Of a stretch of 64,000 nt of DNA, positions 1 to 64,000 are shown in pieces. This stretch comes from Halobellus clavatus. GTDB taxonomy: Archaea; Halobacteriota; Halobacteria; Halobacteriales; Haloferacaceae. A program made the translations under genes and the position numbers. The DNA is taken from positions 62,001-126,000 of the forward strand of contig NZ_FNPB01000009.1 in NCBI RefSeq assembly GCF_900107195.1, written 5' to 3'. Under the pieces are notes generated by a model. The model was not told the origin of the DNA. It did not search any database and was given only the letters and a program-made list of their open reading frames with translations. How positions within the stretch are numbered: position 1 is the first letter of the stretch; each line of letters begins with the position of its first letter.

Positions 1-140
1 GTAGAGACGATGGCCCTCTCGAAATTCGACGAGAGGTACCGGTATCACCGCCGGACCAATCGTCAGGGAGGGATACCGATCCCAATGAGTCACGCGACTA
101 CAGCGGGATCACGGCCACTATTCGGGATGTGCGGAGAATG

Positions 141-482
141 CTAGTCGGCGGGAGATTCCCCCTCCAGGGAGCTCCCATACTGGTGCACTGCGTAGAACCC
201 GAGTGCGTACATTCCGAATGCAAACGGTCCGACAGCGAAGATTCCAATCGAGAATATCCCGACCGAGAACACCCCGACAGAAAACACTCCTACGGAGAAG
301 ATTCCGGCGGAGAGCACACCGAGACTGAAGTTCCCTGCTGCGAGGAACCCGAACGCTGTTTGTCCGGCCGCCAAGACTTCGTACCCCGCGATCGTCTCGA
401 CACCGGCCAGTGTCAATAGCAGCGCAATCATCAAGAGGCCGATCGCGACGAGACCGCCGGATTCTTGCCAATCTAGTTTCAT
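141..482 (-). CDS. Small membrane protein with FSVGVF-type repeats
   Basis: This 113-aa protein has an N-terminal hydrophobic helix (about residues 10-35) followed by a run of near-identical 5-residue units of the form F-S-V/I-G-V/I (about residues 50-95), ending in a short charged tail. The regular glycine spacing looks like a membrane-embedded repeat stack; I know of no assigned function. A degraded relative of its C-terminal half lies at 13118-13290. An 8-bp inverted repeat and a TATA-like stretch lie just upstream of the start. Being real is supported by the repeat regularity and the clean start; the function is unknown. Confidence 0.7.
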   Translation of the reverse strand: MKLDWQESGGLVAIGLLMIALLLTLAGVETIAGYEVLAAGQTAFGFLAAGNFSLGVLSAGIFSVGVFSVGVFSVGIFSIGIFAVGPFAFGMYALGFYAVHQYGSSLEGESPAD

Positions 483-510
483 ATCTGTTCGTTCGGCCGA
501 AGGAACCCTA

Positions 511-557
511 ATTATTCCGCAGACTCTCCTCTGTTAGGAATAATCAGCATATATATG
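511..557 (-). promoter_or_regulatory. Inverted repeat and TATA-like promoter of the repeat membrane protein
   Basis: ATTATTCC (511-518) and GGAATAAT (537-544) form a perfect 8-bp inverted repeat with an 18-bp spacer, about 30 bp upstream of the start at 482. An AT-rich ATATATATG follows at about 549-557. The arrangement fits an operator next to a promoter; the binding protein is unknown. Confidence 0.35.
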
Positions 558-723
558 TGTGACATATAAAGTGTCTCTACTGATAGAATCGGTTTTCGTT
601 ACGACCATCTGCACTTCACTATTTGACAGTTGTGTTGAGAGAGACCGTTTTGGGCCCCTACCGAATTACCGCATCCCACAGAACAGCGCCAGTGACCAGC
701 GGCCGACGCACCGGGAGACGTGT

Positions 724-1253
724 TCAGCCTCGGCCTTCGGTTGGTGGTCCGCCACCGTCGATTTCGAGGACTGTCCCAGTCACATAGGCACACAACTCAG
801 CGGTGAGAACGAGAACACCGTTGGCTTGGTCCTCAATTCGACCGAGACGGCCGAGTGGAACGCGTGAGGCGTCTTCCTCGTGCCACTCGTCGTCGATGTG
901 TTCTGTCAACGTCGGAGTAAGGGTGCCACCGGGACAGACGGCAGTGACCCACACGTCGGGTGCGAGGTCGCGCGCGGCGTGTTTGTAATATGACGCCCCA
1001 CTTTGCCGTCGTGGAGTGGATCCCACGGTTGACACGCACCTTCCGACCAGCCATCGAGGAGATGTTTCCGGTCTGGCCCTCGCCGCGCTCTACCAGTCCC
1101 GGAGCACCTCCAAGCGGTGGATTCGCCCGCTGGGTGGACTGCGCTCCGAGGCGGTTGACGAGCCGCAATGCGATCGAGGGGTGTCGAGTCCTTGGGACCG
1201 ATGATTTCGCGAGATAACGACCTGGCTCGTACTGTGTGTTGGGTGACAGTCAC
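724..1253 (-). pseudogene. Frameshifted short-chain dehydrogenase (SDR) remnant
   Basis: Two reading frames on the minus strand carry consecutive pieces of a classical SDR. About 1000-1110 encodes the GNISSMAGR...W/K substrate-loop region, and 724-1000 encodes the C-terminal part with V-CPGG-T-TPT, the LGR-ED-AN segment and the terminal G-V-EIDGG motif. The N-terminal Rossmann GxxxGxG region is not visible. The change of frame at about 980-1010 and the missing N terminus mark it as a pseudogene. It was probably a 3-oxoacyl reductase-like enzyme; the substrate cannot be inferred. Confidence 0.65.
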
Positions 1254-1386
1254 GGCTCACCGGATCGTATCCGAGAGGCTGAGCCGAACATCCTTACCCG
1301 AGCCACGACCAAGATTGCGTAGCTGAGCGAGTCAGTGATCATTTCAATGGTGCGTCGAAACAACGAGCCGGTGCGTCAAATCAATA

Positions 1387-1932
1387 ATGAGGGCCGCTGA
1401 GGTCGTCGGCGAGCCAACCACCGACGGTGGAGCGAACGCTTCGTGGCGTTGGGCGACAGTGCTTGCGGTCCAGCCGGTGTTGACGATCGGAGCCTGCCTC
1501 GGCGCGCTCCTGTTCGGTCTCCTCAGCACCGCAACGAGAGCCTTCGGACTGCCGGCGTATCTACCGATATTCCCGGGGGCGCTGACCCTTGTGTTCCTCG
1601 GGGTAGCCTACGTCTACACACCGATTTACGCTGCTGGAGTAGTACTGGACCGACGGTCTGTGCGAGCGTCTGCCGCGGTATGGAGTCCATCGAGATTGGT
1701 CCTGCTGGGCAGTGGTATCCAGGCCATATACTTCGTCGTCCCGATGGTGCAGGCCTATGGGGGTGAGACGTTCGAAGAACTGGTGTTCGGCTCGGTTGAG
1801 CTCGCGGCGCTCCTGAGTACTGGGATTCTGACAGTCCAGTATCTGGCTGTCCGCGACAGCAACCTCCCCGGAACCCCCGCGCTTGTCTCGCTGTGGTCCA
1901 GCGTGTGGTCTCGCGTCACTACCTTCTTATGA
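1387..1932 (+). CDS. Membrane protein, four predicted helices
   Basis: This 181-aa protein has hydrophobic segments at roughly residues 25-48, 57-80, 98-120 and 130-150 and no catalytic motif that I recognise. It looks like the haloarchaeal hypothetical integral membrane proteins of 150-200 aa. It ends 22 bp before the GTG chosen for the following nuclease gene, so the two could be cotranscribed, but no functional link is evident. Confidence 0.65.
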   Translation: MRAAEVVGEPTTDGGANASWRWATVLAVQPVLTIGACLGALLFGLLSTATRAFGLPAYLPIFPGALTLVFLGVAYVYTPIYAAGVVLDRRSVRASAAVWSPSRLVLLGSGIQAIYFVVPMVQAYGGETFEELVFGSVELAALLSTGILTVQYLAVRDSNLPGTPALVSLWSSVWSRVTTFL

Positions 1933-1954
1933 TTGGTCTGTTTGTCTCGGAGTC

Positions 1955-4543
1955 GTGCCTCTCCGCCGAACAAAGACTGTCGATACACTCTACGCGGATG
2001 TCGAAGCCTCCGATCTCGTTGTCACTCCTGACGCCCCGTTTGCGAGCGCGCTCAACCGGCGCCTCGATCGTCCTCACTTCGGCACGTTCGCCACCACGCC
2101 TCGCCGGCTCGCCGCTGGCCGTCGCGAACAGGCGGAGGATCGCGTCGCCTTTCTGGAGCTCATCGAACAGACCGACCACGACTGGAAGGCCATCGCCTAT
2201 GCGATCGGGAACGTCCTCCAGTGCTGGGAGCACCAGGGTCATCTGGATGCCATCCTCGACTACGATGCCTACGTCGACGCAACGACCCGCGACGTCGTCC
2301 AGCGGATGCGGACCCTTCGAACGACCTCGAAACAGCTCACCGAGTACACGATCGACGACTCCCAGTCGGTGGCCGTCGTCGGCTACGAGCAACTGACCGC
2401 CCTCGAGCGCAGCATCCTCCCGGAGACGTTCGATCGGATCGAGTTGTTCACCGACGACGCGTTCGACTATCCGGCGTTTCACGTCTTCGAGTCCGCGACC
2501 GATATCGTCACTGCGCTCTTGGATACGATCTCTACCGACACCGCCGAGGATGTCGCGATCGTCCTCGACAGCGGCAGCCAGTACTCCTCGCTCGTCGAAT
2601 CGGCACTCGAAGCTGCCGGGATTCCATTTTATGGTGGCCCAGGATTCATCGATGATCCACACCATCGAGCCGTCATCCGCCTGCTCCGGCTCGGGTTCCG
2701 GGGGACTGAGACGACCATCGCTGACGCCCAGCCCGTATTGACGCAGCTGGGGCTCGACGTTCCCGTTGACGACCAGCACAAACGGCTGGATGCAGTCACT
2801 GTCCCCGAGCTCGAGTGGGTGCAGGAGCTCTGGCGGACGATCGAGACGCAGACGTTTGCGGACGTGCTTGAGGCGTATACTCGCCGCACTGATGTCGAGT
2901 TGACGCGCTTCGAGGAGGAACTGCGAACGCTCGGGCTCGCTGACGAACCAATCACCGAGGCAGGTGTCGACCGACTTGCGTACTATCTGCAGACCTACGA
3001 GGTGCCGATCGATCGCGACAACGAGGGTGTGCTGTTGGCCGACGCGAAATCCTCCGCCTATGTGGATCGCCCCGTGGTCTTCCATCTCGGGATGGGGCAG
3101 GACTGGACGCATTCGGCGCCACAGCGGCCGTGGGTCGATACCGACACCCAGTTCGAACGCTATATCGGGAGCTTCCAGCGCTTGCTTCAGAGTGGGGAGC
3201 AGCAGTACTATCTCGTCCAAGACACGGCTGGCGGGGAGCCGATCACACCCTGTCTGTACTTCGGCGAACTCCTCGAGACCGACTTCGAGCGGTTCAGCGA
3301 TCTCGAGGCCGTCGAACATCGACGGCGACCGCGCTCGAACGACGGCGGCTTCGATCGTCACCCGCTGGACGTTGGGACCGAAACGGTCCAGACGATCAGC
3401 CAGTCCAGCCTCAACAGCTACGTCAACAGCCCACGGGACTACCTCTTCGGGCAACTCCTCGAGACCCCTGATCAAGAACGGTTCGTCGAAGGCAACCTCT
3501 TCCACGACTTCGCCGAATTTTACGTGACTCACCCTGATGTCGTTGCCGACGCCGACCGCGATGCGCTCGTGGACGCGATGCTCGCGGAGGCCGATCCCTT
3601 CGGATCGCGGGCAGACGAGCCGCTTCGACGGCGGAAGTACCGCATCGGGATCGAGATGCTAATCGAGTACTTGGACGATAACGGGCCCGACTCGGAGGCA
3701 TTTCTCACGGCGACGTCCGGGTGGGGGGAGAATTTCTTCGCGTCGTATTTCGACGCGCCGATCGACTCGCCGCTCACCGAGCGCTGGTTCGAAGACCACT
3801 CGCTGGGCGTGAAAGGGAAGATCGATCTGGTGCAAGCGCCGGATCACCTGCTCGATTACAAAAGCGGCCACAAAAAGCGCGCCACCCAGGTCGTAAAGCG
3901 GGCGGCGACGGATCCCCCAGCGGACACGCCGAACTTCCAGGCGGCGCTGTATCTGACCTATTACCGGACAGTCCACCCGGACGAACCGCTTGAGTTCACC
4001 TTCTTCCACTTCCTCGATCCGATGGCCGACGTGATCGCCGGCGACGCGGATCTGGACGGTGCGCTCACGACCGTCTCATACTATCCGTTCACGTTCGACG
4101 AGTACGTCGGCTCTCGGGACGCCTACGAGACGCTTCTGGACGGGTATACCGACTGCCGGGAGACCTTCGACGACCTCGGCTATCAGGCCTACAGCGAGAG
4201 TATGGCGCAACTGACGGTCCCCGACACGACCGACCGGGACGAACTCCGTGCCTCCGAGTTCGCTGCGGAGTTCACTGCCGCCGTTGATGCCGACACGTCC
4301 GATGCTGTCGACGCCGAGAAAGGCGCCGATCAGGCAATCCGAGCACTCAACGGCGTTCGGCGGCGAGCGTTCTTCCGCGAGGATCTGGATGCCTTCGAGG
4401 TGTTCGTCGACGAGCGTCTCGCGGAACTCAACGATCGGCGGGCCGGCGAGGAGCGCTTCCCAGTCGCGGGGGTGGCCGGCGAGCCGAACTACAGACGGGT
4501 CGACCACCGCGATCTCCTCTTGGAGGGTGAACACGATGGGTGA
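1955..4543 (+). CDS. AddB/RecB-like PD-(D/E)XK nuclease with inactive helicase core
   Basis: This 862-aa protein has a C-terminal RecB-family nuclease domain with the motif LLDYKSGHKK (about residue 632) and a downstream FQAALYLTYY (QxxxY-type) motif near 660. The long N-terminal part resembles the degenerate helicase fold of AddB and lacks a Walker A motif. The GTG at 1955 is preferred because it gives the natural beginning VPLRRTK and avoids overlap with the membrane-protein gene; an ATG at 1883 would add 24 unlikely residues. It overlaps the next helicase gene by 8 bp, so the two are almost certainly a translationally coupled pair acting in double-strand-break end processing (inference from the AddAB/RecBCD families). 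The iron-sulfur cysteines of bacterial AddB are not visible. Confidence 0.85.
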   Translation: MPLRRTKTVDTLYADVEASDLVVTPDAPFASALNRRLDRPHFGTFATTPRRLAAGRREQAEDRVAFLELIEQTDHDWKAIAYAIGNVLQCWEHQGHLDAILDYDAYVDATTRDVVQRMRTLRTTSKQLTEYTIDDSQSVAVVGYEQLTALERSILPETFDRIELFTDDAFDYPAFHVFESATDIVTALLDTISTDTAEDVAIVLDSGSQYSSLVESALEAAGIPFYGGPGFIDDPHHRAVIRLLRLGFRGTETTIADAQPVLTQLGLDVPVDDQHKRLDAVTVPELEWVQELWRTIETQTFADVLEAYTRRTDVELTRFEEELRTLGLADEPITEAGVDRLAYYLQTYEVPIDRDNEGVLLADAKSSAYVDRPVVFHLGMGQDWTHSAPQRPWVDTDTQFERYIGSFQRLLQSGEQQYYLVQDTAGGEPITPCLYFGELLETDFERFSDLEAVEHRRRPRSNDGGFDRHPLDVGTETVQTISQSSLNSYVNSPRDYLFGQLLETPDQERFVEGNLFHDFAEFYVTHPDVVADADRDALVDAMLAEADPFGSRADEPLRRRKYRIGIEMLIEYLDDNGPDSEAFLTATSGWGENFFASYFDAPIDSPLTERWFEDHSLGVKGKIDLVQAPDHLLDYKSGHKKRATQVVKRAATDPPADTPNFQAALYLTYYRTVHPDEPLEFTFFHFLDPMADVIAGDADLDGALTTVSYYPFTFDEYVGSRDAYETLLDGYTDCRETFDDLGYQAYSESMAQLTVPDTTDRDELRASEFAAEFTAAVDADTSDAVDAEKGADQAIRALNGVRRRAFFREDLDAFEVFVDERLAELNDRRAGEERFPVAGVAGEPNYRRVDHRDLLLEGEHDG

Positions 4544-7430
4544 GTCATCGTCCGGACCGACCCCGAACGAACGTCAACAAGAACTCATCGAGAGCACCGA
4601 CGGACTGTATCTCGTCGATGCCGGTCCGGGAACCGGGAAGACGTTCGCAATCACGCGCCGCTACGGGACGATCGTCGAACAGCCCGCCATCGAACCCGAA
4701 GACATCCTGCTGGCGACCTTTACGCGGGGGGCTGCCACCGAAATGAAAGAGCGGATCGTCGACCACAGCACGTACGCACTCAGCGATCTGGCCGACGCCC
4801 CGATCCAGACGTTCCATTCGTACTGTCACGATCTACTCAGTGAACACGGCTATGCGGCGCCCACCCACCTCGGCCTCGACGAGCGGATCACCGGCTCGAC
4901 ACAGATCATCGATGACGAGTTGCTCGAAGCCGAGCGGTTCCGCGAGTTCTTCAGCGGATTTCGGGACGACCATCCGGAGTACGACGACTTGTATCGGGTG
5001 CTCTCGGGGCCTGGCGAACTGCTCGATGTGATCACCGAACTCGCCTCGAAGGGGATCTTTCCCACTGCTGAGGGGTGGTATCGTGATGGGGAATCGCATC
5101 TCGATGGCGACCTCGAGGCGTTCACAGAGCAATTCGATGCGGTGAATCAGCCACGCAACGATGGTCGAAAGCAATCGGAGTTACGCGAGGCGCTGAGTGG
5201 CTTTGGGCGAACCAAGACCTACCACCCGGAAGCGCCGTCGAAGTCGGAGCTGCGCGGCGGGCGTGGGACGAAACAACTCGATGCGGAGGTCGCACGGACC
5301 GTCTTCGAGGAAGATCGTACGGACCTCAAAGCGTTCGTCCACGACGTCTACGTCGAGTATCTCCAGTTCGCCTTGCAGCGGAACTATCTCACCTTCAGTT
5401 TCCTCCAGTTGTTTGCATTCGTGCTGCTCTGTGAGGACCCGCGGGTTCGACAGGCGGCGCAGTTCGAGTACGTGATGGTCGATGAGTTCCAGGATACCAG
5501 CGAGATTCAGTTCAAACTCGCGCTGCTGGTCTGTGGGACCAATAACTTCTGTGCGGTCGGCGACTGGAAACAGAGCATCTACAGCTTCCAGTACGCGGAT
5601 GTCCAGAACATCCTCGAGTTCGAAACCCGGCTCGACCAGTTTGCTGGGGATCTCAACAGCGATACCGAGCGGGTGTCCTTTGACACCGATGCGCTGACTC
5701 GCATCGAACTGGCGGAAAACTACCGATCGACGGAATCAATCATCGAACTCTCCGAGCAGACGCTCACGACGCCCGCCACGAGCGGTGAGGACGTCACGAC
5801 GACGCTGGACGACGTCGTCGAACTCTCCGCGAACGCCGCCTTCGATAACACGGTCATCGAGGGCATCCAGCACGAGGACGAACACGAGGCAGTCCTCACG
5901 AAGATCCAAGCGATCGTCGGCAACGACGAGTACGCCGTCGAAGGCGAGGACGGTGATCAGAGGGCACCCGAGTATCAGGATATCGCGGTGTTCACGCGGA
6001 CACGTGACTACGGGCGGGAGCTTCTCGATGTCGCTGCCGAGTACGACTTCCCGGTCGCCTACGATGGCGGGATCGAACTCTTCCGGACCGACCCGGCGAA
6101 GCTGCTGCTGGCGTGGCTTCGGATCCTCGAGTCGGATGCCGACCGCGGCTGGGCCGTCGTCCTCGAAGAGATCGGGTACACGTTCGACGAGATCGAGCAC
6201 CTGCTAGAGACGGACTCGTATCCGTCCGCGCCAGTTGCGTTCCGCGACGAGTTGCGGGAGCTGGCGTCCGTGGGGGCGGTCACGCGGCGGGTGCTCGACC
6301 GCTACGGATACACGGGCGACACGGGAGACGTGCTCCTCCATACGATCCAGTCGGTGTACGATTCGACGACTCTCACCCGGGGCGAGTTGATGCAGTTCAT
6401 CGAGCGCGGCATCGAGACCGGGGCGACGGTCGATATCCGCGCGACTGCCGGCGAGAACGCGGTGACCGTCCAGACGATCCACGCCGCGAAGGGCCTGGAG
6501 TATCCGATCGTCATCCTGGCGAATATGAACGAGGGCCGCTTCCCGCCGCGATCGCGTGAGTCGAGCATCATCCAGTACCAGGACCCGGTCGGACTCCGAC
6601 AGCGGAAGTGCTACGCCGAAGACGGTGCATACCCTCACGTCTACGACAACTGGCGGCACGACGTCATCCGCCGGTGTCTGCCGCGTGCGTACGACGAGGA
6701 ACGCCGGTTGCTCTACGTCGCCGTCACCCGAGCCGAGCAGCACGTCGTCTTCGCGGCCGGTGCTGAGTCAAATACGTTCCTCGAAGAACTCCCGGTCGAT
6801 GTCGAGACCCTCGATGTGACCGTCGAGCCACTCGATCGAGCGACGTCAGCGGCCGCAGAACTCCCCTTTGCGATCACGACCCCGGAGGGCCCGATCGGCC
6901 AGACGCCACATTCGCTGATGGATGAGACCGTCTTCGAGGAGACGGCTGCACGGATGGAAACGGAAGCGGAAGCGGATCCGGATACTGGCCCGGAGACCCG
7001 CGCGGTCGACTTTGGCTCCCAGGTTCACGAGTTCGCTGAGGCCTATGCGCTTGGAGACGGGGTGACACCATCGAACTCCCACGAGCGTCGGGTCGTAGAA
7101 TTCCTCGAGGGGCTTTCGGGTGAGCTACACGTCGAAGAGCCAGTCACGCTCCCGATTGCTGTCGATGGCCACCGCATTACCATCTCGGGGATCGTCGACC
7201 TGGTGCAGGTGACAGACGAGCAGGCGACAATCATCGACTACAAGACGGATCGGACGCGGCATGCCCAACCGGAGTACCGAAAGCAACTCAGCGTGTATTA
7301 TCACGTCCTCGACGAGTGGTATCCCGAGAAAGACGTCACGGCGAGTCTGTTCTATACGAGCGACGGATCTCGAGTGCAGATTGAGCCACTCACGATTGGG
7401 GCGGTACGATCACTCGTTCAGAATCGCTGA
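4536..7430 (+). CDS. AddA/RecB-like UvrD-family helicase-nuclease
   Basis: This 964-aa protein has superfamily 1A helicase motifs in order: Walker A AGPGTGKT (29-36), TFTRGAATEMKER (Ia), VDEFQDT (about 315), GDWKQSIYSFQYA (III), ENYRST (IV), TIHAAKGLEYP (about 648, V) and LLYVAVTRAEQH (about 723, VI). A C-terminal PD-(D/E)XK nuclease carries GIVDLV...IIDYKTDR (about 898). The ATG at 4536 overlaps the end of the AddB-like gene; the longer frame upstream is the antiparallel shadow of that gene. The helicase-nuclease plus nuclease pair matches the AddAB layout, expected to unwind and resect DNA ends for RadA-dependent recombination. All catalytic motifs appear intact. Confidence 0.93.
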   Translation: MGESSSGPTPNERQQELIESTDGLYLVDAGPGTGKTFAITRRYGTIVEQPAIEPEDILLATFTRGAATEMKERIVDHSTYALSDLADAPIQTFHSYCHDLLSEHGYAAPTHLGLDERITGSTQIIDDELLEAERFREFFSGFRDDHPEYDDLYRVLSGPGELLDVITELASKGIFPTAEGWYRDGESHLDGDLEAFTEQFDAVNQPRNDGRKQSELREALSGFGRTKTYHPEAPSKSELRGGRGTKQLDAEVARTVFEEDRTDLKAFVHDVYVEYLQFALQRNYLTFSFLQLFAFVLLCEDPRVRQAAQFEYVMVDEFQDTSEIQFKLALLVCGTNNFCAVGDWKQSIYSFQYADVQNILEFETRLDQFAGDLNSDTERVSFDTDALTRIELAENYRSTESIIELSEQTLTTPATSGEDVTTTLDDVVELSANAAFDNTVIEGIQHEDEHEAVLTKIQAIVGNDEYAVEGEDGDQRAPEYQDIAVFTRTRDYGRELLDVAAEYDFPVAYDGGIELFRTDPAKLLLAWLRILESDADRGWAVVLEEIGYTFDEIEHLLETDSYPSAPVAFRDELRELASVGAVTRRVLDRYGYTGDTGDVLLHTIQSVYDSTTLTRGELMQFIERGIETGATVDIRATAGENAVTVQTIHAAKGLEYPIVILANMNEGRFPPRSRESSIIQYQDPVGLRQRKCYAEDGAYPHVYDNWRHDVIRRCLPRAYDEERRLLYVAVTRAEQHVVFAAGAESNTFLEELPVDVETLDVTVEPLDRATSAAAELPFAITTPEGPIGQTPHSLMDETVFEETAARMETEAEADPDTGPETRAVDFGSQVHEFAEAYALGDGVTPSNSHERRVVEFLEGLSGELHVEEPVTLPIAVDGHRITISGIVDLVQVTDEQATIIDYKTDRTRHAQPEYRKQLSVYYHVLDEWYPEKDVTASLFYTSDGSRVQIEPLTIGAVRSLVQNR

Positions 7431-7662
7431 GTACCACGGTGTTTGTTTCAGGGATCGACAACTGCATCGACCGTCAAACCGTGCTTGCGGATTAACCGCC
7501 GAGATTTCATCAGCTCGAAAGTTTGCTCCGGGAGCCGGACACGGTACGACGCGGGTATATCACAGACAGAGGATGTCGGTAACGACGAGTTCGTCTCGTA
7601 TTTTCAGTGAGCAAGAACGAGCAAGCAGTATGTGCTTGTGACTGCCAAAGCATCAATACGAG

Positions 7663-7905
7663 ATGATCGATTACTACGACCTGGTTCTCCTCGCGATCGC
7701 TGCAGTGATGATCGCAGGTGCAGCAATGAGTTTGCATCCCCTCGTAGCGCTTCATCAGGGGCTCGCTGCTGGGAGTCTGGTAGCGACGCTCTTCTTGTAC
7801 GACGTACTCTTCCGGAATCCCCCGACTGAACCGACCACGTCTACGACCGCGGCCTCAGCCGCTGTTGGAGTCAGTTGGCTGCTAACGCTTATCCTGTCTC
7901 TGTAA
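7663..7905 (+). CDS. Small two-to-three-helix membrane protein
   Basis: This 80-aa protein has hydrophobic segments at about residues 7-25, 28-47 and 60-79 separated by a Thr/Pro-rich loop. It resembles small haloarchaeal membrane proteins of unknown function. It is monocistronic, 230 bp after the helicase-nuclease gene. No motif suggests a role. Confidence 0.6.
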   Translation: MIDYYDLVLLAIAAVMIAGAAMSLHPLVALHQGLAAGSLVATLFLYDVLFRNPPTEPTTSTTAASAAVGVSWLLTLILSL

Positions 7906-8309
7906 CTCTCTGCCCGTGTCTGGGGAACCAGTCACTGAGTCAGCGCGTAGCATCCCTCTGTCTCTCGCAAGACGGTCCTGACAGAACGGAGCAGAACGGA
8001 CGCCGGCTCTGGTCTGTTCGATGCACTGAGGGATCTGCACTGGTGTTTTCACCGGGAGTTCACTGAAGCGACTGCAGAGTCGTACCGACGAATACAGCGA
8101 CGAAACGAGTTCCTGTGCCAGAAGATCCACAGGTCGCTCTCGTGTCGTGGAACACAGAGTGTGGGCTGATACCCAGATAGGGGTCGTTTAAATTGAGGGT
8201 TCAAATAGTCCTCGTCGGGCCGGAGCCGCGGCTGAACTTCTCAGGGAAGTGTTGCATCTGCCATCGGATCTTCCTCCACGCTTATGTTTCTGTAACTGTA
8301 TGTATGTGT
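7906..8309. other. Intergenic stretch, no gene seen
   Basis: I see no convincing reading frame, repeat or RNA fold here. Frames opening here on either strand are compositionally shadow-like. The last 60 bp should hold the promoter of the FAD oxidoreductase. Confidence 0.4.
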
Positions 8310-8897
8310 ATGGCAGACGTACTAATCGTCGGCGGCGGTCCCGCCGGTCTGAGTGCTGCACTGTTCACGGCCAAGAACGGGGTCGAAACAACCGTCTTCG
8401 ACACAGACGAGACGTGGATGCACAAGGCCCATCTGTTCAATTACCCCGGGATCGGGTCGATAGATGGCTCGAATTATCTCGAGACGCTCCGCGACCAGGT
8501 TGACGACTTCGGGGTCGATCGCCACCAGGAAACCGAAGTCACTGCTGTCGAATCGACTGATGACGGCTTCACCGTCACGACCGACGACGGCGAGTATGCC
8601 TCGTCGTACGTCGTGCTCGCAACAGGCGCGAATCGGGACCTCGCTGCGGGTCTAGACTGTGCGCTCACTGACGAGGGTATCGTCGACGTCGACGTGACGA
8701 TGGAGACATCGGTCGAAAACGCCTACGCGACCGGGGCAATGGTTCGAGCCGAGGAGTGGCAAGCCGTCATTTCAGCTGGCGATGGGGCCGCTGCCGCGCT
8801 CAATATCCTCACCAAAGAGAAAGGCGAACACTTCCACGACTTCGACGTCCCAGGGGATGCTGAGGAACTCTTCGGCTCCCTTGTCGATTCCTCGTAG
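8310..8897 (+). CDS. Short FAD-dependent NAD(P)/FAD oxidoreductase (TrxR-like)
   Basis: This 195-aa protein begins MADVLIVGGGPAGLSAALF, a perfect FAD-binding GxGxxG Rossmann start, and has VVLATGA (about 110) and a C-terminal AYATGAM...ISAGDGAAAALNI flavin-closing segment. It resembles thioredoxin reductase-like proteins but lacks both the central NAD(P)H-binding domain and the redox CxxC, so it is about 100 residues shorter than true TrxB. Single-domain proteins of this kind are common in haloarchaea. The ATG at 8310 is chosen because it places the FAD motif at the N terminus; the upstream extension is not protein-like. Substrate unknown. Confidence 0.85.
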   Translation: MADVLIVGGGPAGLSAALFTAKNGVETTVFDTDETWMHKAHLFNYPGIGSIDGSNYLETLRDQVDDFGVDRHQETEVTAVESTDDGFTVTTDDGEYASSYVVLATGANRDLAAGLDCALTDEGIVDVDVTMETSVENAYATGAMVRAEEWQAVISAGDGAAAALNILTKEKGEHFHDFDVPGDAEELFGSLVDSS

Positions 8898-9098
8898 GGA
8901 TACCCCATCGCACCCAGGAACCGCTCACCGAGCGCGTCCCCACGCTGCTTGAACGGGGCGACCTTCTCCTGCAGGTCGTCGCTGACGCGCTCGATGCTCG
9001 CGAGCGCCAACTCCACGGCGATCTCGACGTGATTTTCTGCATTCGAGGCGGCTGGGGTCCCACGGACGCAGTATCCCGAGATTCCGCCACGTGTGGAG

Positions 9099-9181
9099 TA
9101 TACTGTCGGACAGAACTATGTGAAAATTATCGGCACCTCGTGGGTGCCAAAATGATTCACGAACTTCTGTCCGACAGTATA
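9099..9181. mobile_element. 83-bp palindromic MITE-like element
   Basis: Perfect 17-bp terminal inverted repeats TATACTGTCGGACAGAA (9099-9115) and TTCTGTCCGACAGTATA (9165-9181) enclose an inner imperfect palindrome with a GGCACC-N5-GGTGCC stem. The terminal TA on both sides could be a TA target duplication, as produced by IS630/Tc1-type transposases (family knowledge; the assignment is inference). It has no coding capacity. Confidence 0.7.
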
Positions 9182-9611
9182 TGCGTCGGCCGGTGACAGA
9201 GATGAGGAGTGTGAGCGATTAGAACCGCTTCTCACGTGGGTCGAGGGGCCGTCGTAGGCCTCTTGTGCCGAATTGACCACTCACAAACTGAGAGCGAACG
9301 GGGTTCAGAGTTCCTCGGCGCCGTCTGTGAGGACTACTAACCGAGATTCAGTGGGACCCGATTGAGGGTTCGTAGAATATATGCTCTCGTTCAGCACTTC
9401 GTCCCCGACAGATCCGGACCAGCTGACGAATCGAGACGAAATACTATTAGTCTGTACTGAACGAGGTACTGTTTATTTTTGGGAGATTCATCGGGAATTT
9501 ACCACCAAACGATGCCCCAACCCCGATAGAAAATATTGATCAGAAGATGAAGGCTCAAGAGAAGGCGCGCTCCGAGACGTACGAAAAATCGGGATACGCG
9601 TTGGTCGATCT
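9182..9611. other. Intergenic stretch, no gene seen
   Basis: No supported gene. Part of it is AT-rich (about 9430-9545, including a TATTTTTGGG stretch). A plus-strand frame from 9547 lies opposite better-supported minus-strand genes and was not accepted. Confidence 0.35.
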
Positions 9612-9839
9612 CTATTCCGACTGGAATACCAAGCACTGTCCAGTGATCGAGGACATCGAGACGAGTGCGGCCGCTCTGGCTTCAGTACTGCCGAGGTCAG
9701 CCATCACCAGCGGGAAGGGATCGACTGGCGTGATCAGGGAGGCACCGACGAATAGAAGCAGCAGCCGTCCGGCCGTGCTGGTCGTCCACCGCTGCACTGG
9801 CTCGGCAGCGAATGTACGGTCGTCAGTCGGTTCGGTCAC
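9612..9839 (-). CDS. Possible small membrane protein coupled to the HTH-10 gene
   Basis: This 75-aa frame overlaps the 3' end of the HTH-10 regulator gene by 17 bp. It has one hydrophobic segment (about residues 23-45, with P-V-D-P-F-P turns) and a second weaker one. The overlap and codirectional layout suggest translational coupling. There is no recognised domain, and the C-terminal end looks irregular, so it may be a decayed small gene. Confidence 0.4.
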   Translation of the reverse strand: MTEPTDDRTFAAEPVQRWTTSTAGRLLLLFVGASLITPVDPFPLVMADLGSTEARAAALVSMSSITGQCLVFQSE

Positions 9840-10488
9840 TCCCCTCCGTCAGGGACGATACGATGAGTCGTTCGATTCCACGTCGGAGGAGACCACCGGC
9901 TGCCGGCTGAGAGATGTCCAGTTCAGCGGCGACTTCGCCGAGCGTCGCGTTCCGTGGTTCCTCGAAGTACCCCGCGTCCAACGCGACGAGGAGTGCCTCT
10001 CGTTGACTGTCGGTCAACCCGGCGTCGGTAGTCCCTAGGCTGGCGTATTCGTTCACGCGCAGTAACTCAATGTCGATGTCGTGTTGTCGTGCAGTCTCCC
10101 AGAGCGCGGCTAGGTTCGCTCGTTCGGGCATCCAGACGGTAAATATCCAGGCGTTTCCGTCGTTTTCCATATCGAGTACAACACCGTTCGCGGTCGAGAT
10201 GACCGGCGAGAAGATCTTCGCTTCGTCCGTGTACTCGAAGCTATAGATCGCTTTCCCGTCTCTGGTTTCGATCACCTGTTCGAATTCGCCAACGGTGTGG
10301 TCGTTCCGCAGTCCGTCTTCGAACCGGCAGAAGTCAGATGACTCTACGCGGTAGAAGAACTTCCCCGATGTCGGGTCGGTTCCTGCCTCTGACACCGACC
10401 TGACGTTCGAACTGCTGTCGTGCGCGACGGTCTCCGTGAGCACGACGTCGGGATGCTCGATCCGCACGATCGCCTTAATATCGGTCAT
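9823..10488 (-). CDS. HTH-10 (Bat-type) transcriptional regulator
   Basis: This 221-aa protein has an N-terminal sensing region and a C-terminal HTH-10 domain (LTDSQREALLVALDAGYFEEPR...LGEVAAELDIS...LLRRGIERLI, about residues 155-215), diagnostic of haloarchaeal Bat-like regulators. The start at 10488 (MTDIKAIVRIEHPDV) is chosen because upstream residues are not conserved-looking. It lies 111 bp downstream of, and codirectional with, the DmdA-like gene and is probably its regulator or cotranscribed partner (inference). Confidence 0.9.
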   Translation of the reverse strand: MTDIKAIVRIEHPDVVLTETVAHDSSSNVRSVSEAGTDPTSGKFFYRVESSDFCRFEDGLRNDHTVGEFEQVIETRDGKAIYSFEYTDEAKIFSPVISTANGVVLDMENDGNAWIFTVWMPERANLAALWETARQHDIDIELLRVNEYASLGTTDAGLTDSQREALLVALDAGYFEEPRNATLGEVAAELDISQPAAGGLLRRGIERLIVSSLTEGSDRTD

Positions 10489-10599
10489 CGTTCCGTGAGG
10501 TAGGCGGTTTGCGTATATGGCCGTTCGCAATCGGCTGGGTTTGGCGTGGTCGGCATTTACGATCGGTATCGTAGCACTGCATCTTGAGAGACCCGGCTC

Positions 10600-11967
10600 T
10601 CACTCCTCCGTATCGTCCTCGGCGTGAATCTTGGCTTGTTCGCGAGCACTGGGATTGGCCGACTCTTTGAACGGGACCTTCGCTACTGTCGCATAGACGG
10701 GTTCGTCGGGCTCCTCGGCGTACTCGTCCGGGAGGTGGACCGCGAACTCCAGGTCCAGATTCGCGTCGTATATCGAGTCGTCGAGGGGGGTGTCGGTCTC
10801 GGCCTGCAGTTTTGCCGCTGGCACGAATCCGAGGCCGATGTTGGCCTCGAGGCCCGGATTCCACCCCGCCGAGGTCAGATAGCCACACTCCTCGCCCGTC
10901 TCCGGGTCCGAGATGAGCCAGAAGTCCGAGGCCCATTCGAGGATCGGCTCCCCGGCCATTTTCAGCCCGACCAGTTTGTGCGTGAACGGGAACGCTCCGT
11001 CTTTGATACGTTCCTTCTGGCGTTCCAGTTCGGCTTTGCCGATGTAGTCGGCGCTCTTGTCGTCGGGGACCTGATAGCCGAGGTTGACCTGGAACGGCGA
11101 CGTCTCGTGGTCCATATCCTGCCCCAGCGACAGGATGCCGGCGGCGATCCGTCGCCGACCGTTGACCGGCGTCGCGGCACCGCCGTGCTGCTTGACCGTT
11201 TCGAGTACCGGATTCCACACCGCTTCGGCGTTCGTCGTCGCCTCGCGGACGTATATCTCGAACCCCGCCTCGCCGGAGAAGCCCGTCTGGCTCACCAGCA
11301 CCGGGACGTCGTTGATCGTCGCCTCCAGCAGTCCGTAGTACGGCACGTCTTCGACCGCGGCGTCGATGAGCGACTCGATCACGTCTGGCGACTTCGGTCC
11401 CTGGACCTGCATCGGGGAGACGTCGATCTCGTCGATCTCCACGTCGAAGTCGTTGCCGACGGTAACTCCTTGCAACCACTGCAGTAGGTCCGAGTCGGCG
11501 ATAGAGAACCAGAACTCGTCGTCCTCGGGTCGGAGCAGGACGAAGTCGTTGAGGATGCCTCCATCGTAGTTGCAACAGATGGCGTACTTGCCGCGCATCG
11601 GCTCGATATCGGTCGCATCCCGCGTGATGACGTAGTCGACGAACGACTCGGCGTCGGGGCCCTTGACGCGAATCTGGCGCTCGACTGCGACGTCCCATAG
11701 CGCCACGTCGTTGACCAGCAGGTCGTACTCGGCTTCCGAGCCCCCGTCTTCGGGATCAATGAAGGCCCGAGGATGATACATATGGTTGTACACGGTCGCC
11801 TTGTGACAGCCTTCCTCGACGGAGAGGTGCCAAAAGGGCGACTTCCGGACCCGCGTCGAGACCACGAGATCGATGTCCGCGTCGCCCGTCTGACGCAGGT
11901 TCCTGGGGACGGTGCGGTCCGACTGGTCCACGCTCGGGTGGTTCGTATGGTGGTTTTTTCCAGACAT
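10600..11967 (-). CDS. DmdA-like folate-dependent demethylase (GcvT family)
   Basis: This 455-aa protein is of the aminomethyltransferase (GcvT) fold. Stretches such as TVYNHMYHPRAF, LWDVAVERQIRVKGPDA, YDGGILNDFVLLRP, FWFSIADSDLLQW, PMQVQGPKS and QTGFSGEAGFEIYV match the layout of dimethylsulfoniopropionate demethylase DmdA better than glycine-cleavage GcvT, which is separately present at 34814-35911. DmdA moves a methyl group from DMSP to tetrahydrofolate. The length exceeds bacterial DmdA (about 370 aa) by a longer N terminus and an acidic tail. A 49-aa gene ends 6 bp upstream and an HTH-10 regulator follows. The substrate could be DMSP or another methylated osmolyte; the family is sure, the substrate is not. 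Confidence 0.85.
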   Translation of the reverse strand: MSGKNHHTNHPSVDQSDRTVPRNLRQTGDADIDLVVSTRVRKSPFWHLSVEEGCHKATVYNHMYHPRAFIDPEDGGSEAEYDLLVNDVALWDVAVERQIRVKGPDAESFVDYVITRDATDIEPMRGKYAICCNYDGGILNDFVLLRPEDDEFWFSIADSDLLQWLQGVTVGNDFDVEIDEIDVSPMQVQGPKSPDVIESLIDAAVEDVPYYGLLEATINDVPVLVSQTGFSGEAGFEIYVREATTNAEAVWNPVLETVKQHGGAATPVNGRRRIAAGILSLGQDMDHETSPFQVNLGYQVPDDKSADYIGKAELERQKERIKDGAFPFTHKLVGLKMAGEPILEWASDFWLISDPETGEECGYLTSAGWNPGLEANIGLGFVPAAKLQAETDTPLDDSIYDANLDLEFAVHLPDEYAEEPDEPVYATVAKVPFKESANPSAREQAKIHAEDDTEE

Positions 11968-11973
11968 TACGAT

Positions 11974-12123
11974 CTATTTCGGTGGTTCTACGGCGTGGTT
12001 GAACAGGTATTCCCAGAGTCGCGTCAGCCGACTAGTTTCGCCCGACGGGGTGACCCCAGCTGGGAGATAGAGTTCTACGTCGGTTGTGCTGTCCCGGTCG
12101 TCGGCGTGGGTTTTCGCTGTCAT
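11974..12123 (-). CDS. 49-aa protein immediately upstream of the DmdA-like gene
   Basis: This complete 49-aa frame (ATG at 12123, TAG at 11974-11976) ends 6 bp before the DmdA-like start, so the two must share a transcript. It begins MTAKTHADDRDSTTDVELYL and ends in an aromatic, helix-like segment (RLTRLWEYLFNHAVEP). The acidic composition and tight spacing support a real gene. No known family is recognised; a small partner or regulatory peptide of the demethylase is possible (inference). Confidence 0.55.
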   Translation of the reverse strand: MTAKTHADDRDSTTDVELYLPAGVTPSGETSRLTRLWEYLFNHAVEPPK

Positions 12124-12352
12124 ACGACTGAATGAACGACCCGTAACCGCATTGGTCTGTAGCTTATTCGTATAACGTGTTTATACCGGGTCCGCAGAGC
12201 CTGCGGAATCTTCACCCGGTTGGGACCTCGCTGGACGAGATCGAATCGAGTGGCGGGTGGCGAACACCGAGACGACAATCATCACAGAGCACGCCGCGAG
12301 ACGGCGTTGACGCGTGTCGGAGTCGTCCCGCGCCAGTGTATCGTAGCTCTGA

Positions 12353-12586
12353 TCAGTCGTGCGCCCAATCTGTTTCTCCGTAGCTGATCCCGCAATTCCT
12401 GTTCACGCTCGGGTGCTCAAGCGGGTCCACCAGATCTTCGTGGTGATATTGGACACCGTCGATCAGTTGGCTGGCAGTTCGGAGTGTGAACTGGACTTCC
12501 CGACCGTCTGTTTCATCGATAGCACGCTCTGTCAGTTGCGTGGTCGTATTGAGAGGAGACTCGACGATATACAGAGAATAGGACAT
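12353..12586 (-). CDS. Hypothetical 77-aa protein
   Basis: The frame begins MSYSLYIVESPLNTTTQLTE and has a soluble, acidic, haloarchaeal-type composition. An AT-rich segment with TATA-like character lies directly upstream (about 12590-12620). No domain recognised. Codon use is less biased than in neighbouring core genes, in keeping with an accessory gene. Confidence 0.4.
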   Translation of the reverse strand: MSYSLYIVESPLNTTTQLTERAIDETDGREVQFTLRTASQLIDGVQYHHEDLVDPLEHPSVNRNCGISYGETDWAHD

Positions 12587-12668
12587 ATCGTAAAATATTA
12601 TTTGGTATATATTCTATCGGTAGAATACGAGTCCACGACTCCATCGGGCACAAGGCGCAAAACCGTAA

Positions 12669-12974
12669 ATGAACCACGAGAACACGTTTTCAGACCCCGT
12701 AGCCTTGTACTGGGGTAGTATCTTTCTTGCCTTTCTGTGGTTATGGCTCGGCGAGACTCGGGATCCAGATTCCGTCGTGTTTGTTGTGCTGTTTATGAAA
12801 CTTGGCGGTGGATTGGCGACGCTCTGGTTTATCGCCGAACTGGGGTCAATCGGTGAGACGCAGTTCCTGCTCAACCTTTTGTCACTAATCGCGTATCTGT
12901 TCGCGCTCGTGATTTTCGGGACAGGCATCGGTTTTAGAAATCTGTTCCGAGGCTTCTTTGCCTGGATCAGGTAG
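12669..12974 (+). CDS. Small membrane protein, three helices
   Basis: This 101-aa protein has hydrophobic segments at about residues 13-27, 37-58 and 65-90, and ends in an Arg-rich aromatic tail (FRNLFRGFFAWIR). No motif is recognised. It is divergent from the 77-aa gene at 12353-12586, sharing the AT-rich promoter region 12590-12665. Confidence 0.55.
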   Translation: MNHENTFSDPVALYWGSIFLAFLWLWLGETRDPDSVVFVVLFMKLGGGLATLWFIAELGSIGETQFLLNLLSLIAYLFALVIFGTGIGFRNLFRGFFAWIR

Positions 12975-13117
12975 TACTCGCAATGGTACGGCTGATTCGG
13001 TGACTGCAGTCAGAGGGAAGTGAGACAAATCGTTCAGTATCGACGTTCCACGCCATCTCCCATCTGGCAGGTATTTACTCCGGATATCACAGGAATAGAC
13101 TCCTGAGTACAGCGGAA

Positions 13118-13290
13118 TCAGTCAGCGTTCGCCACCGACCACTGGTCGATGGTCGTTTCTGCGGAAGCGACGTACGTTCGTACCGCATAGAATGCGATGG
13201 CGTAGACGCCGTAAGCAACCGACCTCACGGCGACCATTCCGATCGAAAAAGTCCCGACTGAGACGCCCCACAGAGAGTATCCCAGCCATC
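13118..13290 (-). pseudogene. Remnant of the FSVGVF-repeat membrane protein family
   Basis: The C-terminal 55 residues of this minus-strand frame (GVSVGTFSIGMVAVRSVAYG..., then YAIAFYAVRTYV) align with the end of the repeat protein at 141-482 (FSIGIFAVGPFAFGMYALGF, then YAVHQY). Upstream the frame loses the hydrophobic repeat pattern and becomes Arg-rich shadow sequence, so only a 3' fragment remains. Confidence 0.5.
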
Positions 13291-14175
13291 GACAACACCA
13301 ACGCAATCCCAAAGGCAAGCGCACCGCTACCTCCTGGGTATCGAGATGGTCGGTGAGTATCAGATCAACGTATTGGGCGTCGGTGAGAATATGAGCGGCT
13401 TTGTCTGTCCGAGTTACGGAAACGCTTATTCGATCCTCAGTGAAGACGGGGGCGACCGCAGGCCGACGCGGTCGATGTCCCCTGCCTCGGATCGCTTCCG
13501 CTGGATCAGGCGATCGGTGTGAGCGCTGAGGACGGCGAGCCGATCGTTTGTCAGGACACCGCGGAGACCGCAGACGCATTCGAAGCCCTCGCGGCGACGG
13601 TCGCGAACAAAGTCGGTGTGCTGCAACGCCACCATCACCAGACTGCAACTGACGGTGGTGAATACCATCCCCGCGGGGCGGATATCGATGACAGCTCCGA
13701 ACTCCAAGCGTCAGTGCGAGTCAGCGACCTCGAGGAGGGATTCGGCGCCGCTGACAACGCAGGGTCCAGCATCCCGGCGGCGAAATGCTGCGTCGGCGTG
13801 ATTGTCGGCGAGCGGGCAGTCCGATCGGCGCTCGACGGGAAGCCTCCAACGTTCCTTCACCTGTGGTGCGGTAGGCTTTCAGAACAACGCCACCGTGACG
13901 CGATATCGAGCGCGTGTCGCGGCGGGAAGCGTCGTCCTGAGCGCGGCCGCGACGATTTCACCCCTGCCTCGTTTATTACAGAATAATTACAAAAAGATGA
14001 TTGAGTGAATAGCGGGAGCAACGCTATCAAAAGCCAATCGCGACGAGATACGCGCTACCTGCCGGTGAATCACTCAACCGTGCTTTTGAAACAACGTCGG
14101 TAATATATAATAAATTCGATAACTCTTATACAGTAGTGAGCCGACGTCCTAGGTGCGACCGACGGAGGTCACACG
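13291..14175. other. Decayed intergenic region, no intact gene
   Basis: A minus-strand frame at 13426-13707 (M-E-F-G-A-V-I-D-I-R-P-A-G-M start) could be a gene fragment, but I recognise no family and it is interrupted. Other frames are shadow-like. Around 13980-14130 the DNA turns AT-rich (ATTACAAAAAGATG, TAATATATAATAAATTCG) and probably carries the promoter of the following small ORF/membrane-protein pair. Confidence 0.35.
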
Positions 14176-14274
14176 ATGAACCCGAACGAACTGACTGGCT
14201 CGAACGAACCGGGCCGAACCGTGATCGCACTGGACACCAGACAGAGCAGCACTAAACTGGGGGTGGACCGATGA
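14176..14274 (+). CDS. 32-aa leader ORF coupled to the membrane protein gene
   Basis: The ATG at 14176 is preceded by a strong Shine-Dalgarno sequence (GGAGGTCACACG before the ATG). The frame encodes 32 residues, and its TGA overlaps the ATG of the downstream gene in an ATGA arrangement (14271-14274). Good ribosome binding plus coupling suggests it is translated, perhaps only to deliver ribosomes to the membrane protein gene. The peptide (MNPNELTGSNEPGRTVIALD...) has no recognisable motif. Confidence 0.5.
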   Translation: MNPNELTGSNEPGRTVIALDTRQSSTKLGVDR

Positions 14275-14939
14275 CAGACACCCACTCGACGACGAAGGGA
14301 GCGGCCCCCGAGAATCCATCACGGGGGTATGTACAGTGGCTCGTCCTCGTGGCGACGCCGATACTCCTCGGCGCGCTGTTCCTGATCCATCCCGACGGCA
14401 GCGGCGGCCTGCACGGACTCCGTTCCTCGGCAGGGACGTGGCTGTACCTGCACGTCGCTATGCTGCCGCTCCTCGGCTCGCTGGGCGTGGCGTTTTACGT
14501 GTTGTTGGACGGCTACGAGGGGACCGTCGCCGCGGTCGGGCGGGCCGGTGTCGTCATATATATGACGTTCTACATCGCCTTCGAGGCCATCGCCGGAATC
14601 GCGAACGGACTGCTAGTACACGGGACACACACGCTGGCGGCCGAACACCAGAAGGGCATCGCAGCGGCGGTCGATGCACTCGCTGTCCCCTCGATGGCAC
14701 TGGGGATGCTCGGAAGCCTCGGCGCACTCCTGGCGGTCGGTGCCATCGGCATCCTCCTGCGTCGGTCGGGTGCACCGATGGTCCCGGTCGTCTTGCTCGG
14801 CGGCGCGCCGTTCGCCACGGTGTTCCACGCCGGGACTCCGCTGGATGCGGTCGGTATGGGACTGTTCCTCGCTGGCGTGGTCTGGATCGAGTTGCGCTGG
14901 CGCAGCGGCGATGAGCACCACGCCACACAAGCGACCTGA
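14271..14939 (+). CDS. Six-helix integral membrane protein
   Basis: This 222-aa protein has hydrophobic segments at about residues 23-41, 60-80, 90-115, 138-162, 170-185 and 190-207. The start at 14271 overlaps the stop of the 32-aa leader ORF. It lies in a cluster of membrane proteins and HTH regulators (14-18 kb). No catalytic motif; a His-containing loop between helices 3 and 4 is the only distinctive feature. Function unknown. Confidence 0.8.
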   Translation: MTDTHSTTKGAAPENPSRGYVQWLVLVATPILLGALFLIHPDGSGGLHGLRSSAGTWLYLHVAMLPLLGSLGVAFYVLLDGYEGTVAAVGRAGVVIYMTFYIAFEAIAGIANGLLVHGTHTLAAEHQKGIAAAVDALAVPSMALGMLGSLGALLAVGAIGILLRRSGAPMVPVVLLGGAPFATVFHAGTPLDAVGMGLFLAGVVWIELRWRSGDEHHATQAT

Positions 14940-15169
14940 ACGCCCGCGACGACGTTGTGAGCACGTCACGATTCACCTGCGGATTCCGATTTCAGTCCGT
15001 ACCGACAGGGCCAACGCGGTATTCCTCACTGAGAATCTTCGGCACGCCTGCGCCTCGCATCGGTGCCTTGGGACTCGAACGCCCGTGCGAGTCTCCGACG
15101 TTCCAGCGGGGAGTCGGCGGCTCCGAGAAGCGGGCCTATCTTCATTGTCTTGCCACGAGATCATCTCGT

Positions 15170-16096
15170 ATGGACACCGAGCGGACAGCGACCGAGGTTT
15201 TCGGGCTGCTGGCCGACGAGATCCGACTCGACATTCTCCGCACCGTCGCCAGGGCACAACAGGGGAATCGAACGACAGGAGTCGCGAAGCTGTCCTTTTC
15301 GGAGATCTACGACCGTGTCAATGTCGATAGCACGTCCAAGTTCTCATACCATCTCGGAGAACTGACCGGGACGTTCCTCAGAAAGCACGAGGACGGCTAT
15401 GGATTCACCCACGCGGGCGAGCGCCTGGTCCGGTTCATCCTGGCCGAGAACTACCAGCAACCATCGGACATCGGCACGATCGAGACGGACGGCATCTGCC
15501 TCCACTGTGGGGAGTCAGGTCTCCGGGCGGCGATTCAGGATCAGTACTTCCTGCTTCAGTGTCCAGCCTGTGAGCGACCGAACTTCTCGTACACAGTTAC
15601 GCCCGCGCAGGTGCAGGCACACGACGGTGGTGCCCTGATCGACGCCGTCACGTGGGCGCTGGTTGGGGACATCCTCAAGATGCGCGAAGGGGTCTGTCCG
15701 GACTGTGCCGGCCGCATCCACACAGAGGTGATACCTGTGAGCGACCAACCGCTCGCTGACACGGATCCGGCATCGTTTGCGACGAGCAGCGAGTGCCAGC
15801 AGTGCCTGCGGTTTATGAGTCTCCCGCTCACACACGCGGCTGCGTACCACCCCGAGTCGGTTGCGTTCCACTGGGAGCACGGCGTCGACATTATGGGGAC
15901 GGGAATGTGGGAGTTCCACCGCTACCTCCACGACGGGCAGTGGACCGCCGAGCAGGTGGGAACCGACCCCCAGGAGTACCGCATCGAATTCCGGCGTGAG
16001 GACGCAACGCTCAATGTGCACCTCGACGAGAATGCCACAGTGACACGAACCGAGCGCGTCCTGCGGAGAGACCAGGGGGACCGTCGGACCGGCTGA
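15170..16096 (+). CDS. ArsR-like winged-helix regulator with zinc-ribbon-like CxxC pairs
   Basis: This 308-aa protein begins MDTERTATEVFGLLADEIRLDILRTV, an ArsR-type winged helix (residues about 1-85), common in haloarchaeal regulators. The C-terminal part carries CLHCG, CPAC, CPDC and CQQC, probable metal-binding knuckles. The ATG at 15170 places the HTH at the N terminus; the longer upstream frame is not protein-like. It may regulate the adjacent membrane protein gene at 14271. Effector unknown. Confidence 0.85.
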   Translation: MDTERTATEVFGLLADEIRLDILRTVARAQQGNRTTGVAKLSFSEIYDRVNVDSTSKFSYHLGELTGTFLRKHEDGYGFTHAGERLVRFILAENYQQPSDIGTIETDGICLHCGESGLRAAIQDQYFLLQCPACERPNFSYTVTPAQVQAHDGGALIDAVTWALVGDILKMREGVCPDCAGRIHTEVIPVSDQPLADTDPASFATSSECQQCLRFMSLPLTHAAAYHPESVAFHWEHGVDIMGTGMWEFHRYLHDGQWTAEQVGTDPQEYRIEFRREDATLNVHLDENATVTRTERVLRRDQGDRRTG

Positions 16097-16318
16097 GCAC
16101 CGGTGCGCGGAGTCCCGACCGATCCCGCTACCGAGGAGTTGTGATTTCGAACATCGAGTCGATCGTCTCGACGATTCAGTCGGCCCGGCTGTCGGAGGCG
16201 CTATCGAGATTTCGACCCCAAGGTACAGGACTCGGGATGTTCTATGTGCGGGCCGCTGAATCAAGCACTTGTCTCCCAGACGGATCGCCGGACCGATCAG
16301 CCGGTTCCGCGGTGGCGT

Positions 16319-16870
16319 TCACTTCCGGTCGGTGACCTGTCGTGGTGCATCGGAGCCGTCGGTCTGGCCGAGTCGGCCAGCGGCCGTCCGGCGCTGTTCC
16401 GAGGCGGGGACGATGTCGGTCCCGTCGCTGTCGGCGAGCCCGTGGGGCGGCATATTGTTGTAGACCGTTTCGTACTCGTCGGGCCGAACCACGTACGTTT
16501 CGTGCCAGATACCGACCGCGGCGTCCGCGTGGGTCCCATCCTCGTAGTACTCCTGCCAGGCGCCGAAGTGCAGTCGATCGCTGTCGCGGGCGTACTCGCG
16601 GAGGGCCTCGAAGGAATCCCAGTACTGGACGAATCCGACGTTTCGGATCCCGGGGCCGACCACTGTCCGGCTTTCGAGTAACCCCGATTCGGGATCCGAG
16701 AGCAGTTCTCGAACCATCCGCGGAGCGATCAGGAGGATCGGTAGCCAGCGATGCAGTTTCCAGAATGCGTTGATTCGGAGGCCGATGTGGAACACCACGA
16801 ACGAGTCGTCGCGTTCGGCAGCCACCCGCTGTTCGATCGGTGCGTCGGAGTCGAATCCATCGTCGCTCAT
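16319..16870 (-). CDS. DUF4188-like monooxygenase-fold protein
   Basis: This 183-aa protein contains FVVFHIGLRINAFWKLHRWLP, a GLLESRTVVGPG-type segment, VGFVQYWDSFEALREYARD and FGAWQEYY...GIWHETYVV, matching the DUF4188 family (dimeric alpha-beta barrel proteins related to heme-type monooxygenases; biochemical role unproven). The start at 16870 (MSDDGFDSD) is chosen over an upstream ATG. It is divergent from the membrane protein at 17055 with two palindromic operators in between. Confidence 0.8.
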   Translation of the reverse strand: MSDDGFDSDAPIEQRVAAERDDSFVVFHIGLRINAFWKLHRWLPILLIAPRMVRELLSDPESGLLESRTVVGPGIRNVGFVQYWDSFEALREYARDSDRLHFGAWQEYYEDGTHADAAVGIWHETYVVRPDEYETVYNNMPPHGLADSDGTDIVPASEQRRTAAGRLGQTDGSDAPRQVTDRK

Positions 16871-16907
16871 CGTCCTACTACTCCCGTGGCGATTCGGTAG
16901 GTGTTTC

Positions 16908-17019
16908 TCCAACATGTTGGATCAGCTCGCCCCGGGATATCCTCTCGCCCTCGTTTCTCAGTCAGACCGGCAGTGGGAGGTGTCGGTGATCTCGGCGGGC
17001 AGTAATCCAATATGTTGGA
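16908..17019. promoter_or_regulatory. Pair of TCCAACATGTTGGA-type operators
   Basis: A perfect 14-bp palindrome TCCAACATGTTGGA lies at 16908-16921, and a copy with one mismatch (TCCAATATGTTGGA) at 17006-17019, 98 bp apart, in the divergent promoter region between the DUF4188-like gene and the membrane protein. Dyad symmetry and duplication indicate binding of a dimeric repressor or activator, plausibly the HTH-10 or ArsR-like regulator next door (inference). Confidence 0.65.
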
Positions 17020-17054
17020 CAAAATCTGACTCCGACAGCAGACAACGTTCACAT

Positions 17055-17540
17055 ATGGGAGTCGAAGACACCCTTCCGGTCGAACTGCCGACAGACAACA
17101 CCAGTCTCACGCGGGCGTTCTACGTGTTCGTCCTGGTGCCGACAGTGCTGGGAGCGGCCCACCACGTCGATCACATCATCCGTGGCAACCACGTTGGCTG
17201 GCCACTCACGCCGGACGTCAACCCGTTCACCTACAGCCTCGCCATCTACCCGCTGCTGGCGATCAGCCTGTACCTGACACTGACTAGGCGCGTCGAGGCG
17301 CGGTACTGGGCCGGCTTCTTCGCTCTCAGCGCCGGGATGCTCGCGTACTTTCACATCAGTCCGTGGGCGGTCGAACCACCACAGGACGTGATGGTGCCGT
17401 ACGCGAATCCCGTGTTCGGCTACCTGGCGTTCGGAATCGTGCTCGCGCTCATCGCCTCGGTCGTCGTCGGATCGCTGTACGGGGCCTTCCTGTGGTACCG
17501 AGCGGCGCGCCGACCGGACACGTCGGAGACAGCGTCGTGA
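17055..17540 (+). CDS. Four-helix membrane protein with HHVDH motif
   Basis: This 161-aa protein has four hydrophobic segments (about residues 20-35, 60-78, 85-103 and 122-150) and a polar AAHHVDHIIRGNHVGWPLTP loop after the first helix with four clustered histidines that could bind metal or haem. It is divergent from the DUF4188-like gene and followed by an HTH-10 regulator, suggesting one regulated unit. Function unknown. Confidence 0.8.
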   Translation: MGVEDTLPVELPTDNTSLTRAFYVFVLVPTVLGAAHHVDHIIRGNHVGWPLTPDVNPFTYSLAIYPLLAISLYLTLTRRVEARYWAGFFALSAGMLAYFHISPWAVEPPQDVMVPYANPVFGYLAFGIVLALIASVVVGSLYGAFLWYRAARRPDTSETAS

Positions 17541-17591
17541 AGTCAGATATCCCGAGGCAGGGCCCACCGCGATAGTTTTATTCAGTCAGAC

Positions 17592-17607
17592 GTTGCACTC
17601 GTGCAAC
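17592..17607. promoter_or_regulatory. GTTGCAC-N2-GTGCAAC operator upstream of HTH-10 gene
   Basis: Perfect 7-bp arms with a 2-bp spacer lie 42 bp before the ATG at 17649 and just after a TATA-like GTTTTATTCAG (about 17575-17585). The position at or just after the expected transcription start fits autorepression by the regulator encoded downstream (inference). Confidence 0.5.
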
Positions 17608-17648
17608 ATATTGGCGCCTCGACAGCGAGAACCCACGGGGAGGTGGCG

Positions 17649-18278
17649 ATGATCCGGGCACGCTTCCGTATGACCCTGGCCGAGGACCTGTGGGTCTCCG
17701 AGGTGTCGACGTCGTTCCCGGAGGCGACACTTCGTCTGCTGACTGGGGTTCCGAAGGGCGATCGGGCACTCGAACTGGGAGAGGTTCGCGCCGAGAACGC
17801 CGGAACCGTCGCCGATGCCATCCGAAACCACCAGGACGTCGTCGCGTACGATCAGGTGTTCGCTGGTGACCGACGGGTGGTCGCGCAGTACGAGGCCGAC
17901 GAGAAGAGCCTCTATGAGTTCCTCTGGGCCTCCTCGCTTCCCCCCGAGTTCCCCATCGTCGTGGAAAACGGCGAGATGGAGTTCGACCTGACCGCGACCC
18001 AGGCACAGTTCGACGCGTTCGGCTCGGCACTCGACGAGCGGGGACGGCAGTACGAACTGTTGACGCTCGTCCATACCGACGAACGAGACGGCCTGTTGAC
18101 CGACCATCAGCGGGAGTACCTGACAGCGGCCCACCGCCGCGGGTACTTCGACGTGCCGCGGGAGTGCACGCTCGCGGAGTTGGCCGATGCGCTGGGCGTC
18201 GACAAGTCGACAGTCAGCGTGACACTCCGGCGCGGAACCGAGCGTGTCGTCGGTCAGTTCCTGGTCGGTCGGGACTGA
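17649..18278 (+). CDS. HTH-10 (Bat-type) transcriptional regulator
   Basis: This 209-aa protein begins MIRARFRMTLAEDLWVSEVS, typical of the N-terminal bacterioopsin-activator-like domain, and ends with the HTH-10 domain (LTDHQREYLTAAHRRGYFDVPRE...LADALGVDKSTVSVTLRRGTERVV, about residues 155-205). The ATG at 17649 is preferred over a GTG at 17601 because of a GGAGGTGG ribosome-binding site just upstream. It probably controls the 17055 membrane protein and itself. Confidence 0.92.
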   Translation: MIRARFRMTLAEDLWVSEVSTSFPEATLRLLTGVPKGDRALELGEVRAENAGTVADAIRNHQDVVAYDQVFAGDRRVVAQYEADEKSLYEFLWASSLPPEFPIVVENGEMEFDLTATQAQFDAFGSALDERGRQYELLTLVHTDERDGLLTDHQREYLTAAHRRGYFDVPRECTLAELADALGVDKSTVSVTLRRGTERVVGQFLVGRD

Positions 18279-18821
18279 GTGCGATGGCGTCGGTGGTGCT
18301 CCGTTCGGAAGCGAGAACCGAACTCCCTTCGCGTCGGTGTGGTCAGCGTAACGGGGCCAGCGTACCGGTCGGTCACTTGGCCCGAAATCTGCGCGGGCGA
18401 CGGGCAAAGAGGACCGACAGCGGCCCGAGCACGGTGCGGGTAGAGAGTGAGAGGGCCAATGCGACGATACCGGAGTGACGATACGTCCCAGCGCCCCAGT
18501 GTGCACCGAGGACGGTCGCCCCCACACCCATCGGAGACAGGCCGGGAAAGACCCTCCTTGGCCCGAATCTCGGTCCCTCGTTCGATCCCAGGCCGAGCGT
18601 CCAGTGGATCCGTACCCGGCCGGCCAGTACTTCAGCGGCGACGAGACTCCCGATGCTGCTGAGCGGAACTCGTATCATATAGTTGATGGTGAGGGAGCGG
18701 CCGCTACCGGGAGTCTCCCCTCGACAGATACTGTCGATCTGTCGTGTAAATTTCACTATCGTCACGCGATAACCAAAGGTTTTGTATCCGGTCTCCTTGG
18801 TGGATATGAGCGGATTTTGAT
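18279..18821. other. Long intergenic region without a convincing gene
   Basis: A minus-strand frame at 18373-18765 can be read as a hydrophobic 100-aa protein from an internal Met, but it is Arg-rich, has no recognised family and is not accepted. The last 60 bp contain the promoter of the PKD hydrolase (GTAAATTTCACTATCG, then AACCAAAGGTTTTGT). Confidence 0.35.
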
Positions 18822-20579
18822 ATGAACACGCGATGGAGCCGCCGCGGAGTGGTACGCACTGCCGGATCTGGAATCGCGGGGCTCGCCGTCCTCGGCACTG
18901 CTGGTACGTCTGTCGGACAGACTGACTCGAAGGCGTCTATCACGTTCGCCGATCAAGCCTCGGACGGTTCGTCGGTCACGATCGACACCATCGAAACCGA
19001 CGTCGCGGCCCGGTTCGTGCTCAGGAATCGCGAGTTGGGCGAGGTCGGTGGCCCGGTCTCGTTCGATGCAGGGGCGGTTGTCGAGGATTACGCGGTCGAG
19101 TTGACCACCGAGATTACCGAAGCGAAAACGCTCTCGGCAAACCTCTACAACTCCGAGGGGCAAAACATCGCTCGGGAGACCGCAGACATCATCATCGGTG
19201 AGTCGTCGGACTTGGTGCCCGGATTCGGACCGAAGCTCGTCGAAGCGGATCCTGCGTTCGGGTTCAACTATCCGTACTATCTCTACGCACCCTCAAAGAC
19301 CACCGGTAGCGACCCGGGCTCGATTCTCATCGAACCCAACAACAGCGGAGAGACGACGGACGATTTCGAGGTTCAGCGACAGTCGGCAGCGTCCCGAATC
19401 AGTGGCGGGACCTCGCGAGAGATCAGTGACCGATTGACGGTTCCCCTGCTCGTCCCGGTGTTTCCTCGGCCACAGTCAGATCCAGTCGACTGGAGACACT
19501 ACATCCACGCGTTAGATCGACAGACGATGCAAATCTCGGATGGTCCACTCGAACGGGTCGACCTGCAACTCCTCCGAATGGCGGACCACGCGCGCGAGTT
19601 GCTGTCAGAGCAGTCTTACGCCGTCGACGACCAGCTCCTCCTGAATGGGTTCTCTGCGTCGGGCAATTTCGTCGATCGCTTCGCTGTGCTTCACCCGGAT
19701 CGCGTTCGGTCTGTGACAGCCGGCGGATTGAACGGAATGGCGATGCTGCCGCTCGCGGAGGCCGAAGGCCGGACGTTGGATTACCATATTGGAATCGCAG
19801 ACGTCGAGGAACTCACCGGTGAGCCGGTCGACGTAGACGCGCTCGACGGGGTCAATCAGTTCCTGTTTATGGGCAGTGCAGACGGGAACGACACGATCCC
19901 GTACGACGACGCGTGGAGTGAGGGGATGCGGGAAGTCGCGCTCGAGGTCTATGGCGAGGAGATGATCACAGAGCGGTTCCCCTACTGTCAGTCCGCATAC
20001 GAACAGGCGGGCGTCGATGCCCAGTTCAAATTATACGAAGGGGTTGCACATACGCCCGCCCCAGCACTGGAGGACATCGTCGAGTTCCATCGACGGAGTC
20101 TCGACGGCGAGTCCGTGAGCAGTTTCGATCAAACCCTCGGGTTCGAGCCGGTCCTCGAGCAGACTGCCGAACAGGCAGCAATCGGAGAAGCGATCGAATT
20201 CGATGCGAGCAGCACAGCGATCGGTCTGGGGAACATCCTCGCGCACATCTGGGAGTTCTCGGATGGCGAAACCCGGACGGGGCAAGTGGTGACACGGCGC
20301 TTCGACACGGCTGGTGAGTACAGCGTCGAACTCACAGTGATCGACGACAACGGACGCGAAGCGACGACGGAGACGACGGTTGTCGTCGGAGAAAACGTGG
20401 AACAGACCGCATCTGGTACCGGGACCGAACGTGACACTCCCTCGACTACGCCCCGGGAAACTGGACGAGCGACGGATCAGGACCGGAGAATCACGCTCCC
20501 GGGGATCGGGGTGGGAGTGGCCGGAACGAGTCTTATCGGCGGCGGGTTCTTGGCTCTCAGAGACCGGTTCGGACAGTAA
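18822..20579 (+). CDS. Tat-exported alpha/beta-hydrolase with PKD domain and C-terminal anchor
   Basis: This 585-aa protein has a twin-arginine signal (SRRGVVRTAGSGIAGLAVLG, residues 5-24). Its central region has an alpha/beta-hydrolase-like nucleophile elbow NGFSASGNF (about 280) and a late GVAHTPAP histidine (about 408). A PKD-like domain (about 455-525, IGEAIEFDASS...WEFSDGETRTGQVVTRRFDTAGEYSVELTV) is followed by a Thr-rich linker and a C-terminal membrane segment. This is the architecture of a cell-surface esterase or peptidase anchored outside the membrane. The substrate is not evident. Confidence 0.85.
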   Translation: MNTRWSRRGVVRTAGSGIAGLAVLGTAGTSVGQTDSKASITFADQASDGSSVTIDTIETDVAARFVLRNRELGEVGGPVSFDAGAVVEDYAVELTTEITEAKTLSANLYNSEGQNIARETADIIIGESSDLVPGFGPKLVEADPAFGFNYPYYLYAPSKTTGSDPGSILIEPNNSGETTDDFEVQRQSAASRISGGTSREISDRLTVPLLVPVFPRPQSDPVDWRHYIHALDRQTMQISDGPLERVDLQLLRMADHARELLSEQSYAVDDQLLLNGFSASGNFVDRFAVLHPDRVRSVTAGGLNGMAMLPLAEAEGRTLDYHIGIADVEELTGEPVDVDALDGVNQFLFMGSADGNDTIPYDDAWSEGMREVALEVYGEEMITERFPYCQSAYEQAGVDAQFKLYEGVAHTPAPALEDIVEFHRRSLDGESVSSFDQTLGFEPVLEQTAEQAAIGEAIEFDASSTAIGLGNILAHIWEFSDGETRTGQVVTRRFDTAGEYSVELTVIDDNGREATTETTVVVGENVEQTASGTGTERDTPSTTPRETGRATDQDRRITLPGIGVGVAGTSLIGGGFLALRDRFGQ

Positions 20580-20696
20580 CGCGAGACACGCGTAGTTTGC
20601 TGCTGACGGCTGAACGTCACAGGGAATGGACGTGTTAGCTGTCTCGGAATCATCGCTTGGCATGAATCTTTGAGGATCGATATCCAACCGTCGAGT

Positions 20697-21485
20697 ATGG
20701 ATCTCGATCTCGGATTGGAAGGTAACGTGGCGCTGGTCACTGGGAGTGCGACTGGCCTCGGTCACGCCTGTGCAGAAGCGCTCTCGCGCCAGGGAGCGGA
20801 TGTCGCACTCGCCGCGCCGAACTTGGACGACCTCGCGTACGCGGGTGACAGGCTCTACGCGCTCGGCGACGGCGAGATTTTCGGCCTCGAAGTCGACGTA
20901 CGCGACCCCGAGCACCTGGCAGCACTCGTCGAGGAGACCGTCGACCAGTACGGCGGCATCGACCACCTCGTCACGGGACCCAGACCGCTCGAACCGGCGC
21001 GGTTCGCCGACGTCTCCAACGAGGACTGGTTTCGCGGATTCGATCGGCTGTTTATGAGCGTCGTCTGGGCCATCCGTGAGTCATCCGCACACCTCAAGGC
21101 GTCCGATCAGGGGACGATCGTCACCGTGGCTCCCCCCGCGATTCCTGCACTCGCCGACGAACTGTCGGTGGCGTCCGCGTACGGGCAGGCAGTCCGGGGG
21201 CTCGTCGATAGTCAATCCCGCGCGCTCGCGCCCGAGGTCCGCGTGAACGCCGTCGTCCCGGGTCCTCACGAGACCCCAGACTTAGAGGAGATCCTCGCCG
21301 AACGGGTCGAAGCCGGCGAGTTCGACGACGTCAAATCGGCCTGGGACGCCGTGCTCGCGGACTGTCCCTCCGAGTCGCCAGGCCGCCCGCTCGATCTGGG
21401 GAAGGTGGTCGCCTTCCTGTCTAGCCAGCACGCGAGTTTCGTCAACGGTGCGACAGTCCCGGTCGACGGCGGATGCGGGCACTGA
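20697..21485 (+). CDS. SDR-family protein with degenerate catalytic residues
   Basis: This 262-aa protein has an intact cofactor motif (VTGSATGLG, residues about 14-22), DVRDPEHL and the terminal VNGATVPVDGG motif. The usual catalytic Ser and YxxxK are absent: the Ser region reads VAPPAIPALAD and the Tyr segment reads AYGQAVR, with Val in place of Lys. A haloarchaeal SDR subfamily with LSNSVRM-type replacement at the same place exists, so this is probably a stable subfamily rather than a dead enzyme. The ATG at 20697 is chosen to place the Rossmann fold at the N terminus. Confidence 0.85.
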   Translation: MDLDLGLEGNVALVTGSATGLGHACAEALSRQGADVALAAPNLDDLAYAGDRLYALGDGEIFGLEVDVRDPEHLAALVEETVDQYGGIDHLVTGPRPLEPARFADVSNEDWFRGFDRLFMSVVWAIRESSAHLKASDQGTIVTVAPPAIPALADELSVASAYGQAVRGLVDSQSRALAPEVRVNAVVPGPHETPDLEEILAERVEAGEFDDVKSAWDAVLADCPSESPGRPLDLGKVVAFLSSQHASFVNGATVPVDGGCGH

Positions 21486-21652
21486 GCCTCGGATTCGAAG
21501 CGGCATCGTCGGTGTTTCGCGACTCGGGATGGAACCGTCGATCGCTGGTCTCAGCGACTGTCGAGAATTCGTCTGTGCTACTGTTTCTAACACTGTAATC
21601 TGTATTTGACTCTCCGATCGAACTTTACTCTATCAGGGCCAACCGCGAATTG

Positions 21653-22042
21653 ATGACCCTACTCGGAGAAGGTCCTGTTTTCCTACAGTCCGCTGCATCC
21701 AGCCCCGAACTGTTGCTGCAGTTAGTGCTTCAATTGGTGTTGGCCGCGCTCGTGGTCGCAGGCATGTGGAAGACGTTCCAGAAGGCCGGGGAACCGGGGT
21801 GGGCGGCGATCATCCCGATATACAACATCTACGTGATACTCAGAATCACGGGTGGTGCGTGGTGGTGGCTGCTGCTGTTGTTTATCCCAGTGATCAACTT
21901 CGTTGCGCTCGTGAAGATCAGTGTCGACCTCGCTGGCGCGTTCGGGAGAGGTATCCTGTTTGGTCTCGGTCTCACGCTCCTGCCGATTGTGTTCTACCCG
22001 ATTCTCGGCTTCGGCGGGTCCCGGTATCAAGCGACGACCTGA
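21653..22042 (+). CDS. DUF5684-type membrane protein
   Basis: This 129-aa protein shows the family signature W-K-x-F-x-K-A-G-E-P-G-W-A-A-I-I-P-I-Y-N, then a WWWLLLLFIPVIN helix, AGAFGRGILFGLGL and a terminal FYPILGFG. It is predicted to have four membrane helices. The ATG at 21653 is preferred to the overlapping TTG at 21650. Known family members are small membrane proteins of unknown function, often near signal peptidases. Confidence 0.85.
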   Translation: MTLLGEGPVFLQSAASSPELLLQLVLQLVLAALVVAGMWKTFQKAGEPGWAAIIPIYNIYVILRITGGAWWWLLLLFIPVINFVALVKISVDLAGAFGRGILFGLGLTLLPIVFYPILGFGGSRYQATT

Positions 22043-22459
22043 CTCCGAAGTCGTCGTCGCCGTCCGTTCACCTCTTGATACGCCGGAGTGCGTTGTCGAG
22101 CGTCACTGCTCTCGGGACGGCCAGTTCTCGCGACCAGACAGCCACCCATTGGTAGCCATACCGGAACGCTGGGTCCAGCGGAGTGCCGGGAGGCAGCAGT
22201 GCATTTGCCCTTCCCTGTCTGTGCTGTTCCCGATGGCACCCGGAGGCTCGTCCGACGCGACTGCGATCTTCCATCCATTTGCGACAAGATCGGACAGTGA
22301 GAGACGACCGGGGACACCCCAACAGTCGGTCGGATTCGGGGAGCGTCTGAGACACGAAGCCGATCAATCTGCTAGTCAGGCTGCCACAGACGACTCTCCT
22401 GAGTGCCTGACCGGTCGCCGGACTTCCTGCGGGTCGAATCGATCGGTCTGCTTGCGCAT

Positions 22460-22705
22460 CCGGCCTCAGGGTATCGAATACTGGTAGTGACGTCACAGTC
22501 CGGACAGGCATCACTGGCGATGTGCCAACAGACACGCGATTGCTCGTGCGACGCTGATTCGCCACCCCGACTCCGGTCGCTCTTGGAGTCGATGATTTCG
22601 ATATCGTCTGAGGTCAGGTGCACTAAGCAGACTGTACCAGAGACCGTCACGCACCTGCCGTCAGCCGTGAGCGAAACGTCCACATCGTGTGCACCCCAAC
22701 CGACG
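22460..22705 (-). pseudogene. Decayed RecB-type nuclease domain fragment
   Basis: The minus-strand frame reads VTVSGTVCLVHLTSDDIEII, DSKSDRSRG ... CDVTTSIRYPEAG. It aligns residue by residue with the C-terminal nuclease of the intact helicase-nuclease at 4536-7430 (ITISGIVDLVQVTDEQATII, DYKTDRTRH ... KDVTASLFYTSDG). The metal-binding Asp is Cys and the Tyr of DYK is Ser, so it is catalytically dead. Only this domain is left; the frame continues as noise into the opposite-strand gene at 22708. Confidence 0.6.
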
Positions 22706-22707
22706 GT

Positions 22708-22953
22708 ATGGCTCACGATCGCATACACGCGCGGAAACCAACACACGATCTCGATCGGTGGTCGACTGGCGTGATCACAGAGATCGGACAGCGGAACGGC
22801 CACTGTGTCGTTACTGTCGACGCCGCAGACGGCCACTCGGTGGAACTCAGCGTGACCTTCGCCGTTCGAGACCTGTTCTGTCGTCGCCTGGATATCAGCG
22901 ACGGGGCGTCACCGGTCGGAGAACGGGTCTGGTATCGGAAACACGGCAACTGA
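22708..22953 (+). CDS. 81-aa haloarchaeal protein of unknown function
   Basis: The protein begins MAHDRIHARKPTHDLDRWSTG and has a compact beta-rich pattern (GVITEIGQ...CVVTVDAADGHSVELSVTFAVRDLF) ending GERVWYRKHGN. It looks like a small OB- or SH3-like domain conserved among haloarchaea. The ATG at 22708 is preferred over one 21 bp upstream, which reads a different composition. Function unknown. Confidence 0.65.
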   Translation: MAHDRIHARKPTHDLDRWSTGVITEIGQRNGHCVVTVDAADGHSVELSVTFAVRDLFCRRLDISDGASPVGERVWYRKHGN

Positions 22954-23007
22954 CCGTAGAGCGGTCACTGAAACGGACACCGGCGCTGCGTGGGTAGCGG
23001 AGACGCG

Positions 23008-23089
23008 ATAGTAGCGTTTCCAACTGATTGCGCAGCCGATCGCACGCCGTCGTGCGATCGTGCGAGTGAAGACTTGCAAACGCTACTAT
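23008..23089. mobile_element. 82-bp palindromic MITE-like element
   Basis: Terminal inverted repeats ATAGTAGCGTTT (23008-23019) and AAACGCTACTAT (23078-23089) continue inward imperfectly to a perfect 10-bp stem CGATCGCACG-CCGT-CGTGCGATCG. The whole element can fold into one hairpin. TA dinucleotides border a GTAGCG...CGCTAC core, as in the 83-bp element at 9099-9181, although the terminal sequences differ. It has no coding capacity. Confidence 0.65.
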
Positions 23090-23428
23090 AGGGCGTGCCT
23101 CGGCGCCGTGCTGTCTCGTTTTTCCGTGTGGTCAGAGAGACCCGCCGTAAGATCGATCAGAAGGTCCTCAGCAAACGATGCGTGCGAATCTCTAGTTCCC
23201 AAGGGTGAATAATCGCGGCGTCTGAGCGAGATTCTTCCTGATGCGAGTGCCGACGTGAGCCCTTCGGACGGGAGCGTCACGGCTCCAGTAGAAGCCAGAA
23301 GTGCAGTCTATTGTTGGTGTCGACCGCCTCTCGACAGCCTTTCAGCTATCAATTGGGTCGGCGCGTGACACATTCACCACTACCAGCGCTAGTCGATCCG
23401 GCAGGCGGGGCGGGACTGTCCGTGGCTC

Positions 23429-23563
23429 TCACTCGCGGGACTGGAGGACAGCCACGGTGTGGGAGGTGTACTGGCCTTCGTGTTCCTTCGCTCGACGGTA
23501 GGCGTCGTGTTTCTGTAGCTCTTCGTCGAGATCGCAGTTGTCACACTCGACTCGGTAGCTCAT
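23429..23563 (-). CDS. 44-aa CxxC small protein
   Basis: The sequence begins MSYRVECDNCDLDEELQKHD and continues into AYRRAKEHEGQYTSHTVAVL. One CxxC lies near the N terminus and a His-containing helix follows, typical of the very small zinc-finger-like proteins abundant in haloarchaea. The ATG at 23563 is chosen because the 16 residues upstream are unlike the family. Probably a zinc-binding regulatory mini-protein (inference). Confidence 0.7.
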   Translation of the reverse strand: MSYRVECDNCDLDEELQKHDAYRRAKEHEGQYTSHTVAVLQSRE

Positions 23564-23801
23564 CGGTTCTCCTTGTACGTCTATCACTAAAAGTATGTGG
23601 TATAATAGCACGCGTCACACGAGAACGCGAGTGAATACGCTGTGTCGACGGATGCACACCCATCAGACCGGCAGGGGCAGGCCTCAGACCAGTACAGTCA
23701 GGCGGTCGACCGGGATAGACACGCCGCAGCGCAAGAGAGACACGCTCTCAACTTCGGAGATCGTCGTCCCGTGGTCTCTGTCCGGCCGCACCGAGGGAGA
23801 T

Positions 23802-24500
23802 TCACCGTGGCAGCGTCCACTCGATCGATGCGTCGCGGTCCGGAAACTGCGGCGTCGATACGATCTCCAGCGTTCGGTCGCCGACCGCGGGCGTGACCGG
23901 TGCGGCGAGCAGCAACCGCGCCACGTCCGCGCGAGAGATGAGTCCCCAGAGTTCCGCACCGGGATCGGCGGCCGTGACCACGTCCGTTCGACTCCCGTTC
24001 GTCAGCACGCCGGGGCGCAAGATCGTGTGCCGTAGCGACGCATCCCGCAGCGCCGCTTCGGCCGACGCTTTCGCCTCCTGAAGCGGCTCGATGAACGCGT
24101 CGAACACCGATGCGAGTGGGCTGGACGGGTCGGGCCCAACGCCGATTGCGGACTCCATTACGAACGCCTCAACGTCGGCATCCGCCGCTGCGGCGACGAG
24201 CGCGCGGTTGCCAGCCCCGTCGACGTACGGCGGTCCGGATTGGATTGCGAGAGGCGACGTGCCGACGGCGCTGACCACCGCATCGACGCCGGCGACGGCT
24301 GCTGAGAGGTCGTCCGGATCCAACAGATCCTCTACGACGACGTCGTCGGCGCCGGCGGCCTTGAGGTCGGCGGCGGCGTCCGGCGAGCGCGTGAGCGCTC
24401 GGACGGTATCGACCCGCGACTGCCCGAGTCGGAGCACCGCACGTCCGGTCCCACCGGTCGCGCCGGCGACGAGAACCGTGTCGAGGTGATCTGGGTGCAT
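23802..24500 (-). CDS. NmrA-like atypical SDR, NAD(P)-binding protein
   Basis: This 232-aa protein begins with an atypical SDR motif VLVAGATGGTGRAVLRL (about residues 8-24), followed by VRALTRSPDAA, VVVEDLLDPDDL, VDAVVSAVGT and HTILRPGVLTNG. These match NAD(P)H-binding NmrA/HSCARG-type proteins, some of which sense redox state or act on flavin or quinone substrates. The ATG at 24500 places the motif at the N terminus. Monocistronic. Confidence 0.85.
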   Translation of the reverse strand: MHPDHLDTVLVAGATGGTGRAVLRLGQSRVDTVRALTRSPDAAADLKAAGADDVVVEDLLDPDDLSAAVAGVDAVVSAVGTSPLAIQSGPPYVDGAGNRALVAAAADADVEAFVMESAIGVGPDPSSPLASVFDAFIEPLQEAKASAEAALRDASLRHTILRPGVLTNGSRTDVVTAADPGAELWGLISRADVARLLLAAPVTPAVGDRTLEIVSTPQFPDRDASIEWTLPR

Positions 24501-24788
24501 ACGCAACTGCTTGGTCCCAACAGGCAAAAGCGCCCGCACCGACGGGTGGTTCGGGACCATTCCTCTCTCAACACCGAACGCGTGTCTTCGTTCGGCGGCG
24601 TCAGCGTGGCTCAGCCACCAGTCTCATTCACGATCCGCCCGCCGGAACCCACCAGCGTTCGCACGCGGAACCGACCAACGCGACGGCCGAGCGAGCCAGC
24701 GCCCAGTATTAGTGTCTGGGGCGCTACTAACGTGACACGCGCGAATCGGTGCAGAACGGGCCGCGGACCCACCACATAGATCAATCAT

Positions 24789-25460
24789 ATGACACTCACA
24801 CCAGCCACGATACGGGACTACGATGCACGCGCAGCGGATCGGGAGGCGACTGACACGGCGACGTTCGGACTCGGTTGTTTCTGGGGGCCGGACGCGCAGT
24901 TCGGCACGATGGACGGCGTAGTACGAACCCGCGTCGGGTACGCCGGAGGGTCGAAGTCTAACCCCTCCTATCACTCGTTAGGGGATCACACGGAGGTCGT
25001 CCAGGTCGATTTCGATCCGGCGGTCGTCACCTACCGCGACCTCGTCGAAGTCGCTTTCGAGGAGCACAATCCACAGGCACAACCGCCGAAAACGCAGTAC
25101 GAGAACGTCGTGTTCGCGGAGACAGCCGCGCAACGGGACGCGATCGGTGCGGTGTTGGCGGCGGCCGGCCGAACCGCCGACGACGTCGAAACGCGCATCG
25201 AACGACTCTCCCGGTTCTATCCGGCCGAAGACTACCATCAGAAGTACCGGCTCCGGTCGGCATCGTTCTTTATGAGCGCATTTGAGGAGGCAAGCTACTC
25301 CGACGAAGACCTCCGTGAGTCCCCCTTCGCGGCTACCCTGAACGGGTACGTTGACGAGTTCGCGGAACTCGCGGTACCACGCGCGAGGGTGGACAGCGCG
25401 TCCGAACCGACGCTTGATGGCCGAAAAGCCGGTCTCGGCCATCCAGCGCTGGCCGTATAG
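24789..25460 (+). CDS. msrA: Peptide-methionine (S)-S-oxide reductase with IS-derived tail
   Basis: This 223-aa protein contains the MsrA active site FGLGCFWGPDAQF (Cys about 30), GYAGGSKSNPSYHSLGDHTEVVQVDFDP and YHQKYRLR, repairing oxidised methionine. The family portion ends at about residue 188 (LNGYVDEF). Residues 189-223 are the antisense translation of an IS5-type transposase fragment that begins at 25353, so an insertion or deletion has replaced the original end. The catalytic part is intact, so it may still work. Confidence 0.88.
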   Translation: MTLTPATIRDYDARAADREATDTATFGLGCFWGPDAQFGTMDGVVRTRVGYAGGSKSNPSYHSLGDHTEVVQVDFDPAVVTYRDLVEVAFEEHNPQAQPPKTQYENVVFAETAAQRDAIGAVLAAAGRTADDVETRIERLSRFYPAEDYHQKYRLRSASFFMSAFEEASYSDEDLRESPFAATLNGYVDEFAELAVPRARVDSASEPTLDGRKAGLGHPALAV

Positions 25461-25640
25461 CTCGCTGTCCAACCGTGCGTTGTGCGCGTGATCGTACGCA
25501 GCGAACAACCGATGACGCAGCAGGGGCCGGACGCCCTCTGATCGGAGGGCGTCCCGGAGAGATTGGTCGTCATAGCCTTTGTCGCCGGCAAGAGCCGCCG
25601 CGAAACAGTCGTTCTCGTGGCGGCTCGTCGCGGACTGGCC
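25353..25640 (-). mobile_element. IS5-family transposase C-terminal fragment
   Basis: The minus-strand frame GDKGYDDQSLRDALRSEGVR, ...LDSELYGQRWMAETGFSAIK and RRFGRAVHPRAWYREFREL is the conserved C-terminal part of haloarchaeal IS5-group (ISH) DDE transposases, including the YxxR-x6-E-like region. The N terminus and inverted repeats are missing. It abuts an IS1595 fragment on the other strand and overlaps the msrA 3' end. Confidence 0.75.
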
Positions 25641-25696
25641 GATCACGCTGGCGAGGGCGTTATGGTGACCAGCTGACGCTCGTCGCGGCGTGCCGC

Positions 25697-26083
25697 GACT
25701 CACTTCGTGTGATTCGCGGACAGCGCGGGATCGACTACGAAGGCGATCTTGAGCCAGTGATTCAGGAAGCTGAAGACCTCTCCCAGCCGCTGGGAGAGGT
25801 CTGGACAGATGGACTCAGAGCGTACCGCGAGATGGATCGGGATCACCGAACGGTCGTCCACAAAGAGAGGTACGTATCGCCTGACGGAGTCCACATCAAT
25901 CAGGCAGAATGCCTGTTTTCGCTTGTTCAACCGTGGCTGCGGAAGTTCCGCGGCCTGTCCAAGCAAGGCTTGGAACAGGCCGCTCATACATTCGGGATCG
26001 TTAGATCGCTGAATCTCACAGGCGCATCTGTCGATATCACCATCGACTGCCTCGTTATGGGGTCTTTCCGCAGCTTTACATAA
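25697..26083 (+). mobile_element. IS1595-family (ISH4-like) transposase C-terminal fragment
   Basis: The plus-strand frame ...LGEVWTDGLRAYREMDRDHR, YVSPDGVHINQAECLFSLVQ and PWLRKFRGLSKQGLEQAAHT contains the TDG-x-AY, H-x-N-x-x-E and W-L-x-x-x-RG-x-S-K pattern of IS1595 transposases. The upstream half is absent, and the part before about 25697 is noise from the IS5 remnant. Its right end interrupts the XseA gene. Confidence 0.75.
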
Positions 26084-26087
26084 GAGC

Positions 26088-26274
26088 GGAGCGTGAAGTA
26101 GAGCGTCGTGCTGTTCTGGTGGAAATCGGTGACTTCGCCGATACAGCGGAACCCGTTGAGGGCAGGCGTGTCCTGGACAATCGACGCGATCCGGTCCTTT
26201 AGCTGGGACACGCTCAGGACCTCTTTCGCGTCGGGTTCGACCGCCTGCCGTTCGGTATCCGGTGCGTCCGCCAT
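26088..26274 (-). pseudogene. Exodeoxyribonuclease VII large subunit, N-terminal fragment
   Basis: The fragment MADAPDTE...VLSVSQLKDRIASIVQDTPA then LNGFRCIGEVTDFHQNSTTL is the OB-fold beginning of haloarchaeal XseA. Homology stops after YFTL, where the IS1595 remnant begins, so about 62 residues of a protein of more than 300 remain. The start (26274) and its upstream region look original. The rest of xseA is not in the window. Confidence 0.75.
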
Positions 26275-26683
26275 ACACGTTTGTCGGTCCTTTGACTTAT
26301 TTGACCGAAAGGATATCTTTCAATTTCCCAATAATTATTCGACTTTGGTAAATAGCCAGCAATAGAATTGGTCTACCCAACATTTGTTGGTCTTAGCGAC
26401 CTAATCAGTATTCCTCAAGCTGATTGAAGCAATTATACATAACGATGCCATATTTTAATATACTTGGAATTTCATATATTCTGAGTATCAAAGAAAACAT
26501 ATTCTAAAATCTATTTTATAATATAATCAGAAATAAATAAAAGGAAACATTCTCAATTTATGCTAAATATCAATATGTTATTGGGTTCTAAATCGCCGTA
26601 GCTGAGCGATTGTTTTTGTGATTTGTTTATGTTTCCGGATTTGGGTAAGGAGTGTGTCTATGCCCCACACCTGCCTCTAGGTG
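26275..26683. other. AT-rich intergenic island
   Basis: About 400 bp with strikingly low GC in the middle (26430-26560, runs such as TTTTATAATATAATC). It contains CCAACATTTGTTGG (26377-26390), a palindrome with 2-bp spacer whose arms match those of the operators at 16908 and 17006. AATCGC...GCGATT pairs near 26591-26611. No ORF. It could be a leftover of an integrated element; no origin-specific repeats were found. Confidence 0.4.
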
Positions 26684-28624
26684 TTAGATCGTGGTGACGC
26701 GGGTGAAGTCGTCGTCGAGCGCCTGGGCGTCTTCGGGCAGCAGCGCGACCACGAGGAAGTCCGCGTAGTCCGCGAAGTACTCCATCAGGGCGGCGATGCG
26801 GTCCGAATCGATCGCCTCCAGGGAGTCCAACAGTATGAACGGCACCGTCTCGTGGAGGTCGTGGACGAGATACCCCGCCAGCGCGAAGATCAGGCCCGTG
26901 ACCTCGCGTTCACTCTCGGAGAGGTGGTCGATCGTGTCCTCGTAGGCCGCGCCGTTGTCGGTCGTCCGGACGATGTGGAGCTCGAAGCGGGTCTGGGCCC
27001 CGCTCGCGTCGCCCTCCTCGATCCGCTCGATCCAGATCCGCTCGATGTTCTCGTAGCCCAAGAGGTCCAGAATCGACTTCATGTGCTCGTTGAACGACTC
27101 GACGGCCTCGGCCTCGATCTGGTCGATCTTCGTCCGCTGGTCTGTGAGTTCGTCAACCAGTTCCGCGCGCTGCTCGCGGAGGTCGTCCGCGCGCTCGACG
27201 TCGGCCTCGATCTCTTCGATCTCGTCTGTGACCTCCTCGAGGTCGGATTCGAGGCTGTCGATCTCGAACTCCAGCTGATTGGCCTCCTTGTGGAGTGAGA
27301 GGATCTCCTTGAAGTCCGCGGATTCGAGGCTCTCTACCTCGAATTCCAGTGCCTCGACCTCGTCGGTCAGCGACTCCCGTTGTTCTTTCAGCGAATCGAT
27401 CTGCTCGTTCCGGCGGTCGAGTTCGTCCTCGATGTCGTCGATCTTGCGCTCGATCTCGGTGCGGCGGCGCTGCTTCTGGTTCGCCTCGCGCTGTTCTTCC
27501 TTCCGAGACTCGAGGTCACTCTTGACGGTATTGAGCTGTTCGACCTTCTCGCTCCGGAGGCACTTCAGCCGCTCGATGGTGGACTCGATCTGCTCGCGGT
27601 CGACTGAGGAGCCGCAGGTCCAGCAGATGACGGTCTCGTCGTCCTCGCCGACGAGCTGGTCGGTGACCGAGCCACCTTCCGCTGCGGCGCCGCCGTCCTG
27701 CAGGAGTTCGTAGTCCTCGGCCTCGAGGCGCTCCTCGTTGTACTGAATGAGGCTGCGGAGCTCGTTGATCTCGGTGTTGAGGGCCTGGCGCTTTGAGCGG
27801 AGTCGCTCGATCTCGGCCTCGAGATCCTGGTGGTCGCCCATCGGCGTCTCGGGGAGTTCCGCGAGGTCGTCTTCGAGCTCGCTGCGTTCGCGCTTCAGCG
27901 AGGAGATGCTCTCTTCCTGACGCTCGATCTTGCGGCGGACGGACTCGAGCTCCGAGCGGGTGTCTCTGAGTTCCTGGAGCTTGTCTTCGAGTTCGGCCTG
28001 TTCTTTCCGACCTTGCTCGACGTCGCGGCTGCTGTCGTCGATCTCGGCTTCGAGGTCGGCTAAATCCTCGCGCTTGTCTTCGATCTTCTCACGAAGGGTC
28101 GTGCGGCGGCGTTCCAGATCGGGAAGCTCGCGTTTCTTGGATTCGATGCGGGCGAGTTCGTCGTTGATGTCGCCCTTTTGGTCTTCTAGGCGGCGGATCT
28201 CCGCGCGGATGGCCTCGACGTCAACGGGGCGCATGATGACGTCCCGCAGTTGGGCGTCGCGGGCGGCGGCCTGGCGGGCGTCGTTCGTTTCAAGCAGGAA
28301 GGCGAAGAGGTCGGCGACCTTGGGGTCGTCGAGGTAGGCGTCGCCCTCGAACTGGACGCCGTCGCCGACGCGTTTGAGGGTTCGTTCGTAGGTGGTGTCG
28401 CCGAGGGTGAGTTCGACGCGACCCTGGTCGGCGTCGCCTTTGAGCGAGACGCGGTCGCTTCCCATCGCGCACATAATCGCACGAAGAAAGGAGGTCCGGT
28501 TGGTGGCGTTCTTGCCGGTCAGCACGGTCACGCCGGGCGGAATATCGACTTCAGTCTGGTCGATTCCACCGATGTTCTCGACCAAGAAGTGAGCGGTTTC
28601 CTTCCATTGTTCTGAGATACTCAT
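26684..28624 (-). CDS. sph: Archaea-specific SMC-related protein (Sph-type)
   Basis: This 646-aa protein has ABC-ATPase halves at both ends and a long antiparallel coiled coil (about residues 130-540) broken by a zinc hook CWTCG (about 333-337). The P-loop reads LTGKNATNRTSFLRA (about 34-48), the divergent form seen in haloarchaeal Sph proteins, lacking the usual GKS/T. A signature LSESEREV lies near 565 and a Walker B-like FILLDSLEAID near 598. Sph proteins resemble SMC/Rad50 and were described in Halobacterium salinarum; a role in chromosome structure or repair is presumed. Monocistronic with an AT-rich promoter region. Confidence 0.9.
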   Translation of the reverse strand: MSISEQWKETAHFLVENIGGIDQTEVDIPPGVTVLTGKNATNRTSFLRAIMCAMGSDRVSLKGDADQGRVELTLGDTTYERTLKRVGDGVQFEGDAYLDDPKVADLFAFLLETNDARQAAARDAQLRDVIMRPVDVEAIRAEIRRLEDQKGDINDELARIESKKRELPDLERRRTTLREKIEDKREDLADLEAEIDDSSRDVEQGRKEQAELEDKLQELRDTRSELESVRRKIERQEESISSLKRERSELEDDLAELPETPMGDHQDLEAEIERLRSKRQALNTEINELRSLIQYNEERLEAEDYELLQDGGAAAEGGSVTDQLVGEDDETVICWTCGSSVDREQIESTIERLKCLRSEKVEQLNTVKSDLESRKEEQREANQKQRRRTEIERKIDDIEDELDRRNEQIDSLKEQRESLTDEVEALEFEVESLESADFKEILSLHKEANQLEFEIDSLESDLEEVTDEIEEIEADVERADDLREQRAELVDELTDQRTKIDQIEAEAVESFNEHMKSILDLLGYENIERIWIERIEEGDASGAQTRFELHIVRTTDNGAAYEDTIDHLSESEREVTGLIFALAGYLVHDLHETVPFILLDSLEAIDSDRIAALMEYFADYADFLVVALLPEDAQALDDDFTRVTTI

Positions 28625-28778
28625 ACTCAGTTACTCTCACGTAGTACGCAAATGCTTTTCCAAGGACAAAAGATCACTCTAAAGATAATATGATAGTCAC
28701 TACCGGGAAATCCGAACTATTCGAATTCTGAAACTTATTCCCGAACATTGATTTTGTAAAGATACGACCATTTTCCAC

Positions 28779-29933
28779 TTAGAAAAGTCTGTTACTCGCC
28801 TCGACGGCACCGTCTGAAAGCGCCTCTAGCTTAGCCCACGCGATTTCGGGTTCGACGATGTTGTGTCCGGCAAGTGTTGCTAGCCCACAGTCAGGAGCCG
28901 CGATAATCCGTGTGGGATCTCCGACGATTTCGGCCAGTTTGACGATTCGATCAGCGACAGTCTTCGGATGCTCGATGATGTTCGTCTTGACATCGACGAC
29001 GCCGGGGATCAGCAGCCACTCATCAGGTAACGGATGTTCCTCGAAAGCCCGCCACTCGTGGTGGTGCCGCGGGTTGGCGTATTCGATCAACAACCCCCCA
29101 ACATCGGCCTCGTACAGGATCGGGAGAATGTCGACTAACGGGACGTCCTCGTGGTGGGGGCCCTCGTAGTTTCCCCAACAGGTGTGCAGGCGAATCTGGT
29201 CTGCCGGGATGTCGCTCGTGGCTTCATTAATCGCCTCGATGCGCCGACGGGCGCGGTCTTTGAACTCCGCCGTCGAGAGATCCTTGAACTTCCGGTGCCG
29301 TTCCGAGAGTACGTCCGGGGCGTCGATCTGGAGCGTCAGCCCCGCTTCGGCGATACGCTCGTATTCCTCACGCATCGCGCTCGCCAGTGCGAACGTGTAT
29401 TTGTCGTTCGATTCGTAATACTGGTTTCCCAGAGAAGCGGCGATCACCCCGGGAGACGCAGCGGTCATAAACGTCTCGTCGAATTCAACCCCAGTAGTGT
29501 CGAGCACTCGATCGAAGCGTTCGACTTCGGCGTCGACGTGATTCGTCCCGTGGTACCGTACCTCCTCAACCGCGACCGGCCGCGTCTGCGCCTCGGAGAC
29601 GATGTCTGGAAACGCTTTTCCGGCGTACTCCGGGAAAGCTTCGACGTCTGCCCACTGCGGGCGGGGGATCGTTTGATCACTGAAACCGTCGAGTCGTTCG
29701 GAGACATAGATATGGAAGCCCGGTCGGGACTGCTCTCCATCGTTACCGATATCAATACCCACATCCGCCTGTCTGCGAATGGCCCGCTGGGTCGCCTCGT
29801 TGATCGCTTCGTGCAATTCGTTTCGGTTGGTGTCCACACCCTGTCCCCGCTGATCCATCAGTTCGATCAGCTGGTCCGTCCGTGGCAAACTGCCGACGTG
29901 AGTCGTGAGAATACGCTCGTCGCTTCGTTTCAT
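28779..29933 (-). CDS. MetE-family (cobalamin-independent methionine synthase II) protein
   Basis: This 384-aa protein begins MKRSDERILTTHVGSLPRTD and corresponds to the C-terminal catalytic barrel of MetE. Likely zinc ligands are seen at RLHTCWGNYEGPH (His, Cys), a Glu in the LLIEYANP segment and the Cys in APDCGL. This subfamily lacks the MetE N-terminal domain; relatives include methyltransferases and coenzyme M transferases, so homocysteine is only one candidate acceptor. The ATG at 29933 is chosen over a longer frame. It lies 222 bp downstream of lpdA on the same strand as the gcv cluster, consistent with C1 metabolism. Confidence 0.88.
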   Translation of the reverse strand: MKRSDERILTTHVGSLPRTDQLIELMDQRGQGVDTNRNELHEAINEATQRAIRRQADVGIDIGNDGEQSRPGFHIYVSERLDGFSDQTIPRPQWADVEAFPEYAGKAFPDIVSEAQTRPVAVEEVRYHGTNHVDAEVERFDRVLDTTGVEFDETFMTAASPGVIAASLGNQYYESNDKYTFALASAMREEYERIAEAGLTLQIDAPDVLSERHRKFKDLSTAEFKDRARRRIEAINEATSDIPADQIRLHTCWGNYEGPHHEDVPLVDILPILYEADVGGLLIEYANPRHHHEWRAFEEHPLPDEWLLIPGVVDVKTNIIEHPKTVADRIVKLAEIVGDPTRIIAAPDCGLATLAGHNIVEPEIAWAKLEALSDGAVEASNRLF

Positions 29934-30155
29934 ACCGTACCAGAGACAGAATGTGGAGACTGATATCTGTATGTGATACCGGTTCGATCCGCCGGCGACG
30001 GGATTCGGTCGTGTGACGTCAACATCCAGGTTCGATTCTGGTGTCGTCGCCGACGGGATCAATCCGTGCCGCTCGTAATGATTACTCCCACTGTGTACCG
30101 GCAAGCACGGACGGCCGGGGTGGCGCTCGTCGTGAAGAAACGAGAGTAATCAGTA

Positions 30156-31565
30156 TCAGCGATTGAGGGTGTGAATCGCTATGTCCTGTTCGTTGGCTGC
30201 GGCTTCCCCGATCGACTCGGAGAGCGTCGGGTGAGGATGTATGACTTCCGCGAGTTCGTCCGTCGGCAGCCCCTCATCAACGGCAAGCGCGATTTCGGAG
30301 ATCAGTTCCGAGGCCTCTGGGCCCACGACTTGCCCTCCGAGCACGACGTTGCTGTCTCCACAGACGAGACGGACGAAGCCCTCGGTATGGCCAGTGGTGA
30401 GTGCACGGCCACTGGCACGCATCGGGAACTCGCCGACAGACACGCTGTGCTGGGTCTCTTTGGCCTCTGCTTCGCTCAGCCCGACCGTTGCGATTTCTGG
30501 GGACGTGAACGCAACGGCGGGAATCGCTCGATTTACAGCCGGCGTGTTCCGGCCGGCAATCTCGGAGGCGGCAATCTCTCCCTCCATCGACCCAGCGTGC
30601 GCGAGCATCGGTTCGCCCGCTACGTCGCCGACAGCGAACACGTGATCAACAGCCGTGCGTCCGTACTCGTCCGTTCGAAGGAACCCGTCATCGTCGGGTT
30701 CGAGACCGATTCGGCCGAGGGCCATCGTGTTCGTCACGGGGGTCCGACCCACCGCGATGAGCACGGCGTCCGCCTCGTATTCCTGACGGTCGCCGTCGTC
30801 GGCTTCCTCCGTTGTGACCACGACACCCTGGTCTGTAGGGTGGCACTCCGAAGCGAGTTCGCCGTAGTTCATTTCCATTCCGAGTTCCGATGCCGCCGAG
30901 GCGACGGGCGCGATCAGATCCGGCGAGAACGCTGGCATCATCGAATCGAGCGCCTCGACGACGGTGATCTCGACGCCGAGTTTCGCGAACAGCATCGAGA
31001 GTTCCATCCCGATATAGCCCGCGCCGACGACCACGAGACTCGCCGGGAGTTCGTCGAGTTCCAAGGCTCCCTTAGCATCGAGCACGTTGGAGCGATGGAA
31101 CTCGAACCCCGGGAGTTCGATCGGACGACTCCCCGTCGCCACGACCGCGTACTCGAATGTGATCCGTTCTGACTGCCCGTCAGATTTCTCGATACTGACC
31201 GAGTGCTCGTCTTCGAACGCTGCGTGTCCCTCCACGAGCGAGACACCGTTGGCTTTACACAGTTTCTCGACGCTCCGGTTCATCCTTCCGACGATGTCGT
31301 CTTTCCACTCGACCATCCGCTGAAAGTTGATGTCAACCTCGGCCGAGATTCCCATCTGCGAACTGGTCCGTGCATCGTGTGCAACGTCTGCAGCCGATAT
31401 CAGTGCCTTCGAGGGAATACAGCCGCGGTTGAGACAGGTTCCGCCCAGAGCGTCCATCTCGACGAGCGTCACATCAAGGTCGTACTGCGCCGCACGGATC
31501 GCGGTGACGTACCCCGCTGGACCGCCGCCCACGACGAGGATCCCCGTGTCGAGGCGTTCACTCAT
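30156..31565 (-). CDS. lpdA: Dihydrolipoyl dehydrogenase (E3)
   Basis: This 469-aa protein has FAD motif GGGPAG (13-18), the redox pair GGTCLNRGCIPSK (Cys44, Cys49), an NAD motif VVGAGYIGME, AVGDVAGEPMLAH and a C-terminal HPHPTLSE, the catalytic His-Glu. It reoxidises the lipoyl arm of GcvH (and possibly of oxoacid dehydrogenases), making NADH. Its start overlaps the end of gcvPB by 8 bp, so this E3 is dedicated to glycine cleavage. The ATG at 31565 is chosen; 16 upstream residues overlap gcvPB. Confidence 0.95.
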   Translation of the reverse strand: MSERLDTGILVVGGGPAGYVTAIRAAQYDLDVTLVEMDALGGTCLNRGCIPSKALISAADVAHDARTSSQMGISAEVDINFQRMVEWKDDIVGRMNRSVEKLCKANGVSLVEGHAAFEDEHSVSIEKSDGQSERITFEYAVVATGSRPIELPGFEFHRSNVLDAKGALELDELPASLVVVGAGYIGMELSMLFAKLGVEITVVEALDSMMPAFSPDLIAPVASAASELGMEMNYGELASECHPTDQGVVVTTEEADDGDRQEYEADAVLIAVGRTPVTNTMALGRIGLEPDDDGFLRTDEYGRTAVDHVFAVGDVAGEPMLAHAGSMEGEIAASEIAGRNTPAVNRAIPAVAFTSPEIATVGLSEAEAKETQHSVSVGEFPMRASGRALTTGHTEGFVRLVCGDSNVVLGGQVVGPEASELISEIALAVDEGLPTDELAEVIHPHPTLSESIGEAAANEQDIAIHTLNR

Positions 31566-33003
31566 CGTTTCCCTCCAGGTCCCGCCACGAGAGCCGCGGG
31601 TTTCGTGCGGCACCGGTCTGATCGATGCGTGCGGCAGCGGTCGTCGTGGGGGCCGCCGCGAGTTGCTCGGGCGTCTTTCGGCTCGCCGCTGTGAACGCCT
31701 CCGCCAGTATGTCGAGTTGGTCCTTGTTCAATGCCTCGGTGGGTTCGGTCATCAGTGCCTCGTCGACGATTTCCGGCCACTTGGTCGTCGGCGGATGCAC
31801 CCCTTCGTCGAGCATCCCCTTAGCAAATTCCGCAGCGTCGACGTCGCCAGCACTGGCGACGAACTCGTGGTGGAACGGCTCGTACGGGATGTCGAGATCG
31901 ATCTGCGAGGCGAGGTAGTTCGCGTTCAGGACGGCCATCGCCGAAGTGTCCTTCAGTCCGGCGTCACCGAGTCGGGAGATGTACGCGTAGGTTTTCAACA
32001 GTACCAGCCAGTTGCCGTGGAAGCCGTGGACTTTGCCGACACTCTCGGCAGGTTCGGAGAGCTCGAATGACCCGTCGTCAGCCTTGCGAACGTGCGGGTC
32101 GGGGAGGAACTCGGTAAGTTCGTCGATGACGCCGATCGGTCCAGCTCCGGGTCCGCCACCACCGTGTGGCGACGCGAACGTCTTGTGCACGTTGTAGTGC
32201 ATAATGTCGAAGCCCATATCACCGGGGCGAGCGCGGCCGAGCAGTGCATTAAGATTTGCGCCGTCGTAGTAGAGCAGTCCACCCGCCTCGTGGACGGTCT
32301 CGGCGATGTCTTCGATATCGCGCTCGAAGAGCCCAAGGGTGTTCGGGTTTGTCAGCATTAGTGCGGCCGTCGACTCGCCAACGGCCTCCTCGAGCGCGTC
32401 GACGGGGACGCGTCCGTCCTCGTTACTCGGGAGTTCGACGACGTCGTACCCGGCCATTGCGGCGCTCGCGAAGTTCGTACCGTGAGCCGACGCGGGTACG
32501 ATCACTTCCCGGCGCTCGGCGTCTTCGTCGTTCGAGCGGTGATAGGCGCGTGCCACGAGCAGGCCGGTGAACTCCCCCGCCGCCCCGGCAGGCGGTTGCA
32601 GCGTGACGGTCTCCATCCCGCCGATCTCCGCCAGGTACTCCTGGAGCCTGTACAGAAGCGTGAGGGTACCCTGAGCGTCCGCCTCGGGACGATCTGGATG
32701 CATCGCCGCGTCTTCTAGCGCGGCGACGTCCTCGATAAATTTCGGGTTGTACTTCATCGTACAGCTCCCGAGCGGATAGGGGCCGTGTTCGACCGAGTAG
32801 TTCATCTGGGAGAGCCGCGTGTAATGACTCGCAACTTCTGGTTCGGCCGGTTCCGGCAGCGTCAGTTCGTCGCGGACCAGTTCGTCGGGCAGGTCGACGT
32901 CCTCGTGAGAGACGGTCTCCATCCGCTTCTCCGAGAGGAGCGGTTCGTTGACTGCCTCGCCGCCCTCGGTCTCCTGCTCCCAGGTAGCCTGTTGGTAGTT
33001 CAT
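31558..33003 (-). CDS. gcvPB: Glycine dehydrogenase (decarboxylating) subunit 2
   Basis: This 481-aa P-protein half binds pyridoxal phosphate. The Lys lies in [17 protein letters not shown] (about 272). Other marks are [45 protein letters not shown] and the long C-terminal [13 protein letters not shown]. With GcvPA it decarboxylates glycine and loads aminomethyl onto GcvH. The ATG at 33003 overlaps the end of gcvPA by 4 bp. Full length; no defects seen. Confidence 0.96.
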
Positions 33004-34373
33004 CCCAGGACCTCCCGAACGGCCGCGACCAGATCGTCCAAGTCGCCGCTGTTGGTCTCTGTCACGCAAACCTGGACTTCGAACTCGCCGGCCTCGTGGA
33101 CGAGGAAGCCCTTCTCGGCCAGTTCCGATACCACCTCGGTGGCGGGACGGTTCGTGCGCGCGACGAATTCGCGGAAGTGGTGACGGTCGTCGACCGGCGC
33201 TGAGATGCCGTCGATGTCGTTGAGTCGAGCGGCGGCCTCAGCGGCCGTCGTTACGCAATCCTCAGCGAGTGCTGACAGGCCCGACGCGCCGAGCGAAGCG
33301 ATGTGGATCGCCGTTCGGAGCGCAACCCACGCCTGATTCGTACAGATATTCGACGTGGCCCGTTCTTTTCGGATGTGCTGTTCTCGAGTCTGGAGAGTCA
33401 GGGTGTAGGCACGGCGTCCGTCGGCCGTCTTACTCGTTCCTACGAGTCGGCCGGGAACCTGTCGAAGATACGCCTGCTTGACGGCGAACAGCCCGAGTCC
33501 CATCCCGTAACTGGCCGAGAGCCCGAGGACGCTCGCGTCGCCGATGACGATGTCCGCGCCCACCGCGGCCGGTTCCTGCAGGAGCGCCAGTGCGACCGGA
33601 TCGGAGCCGAGACAGAACGCCGCCTCGTGGTCGTCCGCGAGCGTCGCGATCGACGGCAGCCGCTCCTCGATTGCGCCTCTAGCGGTTGGCGATTCAGCGT
33701 ACACCATCACGATATCGTCATCGAACAGTTCCGTGAGCGCGTCGAGGTCGACGTTGCCGTCGACGAGCGGATACGTCCCCACTGTCAACTCCGCGCCCTC
33801 GGTGTAATTTTCTAAGACGCTGCGCCGCTCTGAACGGATGGTCTCGGGGACGAGAACGCGTGATCCGCTGGTGTCCCTGACGCGGGCCGCAAGCGTCGCC
33901 GCCTCGCCGAGTGCAGTCGCAGCGTCGTACATCGAACAGTTCGCAACCGGGAGCCCAGTTAGTTCGACGATCATCGACTGGAACTCGAAGAGCGCCTGGA
34001 GGAAGCCCTGCGAGGTCTCCGGTTGGTACTGCGTGTAGGAGGTCAGAAACTCCGAGCGCAGCGAGAGGTAGTCGACGACCGACGGCACGTAGTGATCGTA
34101 GTGGCCGCGACCGAGGAACTCGGTCCGATCGGCGTTTCGCCCGAGCAGTTCTTCGATTTCGGTCACGACCTCGAACTCCGATTTCGCGTCGATGTCGAAG
34201 TCACCGTCGAAGGCGACCGCCTCCGGAACGTCGAACAGTTCTTCCACGCTTTCGGCACCGATGGCCGAGAGCATCTCCTCTACTTCCTGCGGCGTCTGCG
34301 GGGCGAAGGGACTCGATTCGGCTGGTTCGTGCGTTCGATCCCCCTCGTCGTGCTGTATTCGTTGCATTGTCAT
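33000..34373 (-). CDS. gcvPA: Glycine dehydrogenase (decarboxylating) subunit 1
   Basis: This 457-aa partner half of the split P-protein found in archaea and many bacteria carries [61 protein letters not shown] and [14 protein letters not shown]. It forms a heterotetramer with GcvPB (family knowledge). The ATG at 34373 overlaps the gcvH stop by 4 bp (ATGA), indicating translational coupling. No active-site Lys is expected in this half. Confidence 0.96.
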
Positions 34374-34747
34374 TCTTCGGTCTGCTCGCGGTAGTCAGTT
34401 GCACCGAGCGCGTCGTCGGGTACCTGTCCATCGATCTCGAAGAGCCACCCCTCGCCGTACGGATCAGTGTTGAGCAGTTCCGGCTGGTCGAGTACGCCGT
34501 CGTTCGTCGCGGTTACCGTCCCCGTGACGGGCGTGTAGATGTCCGAGACCGCCTTGATGCTCTCGACGACGGCGCAGGCGTCTCCGCTGTTTAGGGACTC
34601 GCCCTCCTCGGGGAGTTCGACGAACACGACGTCACCGAGTTCGTCCTGCGCGAAATCGGTGATCCCGATGCGCAGGGCGTCCCCGCCGTCGTCGATCCAT
34701 TCGTGTGAGTCGGTGTAGTGTAAGTCGTCAGGTATCTCGTGTGTCAT
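34370..34747 (-). CDS. gcvH: Glycine cleavage system H protein
   Basis: This 125-aa protein has the lipoylation site [17 protein letters not shown] (Lys65) and the usual start YTDSHEWI. It shuttles the aminomethyl group from GcvP to GcvT and electrons to LpdA. It sits between gcvT (66 bp upstream) and gcvPA (4-bp overlap). Typical length and no irregularity. Confidence 0.97.
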
Positions 34748-34813
34748 TGTGGGTGCTGAGGTTCGTCGAGGATATCATTCGTCGTTTGCTCTGGTGAGCG
34801 TTTTCGATCTGCG

Positions 34814-35911
34814 TCACTCATCATACGATTCGAGGAACGGCGTGTCGACGACGGTGGCGTCGGCGGTCCGGTCGCGGATCGAGACGGCGAGTTCAGTACC
34901 CGGAGTAGCGGAGTCGGCATCGACGTACCCGAGGGCTATCGGAATTCCCAGCGTGGGACTCATCGTGCCGCTGGTCACCCGCCCGACGTCGTCGCCGTCG
35001 GCGACGATCCGGTGTCCGTGACGGGCGATCGCCCGCTCCTCGAGCCGTAACCTGACGATTCGCTCGTCGATTCCCTCGTTCCGGGTCTGTTCGAGGGCCG
35101 ACCGCCCGACGAACTCCTCGTCATCGAAGTCGACGACAAAGCCGATTCCCGCCTCGAAGGGGTTGTGCGGTTCGTCATCGGGGTGGAAGTCCTGTCCCGA
35201 AAGCAGTAAGCCCGCTTCGAGACGGAGCGTGTCCCTAGCCCCGAGCCCGCACCGCCGGACATCGTCGAATCGCCGATCGATCGTCGTGGCCTCGTCGCCG
35301 GGGAATATGATCTCGACGCCGTCTTCACCCGTGTATCCCGTGCGAGCCACGAGACACTCGACGTCGCCGATCGACGTCTTCGTCGTCGTGAACGGCTCCA
35401 ACGCGTCGAGCTGTTGGGTCCCCTCGGCGTCAACACGGTCTACTGCCTCGGGTCCCTGGATCGCGATCATTCCGAGTTCGGTGGTGCGGTTCGCGATCGT
35501 AACGTCGAGACCCCAGCGATCGGCGTGCTCACGCAACCGATCGTACATCGCCTCGTCGTGGCCGGCGTTCGGAACGACGATGTACTCGCTTTCGACCGGA
35601 TGATCGTACACGACGACATCGTCGAGGATGACACCATCGGACTGGAGGAAGCACGAGTACAGCGCGTCCCCCGGTTCGAGACCGCGCACCTCACTTGGGG
35701 TGAGTCGGTGTAACAGCGTCTCTGCTTCGGGGCCATCGACAGCCAATTGGCCCATATGACTCACGTCGAACAGTCCGACGTCCTCCCGAACGGACCGGTG
35801 TTCCTTGCGGATAGAATCGAACGAGACCGGCATCTCCCACCCGCCAAAGTCGGTGAAGTCCGCGCCCGCCCGGCAGTGGGATTCGTACAGCGGTGGTTGC
35901 TTCGATGACAC
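34814..35911 (-). CDS. gcvT: Glycine cleavage system aminomethyltransferase
   Basis: This 365-aa T-protein carries DFGGWEMPVSF, GLFDVSHMGQLAVDGPEA, LYSCFLQSDGVILDDVVVY, ARTGYTGEDGVEIIFPG and LRLEAGLLLSGQD. It transfers the methylene unit to tetrahydrofolate. It is the first gene of the gcvT-gcvH-gcvPA-gcvPB-lpdA operon. Two other GcvT-fold proteins in the window (10600-11967 and 51196-52548) belong to demethylase subfamilies and lack this exact pattern. Confidence 0.97.
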   Translation of the reverse strand: MSSKQPPLYESHCRAGADFTDFGGWEMPVSFDSIRKEHRSVREDVGLFDVSHMGQLAVDGPEAETLLHRLTPSEVRGLEPGDALYSCFLQSDGVILDDVVVYDHPVESEYIVVPNAGHDEAMYDRLREHADRWGLDVTIANRTTELGMIAIQGPEAVDRVDAEGTQQLDALEPFTTTKTSIGDVECLVARTGYTGEDGVEIIFPGDEATTIDRRFDDVRRCGLGARDTLRLEAGLLLSGQDFHPDDEPHNPFEAGIGFVVDFDDEEFVGRSALEQTRNEGIDERIVRLRLEERAIARHGHRIVADGDDVGRVTSGTMSPTLGIPIALGYVDADSATPGTELAVSIRDRTADATVVDTPFLESYDE

Positions 35912-35932
35912 AGCGATAACTACACGACTACA

Positions 35933-35976
35933 AGTATTTATACATTTTTAGACCGTACAACGGCACAAACGTTGTA
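35933..35976 (-). promoter_or_regulatory. gcv operon promoter and palindromic operator
   Basis: On the minus strand GTATAAATAC (35935-35944) lies about 25-30 bp from the gcvT start, so the transcript is probably leaderless. Directly upstream, TACAACG (35956-35962) and CGTTGTA (35970-35976) form a perfect 7-bp inverted repeat with a 7-bp spacer, well placed for a dimeric regulator. The IclR at 36379 is one candidate (inference). Confidence 0.6.
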
Positions 35977-36378
35977 TTTTAATCGGAAATATTTCGTTAA
36001 AGGTGAATGCATACCCTCAGTCGACGAATTGTATCGGCACTCCGCCCCGAACAGGAAAGTGGAACAAATCGGCGCGTCGCGTCCGCTCCGTGCGGAATGG
36101 TAGAATACGAGATCGATCGAGAAGTCGCGAATACAAACACGTTCTCGTTGGGATCTCGGTGTTGTTCGGCTCTGCGGAGAGGGTTAATCAAACAAAAGAG
36201 AATTTTCGGCGCCCGAGAATCCAATATTTCTGTATCCTGGGTGAATGAAAGCAAATTATAAAATTTCACTCCCAGAGGAGAGGGAGTATACCACGGCTCA
36301 CCCCACCAGTCGCGCCTCGAAGAGACAACAGTTCGGACCTCGTGAATATTTATATAGTGGCGCTCCCAACAGTCGAGC

Positions 36379-37137
36379 GTGCCAGAAGACGGACGCGAAC
36401 TGACGACGACAGCTACCTCGCTCCGGATCCTCGACACGATCAATCGGCTGGAAGGTGCCCGAATGAGCGAACTCGCCAGGGAACTCGGCTTAGCCAACAG
36501 CACCGTCCACGCACATCTGACGACGCTTCGTAACCACGAACTCGTTGTGAAGGAAGGCAACGAGTTCTACCTAGGAATCAAACTCTTCCACCTCGGCGAG
36601 CAGGCGCGACACCGGAAACCGGAGTATGAAATCGTGCGGCGGCACGCCCACGAACTGAGCAATCAGCTCAACGAGGAAGTCGCGTTCGCCATCCCTGAGC
36701 ACGGGCGTTCCGTGATAATCTTCGACGAGAACAACGACCCCGCAAACGACGGGTTTCAGGTGGGTCGGTACTTCCATATGCACAACTCTGCGAGCGGCAA
36801 GGCGATGCTCGCGGAATTCACCCGCGAGCGTGTCGACGAGGTGCTCGATCGGTGGGGGCTACCCAACGAGACCGAAAACACGATACAGAGCATCGAAAAA
36901 CTCTACGAGGAATTGGAGCGGACCCGCGAACGCGGCTACTCGCTAAACAGACAGGAGGCACTCGAGGGGCTGATGGCCGTCGGAATAGCGATCACGACCC
37001 CGGATGGAAGCGTCCTGGGATCGCTCGACGTCTCGGGGCCGCCGTATCGCCTCTCCGAGGAACGGATCGTCCCGGAGTTGCGTGAGACGGTTTCGGATAT
37101 CGAACGCGAAATCGCGTCCCGATACGGAACGGAATGA
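36379..37137 (+). CDS. IclR-family transcriptional regulator
   Basis: This 252-aa protein has an N-terminal winged helix (RILDTINRLEGARMSELARE, then STVHAHLTTLRNHELV, residues 15-65) and the IclR effector domain (HNSASGKAMLAEF, RERGYSLNRQEALEGLMAVGIAI, LGSLDVSGP). The GTG start at 36379 lies about 25 bp after the TATA box TTTATATA (36349-36356), as in a leaderless message. It is the first of three IclR paralogues flanking the catabolic genes. The convergent NTF2-like gene follows by 6 bp. Confidence 0.93.
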   Translation: MPEDGRELTTTATSLRILDTINRLEGARMSELARELGLANSTVHAHLTTLRNHELVVKEGNEFYLGIKLFHLGEQARHRKPEYEIVRRHAHELSNQLNEEVAFAIPEHGRSVIIFDENNDPANDGFQVGRYFHMHNSASGKAMLAEFTRERVDEVLDRWGLPNETENTIQSIEKLYEELERTRERGYSLNRQEALEGLMAVGIAITTPDGSVLGSLDVSGPPYRLSEERIVPELRETVSDIEREIASRYGTE

Positions 37138-37143
37138 ACCCGC

Positions 37144-37623
37144 TCAGTAATCGTGAATCGGGTCGTCGTCGGGGGTCACAGACTTGATGTACCCGAGCTT
37201 GTCGTAGGCGATCCACTCTTCGACGTACTTCCACTCGCCGTCGACCTTCTGGATCAGGCAGTTGGCGATCCCGAGGTTGTCTTCCATCGTCTTCCCCGTC
37301 GGCGGCCCGTACTCCGTCGGGCCGGTGTTCTCCGCGGTGATCGTCCTGACCATCGACGTATAGTAGCCGTCTTCGGGGTTTCCTTCCCAGATGATCTTCT
37401 CGATATTCATCTCGGTTTCGGGGAAGGCGTTCAGCCGTTCGAGGGTATCCTCGACGAGCGCTTCGGAGCCAACGATGTCACCGCCGGCGCCGTGAACGAC
37501 AACGTCGTCGGCATAGTAATCGTAGATTTTCCCGACGAGCTTCTCGTCCCAGATTTCCCGCGTGCTCTGTCGGATCATCCGCTCAACGTCGAGTTCGTCG
37601 GCCGTCCGCCAGTCTTCGGTCAT
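37144..37623 (-). CDS. NTF2-like/SnoaL-type protein
   Basis: This 159-aa single-domain cone-fold protein has the opening ERMIRQSTREIWDEKLVGKIYDYYADDVVVHGAGGDIVG, typical of the SnoaL/NTF2-like family of small-molecule isomerases, cyclases and dehydratases. Start at 37623. It is related in fold to the four double-domain paralogues that follow upstream on the same strand, but has only one domain. Substrate unknown. Confidence 0.85.
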   Translation of the reverse strand: MTEDWRTADELDVERMIRQSTREIWDEKLVGKIYDYYADDVVVHGAGGDIVGSEALVEDTLERLNAFPETEMNIEKIIWEGNPEDGYYTSMVRTITAENTGPTEYGPPTGKTMEDNLGIANCLIQKVDGEWKYVEEWIAYDKLGYIKSVTPDDDPIHDY

Positions 37624-37828
37624 CGTCGCTCTCCTCGTGGGCAAGTCGCTGTCCCAAAGTCGGCACCTGCATCGAACGTCGCCGTCGCGTGTCTGCTTTG
37701 TTGTCGCACTGAATGAACCCTCACCGAGAGGTCTTCATCGTAGATATTAAATATTTCGCTCGGGTCGTCCTCCGGGCCGCAGCGCCCGTCGGGAGTCCGC
37801 CCCACGAATCACCGTCGACCGCCTCCCC

Positions 37829-38818
37829 TCAGAAGTACTGCTGATCGTTACGGAGTCGCTCGAAGATGTCGACGCCCATCTGTTGGAGCAGGTCGATCTT
37901 ATCGATGAAGACCCAGTTCTCGGCGAGTTTATCGCCCTCACGACGCCAGAAGTCCATCACGCGCATACCGACCGGTTCGTCGGTCGCCGGGAGTCCCATC
38001 CACCCATCGCCGAGGTGCGTCGCCTTGACCGACGGCCATCCCGTCGAGGCGCAGTAGTTGCCCTCAGCGAACCGAGCGACGTGATCGCCCCCCTCGCGGT
38101 CGGGGAAGGCTTCGAGGAAGGGTGCCTGGTGGTACTCCTGGAAGCCGTCGATTCCGCGGGTCGTTCCGGTACCCGCCGGTCCGTACCACATAAAGTCCTC
38201 ATGCCAGAACTTCTCGAGGCCCATCCCGTCGAGACCCTCCTCCTCGTAATCGTGGAGGCCGTCGATCATCCCCTCGACCACCTGGAGCGTTTTTTCGGAC
38301 GCCTCGTCATCTTGTTCGTCGAGGAGGACACCGTCCTGTGTCGTCGGCCCAGGGATGACGACCTCGGGGGCGAGCGCGGGCACGAACTGATAGCCCGCCT
38401 GCCGCATCACGTCAAGGATATCGACGAGCAAGCGGGTCTCGGCGATCTTGCCGTCCACGACGCGGTGGAACTCGCCGTACCGGAGCCACGTCGCGTGTCC
38501 GGTCGCGGGAATGTCTAGCCAGTCGTTCTCGAACGTTCCGACGAGATTTCCGGTCGCACAGACCCACTTGCCGCCCTCGAATTCGCCGGCGAACAGGATG
38601 TAGTCGTTCTTTTCGAGGTCCGGGAACGATTCGAGGAGCGGTCCCCAGTACGCGTCGGCGATCGCGTCGGGGCCTTCTACCGCGTTGATCGGTTCCGGGC
38701 CGTGCCACTCGGCGTCGGCGTGGTAGTAGTCGGGGAGGAGGTCATCGACGTTCTCCGCGCTCGCGTCGTGTATCTCCTGGGAAAACTCGTGGACTAACCG
38801 CTTGCGCTCTGTGGTCAT
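37829..38818 (-). CDS. Double-SnoaL-domain protein, paralogue 1
   Basis: This 329-aa protein is made of two SnoaL-like cone domains. The first (about 15-140) has YYHADAEWHGPEPINAVEGP and NDYILFAGEFEGGKWVCATG. The second (about 185-315) has FWHEDFMWYGPAGTGTTRGI and DGFQEYHQAPFLEAFPDREG. SnoaL proteins use His/Asp acid-base chemistry for cyclisation or hydration; WHGP and WYGP with conserved His/Asp pockets are kept. An AT-rich promoter (about 38849-38860, minus strand) precedes the start at 38818, so it is transcribed on its own. It ends QQYF-TGA. First of four tandem copies. Confidence 0.85.
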   Translation of the reverse strand: MTTERKRLVHEFSQEIHDASAENVDDLLPDYYHADAEWHGPEPINAVEGPDAIADAYWGPLLESFPDLEKNDYILFAGEFEGGKWVCATGNLVGTFENDWLDIPATGHATWLRYGEFHRVVDGKIAETRLLVDILDVMRQAGYQFVPALAPEVVIPGPTTQDGVLLDEQDDEASEKTLQVVEGMIDGLHDYEEEGLDGMGLEKFWHEDFMWYGPAGTGTTRGIDGFQEYHQAPFLEAFPDREGGDHVARFAEGNYCASTGWPSVKATHLGDGWMGLPATDEPVGMRVMDFWRREGDKLAENWVFIDKIDLLQQMGVDIFERLRNDQQYF

Positions 38819-39031
38819 ATAGCTCACGTAAGTTGGTACAGAACACGGTAAAATAAGTATCGATCCGGAGTCGGTCTGGGAGCATCGCGAAGGCGGTCAG
38901 GGAGAAGACGGGTCGTACTCGTGGCGTCTCGTGCACGGCGGCTTACCCGGAATGAAGGCGATTCGAGCCGAGTTGTAGTGGTAGCTAGGCGTTCGCTTCG
39001 GGACCCCACGACAGGTCCCGGTTCGGACCCG

Positions 39032-40042
39032 TCACGGGGTTCCTGTCCACCGAATCGATTCCGGGTTGTTCCGGAGCCGTTCGAAGACATCGACACCGAA
39101 CTGCTCGAGGAGACCGATCATATCGATGAACACCCAGTTCTCCGCCAGTCGGTCGCCCTCCCGCCGCCAGAAATCGATGACGCGGAAGGTTACTGTCTCA
39201 CCGGTGCTCGGGAGGCCGAATAAGCCGTCCCCGCGATGCGTGGCTTCACCGCTCGGCCACGCCGTCCACGCACAGTAGTCGCCTTCGGCAACACGGATAG
39301 TGTTCCCCCCGGTTCCGCGGTCGGGGAAGGCTTCGAGCCACGGCCCTTGGTGGAACTCCTGAAACCCGTCGACGCCACGGGTGGTACCGATTCCTGCCGG
39401 GCCGTACCACATAAAGTCCTCACGCCAGTACGCGTCCATATCCATAACATCCAGATTCTCCCCATCGTACGAACCGAGCCCCTCGAAGATCATATCCTCA
39501 ACAAGCTGGAGGGTCTGTTCGGAATCTGACTCGTCCTGCTCGTCAAATAGGAGTCCGTCCTGTGTTGCTGGGCCTGGTCGGACGACTTCGGGCGCAAGTG
39601 CCGGGATGAATCGGTAACCCGCCTGTCGCATCACATCAAGCACGTCAAACAGCATCCGCGTCTCTGCGATTTTCCCGTCCACTACGCGATAGAGTGCACC
39701 GTACTGGATCCAAGTCGTACGCCCGGTTGCAGGGATGTCGAGCCAGTCGTTCTCGAACGTCCCGACGAGCGTCCCTGCCGCACTGACCCACTGCTCGCCT
39801 TCGAACTCACCCTCGAGGAGGATGTAGTCGTTCTTTTCGAGGTCGGGAAACGCAGTCAAGAGTGGGTCCCAGCATCCCTGGGCTATCGATTCGACACCGT
39901 TCAACTCGTTGAGTGGCTCAGGGCCGTACCACTCCGCGTCATCGTGGTAGAACTTCTCGAGGAGGTCATCGACACTCTCTGCCGTCACGTCGTGGATGGA
40001 CTGTGAGAACTCGTGGACTACGTGCTTCCGTTCAGCTGCCAT
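39032..40042 (-). CDS. Double-SnoaL-domain protein, paralogue 2
   Basis: This 336-aa protein has the same two-domain layout as the copy at 37829, diverged along its whole length (N-terminal domain YHDDAEWYGPEPLNELNGVE; C-terminal domain YWREDFMWYGPAGIGTTRGV). The region around the second-domain His reads DFMWYGPAG as in the others, so it is probably active. A TATA-like AGTTATTTTTG lies about 35-45 bp upstream of the start. The C-terminal tail (NPESIRWTGTP) differs from its sisters. Confidence 0.85.
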   Translation of the reverse strand: MAAERKHVVHEFSQSIHDVTAESVDDLLEKFYHDDAEWYGPEPLNELNGVESIAQGCWDPLLTAFPDLEKNDYILLEGEFEGEQWVSAAGTLVGTFENDWLDIPATGRTTWIQYGALYRVVDGKIAETRMLFDVLDVMRQAGYRFIPALAPEVVRPGPATQDGLLFDEQDESDSEQTLQLVEDMIFEGLGSYDGENLDVMDMDAYWREDFMWYGPAGIGTTRGVDGFQEFHQGPWLEAFPDRGTGGNTIRVAEGDYCAWTAWPSGEATHRGDGLFGLPSTGETVTFRVIDFWRREGDRLAENWVFIDMIGLLEQFGVDVFERLRNNPESIRWTGTP

Positions 40043-40127
40043 ATTTCAGTCTCGACTAAGACAATCGCTCACACGCAAAAATAACTACCGCACGGGGTGG
40101 TGCGTCCGAGCGCGTGCTTTCGCCGAG

Positions 40128-41147
40128 TTATGGCGCGGGGGACCGCCGAACAGACCGCGGATTCTCGCGGAGGCGTTCAAACACGTCGACACCGAGCTGG
40201 TTGAGTAGGTCGATCATATCGATGAACACCCAGTTTTCTGCGAGGAGATCACCCTCTCGCCGCCACACGTCGATGACGCGCATATCTGTCGAATTCCCAG
40301 TCGCTGGCAATCCCAGCCAGCCGTCGCCGAGGTGGGTCCCCACGACGGCGGGCCATCCGGTCGAGGCACAGAAGTTCCCCTCGGCGATACGCGAGTCGTG
40401 ATGCCCAACCTCTCGGTCGGGGAATGCCCGCAGAAACGGGTTTTGATGGAACTCTTGGAACCCGTCGATCCCGCGGGTACTGCCGATTCCCGCGGGGCCG
40501 TACCACATAAAGTCCTCGTGCCAGTACCGTTCCATCCCCATATTCTCGAGGCCCTCTTCCTCGTAGGAATTCAGCCCGTCGAACAGCATTCCCTCTACCA
40601 GTTCCATCGTCTGCTGGGTATCTTCCTCGTCCTGTTCGTCGAGAAGAATCCCGTCTTGGGTCGTCGGTCCCGGTATGACTACTTCGGGGGCGAGAGACGG
40701 AACGAACTGATAGCCGGCCTGTCGAAGCACGTCCAGCACGTCGACGATAGTTCGAGTCTCGGCGATTTTCCCGTCCTCAAACCGGTGGAAATCGCCGTAG
40801 CGGATCCACGTGGCGTGGCCCGTCGCGGGGATGTCGAGCCAGTCGTTCTCGAACGTCCCGACGAGATTGCCGGTCGCACAGACCCATTCGTCGCCCTCGA
40901 ACTCGCCAGCGAACAGGATGTAGTCGTTCTTTTCGAGATCCGGGAACGCCTTCAGGAGGGGCTCCCAGAACTCGGACACCAATTCGCTCCTGCCCGCGAG
41001 CGTGTCGACCGGTGCCGGACCGTGCCACTGGACGTCCTCGTGGACGTACTCCGCGATCAGGTTGTCGACGTTTTCGTGAGTCGTTTCGTGAACGGTATGG
41101 GCGAACTCGTGTGCTGTCTGCTTGTTTTTCACTCTGGTTGTAGGCAT
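40128..41147 (-). CDS. Double-SnoaL-domain protein, paralogue 3
   Basis: This 339-aa protein has domain 1 with YVHEDVQWHGPAPVDTLAGR and domain 2 with YWHEDFMWYGPAGIGSTRGI, closest in its second half to the decayed paralogue at 41212. The start at 41147 (MPTTRVKNKQT) is chosen over one 9 bp upstream. It is separated by about 85 bp from paralogue 2 and 64 bp from the pseudogene, indicating tandem duplication with retained spacers. Confidence 0.85.
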   Translation of the reverse strand: MPTTRVKNKQTAHEFAHTVHETTHENVDNLIAEYVHEDVQWHGPAPVDTLAGRSELVSEFWEPLLKAFPDLEKNDYILFAGEFEGDEWVCATGNLVGTFENDWLDIPATGHATWIRYGDFHRFEDGKIAETRTIVDVLDVLRQAGYQFVPSLAPEVVIPGPTTQDGILLDEQDEEDTQQTMELVEGMLFDGLNSYEEEGLENMGMERYWHEDFMWYGPAGIGSTRGIDGFQEFHQNPFLRAFPDREVGHHDSRIAEGNFCASTGWPAVVGTHLGDGWLGLPATGNSTDMRVIDVWRREGDLLAENWVFIDMIDLLNQLGVDVFERLRENPRSVRRSPAP

Positions 41148-41211
41148 TGCTATCACCGATTAGATAAGCTTCGTTCCGAGTCGGACAAAATACTATCGGT
41201 GACGCCGGCGC

Positions 41212-42212
41212 TCGGAAGTACTGTTTCTCATTCCGAACGCGCTCGAGGACGTCGACGCCGAGTTGATCCAGAAGGTGAATCATATCGATGAACACCCAGT
41301 TCTCCGCCAGCAGGTCGCTCTCACGACGCCAGAAATCCATCACGCGCATTTCGACCGATTCGTCAGTTGCGGGCAGTCCCAACCAACCGTCGCCGAGGTG
41401 TGTCGCCTCAAGACTCGGCCACCCGGTCCACGCACAGTAGGTTCCCTCGGCCATTCGGATGTCGTCGCTGTCGGCTTCTCTGTCGGGGAAGGCTTCGAGG
41501 AACGGCTCCTGATGATACGCCTGGAACCCGTCGATCCCGCGGGTCGAGCCGATGCCGGCGGGGCCGTACCACATAAAATCCTCGTGCCAGTACTCGTCCA
41601 TCCCCATATTCTCGAGGCCCTCTTCCTCGTAGGATTCCAGCCCCTCGAAGATCATTCCCTCGACCAGTTCCAGCGTCTGCTCGGTTTCGGCGGCGTCCGC
41701 ACCGTCGAGGAGGACGCCGTCCTGCGTCGTCGCCCCGGGGATGACGACCTCTGGAGCGAGCGCGGGCACGAACTGATAGCCGGCCTGCCGCAGTACGTCC
41801 AGCACGTCGACGAACAGACGCGTCTCGGCGATCTTGCCGTCCTCGAACCGATGGAACGTGCCGTGCCTGAGCCACGTCGCGTGCCCGGTCGCGGGGACGT
41901 CGAGCCAGTCGTTCTCGAACGTCCCGACGAAGTTGCCGGCGGCACACACCCACGTACTGTCCCGAAACTCTCCGCCGAAGAGGATGTAATCGTTCTGTTC
42001 GAGGTCCGGGAACGATTCGAGGAGCGGCCCCCAATAGCCGCGACTGATCTCGTCGCGGCCGGTGAGCCGTCCGATCGGCGCGGGACCGTGCCACTCCGCG
42101 TCCGGATGGTAATATTCCTCCAATACGTCTCCGATCTGGTCGGCCCCGGTTCCCGGATCGTCCCAGAGAACTCGTGGACTCGGTCCTTGCACTGGCTGTA
42201 ATCGGAGCTCAT
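41212..42212 (-). pseudogene. Double-SnoaL-domain protein, paralogue 4 (frameshifted, stop lost)
   Basis: Two defects are seen. Near the start, MSSDYSQCKDRVHEFSGTIREPG is in one frame while the continuation GTGADQIGDVLEEYYHPDAE is in another, so a small indel lies at about 42140-42160. At the end, the position of the family stop (TGA after the aligned QYF) is CGA (41212-41214 on the plus strand read TCG), so translation would run on into DNA antisense or out of frame to the next copy. The body between is well conserved, including DFMWYGPAGIGSTRGIDGFQ, so decay is recent. Confidence 0.75.
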
Positions 42213-42371
42213 CGTTGACTACCGTTTACCGCTGCATCCCACCGCAACAAAAACAATTCTGAGACCGAGGTGGAACACGACGGGAGTCGGACGGACCGTC
42301 GGTGCGCAACCCGGTGGAACGGCCGGTCAAGTGACGATAGCTATTTGTATCTCGGTGGAATCTCTCCTCGT

Positions 42372-43166
42372 ATGCCCGAGAGTGCTCCAGTGGTTAGAAC
42401 GCTCGATATCGCCGATACCGTCTACGACATCACCTGGCAGACCGCCGAGGAAGGCCCCGACATCACCCAGGGCGAACGCCACCGCTCGTACTTTTTCGAC
42501 CTCCCAGGCGATGTCCCCACGCTGGTCGACACCTGTTTTCAGAACCGCGCCGAATACCTCTTCGAGGCGATCGAACAGATCGGCGTCGAACCCGAACGGC
42601 TCATCATCACGCACCGACACCTCGACCACGTCGGGGCGTTCGACGAGGTAGTCGAACGGTACGATCTGGAAACGTGGGTGCCCGAGGAGGACAACGTCGC
42701 CGAGATCGACGACTACGGCATCGACATCGAGACTGAACCGGATCACCTCTTCGGCGATAGAGAGCAGATCGGCCGGTTCGAGACCGTCCACGTCCCCGGG
42801 CACTCGCCGGGGAACTCCGTGCTCATCGACGAGGAGGCGGGGATCGCCCACTGCGCTGACACCGTCTCTGGTTCGGATCGGCGCGGTCTCCCGGCGGGCT
42901 ACCTCCTCCATCCGCCACAGGCGACGCACACGAACCAACCGCCGGAAGCGGCCGTCGAAGCCGAGAAGAACCTCGACAAACTGCTGGACTACGAGTTCGA
43001 CGTCGCGCTCCTCAATCACGGAACCCCGGTGTTCGAAGACGCCTCGAAGAAACTCGAACGCTACGTCAACTTCGAGTCGAACTTCAGCGGCGAGGGTCGA
43101 TCGATCCACGCGAACGATCGAAAGACCATCGACGCGGACGAACTGTACAGCCGTCTCGACGAGTAG
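42372..43166 (+). CDS. Metallo-beta-lactamase-fold hydrolase
   Basis: This 264-aa protein carries the binuclear metal motif THRHLDHVGAF (about 80-90), VPGHSPGN, HCADTV and a late LLNHGTP. It belongs to the glyoxalase II/lactonase-like MBL group, which hydrolyses thioesters or lactones. The ATG at 42372 follows a TATA-like CTATTTGTAT. It is convergent to the dehydrogenase that ends 2 bp later (43169). The link to the SnoaL array is by position only. Confidence 0.9.
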   Translation: MPESAPVVRTLDIADTVYDITWQTAEEGPDITQGERHRSYFFDLPGDVPTLVDTCFQNRAEYLFEAIEQIGVEPERLIITHRHLDHVGAFDEVVERYDLETWVPEEDNVAEIDDYGIDIETEPDHLFGDREQIGRFETVHVPGHSPGNSVLIDEEAGIAHCADTVSGSDRRGLPAGYLLHPPQATHTNQPPEAAVEAEKNLDKLLDYEFDVALLNHGTPVFEDASKKLERYVNFESNFSGEGRSIHANDRKTIDADELYSRLDE

Positions 43167-43168
43167 CG

Positions 43169-44068
43169 TTACTCTTCGCCGACCCGGTCTTCCAGTTCCT
43201 GCTCGAACATCTTCACGACCGCACCCACGTCTTCCTCGCCGAACCCCTCGTCGCTGGCTCGCGTGTACAGGCGGTGGACCAGGCTTCCCATCACCATCGG
43301 GAAGTCCTCCGAGTCCGCCATATCGACCGCGAGACCGACGTCCTTCCGCGCGAAGTCGACGCTGAACCCCGCCTCGAAGTCCCGTTCGAGCACGCGCGGC
43401 ATCCGGCTCTCGAAGGCGACCGAAGTCGCGCTCGCGTTCCCGAGGATGTCCCAGAGGCGCTCGCTGTCGATGCCGTACCGGGCGCCGAGCGCGACGGTCT
43501 CCATCGCAAGCAGCAGGTTCCCCATCGACATCGTGTTGTTCAGCAGTTTCATCGCGTGTCCGGCCCCCGAAGCACCGGCGTAGTGGAGTTCCGCACAGAG
43601 GGCCTGCAGCACGTCCTGTGCGTGCTCGGATTCGAAGACGGCCTCCTTGCCACCGACGAGGCCGGTGAGGGTCCCGTCGCGCGAGTTTTCCGGCCCGCCC
43701 GTGATCGGCGCGTCGAGAATCTCCGCGGGCGTCTCCTCGATCGCGTCGGCGACGACCTCGGTCGTCGGCGGTGCGATCGTGCTCATCTCCAGGAACGTAG
43801 TCTCGACGGACTCGTGCGCCAGTCCTCCCTCTCCGGTGTAGACGTCTTTCACGATGTCCGAGTTCGGCAGACTCGTGATCGTGACGTCACTCTGGCGGGC
43901 GACGTCGCGGCCGCTGTCGGCGACGATCCCGCCGTAGTCCGCGAACGCTTCGCGAGCCTCCGGCTGGAGGTCGTGTCCGTACACCTCGAAGCCCTCGTCG
44001 AGGAGGTGCTTCGCCATATTGCCGCCCATCTTGCCGAGTCCAACGACTCCGGAGGTGGTCTCAACCAT
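43169..44068 (-). CDS. 3-hydroxyisobutyrate dehydrogenase-like (beta-HAD) oxidoreductase
   Basis: This 299-aa protein has an N-terminal NAD(P) motif VVGLGKMGGNMAKHLL (about 8-23), the beta-HAD substrate motif DAPITGGPENSRDGTLTGLVGG and the catalytic Lys in GHAMKLLNN (about 172). Such enzymes oxidise 2- or 3-hydroxyacids such as tartronate semialdehyde, 3-hydroxyisobutyrate or sulfolactaldehyde-type compounds. It is followed by an aldehyde dehydrogenase on the same strand, whose gene begins upstream at 45593 (gap 76 bp). Own TATA-like ACATATAATAACG upstream. Confidence 0.92.
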   Translation of the reverse strand: MVETTSGVVGLGKMGGNMAKHLLDEGFEVYGHDLQPEAREAFADYGGIVADSGRDVARQSDVTITSLPNSDIVKDVYTGEGGLAHESVETTFLEMSTIAPPTTEVVADAIEETPAEILDAPITGGPENSRDGTLTGLVGGKEAVFESEHAQDVLQALCAELHYAGASGAGHAMKLLNNTMSMGNLLLAMETVALGARYGIDSERLWDILGNASATSVAFESRMPRVLERDFEAGFSVDFARKDVGLAVDMADSEDFPMVMGSLVHRLYTRASDEGFGEEDVGAVVKMFEQELEDRVGEE

Positions 44069-44144
44069 ACGGAAAAATCAGACTACCCGTTATTATATGT
44101 ACCGACTAGTCGGGCCGTGGCGTCGAAGTCGTGACAGGGTCAGA

Positions 44145-45593
44145 CTACTGGAAATTGTGGTAGACCGACTTGATCTGGGTGTACTTCAGCGCGCCGTGTT
44201 TCCCGTCTTCGCCGCCCAGCCCGGACTCGTTCCAGCCGATGTGGTGGCCCTGTTGTGCGCCGCCGCTCCCGTTGATGAACGTCTCGCCGAAGTCGAGGTC
44301 CTCCGCGACCTGCATCGCGTCCCGGTAGCTCTCGGTGAAGACGTAGGAGGAGAGCCCGTACCGCGAGTCGTTGGCGTACGCGACGGCCTGATCCACGGAA
44401 TCGACCTCGACGATGGGCGCGACTGGTCCGAAGACCTCCTCGCTGACGACGTCCATCTCCTGGTCGACGTCGCCGAGAACGGTCGGTTCCACCCAGTGCC
44501 CGTCAGAGGTGGGCGGCTCCGCGACCGACTCCCCGCCCGTCAGGACTGTTGCCCCCTGCTCGACCGCGCCTCGGATCGCCGCCTGTGTCTTCTCGAGTTC
44601 TCCCGCGCTCACCTGCGGCCCCATATCGGGGTCGTCTCTCGGATCGCCGATTTCGAGCGCCTCCATCGCCGCGACGAACTGCGCTTCGAACTCCTCGCGG
44701 ACGTCGGCGTGGACGTACACCCGCTCGACGCACGTACAGGCCTGTCCCGCGTTGATCGTCCGCGAGGCGACGATGTTCTCGACCGCGCTCTCGACGTCGG
44801 CGTCGTCGGCGACGATCGCGGGCGCCTTCCCGCCGAGTTCGAGCGAAACCCGGGTGAGGTCGTCGGCGGCGTTGCGCATTATCGCCTTCCCGGTCTCGAC
44901 GTTACCGGTCATCGTCACGTAGTCCACCTCGTCGTCGCTCACGAGACCGGCCCCGACCGCGCCGCCGCCGGTTACGACGTTCAAGACGCCCGGCGGGAGG
45001 TCGACCTCGCGGTCGAGGATGTCGACTAGTTCGAGCGTTGTCAGCGGCGTCAGCTCGCTCGGTTTCAGGACCGTCGTGTTGCCGGTGACGAGGGCCGGCG
45101 CGAACTTCCGGACGAAGACGGATATCGGGAAGTTCCACGGGATGATCCCCGCGACCACTCCGTACGGTTTCCGCACCAGATTGATCGACTGGCGCGGTTC
45201 GCTCCCCGGGACCACGTCGCCCTCGATCCGACGGTCCCACTCCGACATATACCGGGCGATGTCGGCGGCGGCACGGATCTCGTATTCGGCCACCGAGGAC
45301 GTCTTGCCCTGTTCGGTAACGAGGGTCTCGGCCAGCGTTTCGGCGTGGCTCTCGATGACGTCTGCGACCTCACGGAGCAGGTCCCCCCGCTCCTTCGCCG
45401 GGCGCCGTTCCCAGTCGGGTTGCGCGCTGCGGGCGGCCTCCGTCGCGCGCCGGACGTCTTCCTCCGTTCCGGACGGGACCGAATCCACTACCGCTCCCGT
45501 TGTCGGATCGGAGACGGGAATGCTGTCGTCGCTCGTCGGTGCGTGCCACTCGCCGTCGATATAGAGAGGCGTATCGCTGAACTCTGCAGTCAT
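44145..45593 (-). CDS. NAD-dependent aldehyde dehydrogenase (AldA-like)
   Basis: This 482-aa protein has IIPWNFPISVFVRKFAPALVTGNTTVLKP, the Glu in SLELGGKAP (about 251), the catalytic Cys in INAGQACTCVERV (about 284) and EVFGPVAPI. The ending GHHIGWNESGLGGEDGKHGALKYTQIKSVYHNF resembles lactaldehyde/glycolaldehyde dehydrogenase AldA. It oxidises an aldehyde to the acid; the precise substrate is unknown. It lies between the ABC importer and the beta-HAD enzyme. A TATA-like TAATTATTTA lies about 30 bp upstream of the start. Confidence 0.93.
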   Translation of the reverse strand: MTAEFSDTPLYIDGEWHAPTSDDSIPVSDPTTGAVVDSVPSGTEEDVRRATEAARSAQPDWERRPAKERGDLLREVADVIESHAETLAETLVTEQGKTSSVAEYEIRAAADIARYMSEWDRRIEGDVVPGSEPRQSINLVRKPYGVVAGIIPWNFPISVFVRKFAPALVTGNTTVLKPSELTPLTTLELVDILDREVDLPPGVLNVVTGGGAVGAGLVSDDEVDYVTMTGNVETGKAIMRNAADDLTRVSLELGGKAPAIVADDADVESAVENIVASRTINAGQACTCVERVYVHADVREEFEAQFVAAMEALEIGDPRDDPDMGPQVSAGELEKTQAAIRGAVEQGATVLTGGESVAEPPTSDGHWVEPTVLGDVDQEMDVVSEEVFGPVAPIVEVDSVDQAVAYANDSRYGLSSYVFTESYRDAMQVAEDLDFGETFINGSGGAQQGHHIGWNESGLGGEDGKHGALKYTQIKSVYHNFQ

Positions 45594-45762
45594 CTATTGA
45601 GCGGTTGAGCCACAGGAATAAATAATTAGCCTCTGGGCCGGAGCAGTCGGGTCAGAGGGGAGAATTGTGACCCGTATTTTTGCCACTAGCGGCTGGAGGG
45701 CGAGACATCCAGGGCTGAACCCCGGTGCGAAACTGGGAAAACTGAGCGAAACGAATCGCGCC

Positions 45763-46638
45763 TCAGGAACTCACGGCGGCGGCCTTGAATCCAATCAAGC
45801 GGCCGATCAGCAGCACGAGGACCAGCACCAGTAAGATCTGAATCGAGGCGGTGGCCGCTACCAGCGGTGAGGACTCGTACTGCAGGAAGAGGAATATCTC
45901 GACCGGCAGCGTGGTCGAGCTCCCACTCGAGAGGAACAGCGCGACCAGCGAGTCCGTGAACGAGAGGATGAAGGCCAGCAAGAAGCCCGAGACGACTCCG
46001 CTTTTCATCAACGGAAGCGTTATCTTCCGGAACGCCTGGAACTTGGTCGCGCCGAGGTTTCGCGCCCCCTCGACGAGTTCGGTATCGACCGACTCGATCG
46101 CCGTCATCGCTGTAAGGAACGTGTACGGGATCGTGATGACCACGTGGCCCACGACGAGCTTTGCGGACGTCGGAACGAAATCCAGTAAGTTGAAATTGAG
46201 CGTTATCATCAGCGCGAGCGCGATGATCGCCGGTGGAATGATGAGCGGGGAGATGAAGTACATCACGACCTCGTTCTCGAACGGGACGTCACGGCGGACG
46301 ACGACGTACGCGGCGAGGATCCCGAGGATCGTCGAGATCGTGGCGGTGGCGATCGCAATCGGTAGGCTCACGAAAAAGAACGGCTCGAAGAACGGGCTCA
46401 CGAGGAACTCCTGATACCAGCGCAGGGAGATCCCCGACGGGGGGAATGCCTGCGACTGGGTCGGGTTGAGCGAGATGCCGATCACGATTATGATCGGAAG
46501 GACCAGTGTCGATACCGCGAGTCCGAGCAGCCCGTAGTAGAGCGCTCGGCCGGCTACGACCGCCGGAGTCGAGAGCGACCGCGAGTTTCGGCCGGTCAGT
46601 ACGGCCGAAAGCACGCTCATAATGGCCATCAGTCCCAT
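45763..46638 (-). CDS. ABC transporter permease (PotC-like)
   Basis: This 291-aa membrane protein has about six helices and the permease loop ESVDTELVEGARNLGATKFQAFRKITLPLM (EAA-type motif), characteristic of PotC/spermidine-putrescine family permeases. The start at 46638 overlaps the end of the PotB-like gene by 10 bp (ATG inside the last codons), as expected for coupled translation. It is the last gene of a four-gene importer operon. Substrate not known; polyamine, ferric or sulfonate families share this fold. Confidence 0.92.
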   Translation of the reverse strand: MGLMAIMSVLSAVLTGRNSRSLSTPAVVAGRALYYGLLGLAVSTLVLPIIIVIGISLNPTQSQAFPPSGISLRWYQEFLVSPFFEPFFFVSLPIAIATATISTILGILAAYVVVRRDVPFENEVVMYFISPLIIPPAIIALALMITLNFNLLDFVPTSAKLVVGHVVITIPYTFLTAMTAIESVDTELVEGARNLGATKFQAFRKITLPLMKSGVVSGFLLAFILSFTDSLVALFLSSGSSTTLPVEIFLFLQYESSPLVAATASIQILLVLVLVLLIGRLIGFKAAAVSS

Positions 46639-47534
46639 TCTGAAACCCCCATTCGGTCGCGGACGAATGAAAAGTAGATGTACACAAGCGCTGTAGTCGT
46701 GATCGTCAGGACCGTCCCGACGGCGCTCGCGAAGGGCCAGTTGAGACCGTTCACGGCGCTGTCGTATATCAACCGCCCCATAGTCAGGTCAGAACGGCCG
46801 CCGAGCAAGTCAGGGGTCACGATGGAGTTCATCGTGAGGACGAACACGAAGATGGTCCCGGTGAGTAGACCGGGCAGGCTCAGGCGGAAGGTCACCTTGT
46901 AGAACGCCTGGAGCTGGTTCGCGCCGAGGTTTCGCGCGGCCGGGACGAGCGAGTCCGGAATGTCTTCGATCGAGGAGTAGACGGGGAGGACGACGAGCGG
47001 GAGGTATACCCCGATTAGACCGATCGTGACCGACAGCGTGTTCCCCAAGAGTGCGAGTTTGAAACCCAGCAGATCTTGGAGGACGGTGTTGATCACGCCG
47101 TTGGTAGCGAACAGAACGATCCACCCGTAGATGCGGACCACCGTCCCGACCATAAGCGGGAGGAAGACCGCGAACAGCGCCAACTGACGACGCAGCGGGG
47201 TGGTCGTTGCGATAAAGTACCCGAGTGGATACCCCAGTATCACACAGAACGCGGATACGATGAGCGACAGCCTGACCGTGTACCAGAGCAGTCCTTGGTA
47301 GAAGGGGTCGAACAGGAGCTGTTCGTAGTGTTCGAGGGTGAAGTTCCACGAGATGATCGTCGTCGCGCTGTACTCGAAGAAGCTGATGTACACCGCATAG
47401 AGGATCGGGAGGATCAGGAAAATCAGCAGGTACGCCGCCGGTGGCACGGCCGGAAGGTACTCGTCCAGCCAGTCCGAGACCCGGTTTGGCCGATCGAATA
47501 AGTTGCCCGTGTAATCGGTGATTGCGCCCAACAT
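46629..47534 (-). CDS. ABC transporter permease (PotB-like)
   Basis: This 301-aa permease has an N-terminal cytoplasmic tail, about six helices and the EAA-type motif DSLVPAARNLGANQLQAFYKVTFRLSLPG. It is partner of the PotC-like permease. It is separated by 1 bp from the ATPase gene (stop at 47536), overlaps the PotC-like gene by 10 bp, and lies in the operon solute-binding protein, ATPase, PotB, PotC. Confidence 0.92.
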   Translation of the reverse strand: MLGAITDYTGNLFDRPNRVSDWLDEYLPAVPPAAYLLIFLILPILYAVYISFFEYSATTIISWNFTLEHYEQLLFDPFYQGLLWYTVRLSLIVSAFCVILGYPLGYFIATTTPLRRQLALFAVFLPLMVGTVVRIYGWIVLFATNGVINTVLQDLLGFKLALLGNTLSVTIGLIGVYLPLVVLPVYSSIEDIPDSLVPAARNLGANQLQAFYKVTFRLSLPGLLTGTIFVFVLTMNSIVTPDLLGGRSDLTMGRLIYDSAVNGLNWPFASAVGTVLTITTTALVYIYFSFVRDRMGVSEWD

Positions 47535-47535
47535 A

Positions 47536-48573
47536 CTACGCCTCCACGAGCCCGTAGTCCTCGAACTGGACGGTCACGCTGTCACCTTTGGTGTACTTCG
47601 GTGCGCCCAGGTCAGTGGTGAGGAACTCGTTGCCACCGACTTCGATCTTGTACTCGGTTACCGAGCCAAGGTGGACTGTGCTGCGGACGGTCCCGGAGAA
47701 GACTCGGTCCCCATCGGAGGGGTTGATAGTGATGTCTTCGGGCCGAATGTAGAGGAGATCCGTGGGTGCGTCAGCGTCCGCCTCGTGCATCGGCAGCGAG
47801 ATGTCGTCGTCTTCGAACGTCACGGTACCGTTCTGACCCTTCGTGACAGAGACGAAGTTCGAGTCGCCGACGAAGTTCGCGACGAACTTCGACTGTGGGT
47901 CCTGGTAGATCTCCGACGGAGGCGCGTACCGGACCTTCTCACCCTCGTGAAGCACGAGCACGCGGTCAGACAGCGTCAGTGCCTCGCGCTGGTTGTGTGT
48001 CACGTAGATTGACGTGATCTCGAGCCGGTCGTGCAGGTCTTTGATCTCACGGCGCATCTGCTCGCGGAGCTGGCGGTCGAGGTCCGAGAGCGGTTCGTCG
48101 TAGAGGAGCAAGTCGGGCTCCAGGACGAGGACGCGGGCCAGCGCGACGCGCTGTTGTTCCCCGCCGCTCAAGTTCTGGATATTACGATCTTCGTAGCCTG
48201 GCAGTGAGACGATCTCGAGGATCTCGGCGACGCGCTCTTCCATCTCTGCCTCCGTGAGGTTCTCCCGATGTCGGAGCCCGAACGCCACGTTGTCGAACAC
48301 AGACATATGCGGAAACAGAGCCAGGCGCTGGAACACGAGCCCCATATTTCGGTCCTCGGGCGGGAGCCCGATCATTTCGTTCCCGGCGACGACGATGCTC
48401 CCCGCGGTGGGGTCGACGAATCCGGCGATCGACTTCAGCATCGTCGTCTTCCCGGATCCCGACGGCCCGAGAATCGAGACGAACTCGCCTTCCTCGATGT
48501 CTAATGAAACATCGTTCACTGCGACGACGTCCCCGTACGATTTTCGGAGGTTCTGAATGTTTACGAATGCCAT
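47536..48573 (-). CDS. ABC transporter ATPase (PotA-like)
   Basis: This 345-aa protein has Walker A ILGPSGSGKTTM (35-46), signature LSGGEQQR, Walker B LLLYDEPLSDLD and a C-terminal TOBE domain (RPEDITINP...GTVRSTVHLGSVTEYKIEVGG), as in PotA/FbpC-type importers. The ATG at 48573 (MAFVNIQNLRKSYG) is preferred over a longer frame. It energises the adjacent permease pair. It is terminated by TAG, showing amber codons serve as ordinary stops here. Confidence 0.94.
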   Translation of the reverse strand: MAFVNIQNLRKSYGDVVAVNDVSLDIEEGEFVSILGPSGSGKTTMLKSIAGFVDPTAGSIVVAGNEMIGLPPEDRNMGLVFQRLALFPHMSVFDNVAFGLRHRENLTEAEMEERVAEILEIVSLPGYEDRNIQNLSGGEQQRVALARVLVLEPDLLLYDEPLSDLDRQLREQMRREIKDLHDRLEITSIYVTHNQREALTLSDRVLVLHEGEKVRYAPPSEIYQDPQSKFVANFVGDSNFVSVTKGQNGTVTFEDDDISLPMHEADADAPTDLLYIRPEDITINPSDGDRVFSGTVRSTVHLGSVTEYKIEVGGNEFLTTDLGAPKYTKGDSVTVQFEDYGLVEA

Positions 48574-48662
48574 TTCTGGATTATAGCTTGAGATTGGCTG
48601 GATATTATTTATTCTTTGCGGAGAAAATACACCACGCACAGACGCGCTGACGGGTGTCGGTA

Positions 48663-49850
48663 TTACGCGCCAGCGATGATTTTCTTGAAGCGCTGGCCGT
48701 CTTCCTGCTTCTGCTGTTCCACTTGGAGCCAGTCGATACCGACGTCGTACCGCTGTCTCTGTTCCTCGGTGGGGCTGATCATCGGATGTTTCTCTTTGAC
48801 TTCTTCAGAGATCATCTCGGTCGCGGCCGGGTTAGCCGGCGGGTAGCCCATAATCTCGGCGAACTTGGCCTGCGGTTCGGGAGCCAGATTACCGTTTCCA
48901 GCTATTTTGGCCTGCTCGAGGCGGTCCTCGCTGGTGTGCTTCGTGATCGGGTAGCCCCAGTAGTCCTGGACGCATCCACCCTCAGGGACCGAGAAGCCCA
49001 TCGGGAGGCCCTCGTCGATCTCAATGTTCTCGGCTCGCGCCGAAAGGAATGGCGCGACGTACATCTCGTCGTTCAGATAGAGAGACCGAGCCTGGTCGAT
49101 CGAGTCGAAAATGATGGGATCGGTCGTCTCGACGAACTCACGGAGCCATTCCAACCCTGGTTCGATGTTGTCGAGCGAACCGCCCTTGATCTTGTTGATG
49201 ACGTAGAAGTACTTCGAGCCCGCGTTGTCCCAGGGCTCGAATCCGACTTTCCCCTCGAGATCGGGGTCGATGAGCGAATCCCACGTATTGAATTCTTTGT
49301 CGGTCTTGTCCTCCCGGTAGGCGATCCCACGCGGGAAGTAGACAGTCCCGCCCATATACTCGTTCTTGAACGCAGGCGGGATGTCGTCGTAGTTATCGAA
49401 CTCCGTCTGTTTGATCAGGGCGTCGTTCTGTCCGAGAAGTTCGGCGCGCTGCCCGTCCAGTTCGACGAGTTCGTAGTTCGGATTCTCCGGATCGCGTTTC
49501 AGCTCCGCCGTGTACTGTTCGGACGAAGCGGTGATGTACTTGTAATTGTATTCCTCTTCGTACGGCGGCTCACCGTTTGCGAACGGCTCGAAGAACGCCG
49601 CCTGGCGGTCCTCTCCCCAGCTGCCGCCGCCACCGCCGACGCGGACGACTGCCTTGTCGCCACCGGAGCTGCCGCCGCTGGAGCTGGTGGTACTTCCGTC
49701 ACCGGAACCGCTGTCGCCGCTACCACTGTCGCCGTCGGACGAGCCACCGCCGCCGCCACCGGAACAGCCGGCAAGTCCTGCGACTCCAGTCCCTGCGGCA
49801 AGTGCTTTGACCACTTTTCTCCGAGACAGCGGGCTGTCATTGACACCCAT
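48663..49850 (-). CDS. Extracellular solute-binding lipoprotein (PotD-like)
   Basis: This 395-aa protein begins SRRKVVKALAAGTGVAGLAGCSG, a Tat-type lipoprotein signal with LAGC lipobox (Cys about 31), then a Gly/Ser/Asp/Thr-rich linker of about 40 residues typical of halophile binding proteins, and a PotD/FbpA-like body (VVRVGGGGGSWGEDRQAAFFEP, GKVGFEPWDNAG, YLNDEMYVAPFLSARAENI). It is the receptor of the importer; first gene of the operon, with an AT-rich promoter at about 49865-49905 and a palindromic operator beyond. Confidence 0.92.
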   Translation of the reverse strand: MGVNDSPLSRRKVVKALAAGTGVAGLAGCSGGGGGGSSDGDSGSGDSGSGDGSTTSSSGGSSGGDKAVVRVGGGGGSWGEDRQAAFFEPFANGEPPYEEEYNYKYITASSEQYTAELKRDPENPNYELVELDGQRAELLGQNDALIKQTEFDNYDDIPPAFKNEYMGGTVYFPRGIAYREDKTDKEFNTWDSLIDPDLEGKVGFEPWDNAGSKYFYVINKIKGGSLDNIEPGLEWLREFVETTDPIIFDSIDQARSLYLNDEMYVAPFLSARAENIEIDEGLPMGFSVPEGGCVQDYWGYPITKHTSEDRLEQAKIAGNGNLAPEPQAKFAEIMGYPPANPAATEMISEEVKEKHPMISPTEEQRQRYDVGIDWLQVEQQKQEDGQRFKKIIAGA

Positions 49851-49941
49851 AGGTAGGGATATACATAGTACTACTAAAACATTTTCAAATATATATGATA
49901 CTATCCCCGAACAGAGACGCACAAGTGGGACCGAACATTTT

Positions 49942-49958
49942 GTTCAACAATATTGAAC
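49942..49958. promoter_or_regulatory. GTTCAA-N5-TTGAAC operator between the importer and iclR
   Basis: A perfect 6-bp dyad lies in the 168-bp intergenic region between the solute-binding protein gene (leftward) and the IclR gene (rightward). It probably binds that IclR, controlling both directions. A similar half-site (GTTCAATAGTATTAAAC, one mismatch) recurs at 50937-50953 upstream of the LigM-like gene. Confidence 0.6.
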
Positions 49959-50018
49959 TAAGACGTTGGCTCCGCGAGAACAACAAGATTGTTAATGCGT
50001 CGCACCGAATTCCGTGGT

Positions 50019-50789
50019 ATGGCTCAACACGACAACACCCTCAAATCGGTCGACAAAGTGTTCAAGATGGTTGAACACCTCAAAACCAACGGTGGAAAAA
50101 CGGTCACAGAACTATCACAGGAGCTAGATATGCCGAAAAGTACTGTACAGGTCTATTTGAATACCCTGGCGAAGAACAAGTTCGTCGTACAGAACGGTGC
50201 GACGTACCAGATCGGTCTGCAGTTCCTGCAATATGGAATGTACGCGCTCTGGAACGAACCCGTGTTCCCGAACGTCAAATCGAAAGTCGAGGAACTGGCG
50301 GACACGACGGGTGAACTGGCGGCCTGCTTCGTAGAGGAACTCGGAGAGGCCGTGTACGTCTATGGGACGGAAGGAAATCGGGCGATCCGAACAGACCTCA
50401 CAATGGGTGATCGGTCGGGACTCCACTGTACAGCCAGCGGGAAGGCGATATTCGCCCATCTCTCACAGGAGCGAATCGAAGAGATCATCTCACAGCGATC
50501 GCTAGAGCGGAAGACGCCACAGACGATCACGGACCCCGACGAGCTGCGAGAGGAGCTAAAACAGATACGCGAGCGGGGTCACGCGTACTCCAAGGAGGAG
50601 TCTGTCGAGGGGATGCGCTCGGTCGCTGCACCAATCCTGCTCGACGGAGAGGTCGTCTGCTCGATTAGTCTCGCCGGACCCGCAAACCGCTTCGTCGGCG
50701 AGCGGTTCACATCTGAGGTACCGGACATCGTGAAGGGTGCAGCCAACGAGATCGAACTGAAACTGACATATTCCGAGAGCGGGCTGTAG
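50019..50789 (+). CDS. IclR-family transcriptional regulator
   Basis: This 256-aa protein has a winged helix NTLKSVDKVFKMVEHLKTNG, ELDMPKSTVQVYLNTLAKNK (residues 5-55) and an effector domain with HCTASGKAIFAHL, RERGHAYSKEESVEGMRSVAAPI and SISLAGPANRF. The ATG at 50019 is preferred over an upstream one that precedes a non-conserved tail. It is divergent from the importer operon and is followed, 14 bp after its stop, by a pair of palindromic operators and then the LigM-like gene. Confidence 0.93.
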   Translation: MAQHDNTLKSVDKVFKMVEHLKTNGGKTVTELSQELDMPKSTVQVYLNTLAKNKFVVQNGATYQIGLQFLQYGMYALWNEPVFPNVKSKVEELADTTGELAACFVEELGEAVYVYGTEGNRAIRTDLTMGDRSGLHCTASGKAIFAHLSQERIEEIISQRSLERKTPQTITDPDELREELKQIRERGHAYSKEESVEGMRSVAAPILLDGEVVCSISLAGPANRFVGERFTSEVPDIVKGAANEIELKLTYSESGL

Positions 50790-50802
50790 GCCGAGGGTCA
50801 GA

Positions 50803-50899
50803 ATAACAAGTGTACATATATTATAAATATTCTTGACGGCAGTGTCTCAAGTGCACTCCACCGGCAGAATGCAAATTATAACATATGTACATTTGTTAT
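50803..50899. promoter_or_regulatory. Two tandem 22-bp palindromic operators
   Basis: Site 1 (50803-50824) and site 2 (50878-50899) each have ATAACA at the left, a central GTACAT and TTAT at the right (site 2 has the full TGTTAT). Their centres are 75 bp apart, about seven helical turns. A third copy lies at 61878-61899. The sites are upstream of the LigM-like gene (start 51196) and downstream of iclR; dimeric binding by an IclR is likely (inference). Confidence 0.7.
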
Positions 50900-50928
50900 G
50901 TCTTGGACATCGTGCAGAGTTCCCGGCG

Positions 50929-50998
50929 GCAGAATTGTTCAATAGTATTAAACACAAGTCAGAAAAACGATCATTACGAATTTCCTGAACAATTCTGC
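50929..50998. repeat. Inverted repeat of 13 bp spanning 70 bp
   Basis: GCAGAATTGTTCA (50929-50941) and TGAACAATTCTGC (50986-50998) are perfect reverse complements. The left arm overlaps the GTTCAATAGTATTAAAC half-operator at 50937-50953. The region 50900-51195 otherwise has no ORF. TTTTAAATA at 51165-51173 is the probable TATA box of the LigM-like gene. Confidence 0.55.
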
Positions 50999-51195
50999 GC
51001 CGACGGTCGAGCCCGAGTCAGAGCTCCGCACGACTGATCGATACCAGATCCCGTAGCGTACGACGTGTACAGATGGTTTCGGCGGGAGAATCTACCAACG
51101 ACGTTTGGAGGCACAATCGATGGTCCACCGTTCGGGCACCCATTCTATCCCGGTGGTACGGTAGTTTTAAATAACAAAAACGTATTCACCTCTGT

Positions 51196-52548
51196 ATGGC
51201 TGACCGAAGCCTACAGACAGCTCTAGATGCAGCTCAGGATCCAGTGGGAATGCTCCAACAGGCCGGCGGTCGGTGGGTCTGGCCGCAGGAAGTAAAACGC
51301 GAGTACACGAACTGGATGGACGAGCTTCGCGCCGCCCGCGAAACGTGTGTGTTGGCGGATCTCTCACACCACCAGATGGACCAAGTGATCGAGGGTCCCG
51401 ATTCGTTCGACCTTCTCAAGAAGCTCTGTACGAACAGCTTCGAGGGATTCGACGTCGGGAAAGCCAAGCAAGCCATTTTGTGTAATCCCGACGGCAAATT
51501 CATCGGAGACGGAGTACTGCAGCGACTCGAGGAACAGAAATTCGTGATGAGCGGAAAAATCCCCGCCGCCCACTGGCTCGCCTACCACGCTGAGACGGGT
51601 GAGTACGACGTCAGCGAAACGATCTATCCGAAGTCCTCGAAGACCGACGACGACCCGCACTACTACACCTACCAGGTCCAGGGACCGAACGCGCTCGACG
51701 TGATGCAGGAGATCGTCGACGAGTCTCTCACTGACATCCCGTTCTTCAATTTCAAGCGGATTTCCATCGCGGGCGAAGAGGTTCGCGCACTCCGTCACGG
51801 AATGGCCGGCGAGATTGGCTTCGAACTACAGGGCCCCTACGAACACGCCGACCTGATCAAAGACGTAATCCTCGAAGCGGGAGAGGAATACGACATCCAA
51901 CGGCTCGGGACCCGTGCGTACGAACCGCTGAGTGTGAAGCTCGGCTGGGTCACGACGCACGTCCCCGCGATATACACCGGCGAAGAGATGGCAGAGTACC
52001 GCGAGTGGCTGAGCGCGAGTAGCTACGAAGGCACGTATTCGATCGCTGGAAGCTACCACTCGGATGACATTCGTGATTACTACGTGAGTCCGATCGATAT
52101 CGGCTACGACCATATGGTCGAGTTCGACCACGACTTCGTCGGACGGGAGGCCCTCGAAACCGAGGCAGCAGACCCCGATCGGACACGCGTGACGCTCGTC
52201 TGGGACGACGAGGACGCGATCAGAATCTTCGCATCGCTGTTCGATGACGACGCACTCCCGAACAAGTTCATCGATCTTCCGCGCGATCGGTGGGGCGGCC
52301 ACCACGACAAAGTGCTCAAAGACGGCGAGATCGTCGGCATCTCGAAGAGCTTCGCGTACTCCTACAGTGATCGGGAGATGATTTCCATCTGCTCGATCGA
52401 TCGAGAATACAGCGAACCCGGGACAGAGGTCAGTTTCGTCTGGGGTGAAGAGGGTGGTCAATCACCGAATCCAACGGTGGAGACACATTCGCAGACGGAG
52501 ATATCCGCGACAGTCGCACCAAGTCCGTACCTCGACGACGCACGATAG
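51196..52548 (+). CDS. LigM-like folate-dependent O-demethylase (GcvT family)
   Basis: This 450-aa protein of the aminomethyltransferase fold is closer to vanillate/3-O-methylgallate demethylase LigM than to GcvT, as seen in LADLSHHQMDQVIEGPDSFD, IGDGVLQRLEEQKFVMSGKI, PAAHWLAYHAETGEYDV, RALRHGMAGEIGFELQGPYE, PAIYTGEEMAEYREWLSASSYE, YYVSPIDIGYDHMVEFDHDFVGREALE and the tail SIDREYSEPGTEVSFVWGEEGG. LigM moves a methyl group from a methoxyarene to tetrahydrofolate. Length fits LigM (about 470). The probable TATA box at 51165-51173 lies about 25 bp upstream, so the message is probably near-leaderless. The substrate in this organism is not proven; aromatic or aliphatic methyl ethers are possible. 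Confidence 0.82.
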   Translation: MADRSLQTALDAAQDPVGMLQQAGGRWVWPQEVKREYTNWMDELRAARETCVLADLSHHQMDQVIEGPDSFDLLKKLCTNSFEGFDVGKAKQAILCNPDGKFIGDGVLQRLEEQKFVMSGKIPAAHWLAYHAETGEYDVSETIYPKSSKTDDDPHYYTYQVQGPNALDVMQEIVDESLTDIPFFNFKRISIAGEEVRALRHGMAGEIGFELQGPYEHADLIKDVILEAGEEYDIQRLGTRAYEPLSVKLGWVTTHVPAIYTGEEMAEYREWLSASSYEGTYSIAGSYHSDDIRDYYVSPIDIGYDHMVEFDHDFVGREALETEAADPDRTRVTLVWDDEDAIRIFASLFDDDALPNKFIDLPRDRWGGHHDKVLKDGEIVGISKSFAYSYSDREMISICSIDREYSEPGTEVSFVWGEEGGQSPNPTVETHSQTEISATVAPSPYLDDAR

Positions 52549-52953
52549 AGTGAGTTCGGTGACGACTATCGTCTGGTTCGTCGCTTTCGTAGGTGAAGTC
52601 CGGTATTTTTGATCGGTGTAGCCTAAATTATGGGTCCGCACGATCAGCAGTGGACTCGGTTGGGGAATCAGGAGTCATTGATTTACTGGTGATCCCCGCT
52701 CTGGTGGACTTCGCCAACCGTGATTACGGCCATACGAAAATACCGCTACCAAGTTCTTTGTTGATACCAACTCTCTGCAGTAACGTTCCAGATCGTTCTG
52801 AATGGAGTTCGACTTGGTAAGTAACGCTTCAGTACTGGTCAAGAGACAGCTAGCGACCCAAATATGTCTATTAGTAATATTAATAACCTATACAATTATT
52901 GCAGGTTAGTATATTTATACCCCATTTCCAGTAGTGCACTTAGATGGCCAGCA
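52549..52953. other. Intergenic region with promoter of tdh
   Basis: No ORF is supported. The last 100 bp are AT-rich and contain TAACCT-N12-AGGTTA (about 52884-52907), a 6-bp inverted repeat, and a TATA box at 52911-52919, 35 bp before the tdh start. Confidence 0.5.
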
Positions 52954-53889
52954 ATGGATACCATACTAGTCACTGGAGCACTCGGTCAGATCGGCTCCGA
53001 ACTCACGCCGGCGCTCCGAGATCGATACGACGACGTAAGGATAGTAGCCAGCGATATCGAATCCGGTCCGGATGTGTCGCAACCGTACGAGACAGTCGAC
53101 GTGACGGACCGCTCGCAGGTTGAGGCAGTCGTGGAAAAATATGACGTCGATACCGTATTCCACCTAGCAGCCCTGTTGTCTGCTGCTGGCGAACAGAACC
53201 CCGATAAAGCATTCGAGGTGAATATCCAGGGATTGTACAACGTCCTCGAAGTCGGGCGGGAGTACGGACTCAACCGCATCGTGGTCCCGAGTTCGATCGC
53301 GGTGTACGGGCCTGCGACTCGGAACAATCCGTCCGAGCGCGCAATCAGATCGCCCACGACGATGTACGGAATAAGCAAGGTTCTGGCGGAGAATCTTGCT
53401 ACATACTACTACCAAACATATGATTTGGACGTTCGCGGAATCAGACTCCCAGGGATCGTGAGTCACAAAACCAGACCAGACGGCGGGACGACTGACTACG
53501 CCGTCGACGCCTTCTATGAGGCGATCGATACGGGTGAGTACACCTACTTCGTCCGGAAGGACACGCGACTCCCGATGGTCTATATGGCCGATGCAATCGA
53601 CGCGATCATCACCCTCTCAGAGGCAGACAAATCGGACCTGCGGTTCCAGTGTGAGTACAACATCTCCGGATTGAGTTTCACCGCAAGCGAGTTGAGCGAG
53701 CGGATCGAAGAGCGAATCGGGAGATTCAACGCCCGGTACGAACCCGATGGACGGCAGTCGATCGCGGATTCGTGGCCGAGCACGCTCGACGATTCGGCCG
53801 CCCGATCCGACTGGGGCTGGTCTCCTGAGTACGACCTCGACAGACTCGTAGACGAGATGGTTCGCAATCTCCAGCGGAAGGTCAAATGA
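52954..53889 (+). CDS. tdh: L-threonine 3-dehydrogenase, SDR type
   Basis: This 311-aa protein belongs to the extended-SDR family of threonine dehydrogenases. Marks are the NAD motif VTGALGQIGSEL (about 6-17), VDTVFHLAALLSAAGEQNP, the catalytic VPSSIAVYGP Ser and TMYGISKV Tyr/Lys (about 138-145), and the family signatures RLPGIVSHKTRPDGGTTDYAV, RLPMVYMADAIDAI and ADSWPSTLDDSAARSDWGWSPEYDL. It oxidises threonine to 2-amino-3-oxobutyrate, used by KBL from the next gene. The ATG at 52954 is chosen; upstream residues are not protein-like. Confidence 0.92.
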   Translation: MDTILVTGALGQIGSELTPALRDRYDDVRIVASDIESGPDVSQPYETVDVTDRSQVEAVVEKYDVDTVFHLAALLSAAGEQNPDKAFEVNIQGLYNVLEVGREYGLNRIVVPSSIAVYGPATRNNPSERAIRSPTTMYGISKVLAENLATYYYQTYDLDVRGIRLPGIVSHKTRPDGGTTDYAVDAFYEAIDTGEYTYFVRKDTRLPMVYMADAIDAIITLSEADKSDLRFQCEYNISGLSFTASELSERIEERIGRFNARYEPDGRQSIADSWPSTLDDSAARSDWGWSPEYDLDRLVDEMVRNLQRKVK

Positions 53890-54049
53890 ACGCTGTTGTA
53901 GCTCAATCACGGACTGATCCACCGGATCACCGTGATAAGCCGGCGAGGAGAGGTCGCTCTCGATACCCCATCCAGAGTATTCTATCGAAACCAAGGGCCG
54001 AAGGACAGTTCATCAACGAAACGGCCGAAACAATCAGAAAACACAATTT

Positions 54050-55231
54050 ATGACGAAAGAAACGACTGCATACCTGCGCGAGAAGTACGAGAAGATGAAC
54101 GAGCGAGACGAAACGTGGCCGCTCAAGCAACTGGAGACGGCATCCCAAGCGAGGCCGATCGTCGAGGGACAAGAGGTGATTATGCTCGCCTCGAACAACT
54201 ACCTGGACCTGGCGAACGATGTCCGTCTCCGGGAAGCGGCGGGGGACGCAATCGAGAGATTCGGTGTCGGTGCGGGATCTGACTGGTCTATCGCGGGGTA
54301 CACGGAACTCCAGGACGAGCTCCACGACGCCATCGCCGAATTCAAAGGAACCGAGGGAGGACTGTCCTATCAGACCGGATTCGCGGTGAACGCCGGCCTA
54401 CTCCCACAGTTGCTGGACGACGGTGACGTGTACGTCTCCGACGAATACAATCACGGGAGCATCATCGACGGAATCCGACTGTCGCCTGCTGATACCCGCG
54501 TGTACGAACATTCAGATATGTCGGATCTGGAGCGAGTGCTACGGTCGGCAAGCACCGAGTACAATCGGATCATCGTGGTGACCGATGGGGTGTTCTCAAT
54601 GGATGGCGACGTGGCAAAACTCGACGAGATCCACCGCCTCGCCGAGGAGTACCAAGCGATGACATACGTCGACGACTGTCACGGTGAAGGGGTTCTGGGT
54701 GACGGCCACGGCATCACGGCCGAGTTCGGTCTCGAAGAGGAGATTGACTTTCAGATGGGTAGTTTCTCGAAAGCCTGTGGCGGGTTCGGTGGAATGCTCG
54801 CTGGCGATCAACACGTCGTAGATTTCGCGTATAACACATCGAGGACGTGGTTGCTGAGCGCTGGGTATCCCCCTGCCGTCGCAGCCGCAAACAAGCGCGC
54901 TCTCGAGATTATCGACGACGAACCGGAACGCGTCCGGGACCTGTGGAGCAAACGGGAGTACTTCCAGTCCGAATTGGAGGACCTAGGATACGATACTGGA
55001 GCGAGCGAAACACCCATTGTGCCAGTGATGATCGGTGACAGTAAGACGGCCAAAGAGCTTGCCGAGCGGCTGTTTGAGAGGGGGGTGTTTGCTCTCTCAA
55101 TCGTCTATCCGATGGTGCCACGCGGAGAGGCACGGATCAGGAATCAAATAAACGTCGGGCTCACCGAGGCGGACCTCAACGAAGCCTTACGAGTCTACGA
55201 GAGAGTCGGTCGAGAACTCGACATCATCTAA
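54050..55231 (+). CDS. kbl: 2-amino-3-ketobutyrate CoA ligase (glycine C-acetyltransferase)
   Basis: This 393-aa alpha-oxoamine synthase has the PLP Lys in MGSFSKACGGFGG (about 240), ASNNYLDLANDVRLREAA, SDEYNHGSIIDGIRLS, YVDDCHGEGVLG and RLFERGVFALSIVYPMVPRGEARIRNQI. With TDH it converts threonine to glycine plus acetyl-CoA; the glycine can enter the gcv operon at 30-36 kb. It is 160 bp downstream of tdh, so cotranscription is likely. No defect seen. Confidence 0.93.
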   Translation: MTKETTAYLREKYEKMNERDETWPLKQLETASQARPIVEGQEVIMLASNNYLDLANDVRLREAAGDAIERFGVGAGSDWSIAGYTELQDELHDAIAEFKGTEGGLSYQTGFAVNAGLLPQLLDDGDVYVSDEYNHGSIIDGIRLSPADTRVYEHSDMSDLERVLRSASTEYNRIIVVTDGVFSMDGDVAKLDEIHRLAEEYQAMTYVDDCHGEGVLGDGHGITAEFGLEEEIDFQMGSFSKACGGFGGMLAGDQHVVDFAYNTSRTWLLSAGYPPAVAAANKRALEIIDDEPERVRDLWSKREYFQSELEDLGYDTGASETPIVPVMIGDSKTAKELAERLFERGVFALSIVYPMVPRGEARIRNQINVGLTEADLNEALRVYERVGRELDII

Positions 55232-55341
55232 CCGTCCAACAAGAAGTCACGCAGACAACCCGAGCAGAGGACGGAGCGGACGGGGGTGACCCAGGTGACT
55301 TCGTCGTTGAGTTGGCTTCGAAAACCAATCTACTCCCGGGA

Positions 55342-56286
55342 TTAGTAATAGACTCGCTCGAGGTTGTCGATACCGCCGATCCACTGGTGATCGTCGCCGT
55401 CGCTGATGTCGTTTTCCTCCCAGGCGACGGGCTCCCAGTGCGGATCCAGCGTGAGGTAGCTCCCCGTATTGAACTCGATTCGGTGGCTGCTCGTCGGATC
55501 ACGAGCGTACATAAACTCCCCGCGGGAGATGCCGTGCTGGCCGATCCCGTCGACCGGAACGTCGTTCTCGTTCATCACGTTGTGTGCCGCAAAGAGGTCG
55601 TTCGGGGTGTCGACGCCGTACGCGACGTGGTGGACGGCAGGTTCGTCGTCCGCACTGCTGGATTGGACGACCGCGAGGTCAATCTTCACCCCGCAGGCGC
55701 TGAGGAACGTTCCCCACCGCGTGCCGTCGGCCTCGTCGTAATACTCCTGGACCTGGAACCCGAGCTCTTCGCGGATCCACTCCGCACACTCGAACCCGTC
55801 AGGGTCCCAAATCTGGAGGTGATCGATCCGGTGGGGTGCGATCGGATTGTTGTCCGAGGGGTCGTACACGCGGTTCTTGAGCTTCGAGCGGCGCTCGACC
55901 GGCGGATCGGGTTTCTCCATCTCGCCGTAGAGCTCGAACTGGTGGCCGTTCGGAACCTCGAACCGGATCGCCTCGCCTTGACCGGGTTCGACGCCATCGT
56001 CGATCCAGGTCACGTCTATCCCCCGGTCGGCGAACCGGTCTGCGAACGCCGCCACGTGTTTGGGGGCTTCGGTCTGCCAACCGATATGATCGATCCGCGA
56101 GCGCTCGGCCTCGGTCAGGCTGAGCGAGTGGTGGTCGTACTCGTCGACGGCTCTGAGGTAGACGCTGTCGTCGTCTCTGTCGACGATTTCCAGTCCAACC
56201 GTCCCGTGGAAAAATTCGATCGACGATTCGAGATCCGATGTCTCAAGCGCTACGTGGCCTAGTCGTGCGACTTCAAGCTGCATCAT
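55342..56286 (-). CDS. Extradiol ring-cleavage dioxygenase (catechol 2,3-dioxygenase-like)
   Basis: This 314-aa protein has two VOC (beta-alpha-beta-beta-beta) modules. The C-terminal one carries probable Fe(II) ligands: His in HRIDHLQIWDP, His in PAVHHVAYGVD and Glu in SHRIEFNTGSY. It matches the type I extradiol dioxygenase family that cleaves catechols. The start at 56286 (two adjacent ATGs) follows AATTTATTAC on the minus strand, a TATA-like box. It lies next to an HpaI-type aldolase and another VOC protein, suggesting meta-cleavage of an aromatic (inference). Confidence 0.87.
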   Translation of the reverse strand: MMQLEVARLGHVALETSDLESSIEFFHGTVGLEIVDRDDDSVYLRAVDEYDHHSLSLTEAERSRIDHIGWQTEAPKHVAAFADRFADRGIDVTWIDDGVEPGQGEAIRFEVPNGHQFELYGEMEKPDPPVERRSKLKNRVYDPSDNNPIAPHRIDHLQIWDPDGFECAEWIREELGFQVQEYYDEADGTRWGTFLSACGVKIDLAVVQSSSADDEPAVHHVAYGVDTPNDLFAAHNVMNENDVPVDGIGQHGISRGEFMYARDPTSSHRIEFNTGSYLTLDPHWEPVAWEENDISDGDDHQWIGGIDNLERVYY

Positions 56287-56353
56287 TCGTCGGTGACAGG
56301 ACCACACGTAATAAATTTCCTGTCGAGCGGTCCGGAGTGAGACCGCAGCGGTC

Positions 56354-57136
56354 TCAGTCGTCACCGCGGACCGCGCTCAGTCGGGGGCCGAGAGTCCGCT
56401 TGATCGATCCGAGATCGCCCCCGATACGCAGGATCTGGTAGCCTTGCGCCTCGGCTTCGGCGATGCGCTCGGGGTCAGTCCTGATCCCGCCGACGGGCAC
56501 GTCGGCCTCAAGGCAGGCCTCCCGGATCGAGTCAATCTGGGCGACCACTTCCGGATGATTCTTGTCCTCCGGGTGGCCCATCTGGACCGAGAGGTCCGAG
56601 AGACCGATGAAGACGAATCCCAGTTCCGGGACGTCGAGGATCGCCTCGAGATCGTCGACGGCGGTCGTCCTCTCGATCATCACGCCGAGACAGACCGACT
56701 GGTCTTCGGTCGCGACGTAGTCGCTCGCGGCGCCCCAGTTGCTGGACCGGCCGCTTGCCTTGCCGCGCTCGCCCGGCGCACCGTCGTAGACGAAGCGGGT
56801 GGCCTCAACCGCGGTCCGCACCTCCTCGGCGGAGTCGACACGCGGGATCAGCAGGTTTCGGACGCCAGCGTCCAGCACCTTTCGGATGAGCGGCGGATCG
56901 CCGGAAGGGAGCCGAACGATGAGTTCGGTCCCGCCGGCTTCTGCGGCGCGCGTGAGATCCTCGAAGACGCGGCTGTCGTACGGGCTGGGCCCCATATGCT
57001 CGAAGTCGAGCCAAGCGAAGTCGACGCCGAGCGTGCCATACACTTCGATGACGGTCGGCGAGAAGGTCGAGGCACGTGCGCCGTAGACGACTTCGTCGTT
57101 CTAGAGGGCCTCGCGTAAGCTGTTGCTCTGGTTCAT
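56354..57136 (-). pseudogene. HpcH/HpaI-type aldolase with in-frame TAG at codon 12
   Basis: The frame from ATG 57136 reads MNQSNSLREAL-stop, then without shift NDEVVYGARASTFSPTVIEV and the full aldolase body, including DFAWLDFEHMGPSPYD (metal/His motif), RLPSGDPPLIRKVLDAG, GVMIE and FIGLSDLSVQMGHP. The TAG lies at 57101-57103 (plus-strand CTA). Restarting at a GTG within IEVYG (57043) would drop the first barrel strand and the YGAR region, so a functional short form is unlikely. Either a recent nonsense mutation, readthrough, or a sequence error. HpaI splits 4-hydroxy-2-oxo acids, in keeping with ring-cleavage products. Confidence 0.8.
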
Positions 57137-57219
57137 ATTATGTATCGGATCGGTAGGGTCGGTGTGAGGTATACTGATTCAGTCGGTGCGACGAATCCAG
57201 CGACTCCGGTCGTCGGATC

Positions 57220-57585
57220 TCAGTCTTGGTCGGTAACGATCTGGAACCGACGGCCGTCGGGGTCACGGAAATTCGTGATCGTGCGGCCGGTCTTGTCCAC
57301 GTCGTAGGGACCGACGATCGAGTCGATCTCGGCATCTTCGAGGTCTTCGGTCACGCCGTCAATATCCTCGACGGCGAAAGCGATGTGGTTGATGCCCGGC
57401 ACCTCTTCGCCCTCGACAGTGTGGATCTCGAAGAGTGGTCCCTCGCCGTCTGCGGGCACGTACTCGTAGGACTCGCCGTGATGCTCGGTCTGACGGTGCT
57501 GCTCGTATCCGAGTTTCTCGAAGAACTCGGCCATCTCGTCGGCGTCGCTCGCTTCGATCTCGATGTGGTCGATCGTTCCAATCAC
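57220..57585 (-). CDS. VOC-family (glyoxalase-like) protein
   Basis: This 121-aa protein begins (GTG at 57585) VIGTIDHIEIEASDADEMAE and has PGINHIAFAVEDIDGV and ITNFRDPDGRRFQIV, a single VOC module with probable His/Glu metal ligands. Such proteins are isomerases, lyases or dioxygenases. The GTG is preferred because it gives the usual family start; it is preceded by a TATA-like ATTTATATAC on the minus strand (about 57606-57618). Its substrate is probably related to the neighbouring dioxygenase/aldolase path. Confidence 0.85.
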   Translation of the reverse strand: MIGTIDHIEIEASDADEMAEFFEKLGYEQHRQTEHHGESYEYVPADGEGPLFEIHTVEGEEVPGINHIAFAVEDIDGVTEDLEDAEIDSIVGPYDVDKTGRTITNFRDPDGRRFQIVTDQD

Positions 57586-57716
57586 GGATGGAGGTGCTCG
57601 GCCATAGTATATAAATAATTGCTTGTAGTCATTTGTTGTTGATATCCACCCGGAAACACGAGCTCTATGGGAGGAGCTACCAGTCCATTCGTCTTCCGTC
57701 CGTTCCCCGTATGGGG

Positions 57717-58175
57717 TCACTCCCGACGTACATACGTGACCGGACAGGGAGCGTTCAGTAGCACCTGTTGGGCGTAGTCGCCGAACATCGCCTTGCCGGT
57801 CGGCGACCTCCCCCGCCCGCCGATGAAGACGCGGTCGACCTCCAGGTTCCGGGCCGTCCGCACGATCTTCGTGTCCGGTGTACCGACCGCACCGCGAATC
57901 TCGTAGTCGATTTCCCGCTCGTCCAGTTGCTCCGCGGGGGTTCGGATCGCCTCGTGACGTGCTGCGAGTTGACTCACCCCGAACGACTCTGCGTCCGGGC
58001 TGACGTCCAACTGGTCGATGAGGTTGTCGTACTCCTCCTGCGGGAAGACGTGCTGTATGTACAACGTGGCTCCAGTCGGCTCCACTAACTGCAGAGCCAC
58101 GTCCAACAATCGCTGTACGTGTTCACGATCCTTCGGACCGAACGCGAGCAGTACGCTATCGACTGACTCAGGCAT
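57717..58175 (-). CDS. Universal stress protein (UspA family)
   Basis: This 152-aa protein begins VDSVLLAFGPKDREHVQRLL and has IVRTARNLEVDRVFIGGRGR, then SPTGKAMFGDYAQQVLLNAPCPVTYV, where the GGRGRSP-type ATP-binding loop (G-x2-G-x9-G-S/T) is largely kept. The start at 58175 is chosen over a longer frame. Usp proteins often ride along with catabolic or stress genes; no specific role is visible. Confidence 0.88.
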   Translation of the reverse strand: MPESVDSVLLAFGPKDREHVQRLLDVALQLVEPTGATLYIQHVFPQEEYDNLIDQLDVSPDAESFGVSQLAARHEAIRTPAEQLDEREIDYEIRGAVGTPDTKIVRTARNLEVDRVFIGGRGRSPTGKAMFGDYAQQVLLNAPCPVTYVRRE

Positions 58176-58326
58176 ACGCTGACTCACACGCGGGTAGAGT
58201 ATAGTACTTTGCTTTTTCGGACAGGTGCCTGTTCGTGGGTCAATCGTCGTCGCGACCGACGCCCGGCGCACTCGTAGCTCGTTTCACCGAGTGTATCCCT
58301 GACAGCCACCCCAATGTGTCGTGGGA

Positions 58327-59427
58327 TCAGGTACTCTCGCGGATCCGTTCAGCGACGGTCTCGAAAGTCACGCGTTGCTCAGTTTCGATTGAAAGGCGGT
58401 TGACCACGAGATCAAGTACGTTTAGCTGCCGGAGTAGTTCGCGCGTTCGTTCGTGATCGATACCCAGGTGACTATGAACCTCGTGGACTGTTCTGGCCTG
58501 CACCACGATCTCAGCGAGTTCACGAAGCGTGACGTCGTCCGGCAAGCCAACGCCATCCGTGAGCAAATCTTCCTTCGGGAGTGGCTCCGCAGACTCAGCC
58601 TCTAAGCTGTCGAGTTCGGGCTGTGGGCTGTCTACTCGAACCGATGGGGAGTCTTCGGAGTCCTGTGTCGAACGGGTTGCGGAACCATTTACAGGCCGGG
58701 CATTTGTCGCCACTGAATTGTCGGTTGATCTAGCTGGCTGACTCTGGTCGATCGTCGCATACGACTCGGGTGAATGGATACCTGCATCAATCATATACCG
58801 GCGAACAGTTTCGGCAGAGACGTCGAGTTCGATCAGATCACTCATTTCATCGAAAGTCTCCGAAATCTCATACAGCCGACGGAGGTACTCCGTGTCCTCG
58901 AAGGGGGGAACAGAGTCGGTGCGTGCCGACTTGAGGGCCGACTCGATTCCCTCACTCCCAGCTATATCTCTGTCAGTATCTGCTGCGTCTTTCGACAGCC
59001 GGGAAGAAATACCGCGGAATTCGTTCGAATCGACATTATTCGGATACTCGTCCTCTTCGAGATCAATTATAAGATTGAGTTCGATTAGGATCTCCCCATC
59101 TCGCGTCTCAAGCTTGTTCGGAGAGATCGATAGATTCGGCTCTCCGTCGCCAGGGCTTTCGGTAACCTCCGGTAGCAATGTCGACGAAAGGTCCTCAAAA
59201 CGGAACGTGACGAACGGTCCAGCGTCATCTATCGATGCCGTCGAAGGAGAGCACGACAGCGGAGAGTCCTCGTTCAGGAGATCGCTGAAAGACGCGCTTA
59301 CTTCCACGGTCGCAGACACTGATGCGTGCTGCTCGGCCGTGACCTCTACTCGGCGTGTAGACCGACCATCCTCGTCAAATTCCTTGAGCACGTTCGACAG
59401 TGTTTCAAACGAGGAGTGTAAACTCAT
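58327..59427 (-). CDS. Hypothetical 366-aa haloarchaeal protein with HTH-like segments
   Basis: This acidic Ser/Asp-rich protein has two helix-turn-helix-like stretches, LYEISETFDEMSDLIELDVSAETVRRYMIDAGIHSPES (about 180-225) and a C-terminal LPDDVTLRELAEIVVQARTVHEVHSHLGIDHERTRELLRQLNV (about 300-345), joined by a low-complexity linker. The N-terminal part is beta-rich (VEVTAEQHASVSATVEVSAS). It looks like a haloarchaeal DNA-binding protein, perhaps a regulator. Function unknown. Confidence 0.7.
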   Translation of the reverse strand: MSLHSSFETLSNVLKEFDEDGRSTRRVEVTAEQHASVSATVEVSASFSDLLNEDSPLSCSPSTASIDDAGPFVTFRFEDLSSTLLPEVTESPGDGEPNLSISPNKLETRDGEILIELNLIIDLEEDEYPNNVDSNEFRGISSRLSKDAADTDRDIAGSEGIESALKSARTDSVPPFEDTEYLRRLYEISETFDEMSDLIELDVSAETVRRYMIDAGIHSPESYATIDQSQPARSTDNSVATNARPVNGSATRSTQDSEDSPSVRVDSPQPELDSLEAESAEPLPKEDLLTDGVGLPDDVTLRELAEIVVQARTVHEVHSHLGIDHERTRELLRQLNVLDLVVNRLSIETEQRVTFETVAERIREST

Positions 59428-59628
59428 TCGGCGCTCACGAAACTGGATCTGTTATTGAAATATATAAAACTACGTAGAGTTTCTGGAGATGGGTGCTGCG
59501 TTGTAGTTGCCGTTCTCTGGAACTGACAGTAGGTTCGACTGTTTGGATCTGAGATTGTAAATATTGTTATATAATATTAAGTTAAAAAGAAAGCGATGAT
59601 ACAGTATCTGTTATATTCCAATATCGAT

Positions 59629-60345
59629 TTATTCGATCGCTTCAGTGGCTAAATCACCGAGCTCTCCAGCTTCGATATGTGAATACCGTTCTCGTATCAT
59701 TTCTTCAGAATTGTCCAGATATCGAGCAGCCACGGTATAGCCAAATGCTCGGACGAGAGCCTCACCCATTCCTCGGCGACCACCGTGGGGTGCGAGATAG
59801 TCGTGTTTCGGATGGGTAATGTCGATTTCAGCCTCGTCGGAGAGCCGTTGGAGAATCGACCGTGCTCCATCTGTCGTGATTGACGGCGGCCGAATATCTT
59901 CATCAAGCGCCAGCAAGAGGTCGCGAGCGTACCCCTCACGTTGCTCGGCGATTTCTTGCGGGCGTTCTCTCCGGTCTTCGAGCTCATCCCGAACGAGTCC
60001 CGCAAGCGTCCGTTGGTCGAACGTCGGAAACACCGGCTAGCGCTCCGTCGGTGGGTCCATCAGCTGGCGATAGCTCCGGAGCGGCGAGATCACCGGGTCG
60101 GGAAGACTGGCGGCGTCCCACTGCTGTTTCTTCCGGTAGACGTCCATACTCCCGTCGTCGAGGGAGAGGTCCTTCCAGCGAACACCGCGTCGGCGCGGAT
60201 CATTCGGGTCCCGGAGGGGTTCGCCGACGCGGACGGCGGTGTACGCGAGGACGAACACCAGAGCCCGGTCATGAGCCGCCTTCAGCGCTGCGTAGCGTCC
60301 TCGCTGCTTGTCGAGGGGGTCAGTATCCTCCGGAACCGCGGGCGC
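59629..60345 (-). pseudogene. Tyrosine recombinase (integrase) remnant with in-frame TAG
   Basis: The C-terminal catalytic region of a haloarchaeal phage-type integrase is kept in one frame: AYTAVRVGEPL (catalytic Arg), HGGRRGMGEALVRAF (HxxR) and ERYSHIE (Tyr). A TAG at 60037-60039 interrupts it between DPPTER and PVFPTFDQRTLAGLV; a TGG Trp would restore a natural sequence. The N-terminal half is missing: homology stops at about 60345, where a HisD-like fragment begins on the other strand. It is a dead integrase marking a past insertion or deletion. Confidence 0.75.
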
Positions 60346-60671
60346 AACTCGAGCAGCTGTCGAACTACGGGACCGTCTTCTTGGGTCCCTACAGCGGGAA
60401 CGTCTTCTCGGACAAGCTGATCGGGACCAATCACGTGCTCCCCACACAGCGCGCTGCTCGATACACCGCGGGGCTGAGTGTGCACATGTTTCTGAAACAC
60501 CAGACCTACCAGGAAGTCTCCGAGGAGGGGGCCGCGAAACTGGAACCGTGGGCCACGAAACAGTCCGTCCTCGAACGGCTCGAAGGCCACGCGAAGTCTT
60601 CGTTTATGCGTGCACCGGAGAACGAACTGCGCGAGTACGACTCGGCGACGTACGAGCTGCCTGACTCCTAA
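60340..60671 (+). pseudogene. Histidinol-dehydrogenase-family (HpsN-like) C-terminal fragment
   Basis: The frame QLSNYGTVFLGPYSGNVFSD, KLIGTNHVLPTQRAARYTAG, LSVHMFLKHQTYQEVSEEGA and a final LREYDSATYELPDS is the C-terminal part of the HisD family, with the metal-binding GTNHVLPT. The ARYTAGLSVHMFLKHQTYQ segment resembles the sulfopropanediol/polyol dehydrogenase branch (HpsN) more than histidine-biosynthetic HisD. About two thirds of the protein, including the NAD domain, is missing upstream, replaced by the integrase remnant. Confidence 0.65.
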
Positions 60672-61061
60672 TTCACGGTGCCAGCGTGCTGACCATACCG
60701 TGACTGCCTCGAAATCAGAGGGCTGCTGAAAGGCTACGCACCACTCTCTTACACCCGCCGGGGCCCGCGAACCGTACGCCTCGTTCGAATCGACGGCTGG
60801 GTCCACGACGTTGCGGTCGATGCGCAGGGAGGCCCCGATCAACCGACGATGAGCCGCAGGCCCAGCATATCGAATCAACGTCCTTCCGGATCTTACAGCG
60901 GGATCGACGCCTGCATAGGCGACAGTGACCGCCAAGTAAGTATAACCGAAATAGACATTCTCTGGATGTATATGCAAAAGTAAGATAACGCCAGCCGGCA
61001 ACCGCCGATGATACCCCCCCCCACCGAGTGAACTTTACAATCAGCAGACGAACAAGAGACT
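60672..61061. other. Intergenic region, no supported gene
   Basis: No frame here looks coding; the stretch from 60690 to 60940 may be relic DNA from the same deletion event as the two fragments before it. A run of C (CCCCCCCC at about 61013-61021) and a TATA-like CTTTACAATC precede the IclR gene. Confidence 0.35.
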
Positions 61062-61841
61062 ATGGCGGACGAATCCCCGCGCAAAATACAGTCCTTGGAG
61101 ACGGCTCACCGTATCACCGAAGCACTCCAAGAGCTGGATGGAGCCGGCGCCAGTGCTATCGCGGATCGCCTGGACATCGGTCGGAGCACGGCGTATCAGT
61201 ACCTGATGACGCTCCGGGAAGAGGGGTACGTCACCAAACGCGAGCAAACGTACCACATCGGGCTGAAATATCTGGATCACGGAATGTACGCCCGCGACAA
61301 CCATCCGATGATCGAGATCTCGCGACCATCGCTGCGTGATCTGGTGGACGAAACCGGTGAGATCGGATGGTGTACGAGCGAGGACAACGGGAAACTGGTG
61401 ACGCTGGATATCATCGAAGGAGACCGGAATCTGAATACGAAGTTCAGCGGTCGGATCGGGAACAGAGAGTACATGAACGCCCACGCCGGTGGAAAGGCTA
61501 TCTTGTCAGGGTACAGTGATAGTCGGATTATGGAAATTATCGATGCGCACGGGATGCCCTCGTACACGGAGCAAACGATCACTGACGAAGAAGCGCTCCT
61601 AGCCGAGATCGAACGGGTGCGCGAGAAGGGAGTCGCGTTCAACGACGAGGAGGCGATCGAAGGCTATCGGGCCGTGGGAGCGCCCGTCACGTTGGACGGT
61701 GAGACGATCGGATCGATCACTATCGGGGGGCCAAAGAACCGGATGCCCGACGAGTACTTCGAGGAGACGCTCCCTGATCTCATCCGAGGCGTCATCAACG
61801 AGATCGAACTCCGCGGCTCGGTGTCCTCTCCGTGGGAGTAA
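61062..61841 (+). CDS. IclR-family transcriptional regulator
   Basis: This 259-aa protein has a winged helix QSLETAHRITEALQELDGAG, RLDIGRSTAYQYLMTLREEG (residues 10-55) and an effector domain with NAHAGGKAILSGY, REKGVAFNDEEAIEGYRAVGAPV and SITIGGPKNRMP. It is similar in layout to the IclR at 50019. A 22-bp palindrome lies 37 bp after its stop and precedes the acyl-CoA ligase gene, the same order as at 50.8 kb (iclR, operator, catabolic gene). Confidence 0.93.
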   Translation: MADESPRKIQSLETAHRITEALQELDGAGASAIADRLDIGRSTAYQYLMTLREEGYVTKREQTYHIGLKYLDHGMYARDNHPMIEISRPSLRDLVDETGEIGWCTSEDNGKLVTLDIIEGDRNLNTKFSGRIGNREYMNAHAGGKAILSGYSDSRIMEIIDAHGMPSYTEQTITDEEALLAEIERVREKGVAFNDEEAIEGYRAVGAPVTLDGETIGSITIGGPKNRMPDEYFEETLPDLIRGVINEIELRGSVSSPWE

Positions 61842-61877
61842 CCGCTCGCGACGCCGCTCGGTCAGGGAGGAGTACAA

Positions 61878-61899
61878 ATAACATATATACATATGTTAT
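61878..61899. promoter_or_regulatory. 22-bp palindromic operator, third copy
   Basis: ATAACATAT-ATAC-ATATGTTAT gives perfect 9-bp arms; one more flanking base on each side also pairs. It matches site 2 at 50878-50899 in outer arms and centre (TATGTACAT versus TATATACAT). It lies 437 bp before the acyl-CoA ligase start and 37 bp after the IclR stop. Confidence 0.7.
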
Positions 61900-62335
61900 T
61901 TTCTCACGTCACTGGGTGCTATTCTCGGTCCATCGACCGATTTCAGGTGCTGCGGAGGGATAGCGTTTGTATATATCAACGGCTCTGGAGAGAAGTTCCG
62001 CCGATCACTGCGTTGAACGGGGTGATTACTCGTTATATTATCACTGAATCGGCCAGAAGGGGTGTTTCAGTGGCCGGGGGGATGCTGAGAGGGTTGCATC
62101 GAACCCACCCTGTTTCCGTTTCTCGACGGTCAGTTTCGAGGGGCGATGAGACCGCACGCCTGAGATCAGGGCCACGAACCGGTGGATCTGTCGTCAAAAT
62201 CGGCTCAGCCGACTGTTTGTGAGAGGTAAACGACGGTGGCTCACGGCACTGCAGGAGATATCAGCCGAAACCGGCGTTACACTTTTAATGCCGGTTCAGC
62301 AATACAGGCCACAGACACCGCGGTAGGGGTTCGTG
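61900..62335. other. Intergenic region with promoter of acyl-CoA ligase
   Basis: No ORF is supported on either strand. A TATA-like ACTTTTAATG (62281-62290) lies about 50 bp before the ligase ATG, leaving a short leader. The first part is AT-rich with TTATATTATCAC near 62033. Confidence 0.4.
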
Positions 62336-64000
62336 ATGCAGGACTTCACCAACGAGACCATCATCTGGGACGACAACGTCGTAACGCACCGATTAGATGC
62401 CTTCTCCGGCATCGAAGAGACCGAGCACCGTGGAAAGCGGGTTCGCGCGTTCGCGGACCGTCCGGAGTCGCTGTTCGAACTCTTCGCCTCGGCAGTGACC
62501 GAGGCGCCGGATCGGGAGTTCGTCGTGTTCCCCGACTCGGGCGTGCGATTGACATACCGAGAGATGGCCGACCGCGTCGATCGGTTGGCCGGTGGCCTGC
62601 AATCGGCGGGAATCTCGATGGGCGACCGGATCGTCCTGCTCGTCGACAGCCGAGTCGAATTCGTGGAGTCACTGCTCGCGGCAGCGCGGATCGGAGCCGT
62701 CGTCAGCCCGCTGAACACCCGCCATTCTCCTGAGGAGATCCGCGGTATGTTCGCGGATGGGGCGCCCGACCTCGTCCTCGTCGGAGACGCCTACGTGGAC
62801 AAGCTGGACGGATCGGCCTACGAAACCCCCAACAGCGCGACGTTTGTACTGGACGCCGACAGCACCGAACAGTCGTACGACGGCCTGGTGAGTCACACAC
62901 GAAGAGATGTCGAGGAGTCGGCGACGAAGCCGGCCGATCTGTTGACCGTAATGTACACTTCTGGAACCACGGGACAGCCGAAGGCCGTCCCGATCGACAA
63001 CTTCCACGGTGTCAACGCGGCGTTGAACAACGCCTACATCCACGATCTTCAGCCCGGCGACCGGATCCTGGTCCCCTCACCGCTGTTCCACGTCACTGGG
63101 CTGGTCTGCGGCCTGCTCACTGCGATCGCGCGCACCGGCACCGGCGTGATTATGCGGGACTACGACGCCCAGCGCTTCCTCGAATACGTCGACGCCGAGC
63201 GGATCAGCTACTGTATGGGAGTCCCGACACACATCGTCTTAGCGGCGGAGAAAGCCGACGATGCGGCCCACGACACATCCTCCTTCGAGAAGTTCGCCTA
63301 CGGCGGGGCACCGATGCCGCCCGATGCGATCCCGAAGATCCGCGACGCGTTCCCCGACCTCAAGCTGTACCACTCCTACGGGAAAACCGAGAACTTCGCT
63401 GGCATCGCCGCGATGATTCCCGATCAGTACATCGACGACAATCCCGACGCCGTGGGGATGCCGACGCCGACGACCAAGTTCGCCGTCGTCGATGAGGACC
63501 GCAACCGACTCCCGCCCGGGCAGATCGGCGAACTGGCGATGTACGGCCCCTTCGTCGCCGAGCGGTATCTGAGTTCGCCAGATGGGACCGAAGAGGAGTT
63601 CGAGGACGGATGGCACTACACCGGCGACATCGGCGTCATCGACGAATCCGGCTTCATCAGGCTTCGCGGGCGCAAGGGCAATATGATGATCCGCGGGGGC
63701 GAGAACGTCTACCCCGTCGAGGTGGAGGACGCGCTACTCTCGGTCCCAGGGGTTCGTGAGGCGGGCGTCACCTCGTTCCCGGACGACGTCCTCGGCGAGC
63801 GGATCATCGCTGTGGTCGCACCCGAGGAAGGACACCGCGTCACCGAGGAGATGCTCGTCGCCGCCTGCGAGGAGCACCTCGCGGAGTACAAAGTTCCGGA
63901 CATCTTCAGGGTCGTCGACGAACTCCCCAGGAATCAGAACGGGAAGCTCAAACGCCAGCAACTGGTCCCGAAGCCGCTGCAGTTCGGCATCAAATTCGGC
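62336..64000 (+). CDS. Acyl-CoA synthetase (AMP-forming), partial at window end
   Basis: This open frame from ATG 62336 continues past the window end with no stop (555 codons so far). The ANL-superfamily motifs are in order: VMYTSGTTGQPKAV (ATP loop), SYGKTENF (A5), YTGDIG (A7), GRKGNMMIRGGENVYPVEVE (hinge) and the terminal NQNGKLKRQQ Lys. It activates a carboxylic acid to its CoA ester through an AMP intermediate; substrate unknown, with aryl, short-chain or sulfonated acids possible. Little C-terminal sequence can be missing, as the Lys motif is present. An IclR gene and a 22-bp operator precede it. Confidence 0.92.
   Translation, partial: MQDFTNETIIWDDNVVTHRLDAFSGIEETEHRGKRVRAFADRPESLFELFASAVTEAPDREFVVFPDSGVRLTYREMADRVDRLAGGLQSAGISMGDRIVLLVDSRVEFVESLLAAARIGAVVSPLNTRHSPEEIRGMFADGAPDLVLVGDAYVDKLDGSAYETPNSATFVLDADSTEQSYDGLVSHTRRDVEESATKPADLLTVMYTSGTTGQPKAVPIDNFHGVNAALNNAYIHDLQPGDRILVPSPLFHVTGLVCGLLTAIARTGTGVIMRDYDAQRFLEYVDAERISYCMGVPTHIVLAAEKADDAAHDTSSFEKFAYGGAPMPPDAIPKIRDAFPDLKLYHSYGKTENFAGIAAMIPDQYIDDNPDAVGMPTPTTKFAVVDEDRNRLPPGQIGELAMYGPFVAERYLSSPDGTEEEFEDGWHYTGDIGVIDESGFIRLRGRKGNMMIRGGENVYPVEVEDALLSVPGVREAGVTSFPDDVLGERIIAVVAPEEGHRVTEEMLVAACEEHLAEYKVPDIFRVVDELPRNQNGKLKRQQLVPKPLQFGIKFG

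Follow-up and report, generated by a model that had tools for sequence, protein, structure and literature searches.

A LigM/DesA-family protein encoded near ring-cleavage genes of the haloarchaeon Halobellus clavatus is a probable THF-dependent aryl O-demethylase

The locus described here raises the question of whether a haloarchaeon encodes a folate-dependent enzyme that demethylates methoxylated aromatic compounds or whether its gene specifies one of the other proteins built on the same folate-binding domain. The gene lies in a plasmid-like region and within the window, a stretch of 64,000 nucleotides from the 3.75-Mb, 30-contig genome assembly of H. clavatus (Table 1). The original prediction read the product as LigM-like, favored LigM/DesA over GcvT on the strength of short motifs, and proposed a phylogeny and a structure prediction as checks. 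Our answer is that the protein, a member of the LigM/DesA family, is probably a THF-dependent aryl O-demethylase that would act within a haloarchaeal meta-cleavage pathway.

Sequence matches and family placement

The open reading frame is intact, with an ATG start and zero internal stops across its 450 codons, and orthologs at 72 to 96% identity are about equal to it in length. Its closest named relatives are genes of Halobellus limi and Halobellus rarus, which are 96% identical and lie in syntenic neighborhoods; that of H. limi sits on a 208-kb plasmid, where the public annotation of the ortholog (WP_103992714.1) is merely "aminomethyltransferase family protein." The protein is strongly acidic, D plus E making up 18.7% of its residues versus 11.5% in LigM of Sphingobium SYK-6. 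Every motif named by the original prediction (among them SHHQMD, GDGVLQ, and LRHGMAGEIG) is present in the translation. A Pfam search returned GCV_T (E = 7e-41), a folate-binding domain common to this protein and to GcvT, DmdA, and dimethylglycine oxidase. The best-scoring NCBIfam model was DesA (480.8 bits; E = 3e-144; residues 5 to 450), and LigM matched the whole protein (437.6 bits; E = 6e-131), versus 67.5 bits (E = 9e-19) for GcvT, 50.2 bits for DmdA, and 100.2 bits for sarcosine oxidase. LigM entries were the sole full-length matches in the PDB (E = 1.5e-109; residues 4 to 449; 42% identity), and identity was 38% to DesA-equivalog sequences and 18 to 25% to GcvT, DmdA, and dimethylglycine oxidase. 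The equivalog cutoffs stand higher than these scores, at 800 bits for DesA (NF047633), 580 for LigM (NF047885), 236 for GcvT (TIGR00528), and 410 for DmdA (NF009133).

The tree (66 rows; IQ-TREE; LG+C20+F+G4) took in solved GcvT, DmdA, DMGO, and DMGDH references and the GcvT-, DmdA-, and DMGO-type proteins of the host genome, together with SYK-6 LigM, two DesA-equivalog sequences (824 and 814 bits), bacterial relatives, and haloarchaeal paralogs; BrdA, SesA, and the dicamba demethylases were left out. A 100/100 branch split the 52 LigM-like rows from the 14 GcvT/DmdA/DMGO/DMGDH rows and placed the H. clavatus protein on the LigM/DesA side. Profiles, PDB match, and tree thus bear out the preference for LigM/DesA over GcvT, and the phylogeny puts the protein outside the GcvT and dimethylglycine-type clades. 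Its ortholog group, with members in Halobellus, Salinigranum, Halobacterium bonnevillei, and Halorubrum vacuolatum, was supported at 100/99. Bacterial LigM and DesA share a different nested clade, away from this haloarchaeal one, and the protein falls neither inside that bacterial clade nor beside it as a sister. With groups named after the tree had been seen, a constraint joining the ortholog group to the bacterial LigM/DesA clade was rejected (p-AU 0.006), and placing the group as the first branch of the family, together with the outgroup, was weakly rejected (p 0.03). The LigM-like reading of the original prediction consequently holds for family membership but not for orthology, since both equivalog cutoffs are missed and the joint grouping is rejected: the protein belongs to the LigM/DesA family and is neither LigM proper nor DesA proper. 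For the same two reasons, neither vanillate nor syringate can be named as its substrate.

The labels GcvT and DmdA are excluded by score and tree alike, and that of a dimethylglycine oxidase or dehydrogenase by the tree and by a length of 450 amino acids with no FAD domain; the true GcvT, DmdA-like, and DMGO-like proteins of the host are encoded by separate genes. It is accordingly very improbable that an aminomethyltransferase (T protein) or a dimethylglycine/sarcosine-type domain has been mis-scored here through the common folate fold. The GCV_T domain is indeed shared, but the GcvT equivalog score is 67 bits against a cutoff of 236, the clades are separated at 100/100, a true GcvT (406 bits) is encoded in the gcv operon of the same window, and a catalytic Tyr stands where GcvT has Arg.

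Other genes of folate-linked or neighboring families were noted in the window. On the minus strand, positions 10600 to 11967 encode a DmdA-clade protein (147 bits to the Pelagibacter DMSP demethylase 3tfh; 235 bits to NF009133, below the cutoff of 410), which from its sequence is possibly a DMSP-type or other demethylase in a haloarchaeon; a second DmdA-clade copy is on contig C18 (L012). What appears to be a complete glycine cleavage operon (GcvT, H, P1, P2, and Lpd) occupies 28779 to 35911 (minus strand) together with the MetE-II-like methionine synthase gene that comes after it, and four or five SnoaL-like ("ester cyclase") genes, also conserved in H. limi, are arrayed at 37144 to 42192 (minus strand). 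At the matching site of the H. limi plasmid, the MetE-like gene lies directly beside the SnoaL genes, with no gcv genes.

Predicted fold and active site

A Foldseek search with an AlphaFold2 model of the protein (14 sequences; pLDDT 87; pTM 0.87) returned 16 LigM chains first, at TM 0.87 to 0.94. The top match was the LigM-vanillate complex 5x1j (TM 0.94 over about 450 residues), and DMGDH and GcvT came after the LigM chains at TM ~0.65, so that the structure prediction, like the phylogeny, came down on the side of LigM. The model contains the LigM fold, including its specialized C-terminal part.

Active-site residues were compared in an alignment to LigM numbered by the 5x1i offset. The catalytic Tyr247 and the folate residue Glu215 of LigM are kept as Y242 and E210, both invariant among the orthologs; His60 and Trp256 are likewise kept, as H59 and W251. 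GcvT proteins have Arg at the position of Tyr247, and the solved GcvT, DmdA, and dimethylglycine oxidase references have no Tyr there. The substrate pocket, judged from aligned positions alone, differs from that of LigM at R122 (Lys121, which keeps the charge), Q57 (Leu56), Y31 (Trp29), and V120 (Ser). Arg122, a feature of LigM proper that the H. clavatus protein does not have, contacts the substrate carboxylate in LigM. The corresponding position is non-basic in seven of the seven host paralogs, two distant ones of which (L007 and L008) also have no equivalent of Tyr247. Judged by this alignment, the protein is the most LigM/DesA-like among the host paralogs in retaining a positive charge at the carboxylate-holding site.

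The same residues bear on a further reading, that of a THF-dependent demethylenase opening methylenedioxy rings in the manner of BrdA and SesA. These enzymes belong to the same superfamily, and demethylenation likewise yields catechols for a dioxygenase (PMC5547118). However, BrdA is only 26.7% identical to LigM (PMC5547118) versus 42% identity to LigM and 38% to DesA for the present protein, which also keeps the LigM catalytic residues; we regard demethylenation as improbable and O-demethylation as the better account.

Gene neighborhood and its conservation

Genes for regulation, ring cleavage, and transport surround the demethylase-like gene (Table 1).

Table 1. Features of the locus, in window coordinates
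Feature	Coordinates	Strand	Remarks
LigM/DesA-family THF-dependent O-demethylase-like protein, 450 aa	51196..52548	+	Profiles, PDB match, tree, residues, AlphaFold/Foldseek
IclR-family regulator, best profiles BhcR and PcaR/PobR type	49989..50789	+	Upstream of and parallel to the demethylase gene
Palindrome ACATATGTACATTTGT	50881..50896	.	Between the IclR and demethylase genes; probable IclR operator
Type-I extradiol dioxygenase (catechol 2,3-dioxygenase/HpaD family)	55342..56364	-	Metal ligands H182, H245/H246, and E297 present
HpaI-family aldolase gene	56354..57136	-	ATG at 57136; mechanical ORF 56354-57043
Small VOC-superfamily protein, constant neighbor of the aldolase gene	57220..57720	-	
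ABC transporter solute-binding protein SBP_bac_8, putative substrate uptake	48663..49922	-	Syntenic in Halobellus and Salinigranum
ABC transporter ATPase and two permeases (Pot/Phn type)	45763..48639	-	
Aldehyde dehydrogenase	44145..45593	-	Syntenic in Halobellus
3-Hydroxyisobutyrate-dehydrogenase-like (HIBADH-like) NAD(P) oxidoreductase	43169..44068	-	Syntenic in Halobellus and Salinigranum

A weaker second copy of the palindrome (50806 to 50821) lies 75 bp upstream of the first. The window holds five matches to the palindrome versus 0.03 expected, both strands counted, and the block is aligned at the same position across the orthologous intergenic regions compared. A search of the window found no palindrome upstream of the dioxygenase operon. 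Because the dioxygenase and aldolase genes are oriented toward the demethylase gene and lack such a palindrome upstream, their coregulation with it is putative. A similar palindrome (61881 to 61896) was seen directly behind another IclR gene (61062 to 61841). The demethylase gene is separated from the dioxygenase and aldolase genes by a pair encoding an epimerase-type L-threonine dehydrogenase and a KBL-type PLP enzyme (52864 to 55231, plus strand), likely a threonine-to-glycine route, which we did not count in the pathway. The aldolase frame carries an in-frame TAG at codon 12 (57103 to 57101), where the compared orthologs have no stop; this may be a true nonsense mutation or a sequencing error, and a second, full-length HpaI gene is present on another contig (C18). 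The aldehyde dehydrogenase could possibly oxidize the aldolase product or a ring-fission semialdehyde.

IclR, HpaI, and VOC genes were found near all examined orthologs of at least 72% identity, which come from four genera (Halobellus, Salinigranum, Halobacterium with H. bonnevillei, and Halorubrum with H. vacuolatum). Most copies also have the extradiol dioxygenase nearby, namely, those of the window, H. limi, H. rarus, Salinigranum, and H. bonnevillei. In Salinigranum, the dioxygenase, aldolase, VOC, hydroxyacid dehydrogenase, and MTHFR genes all fall within ~5 kb of the ortholog, MTHFR being ~4 kb off. The dioxygenase beside the ortholog of another Halobellus genome (G093; L048:10910-11290) is a pseudogene with stops, with homologs elsewhere in that genome; none was found beside the ortholog of a further Halobellus (L047) or, up to the contig end, in H. 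vacuolatum. The interrupted local aldolase, together with a dioxygenase that is broken in one Halobellus relative and absent beside the ortholog of another, indicates that the pathway is not under uniform selection.

Some of these neighbors would also suit a LigM-fold THF-dependent demethylase of a small aliphatic methylated compound, for instance a methyl ether or a compatible solute of the sulfonium or ammonium type. The Pot-type ABC transporter would import this compound, and the aldehyde dehydrogenase and HIBADH-like enzyme would process it. Transporters and enzymes of these kinds serve for small aliphatics, the protein differs from LigM in the aromatic-carboxylate pocket at Y31, Q57, and R122, and the host genome has many other GCV_T superfamily genes. 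However, the ABC transporter and HIBADH-like genes are common to Halobellus and Salinigranum only, whereas the partners that stay constant across genera are the HpaI aldolase and the VOC protein and, mostly, the extradiol dioxygenase; moreover, the DmdA and DMGO/DMGDH lineages form separate clades. An aliphatic substrate thus appears unlikely to us, and the preferred reading remains aryl O-demethylation, with which the fold, the catalytic residues, the dioxygenase and aldolase neighbors, and the linkage to MTHFR all fit.

Folate genes, proposed pathway, and known systems

The host genome holds eight LigM-like genes and eight other GCV_T-domain genes. There is no MTHFR gene at the locus itself, but one LigM-like paralog lies 257 bp from an MTHFR match, on an island that also carries a second LigM-like gene, acyl-CoA ligases, a thioesterase, an amidohydrolase, a branched-chain-type ABC transporter, an HpaI aldolase, and an extradiol dioxygenase and that shows synteny with genes annotated on an H. 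limi plasmid. The MTHFR homologs are distant from the curated equivalog (58 bits versus 294, for the matched stretch only). A FolD gene is present in the host genome. Related islands occur on Halostagnicola and Halosolutus plasmids, the former with FolD, PabAB, and FolP. PabA/PabB genes were also seen near dioxygenase or LigM-like genes in haloarchaea at L111:15085-18515 (with FolD as well) and L112:7850-9984; such neighbors suggest that folate synthesis is tied to these islands.

Co-occurrence was counted in 392 haloarchaeal genomes drawn evenly, many of the genomes in the counts coming from Halobellus, with a threshold of >400 bits for the dioxygenase subfamily. LigM-like genes were present in 22 of the 392 genomes (11 of 86 genera), MTHFR homologs in 101, and the dioxygenase subfamily in 15. 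All 15 dioxygenase-positive genomes had a LigM-like gene (Fisher p = 4e-22, uncorrected for phylogeny), and MTHFR was found in 21 of 22 LigM-positive versus 80 of 370 LigM-negative genomes (Fisher p = 1e-12, uncorrected for phylogeny). In the LigM-positive genomes, 17 of 23 dioxygenase genes and 13 of 33 MTHFR genes lay at most 12 kb from a LigM-like gene. Synteny and co-occurrence strengthen the functional claim without proving it.

From these data we infer a demethylating activity that could proceed as follows. THF would be bound in the GCV_T folate domain, with Glu210 in the role of LigM Glu215, and the pocket beside it would hold a phenolic substrate that is methoxylated and probably anionic. 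Tyr242, the counterpart of LigM Tyr247, would serve in methyl transfer to N5 of THF, giving a catechol-type compound and 5-methyl-THF. The neighboring type-I extradiol dioxygenase would then open the catechol, and an HpaI-type aldolase, whose local copy is interrupted and whose full-length paralog is on another contig, would cut the ring-fission product. The MTHFR homolog is predicted to oxidize 5-methyl-THF to 5,10-methylene-THF, with FolD acting next, and the local IclR regulator may switch the demethylase gene through the upstream palindromes.

The nearest characterized relative is LigM, the vanillate/3-O-methylgallate O-demethylase of Sphingobium SYK-6 (PDB 5x1i-5x1n and 5tl4), which the protein resembles in full-length homology, fold, catalytic Tyr, folate Glu, His60, and Trp256. 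The two differ in clade, in the residues at R122 (Lys), Q57 (Leu), and Y31 (Trp), and in the haloarchaeal host; furthermore, the dioxygenase near the H. clavatus gene is a type-I (VOC) extradiol enzyme, whereas that of the LigM system is LigAB/DesB. Coupling to MTHFR is common to LigM and the haloarchaeal lineage, and in SYK-6 MTHFR was reported to work in the oxidative direction (PMC12585457). The syringate O-demethylase DesA is alike in length, architecture, and catalytic residues but nests with LigM in the bacterial clade, unlike the present protein. Parallel gene clusters are found on pAt2 of Agrobacterium fabrum (dioxygenase, hydratase, HpaI-type aldolase, LigM-like, and MTHFR genes) and on pRop44186_a of Rhodococcus opacus (LigM-like, MTHFR, PurU, FolD, and ring-cleavage dioxygenase genes), although in bacterial hosts and with other dioxygenase types; no functional tests of either were found in the literature searched.

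The original prediction held that the gene would bring methoxyarene demethylation to a hypersaline archaeon. Such demethylation is not new to archaea, as methanogens, exemplified by Methermicoccus shengliensis, have an established corrinoid system for it, Mto (PMC8630106), but a folate-dependent, aerobic haloarchaeal route would be new. Mto uses corrinoid methyltransferases, passes the methyl group to H4MPT, operates in an anaerobic methanogen, and consists of unrelated proteins. Five archaea, all of them halophiles, are listed as degraders of aromatics in the eLignin review; their substrates are benzoate, cinnamate, phenylpropanoate, 4-hydroxybenzoate, or phenol, and no methoxylated one is named (PMC6486533). 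Our literature search found neither a haloarchaeal folate-dependent O-demethylase nor a paper on Halobellus with MTHFR, although absence from the searched literature is not proof. The protein is a haloarchaeal version of an enzyme type already known, encoded in what appears to be an unrecognized catabolic island.

A broader proposal seems to us evenly poised between holding and failing. It states that Halobellus and scattered other haloarchaea have islands, many of them on plasmids, with which they demethylate methoxylated aromatics aerobically onto folate and degrade them by meta-cleavage; that these islands comprise several LigM-like paralogs, MTHFR, FolD, PabAB, CoA ligases, extradiol dioxygenase, and HpaI aldolase; that the H. 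clavatus protein founds a distinct haloarchaeal clade of demethylases, its pocket being Lys-Trp-Leu and its substrate one unused by known LigM/DesA enzymes; and that methoxyarenes serve as a source of both carbon and C1 units in brine. If true, the folate-type route would extend the turnover of lignin-derived methoxy carbon to hypersaline, oxygenated settings and would offer salt-stable demethylases. The patchy distribution of MTHFR among haloarchaea would then be tied to a function, and these organisms would gain a direct C1 source for their folate metabolism.
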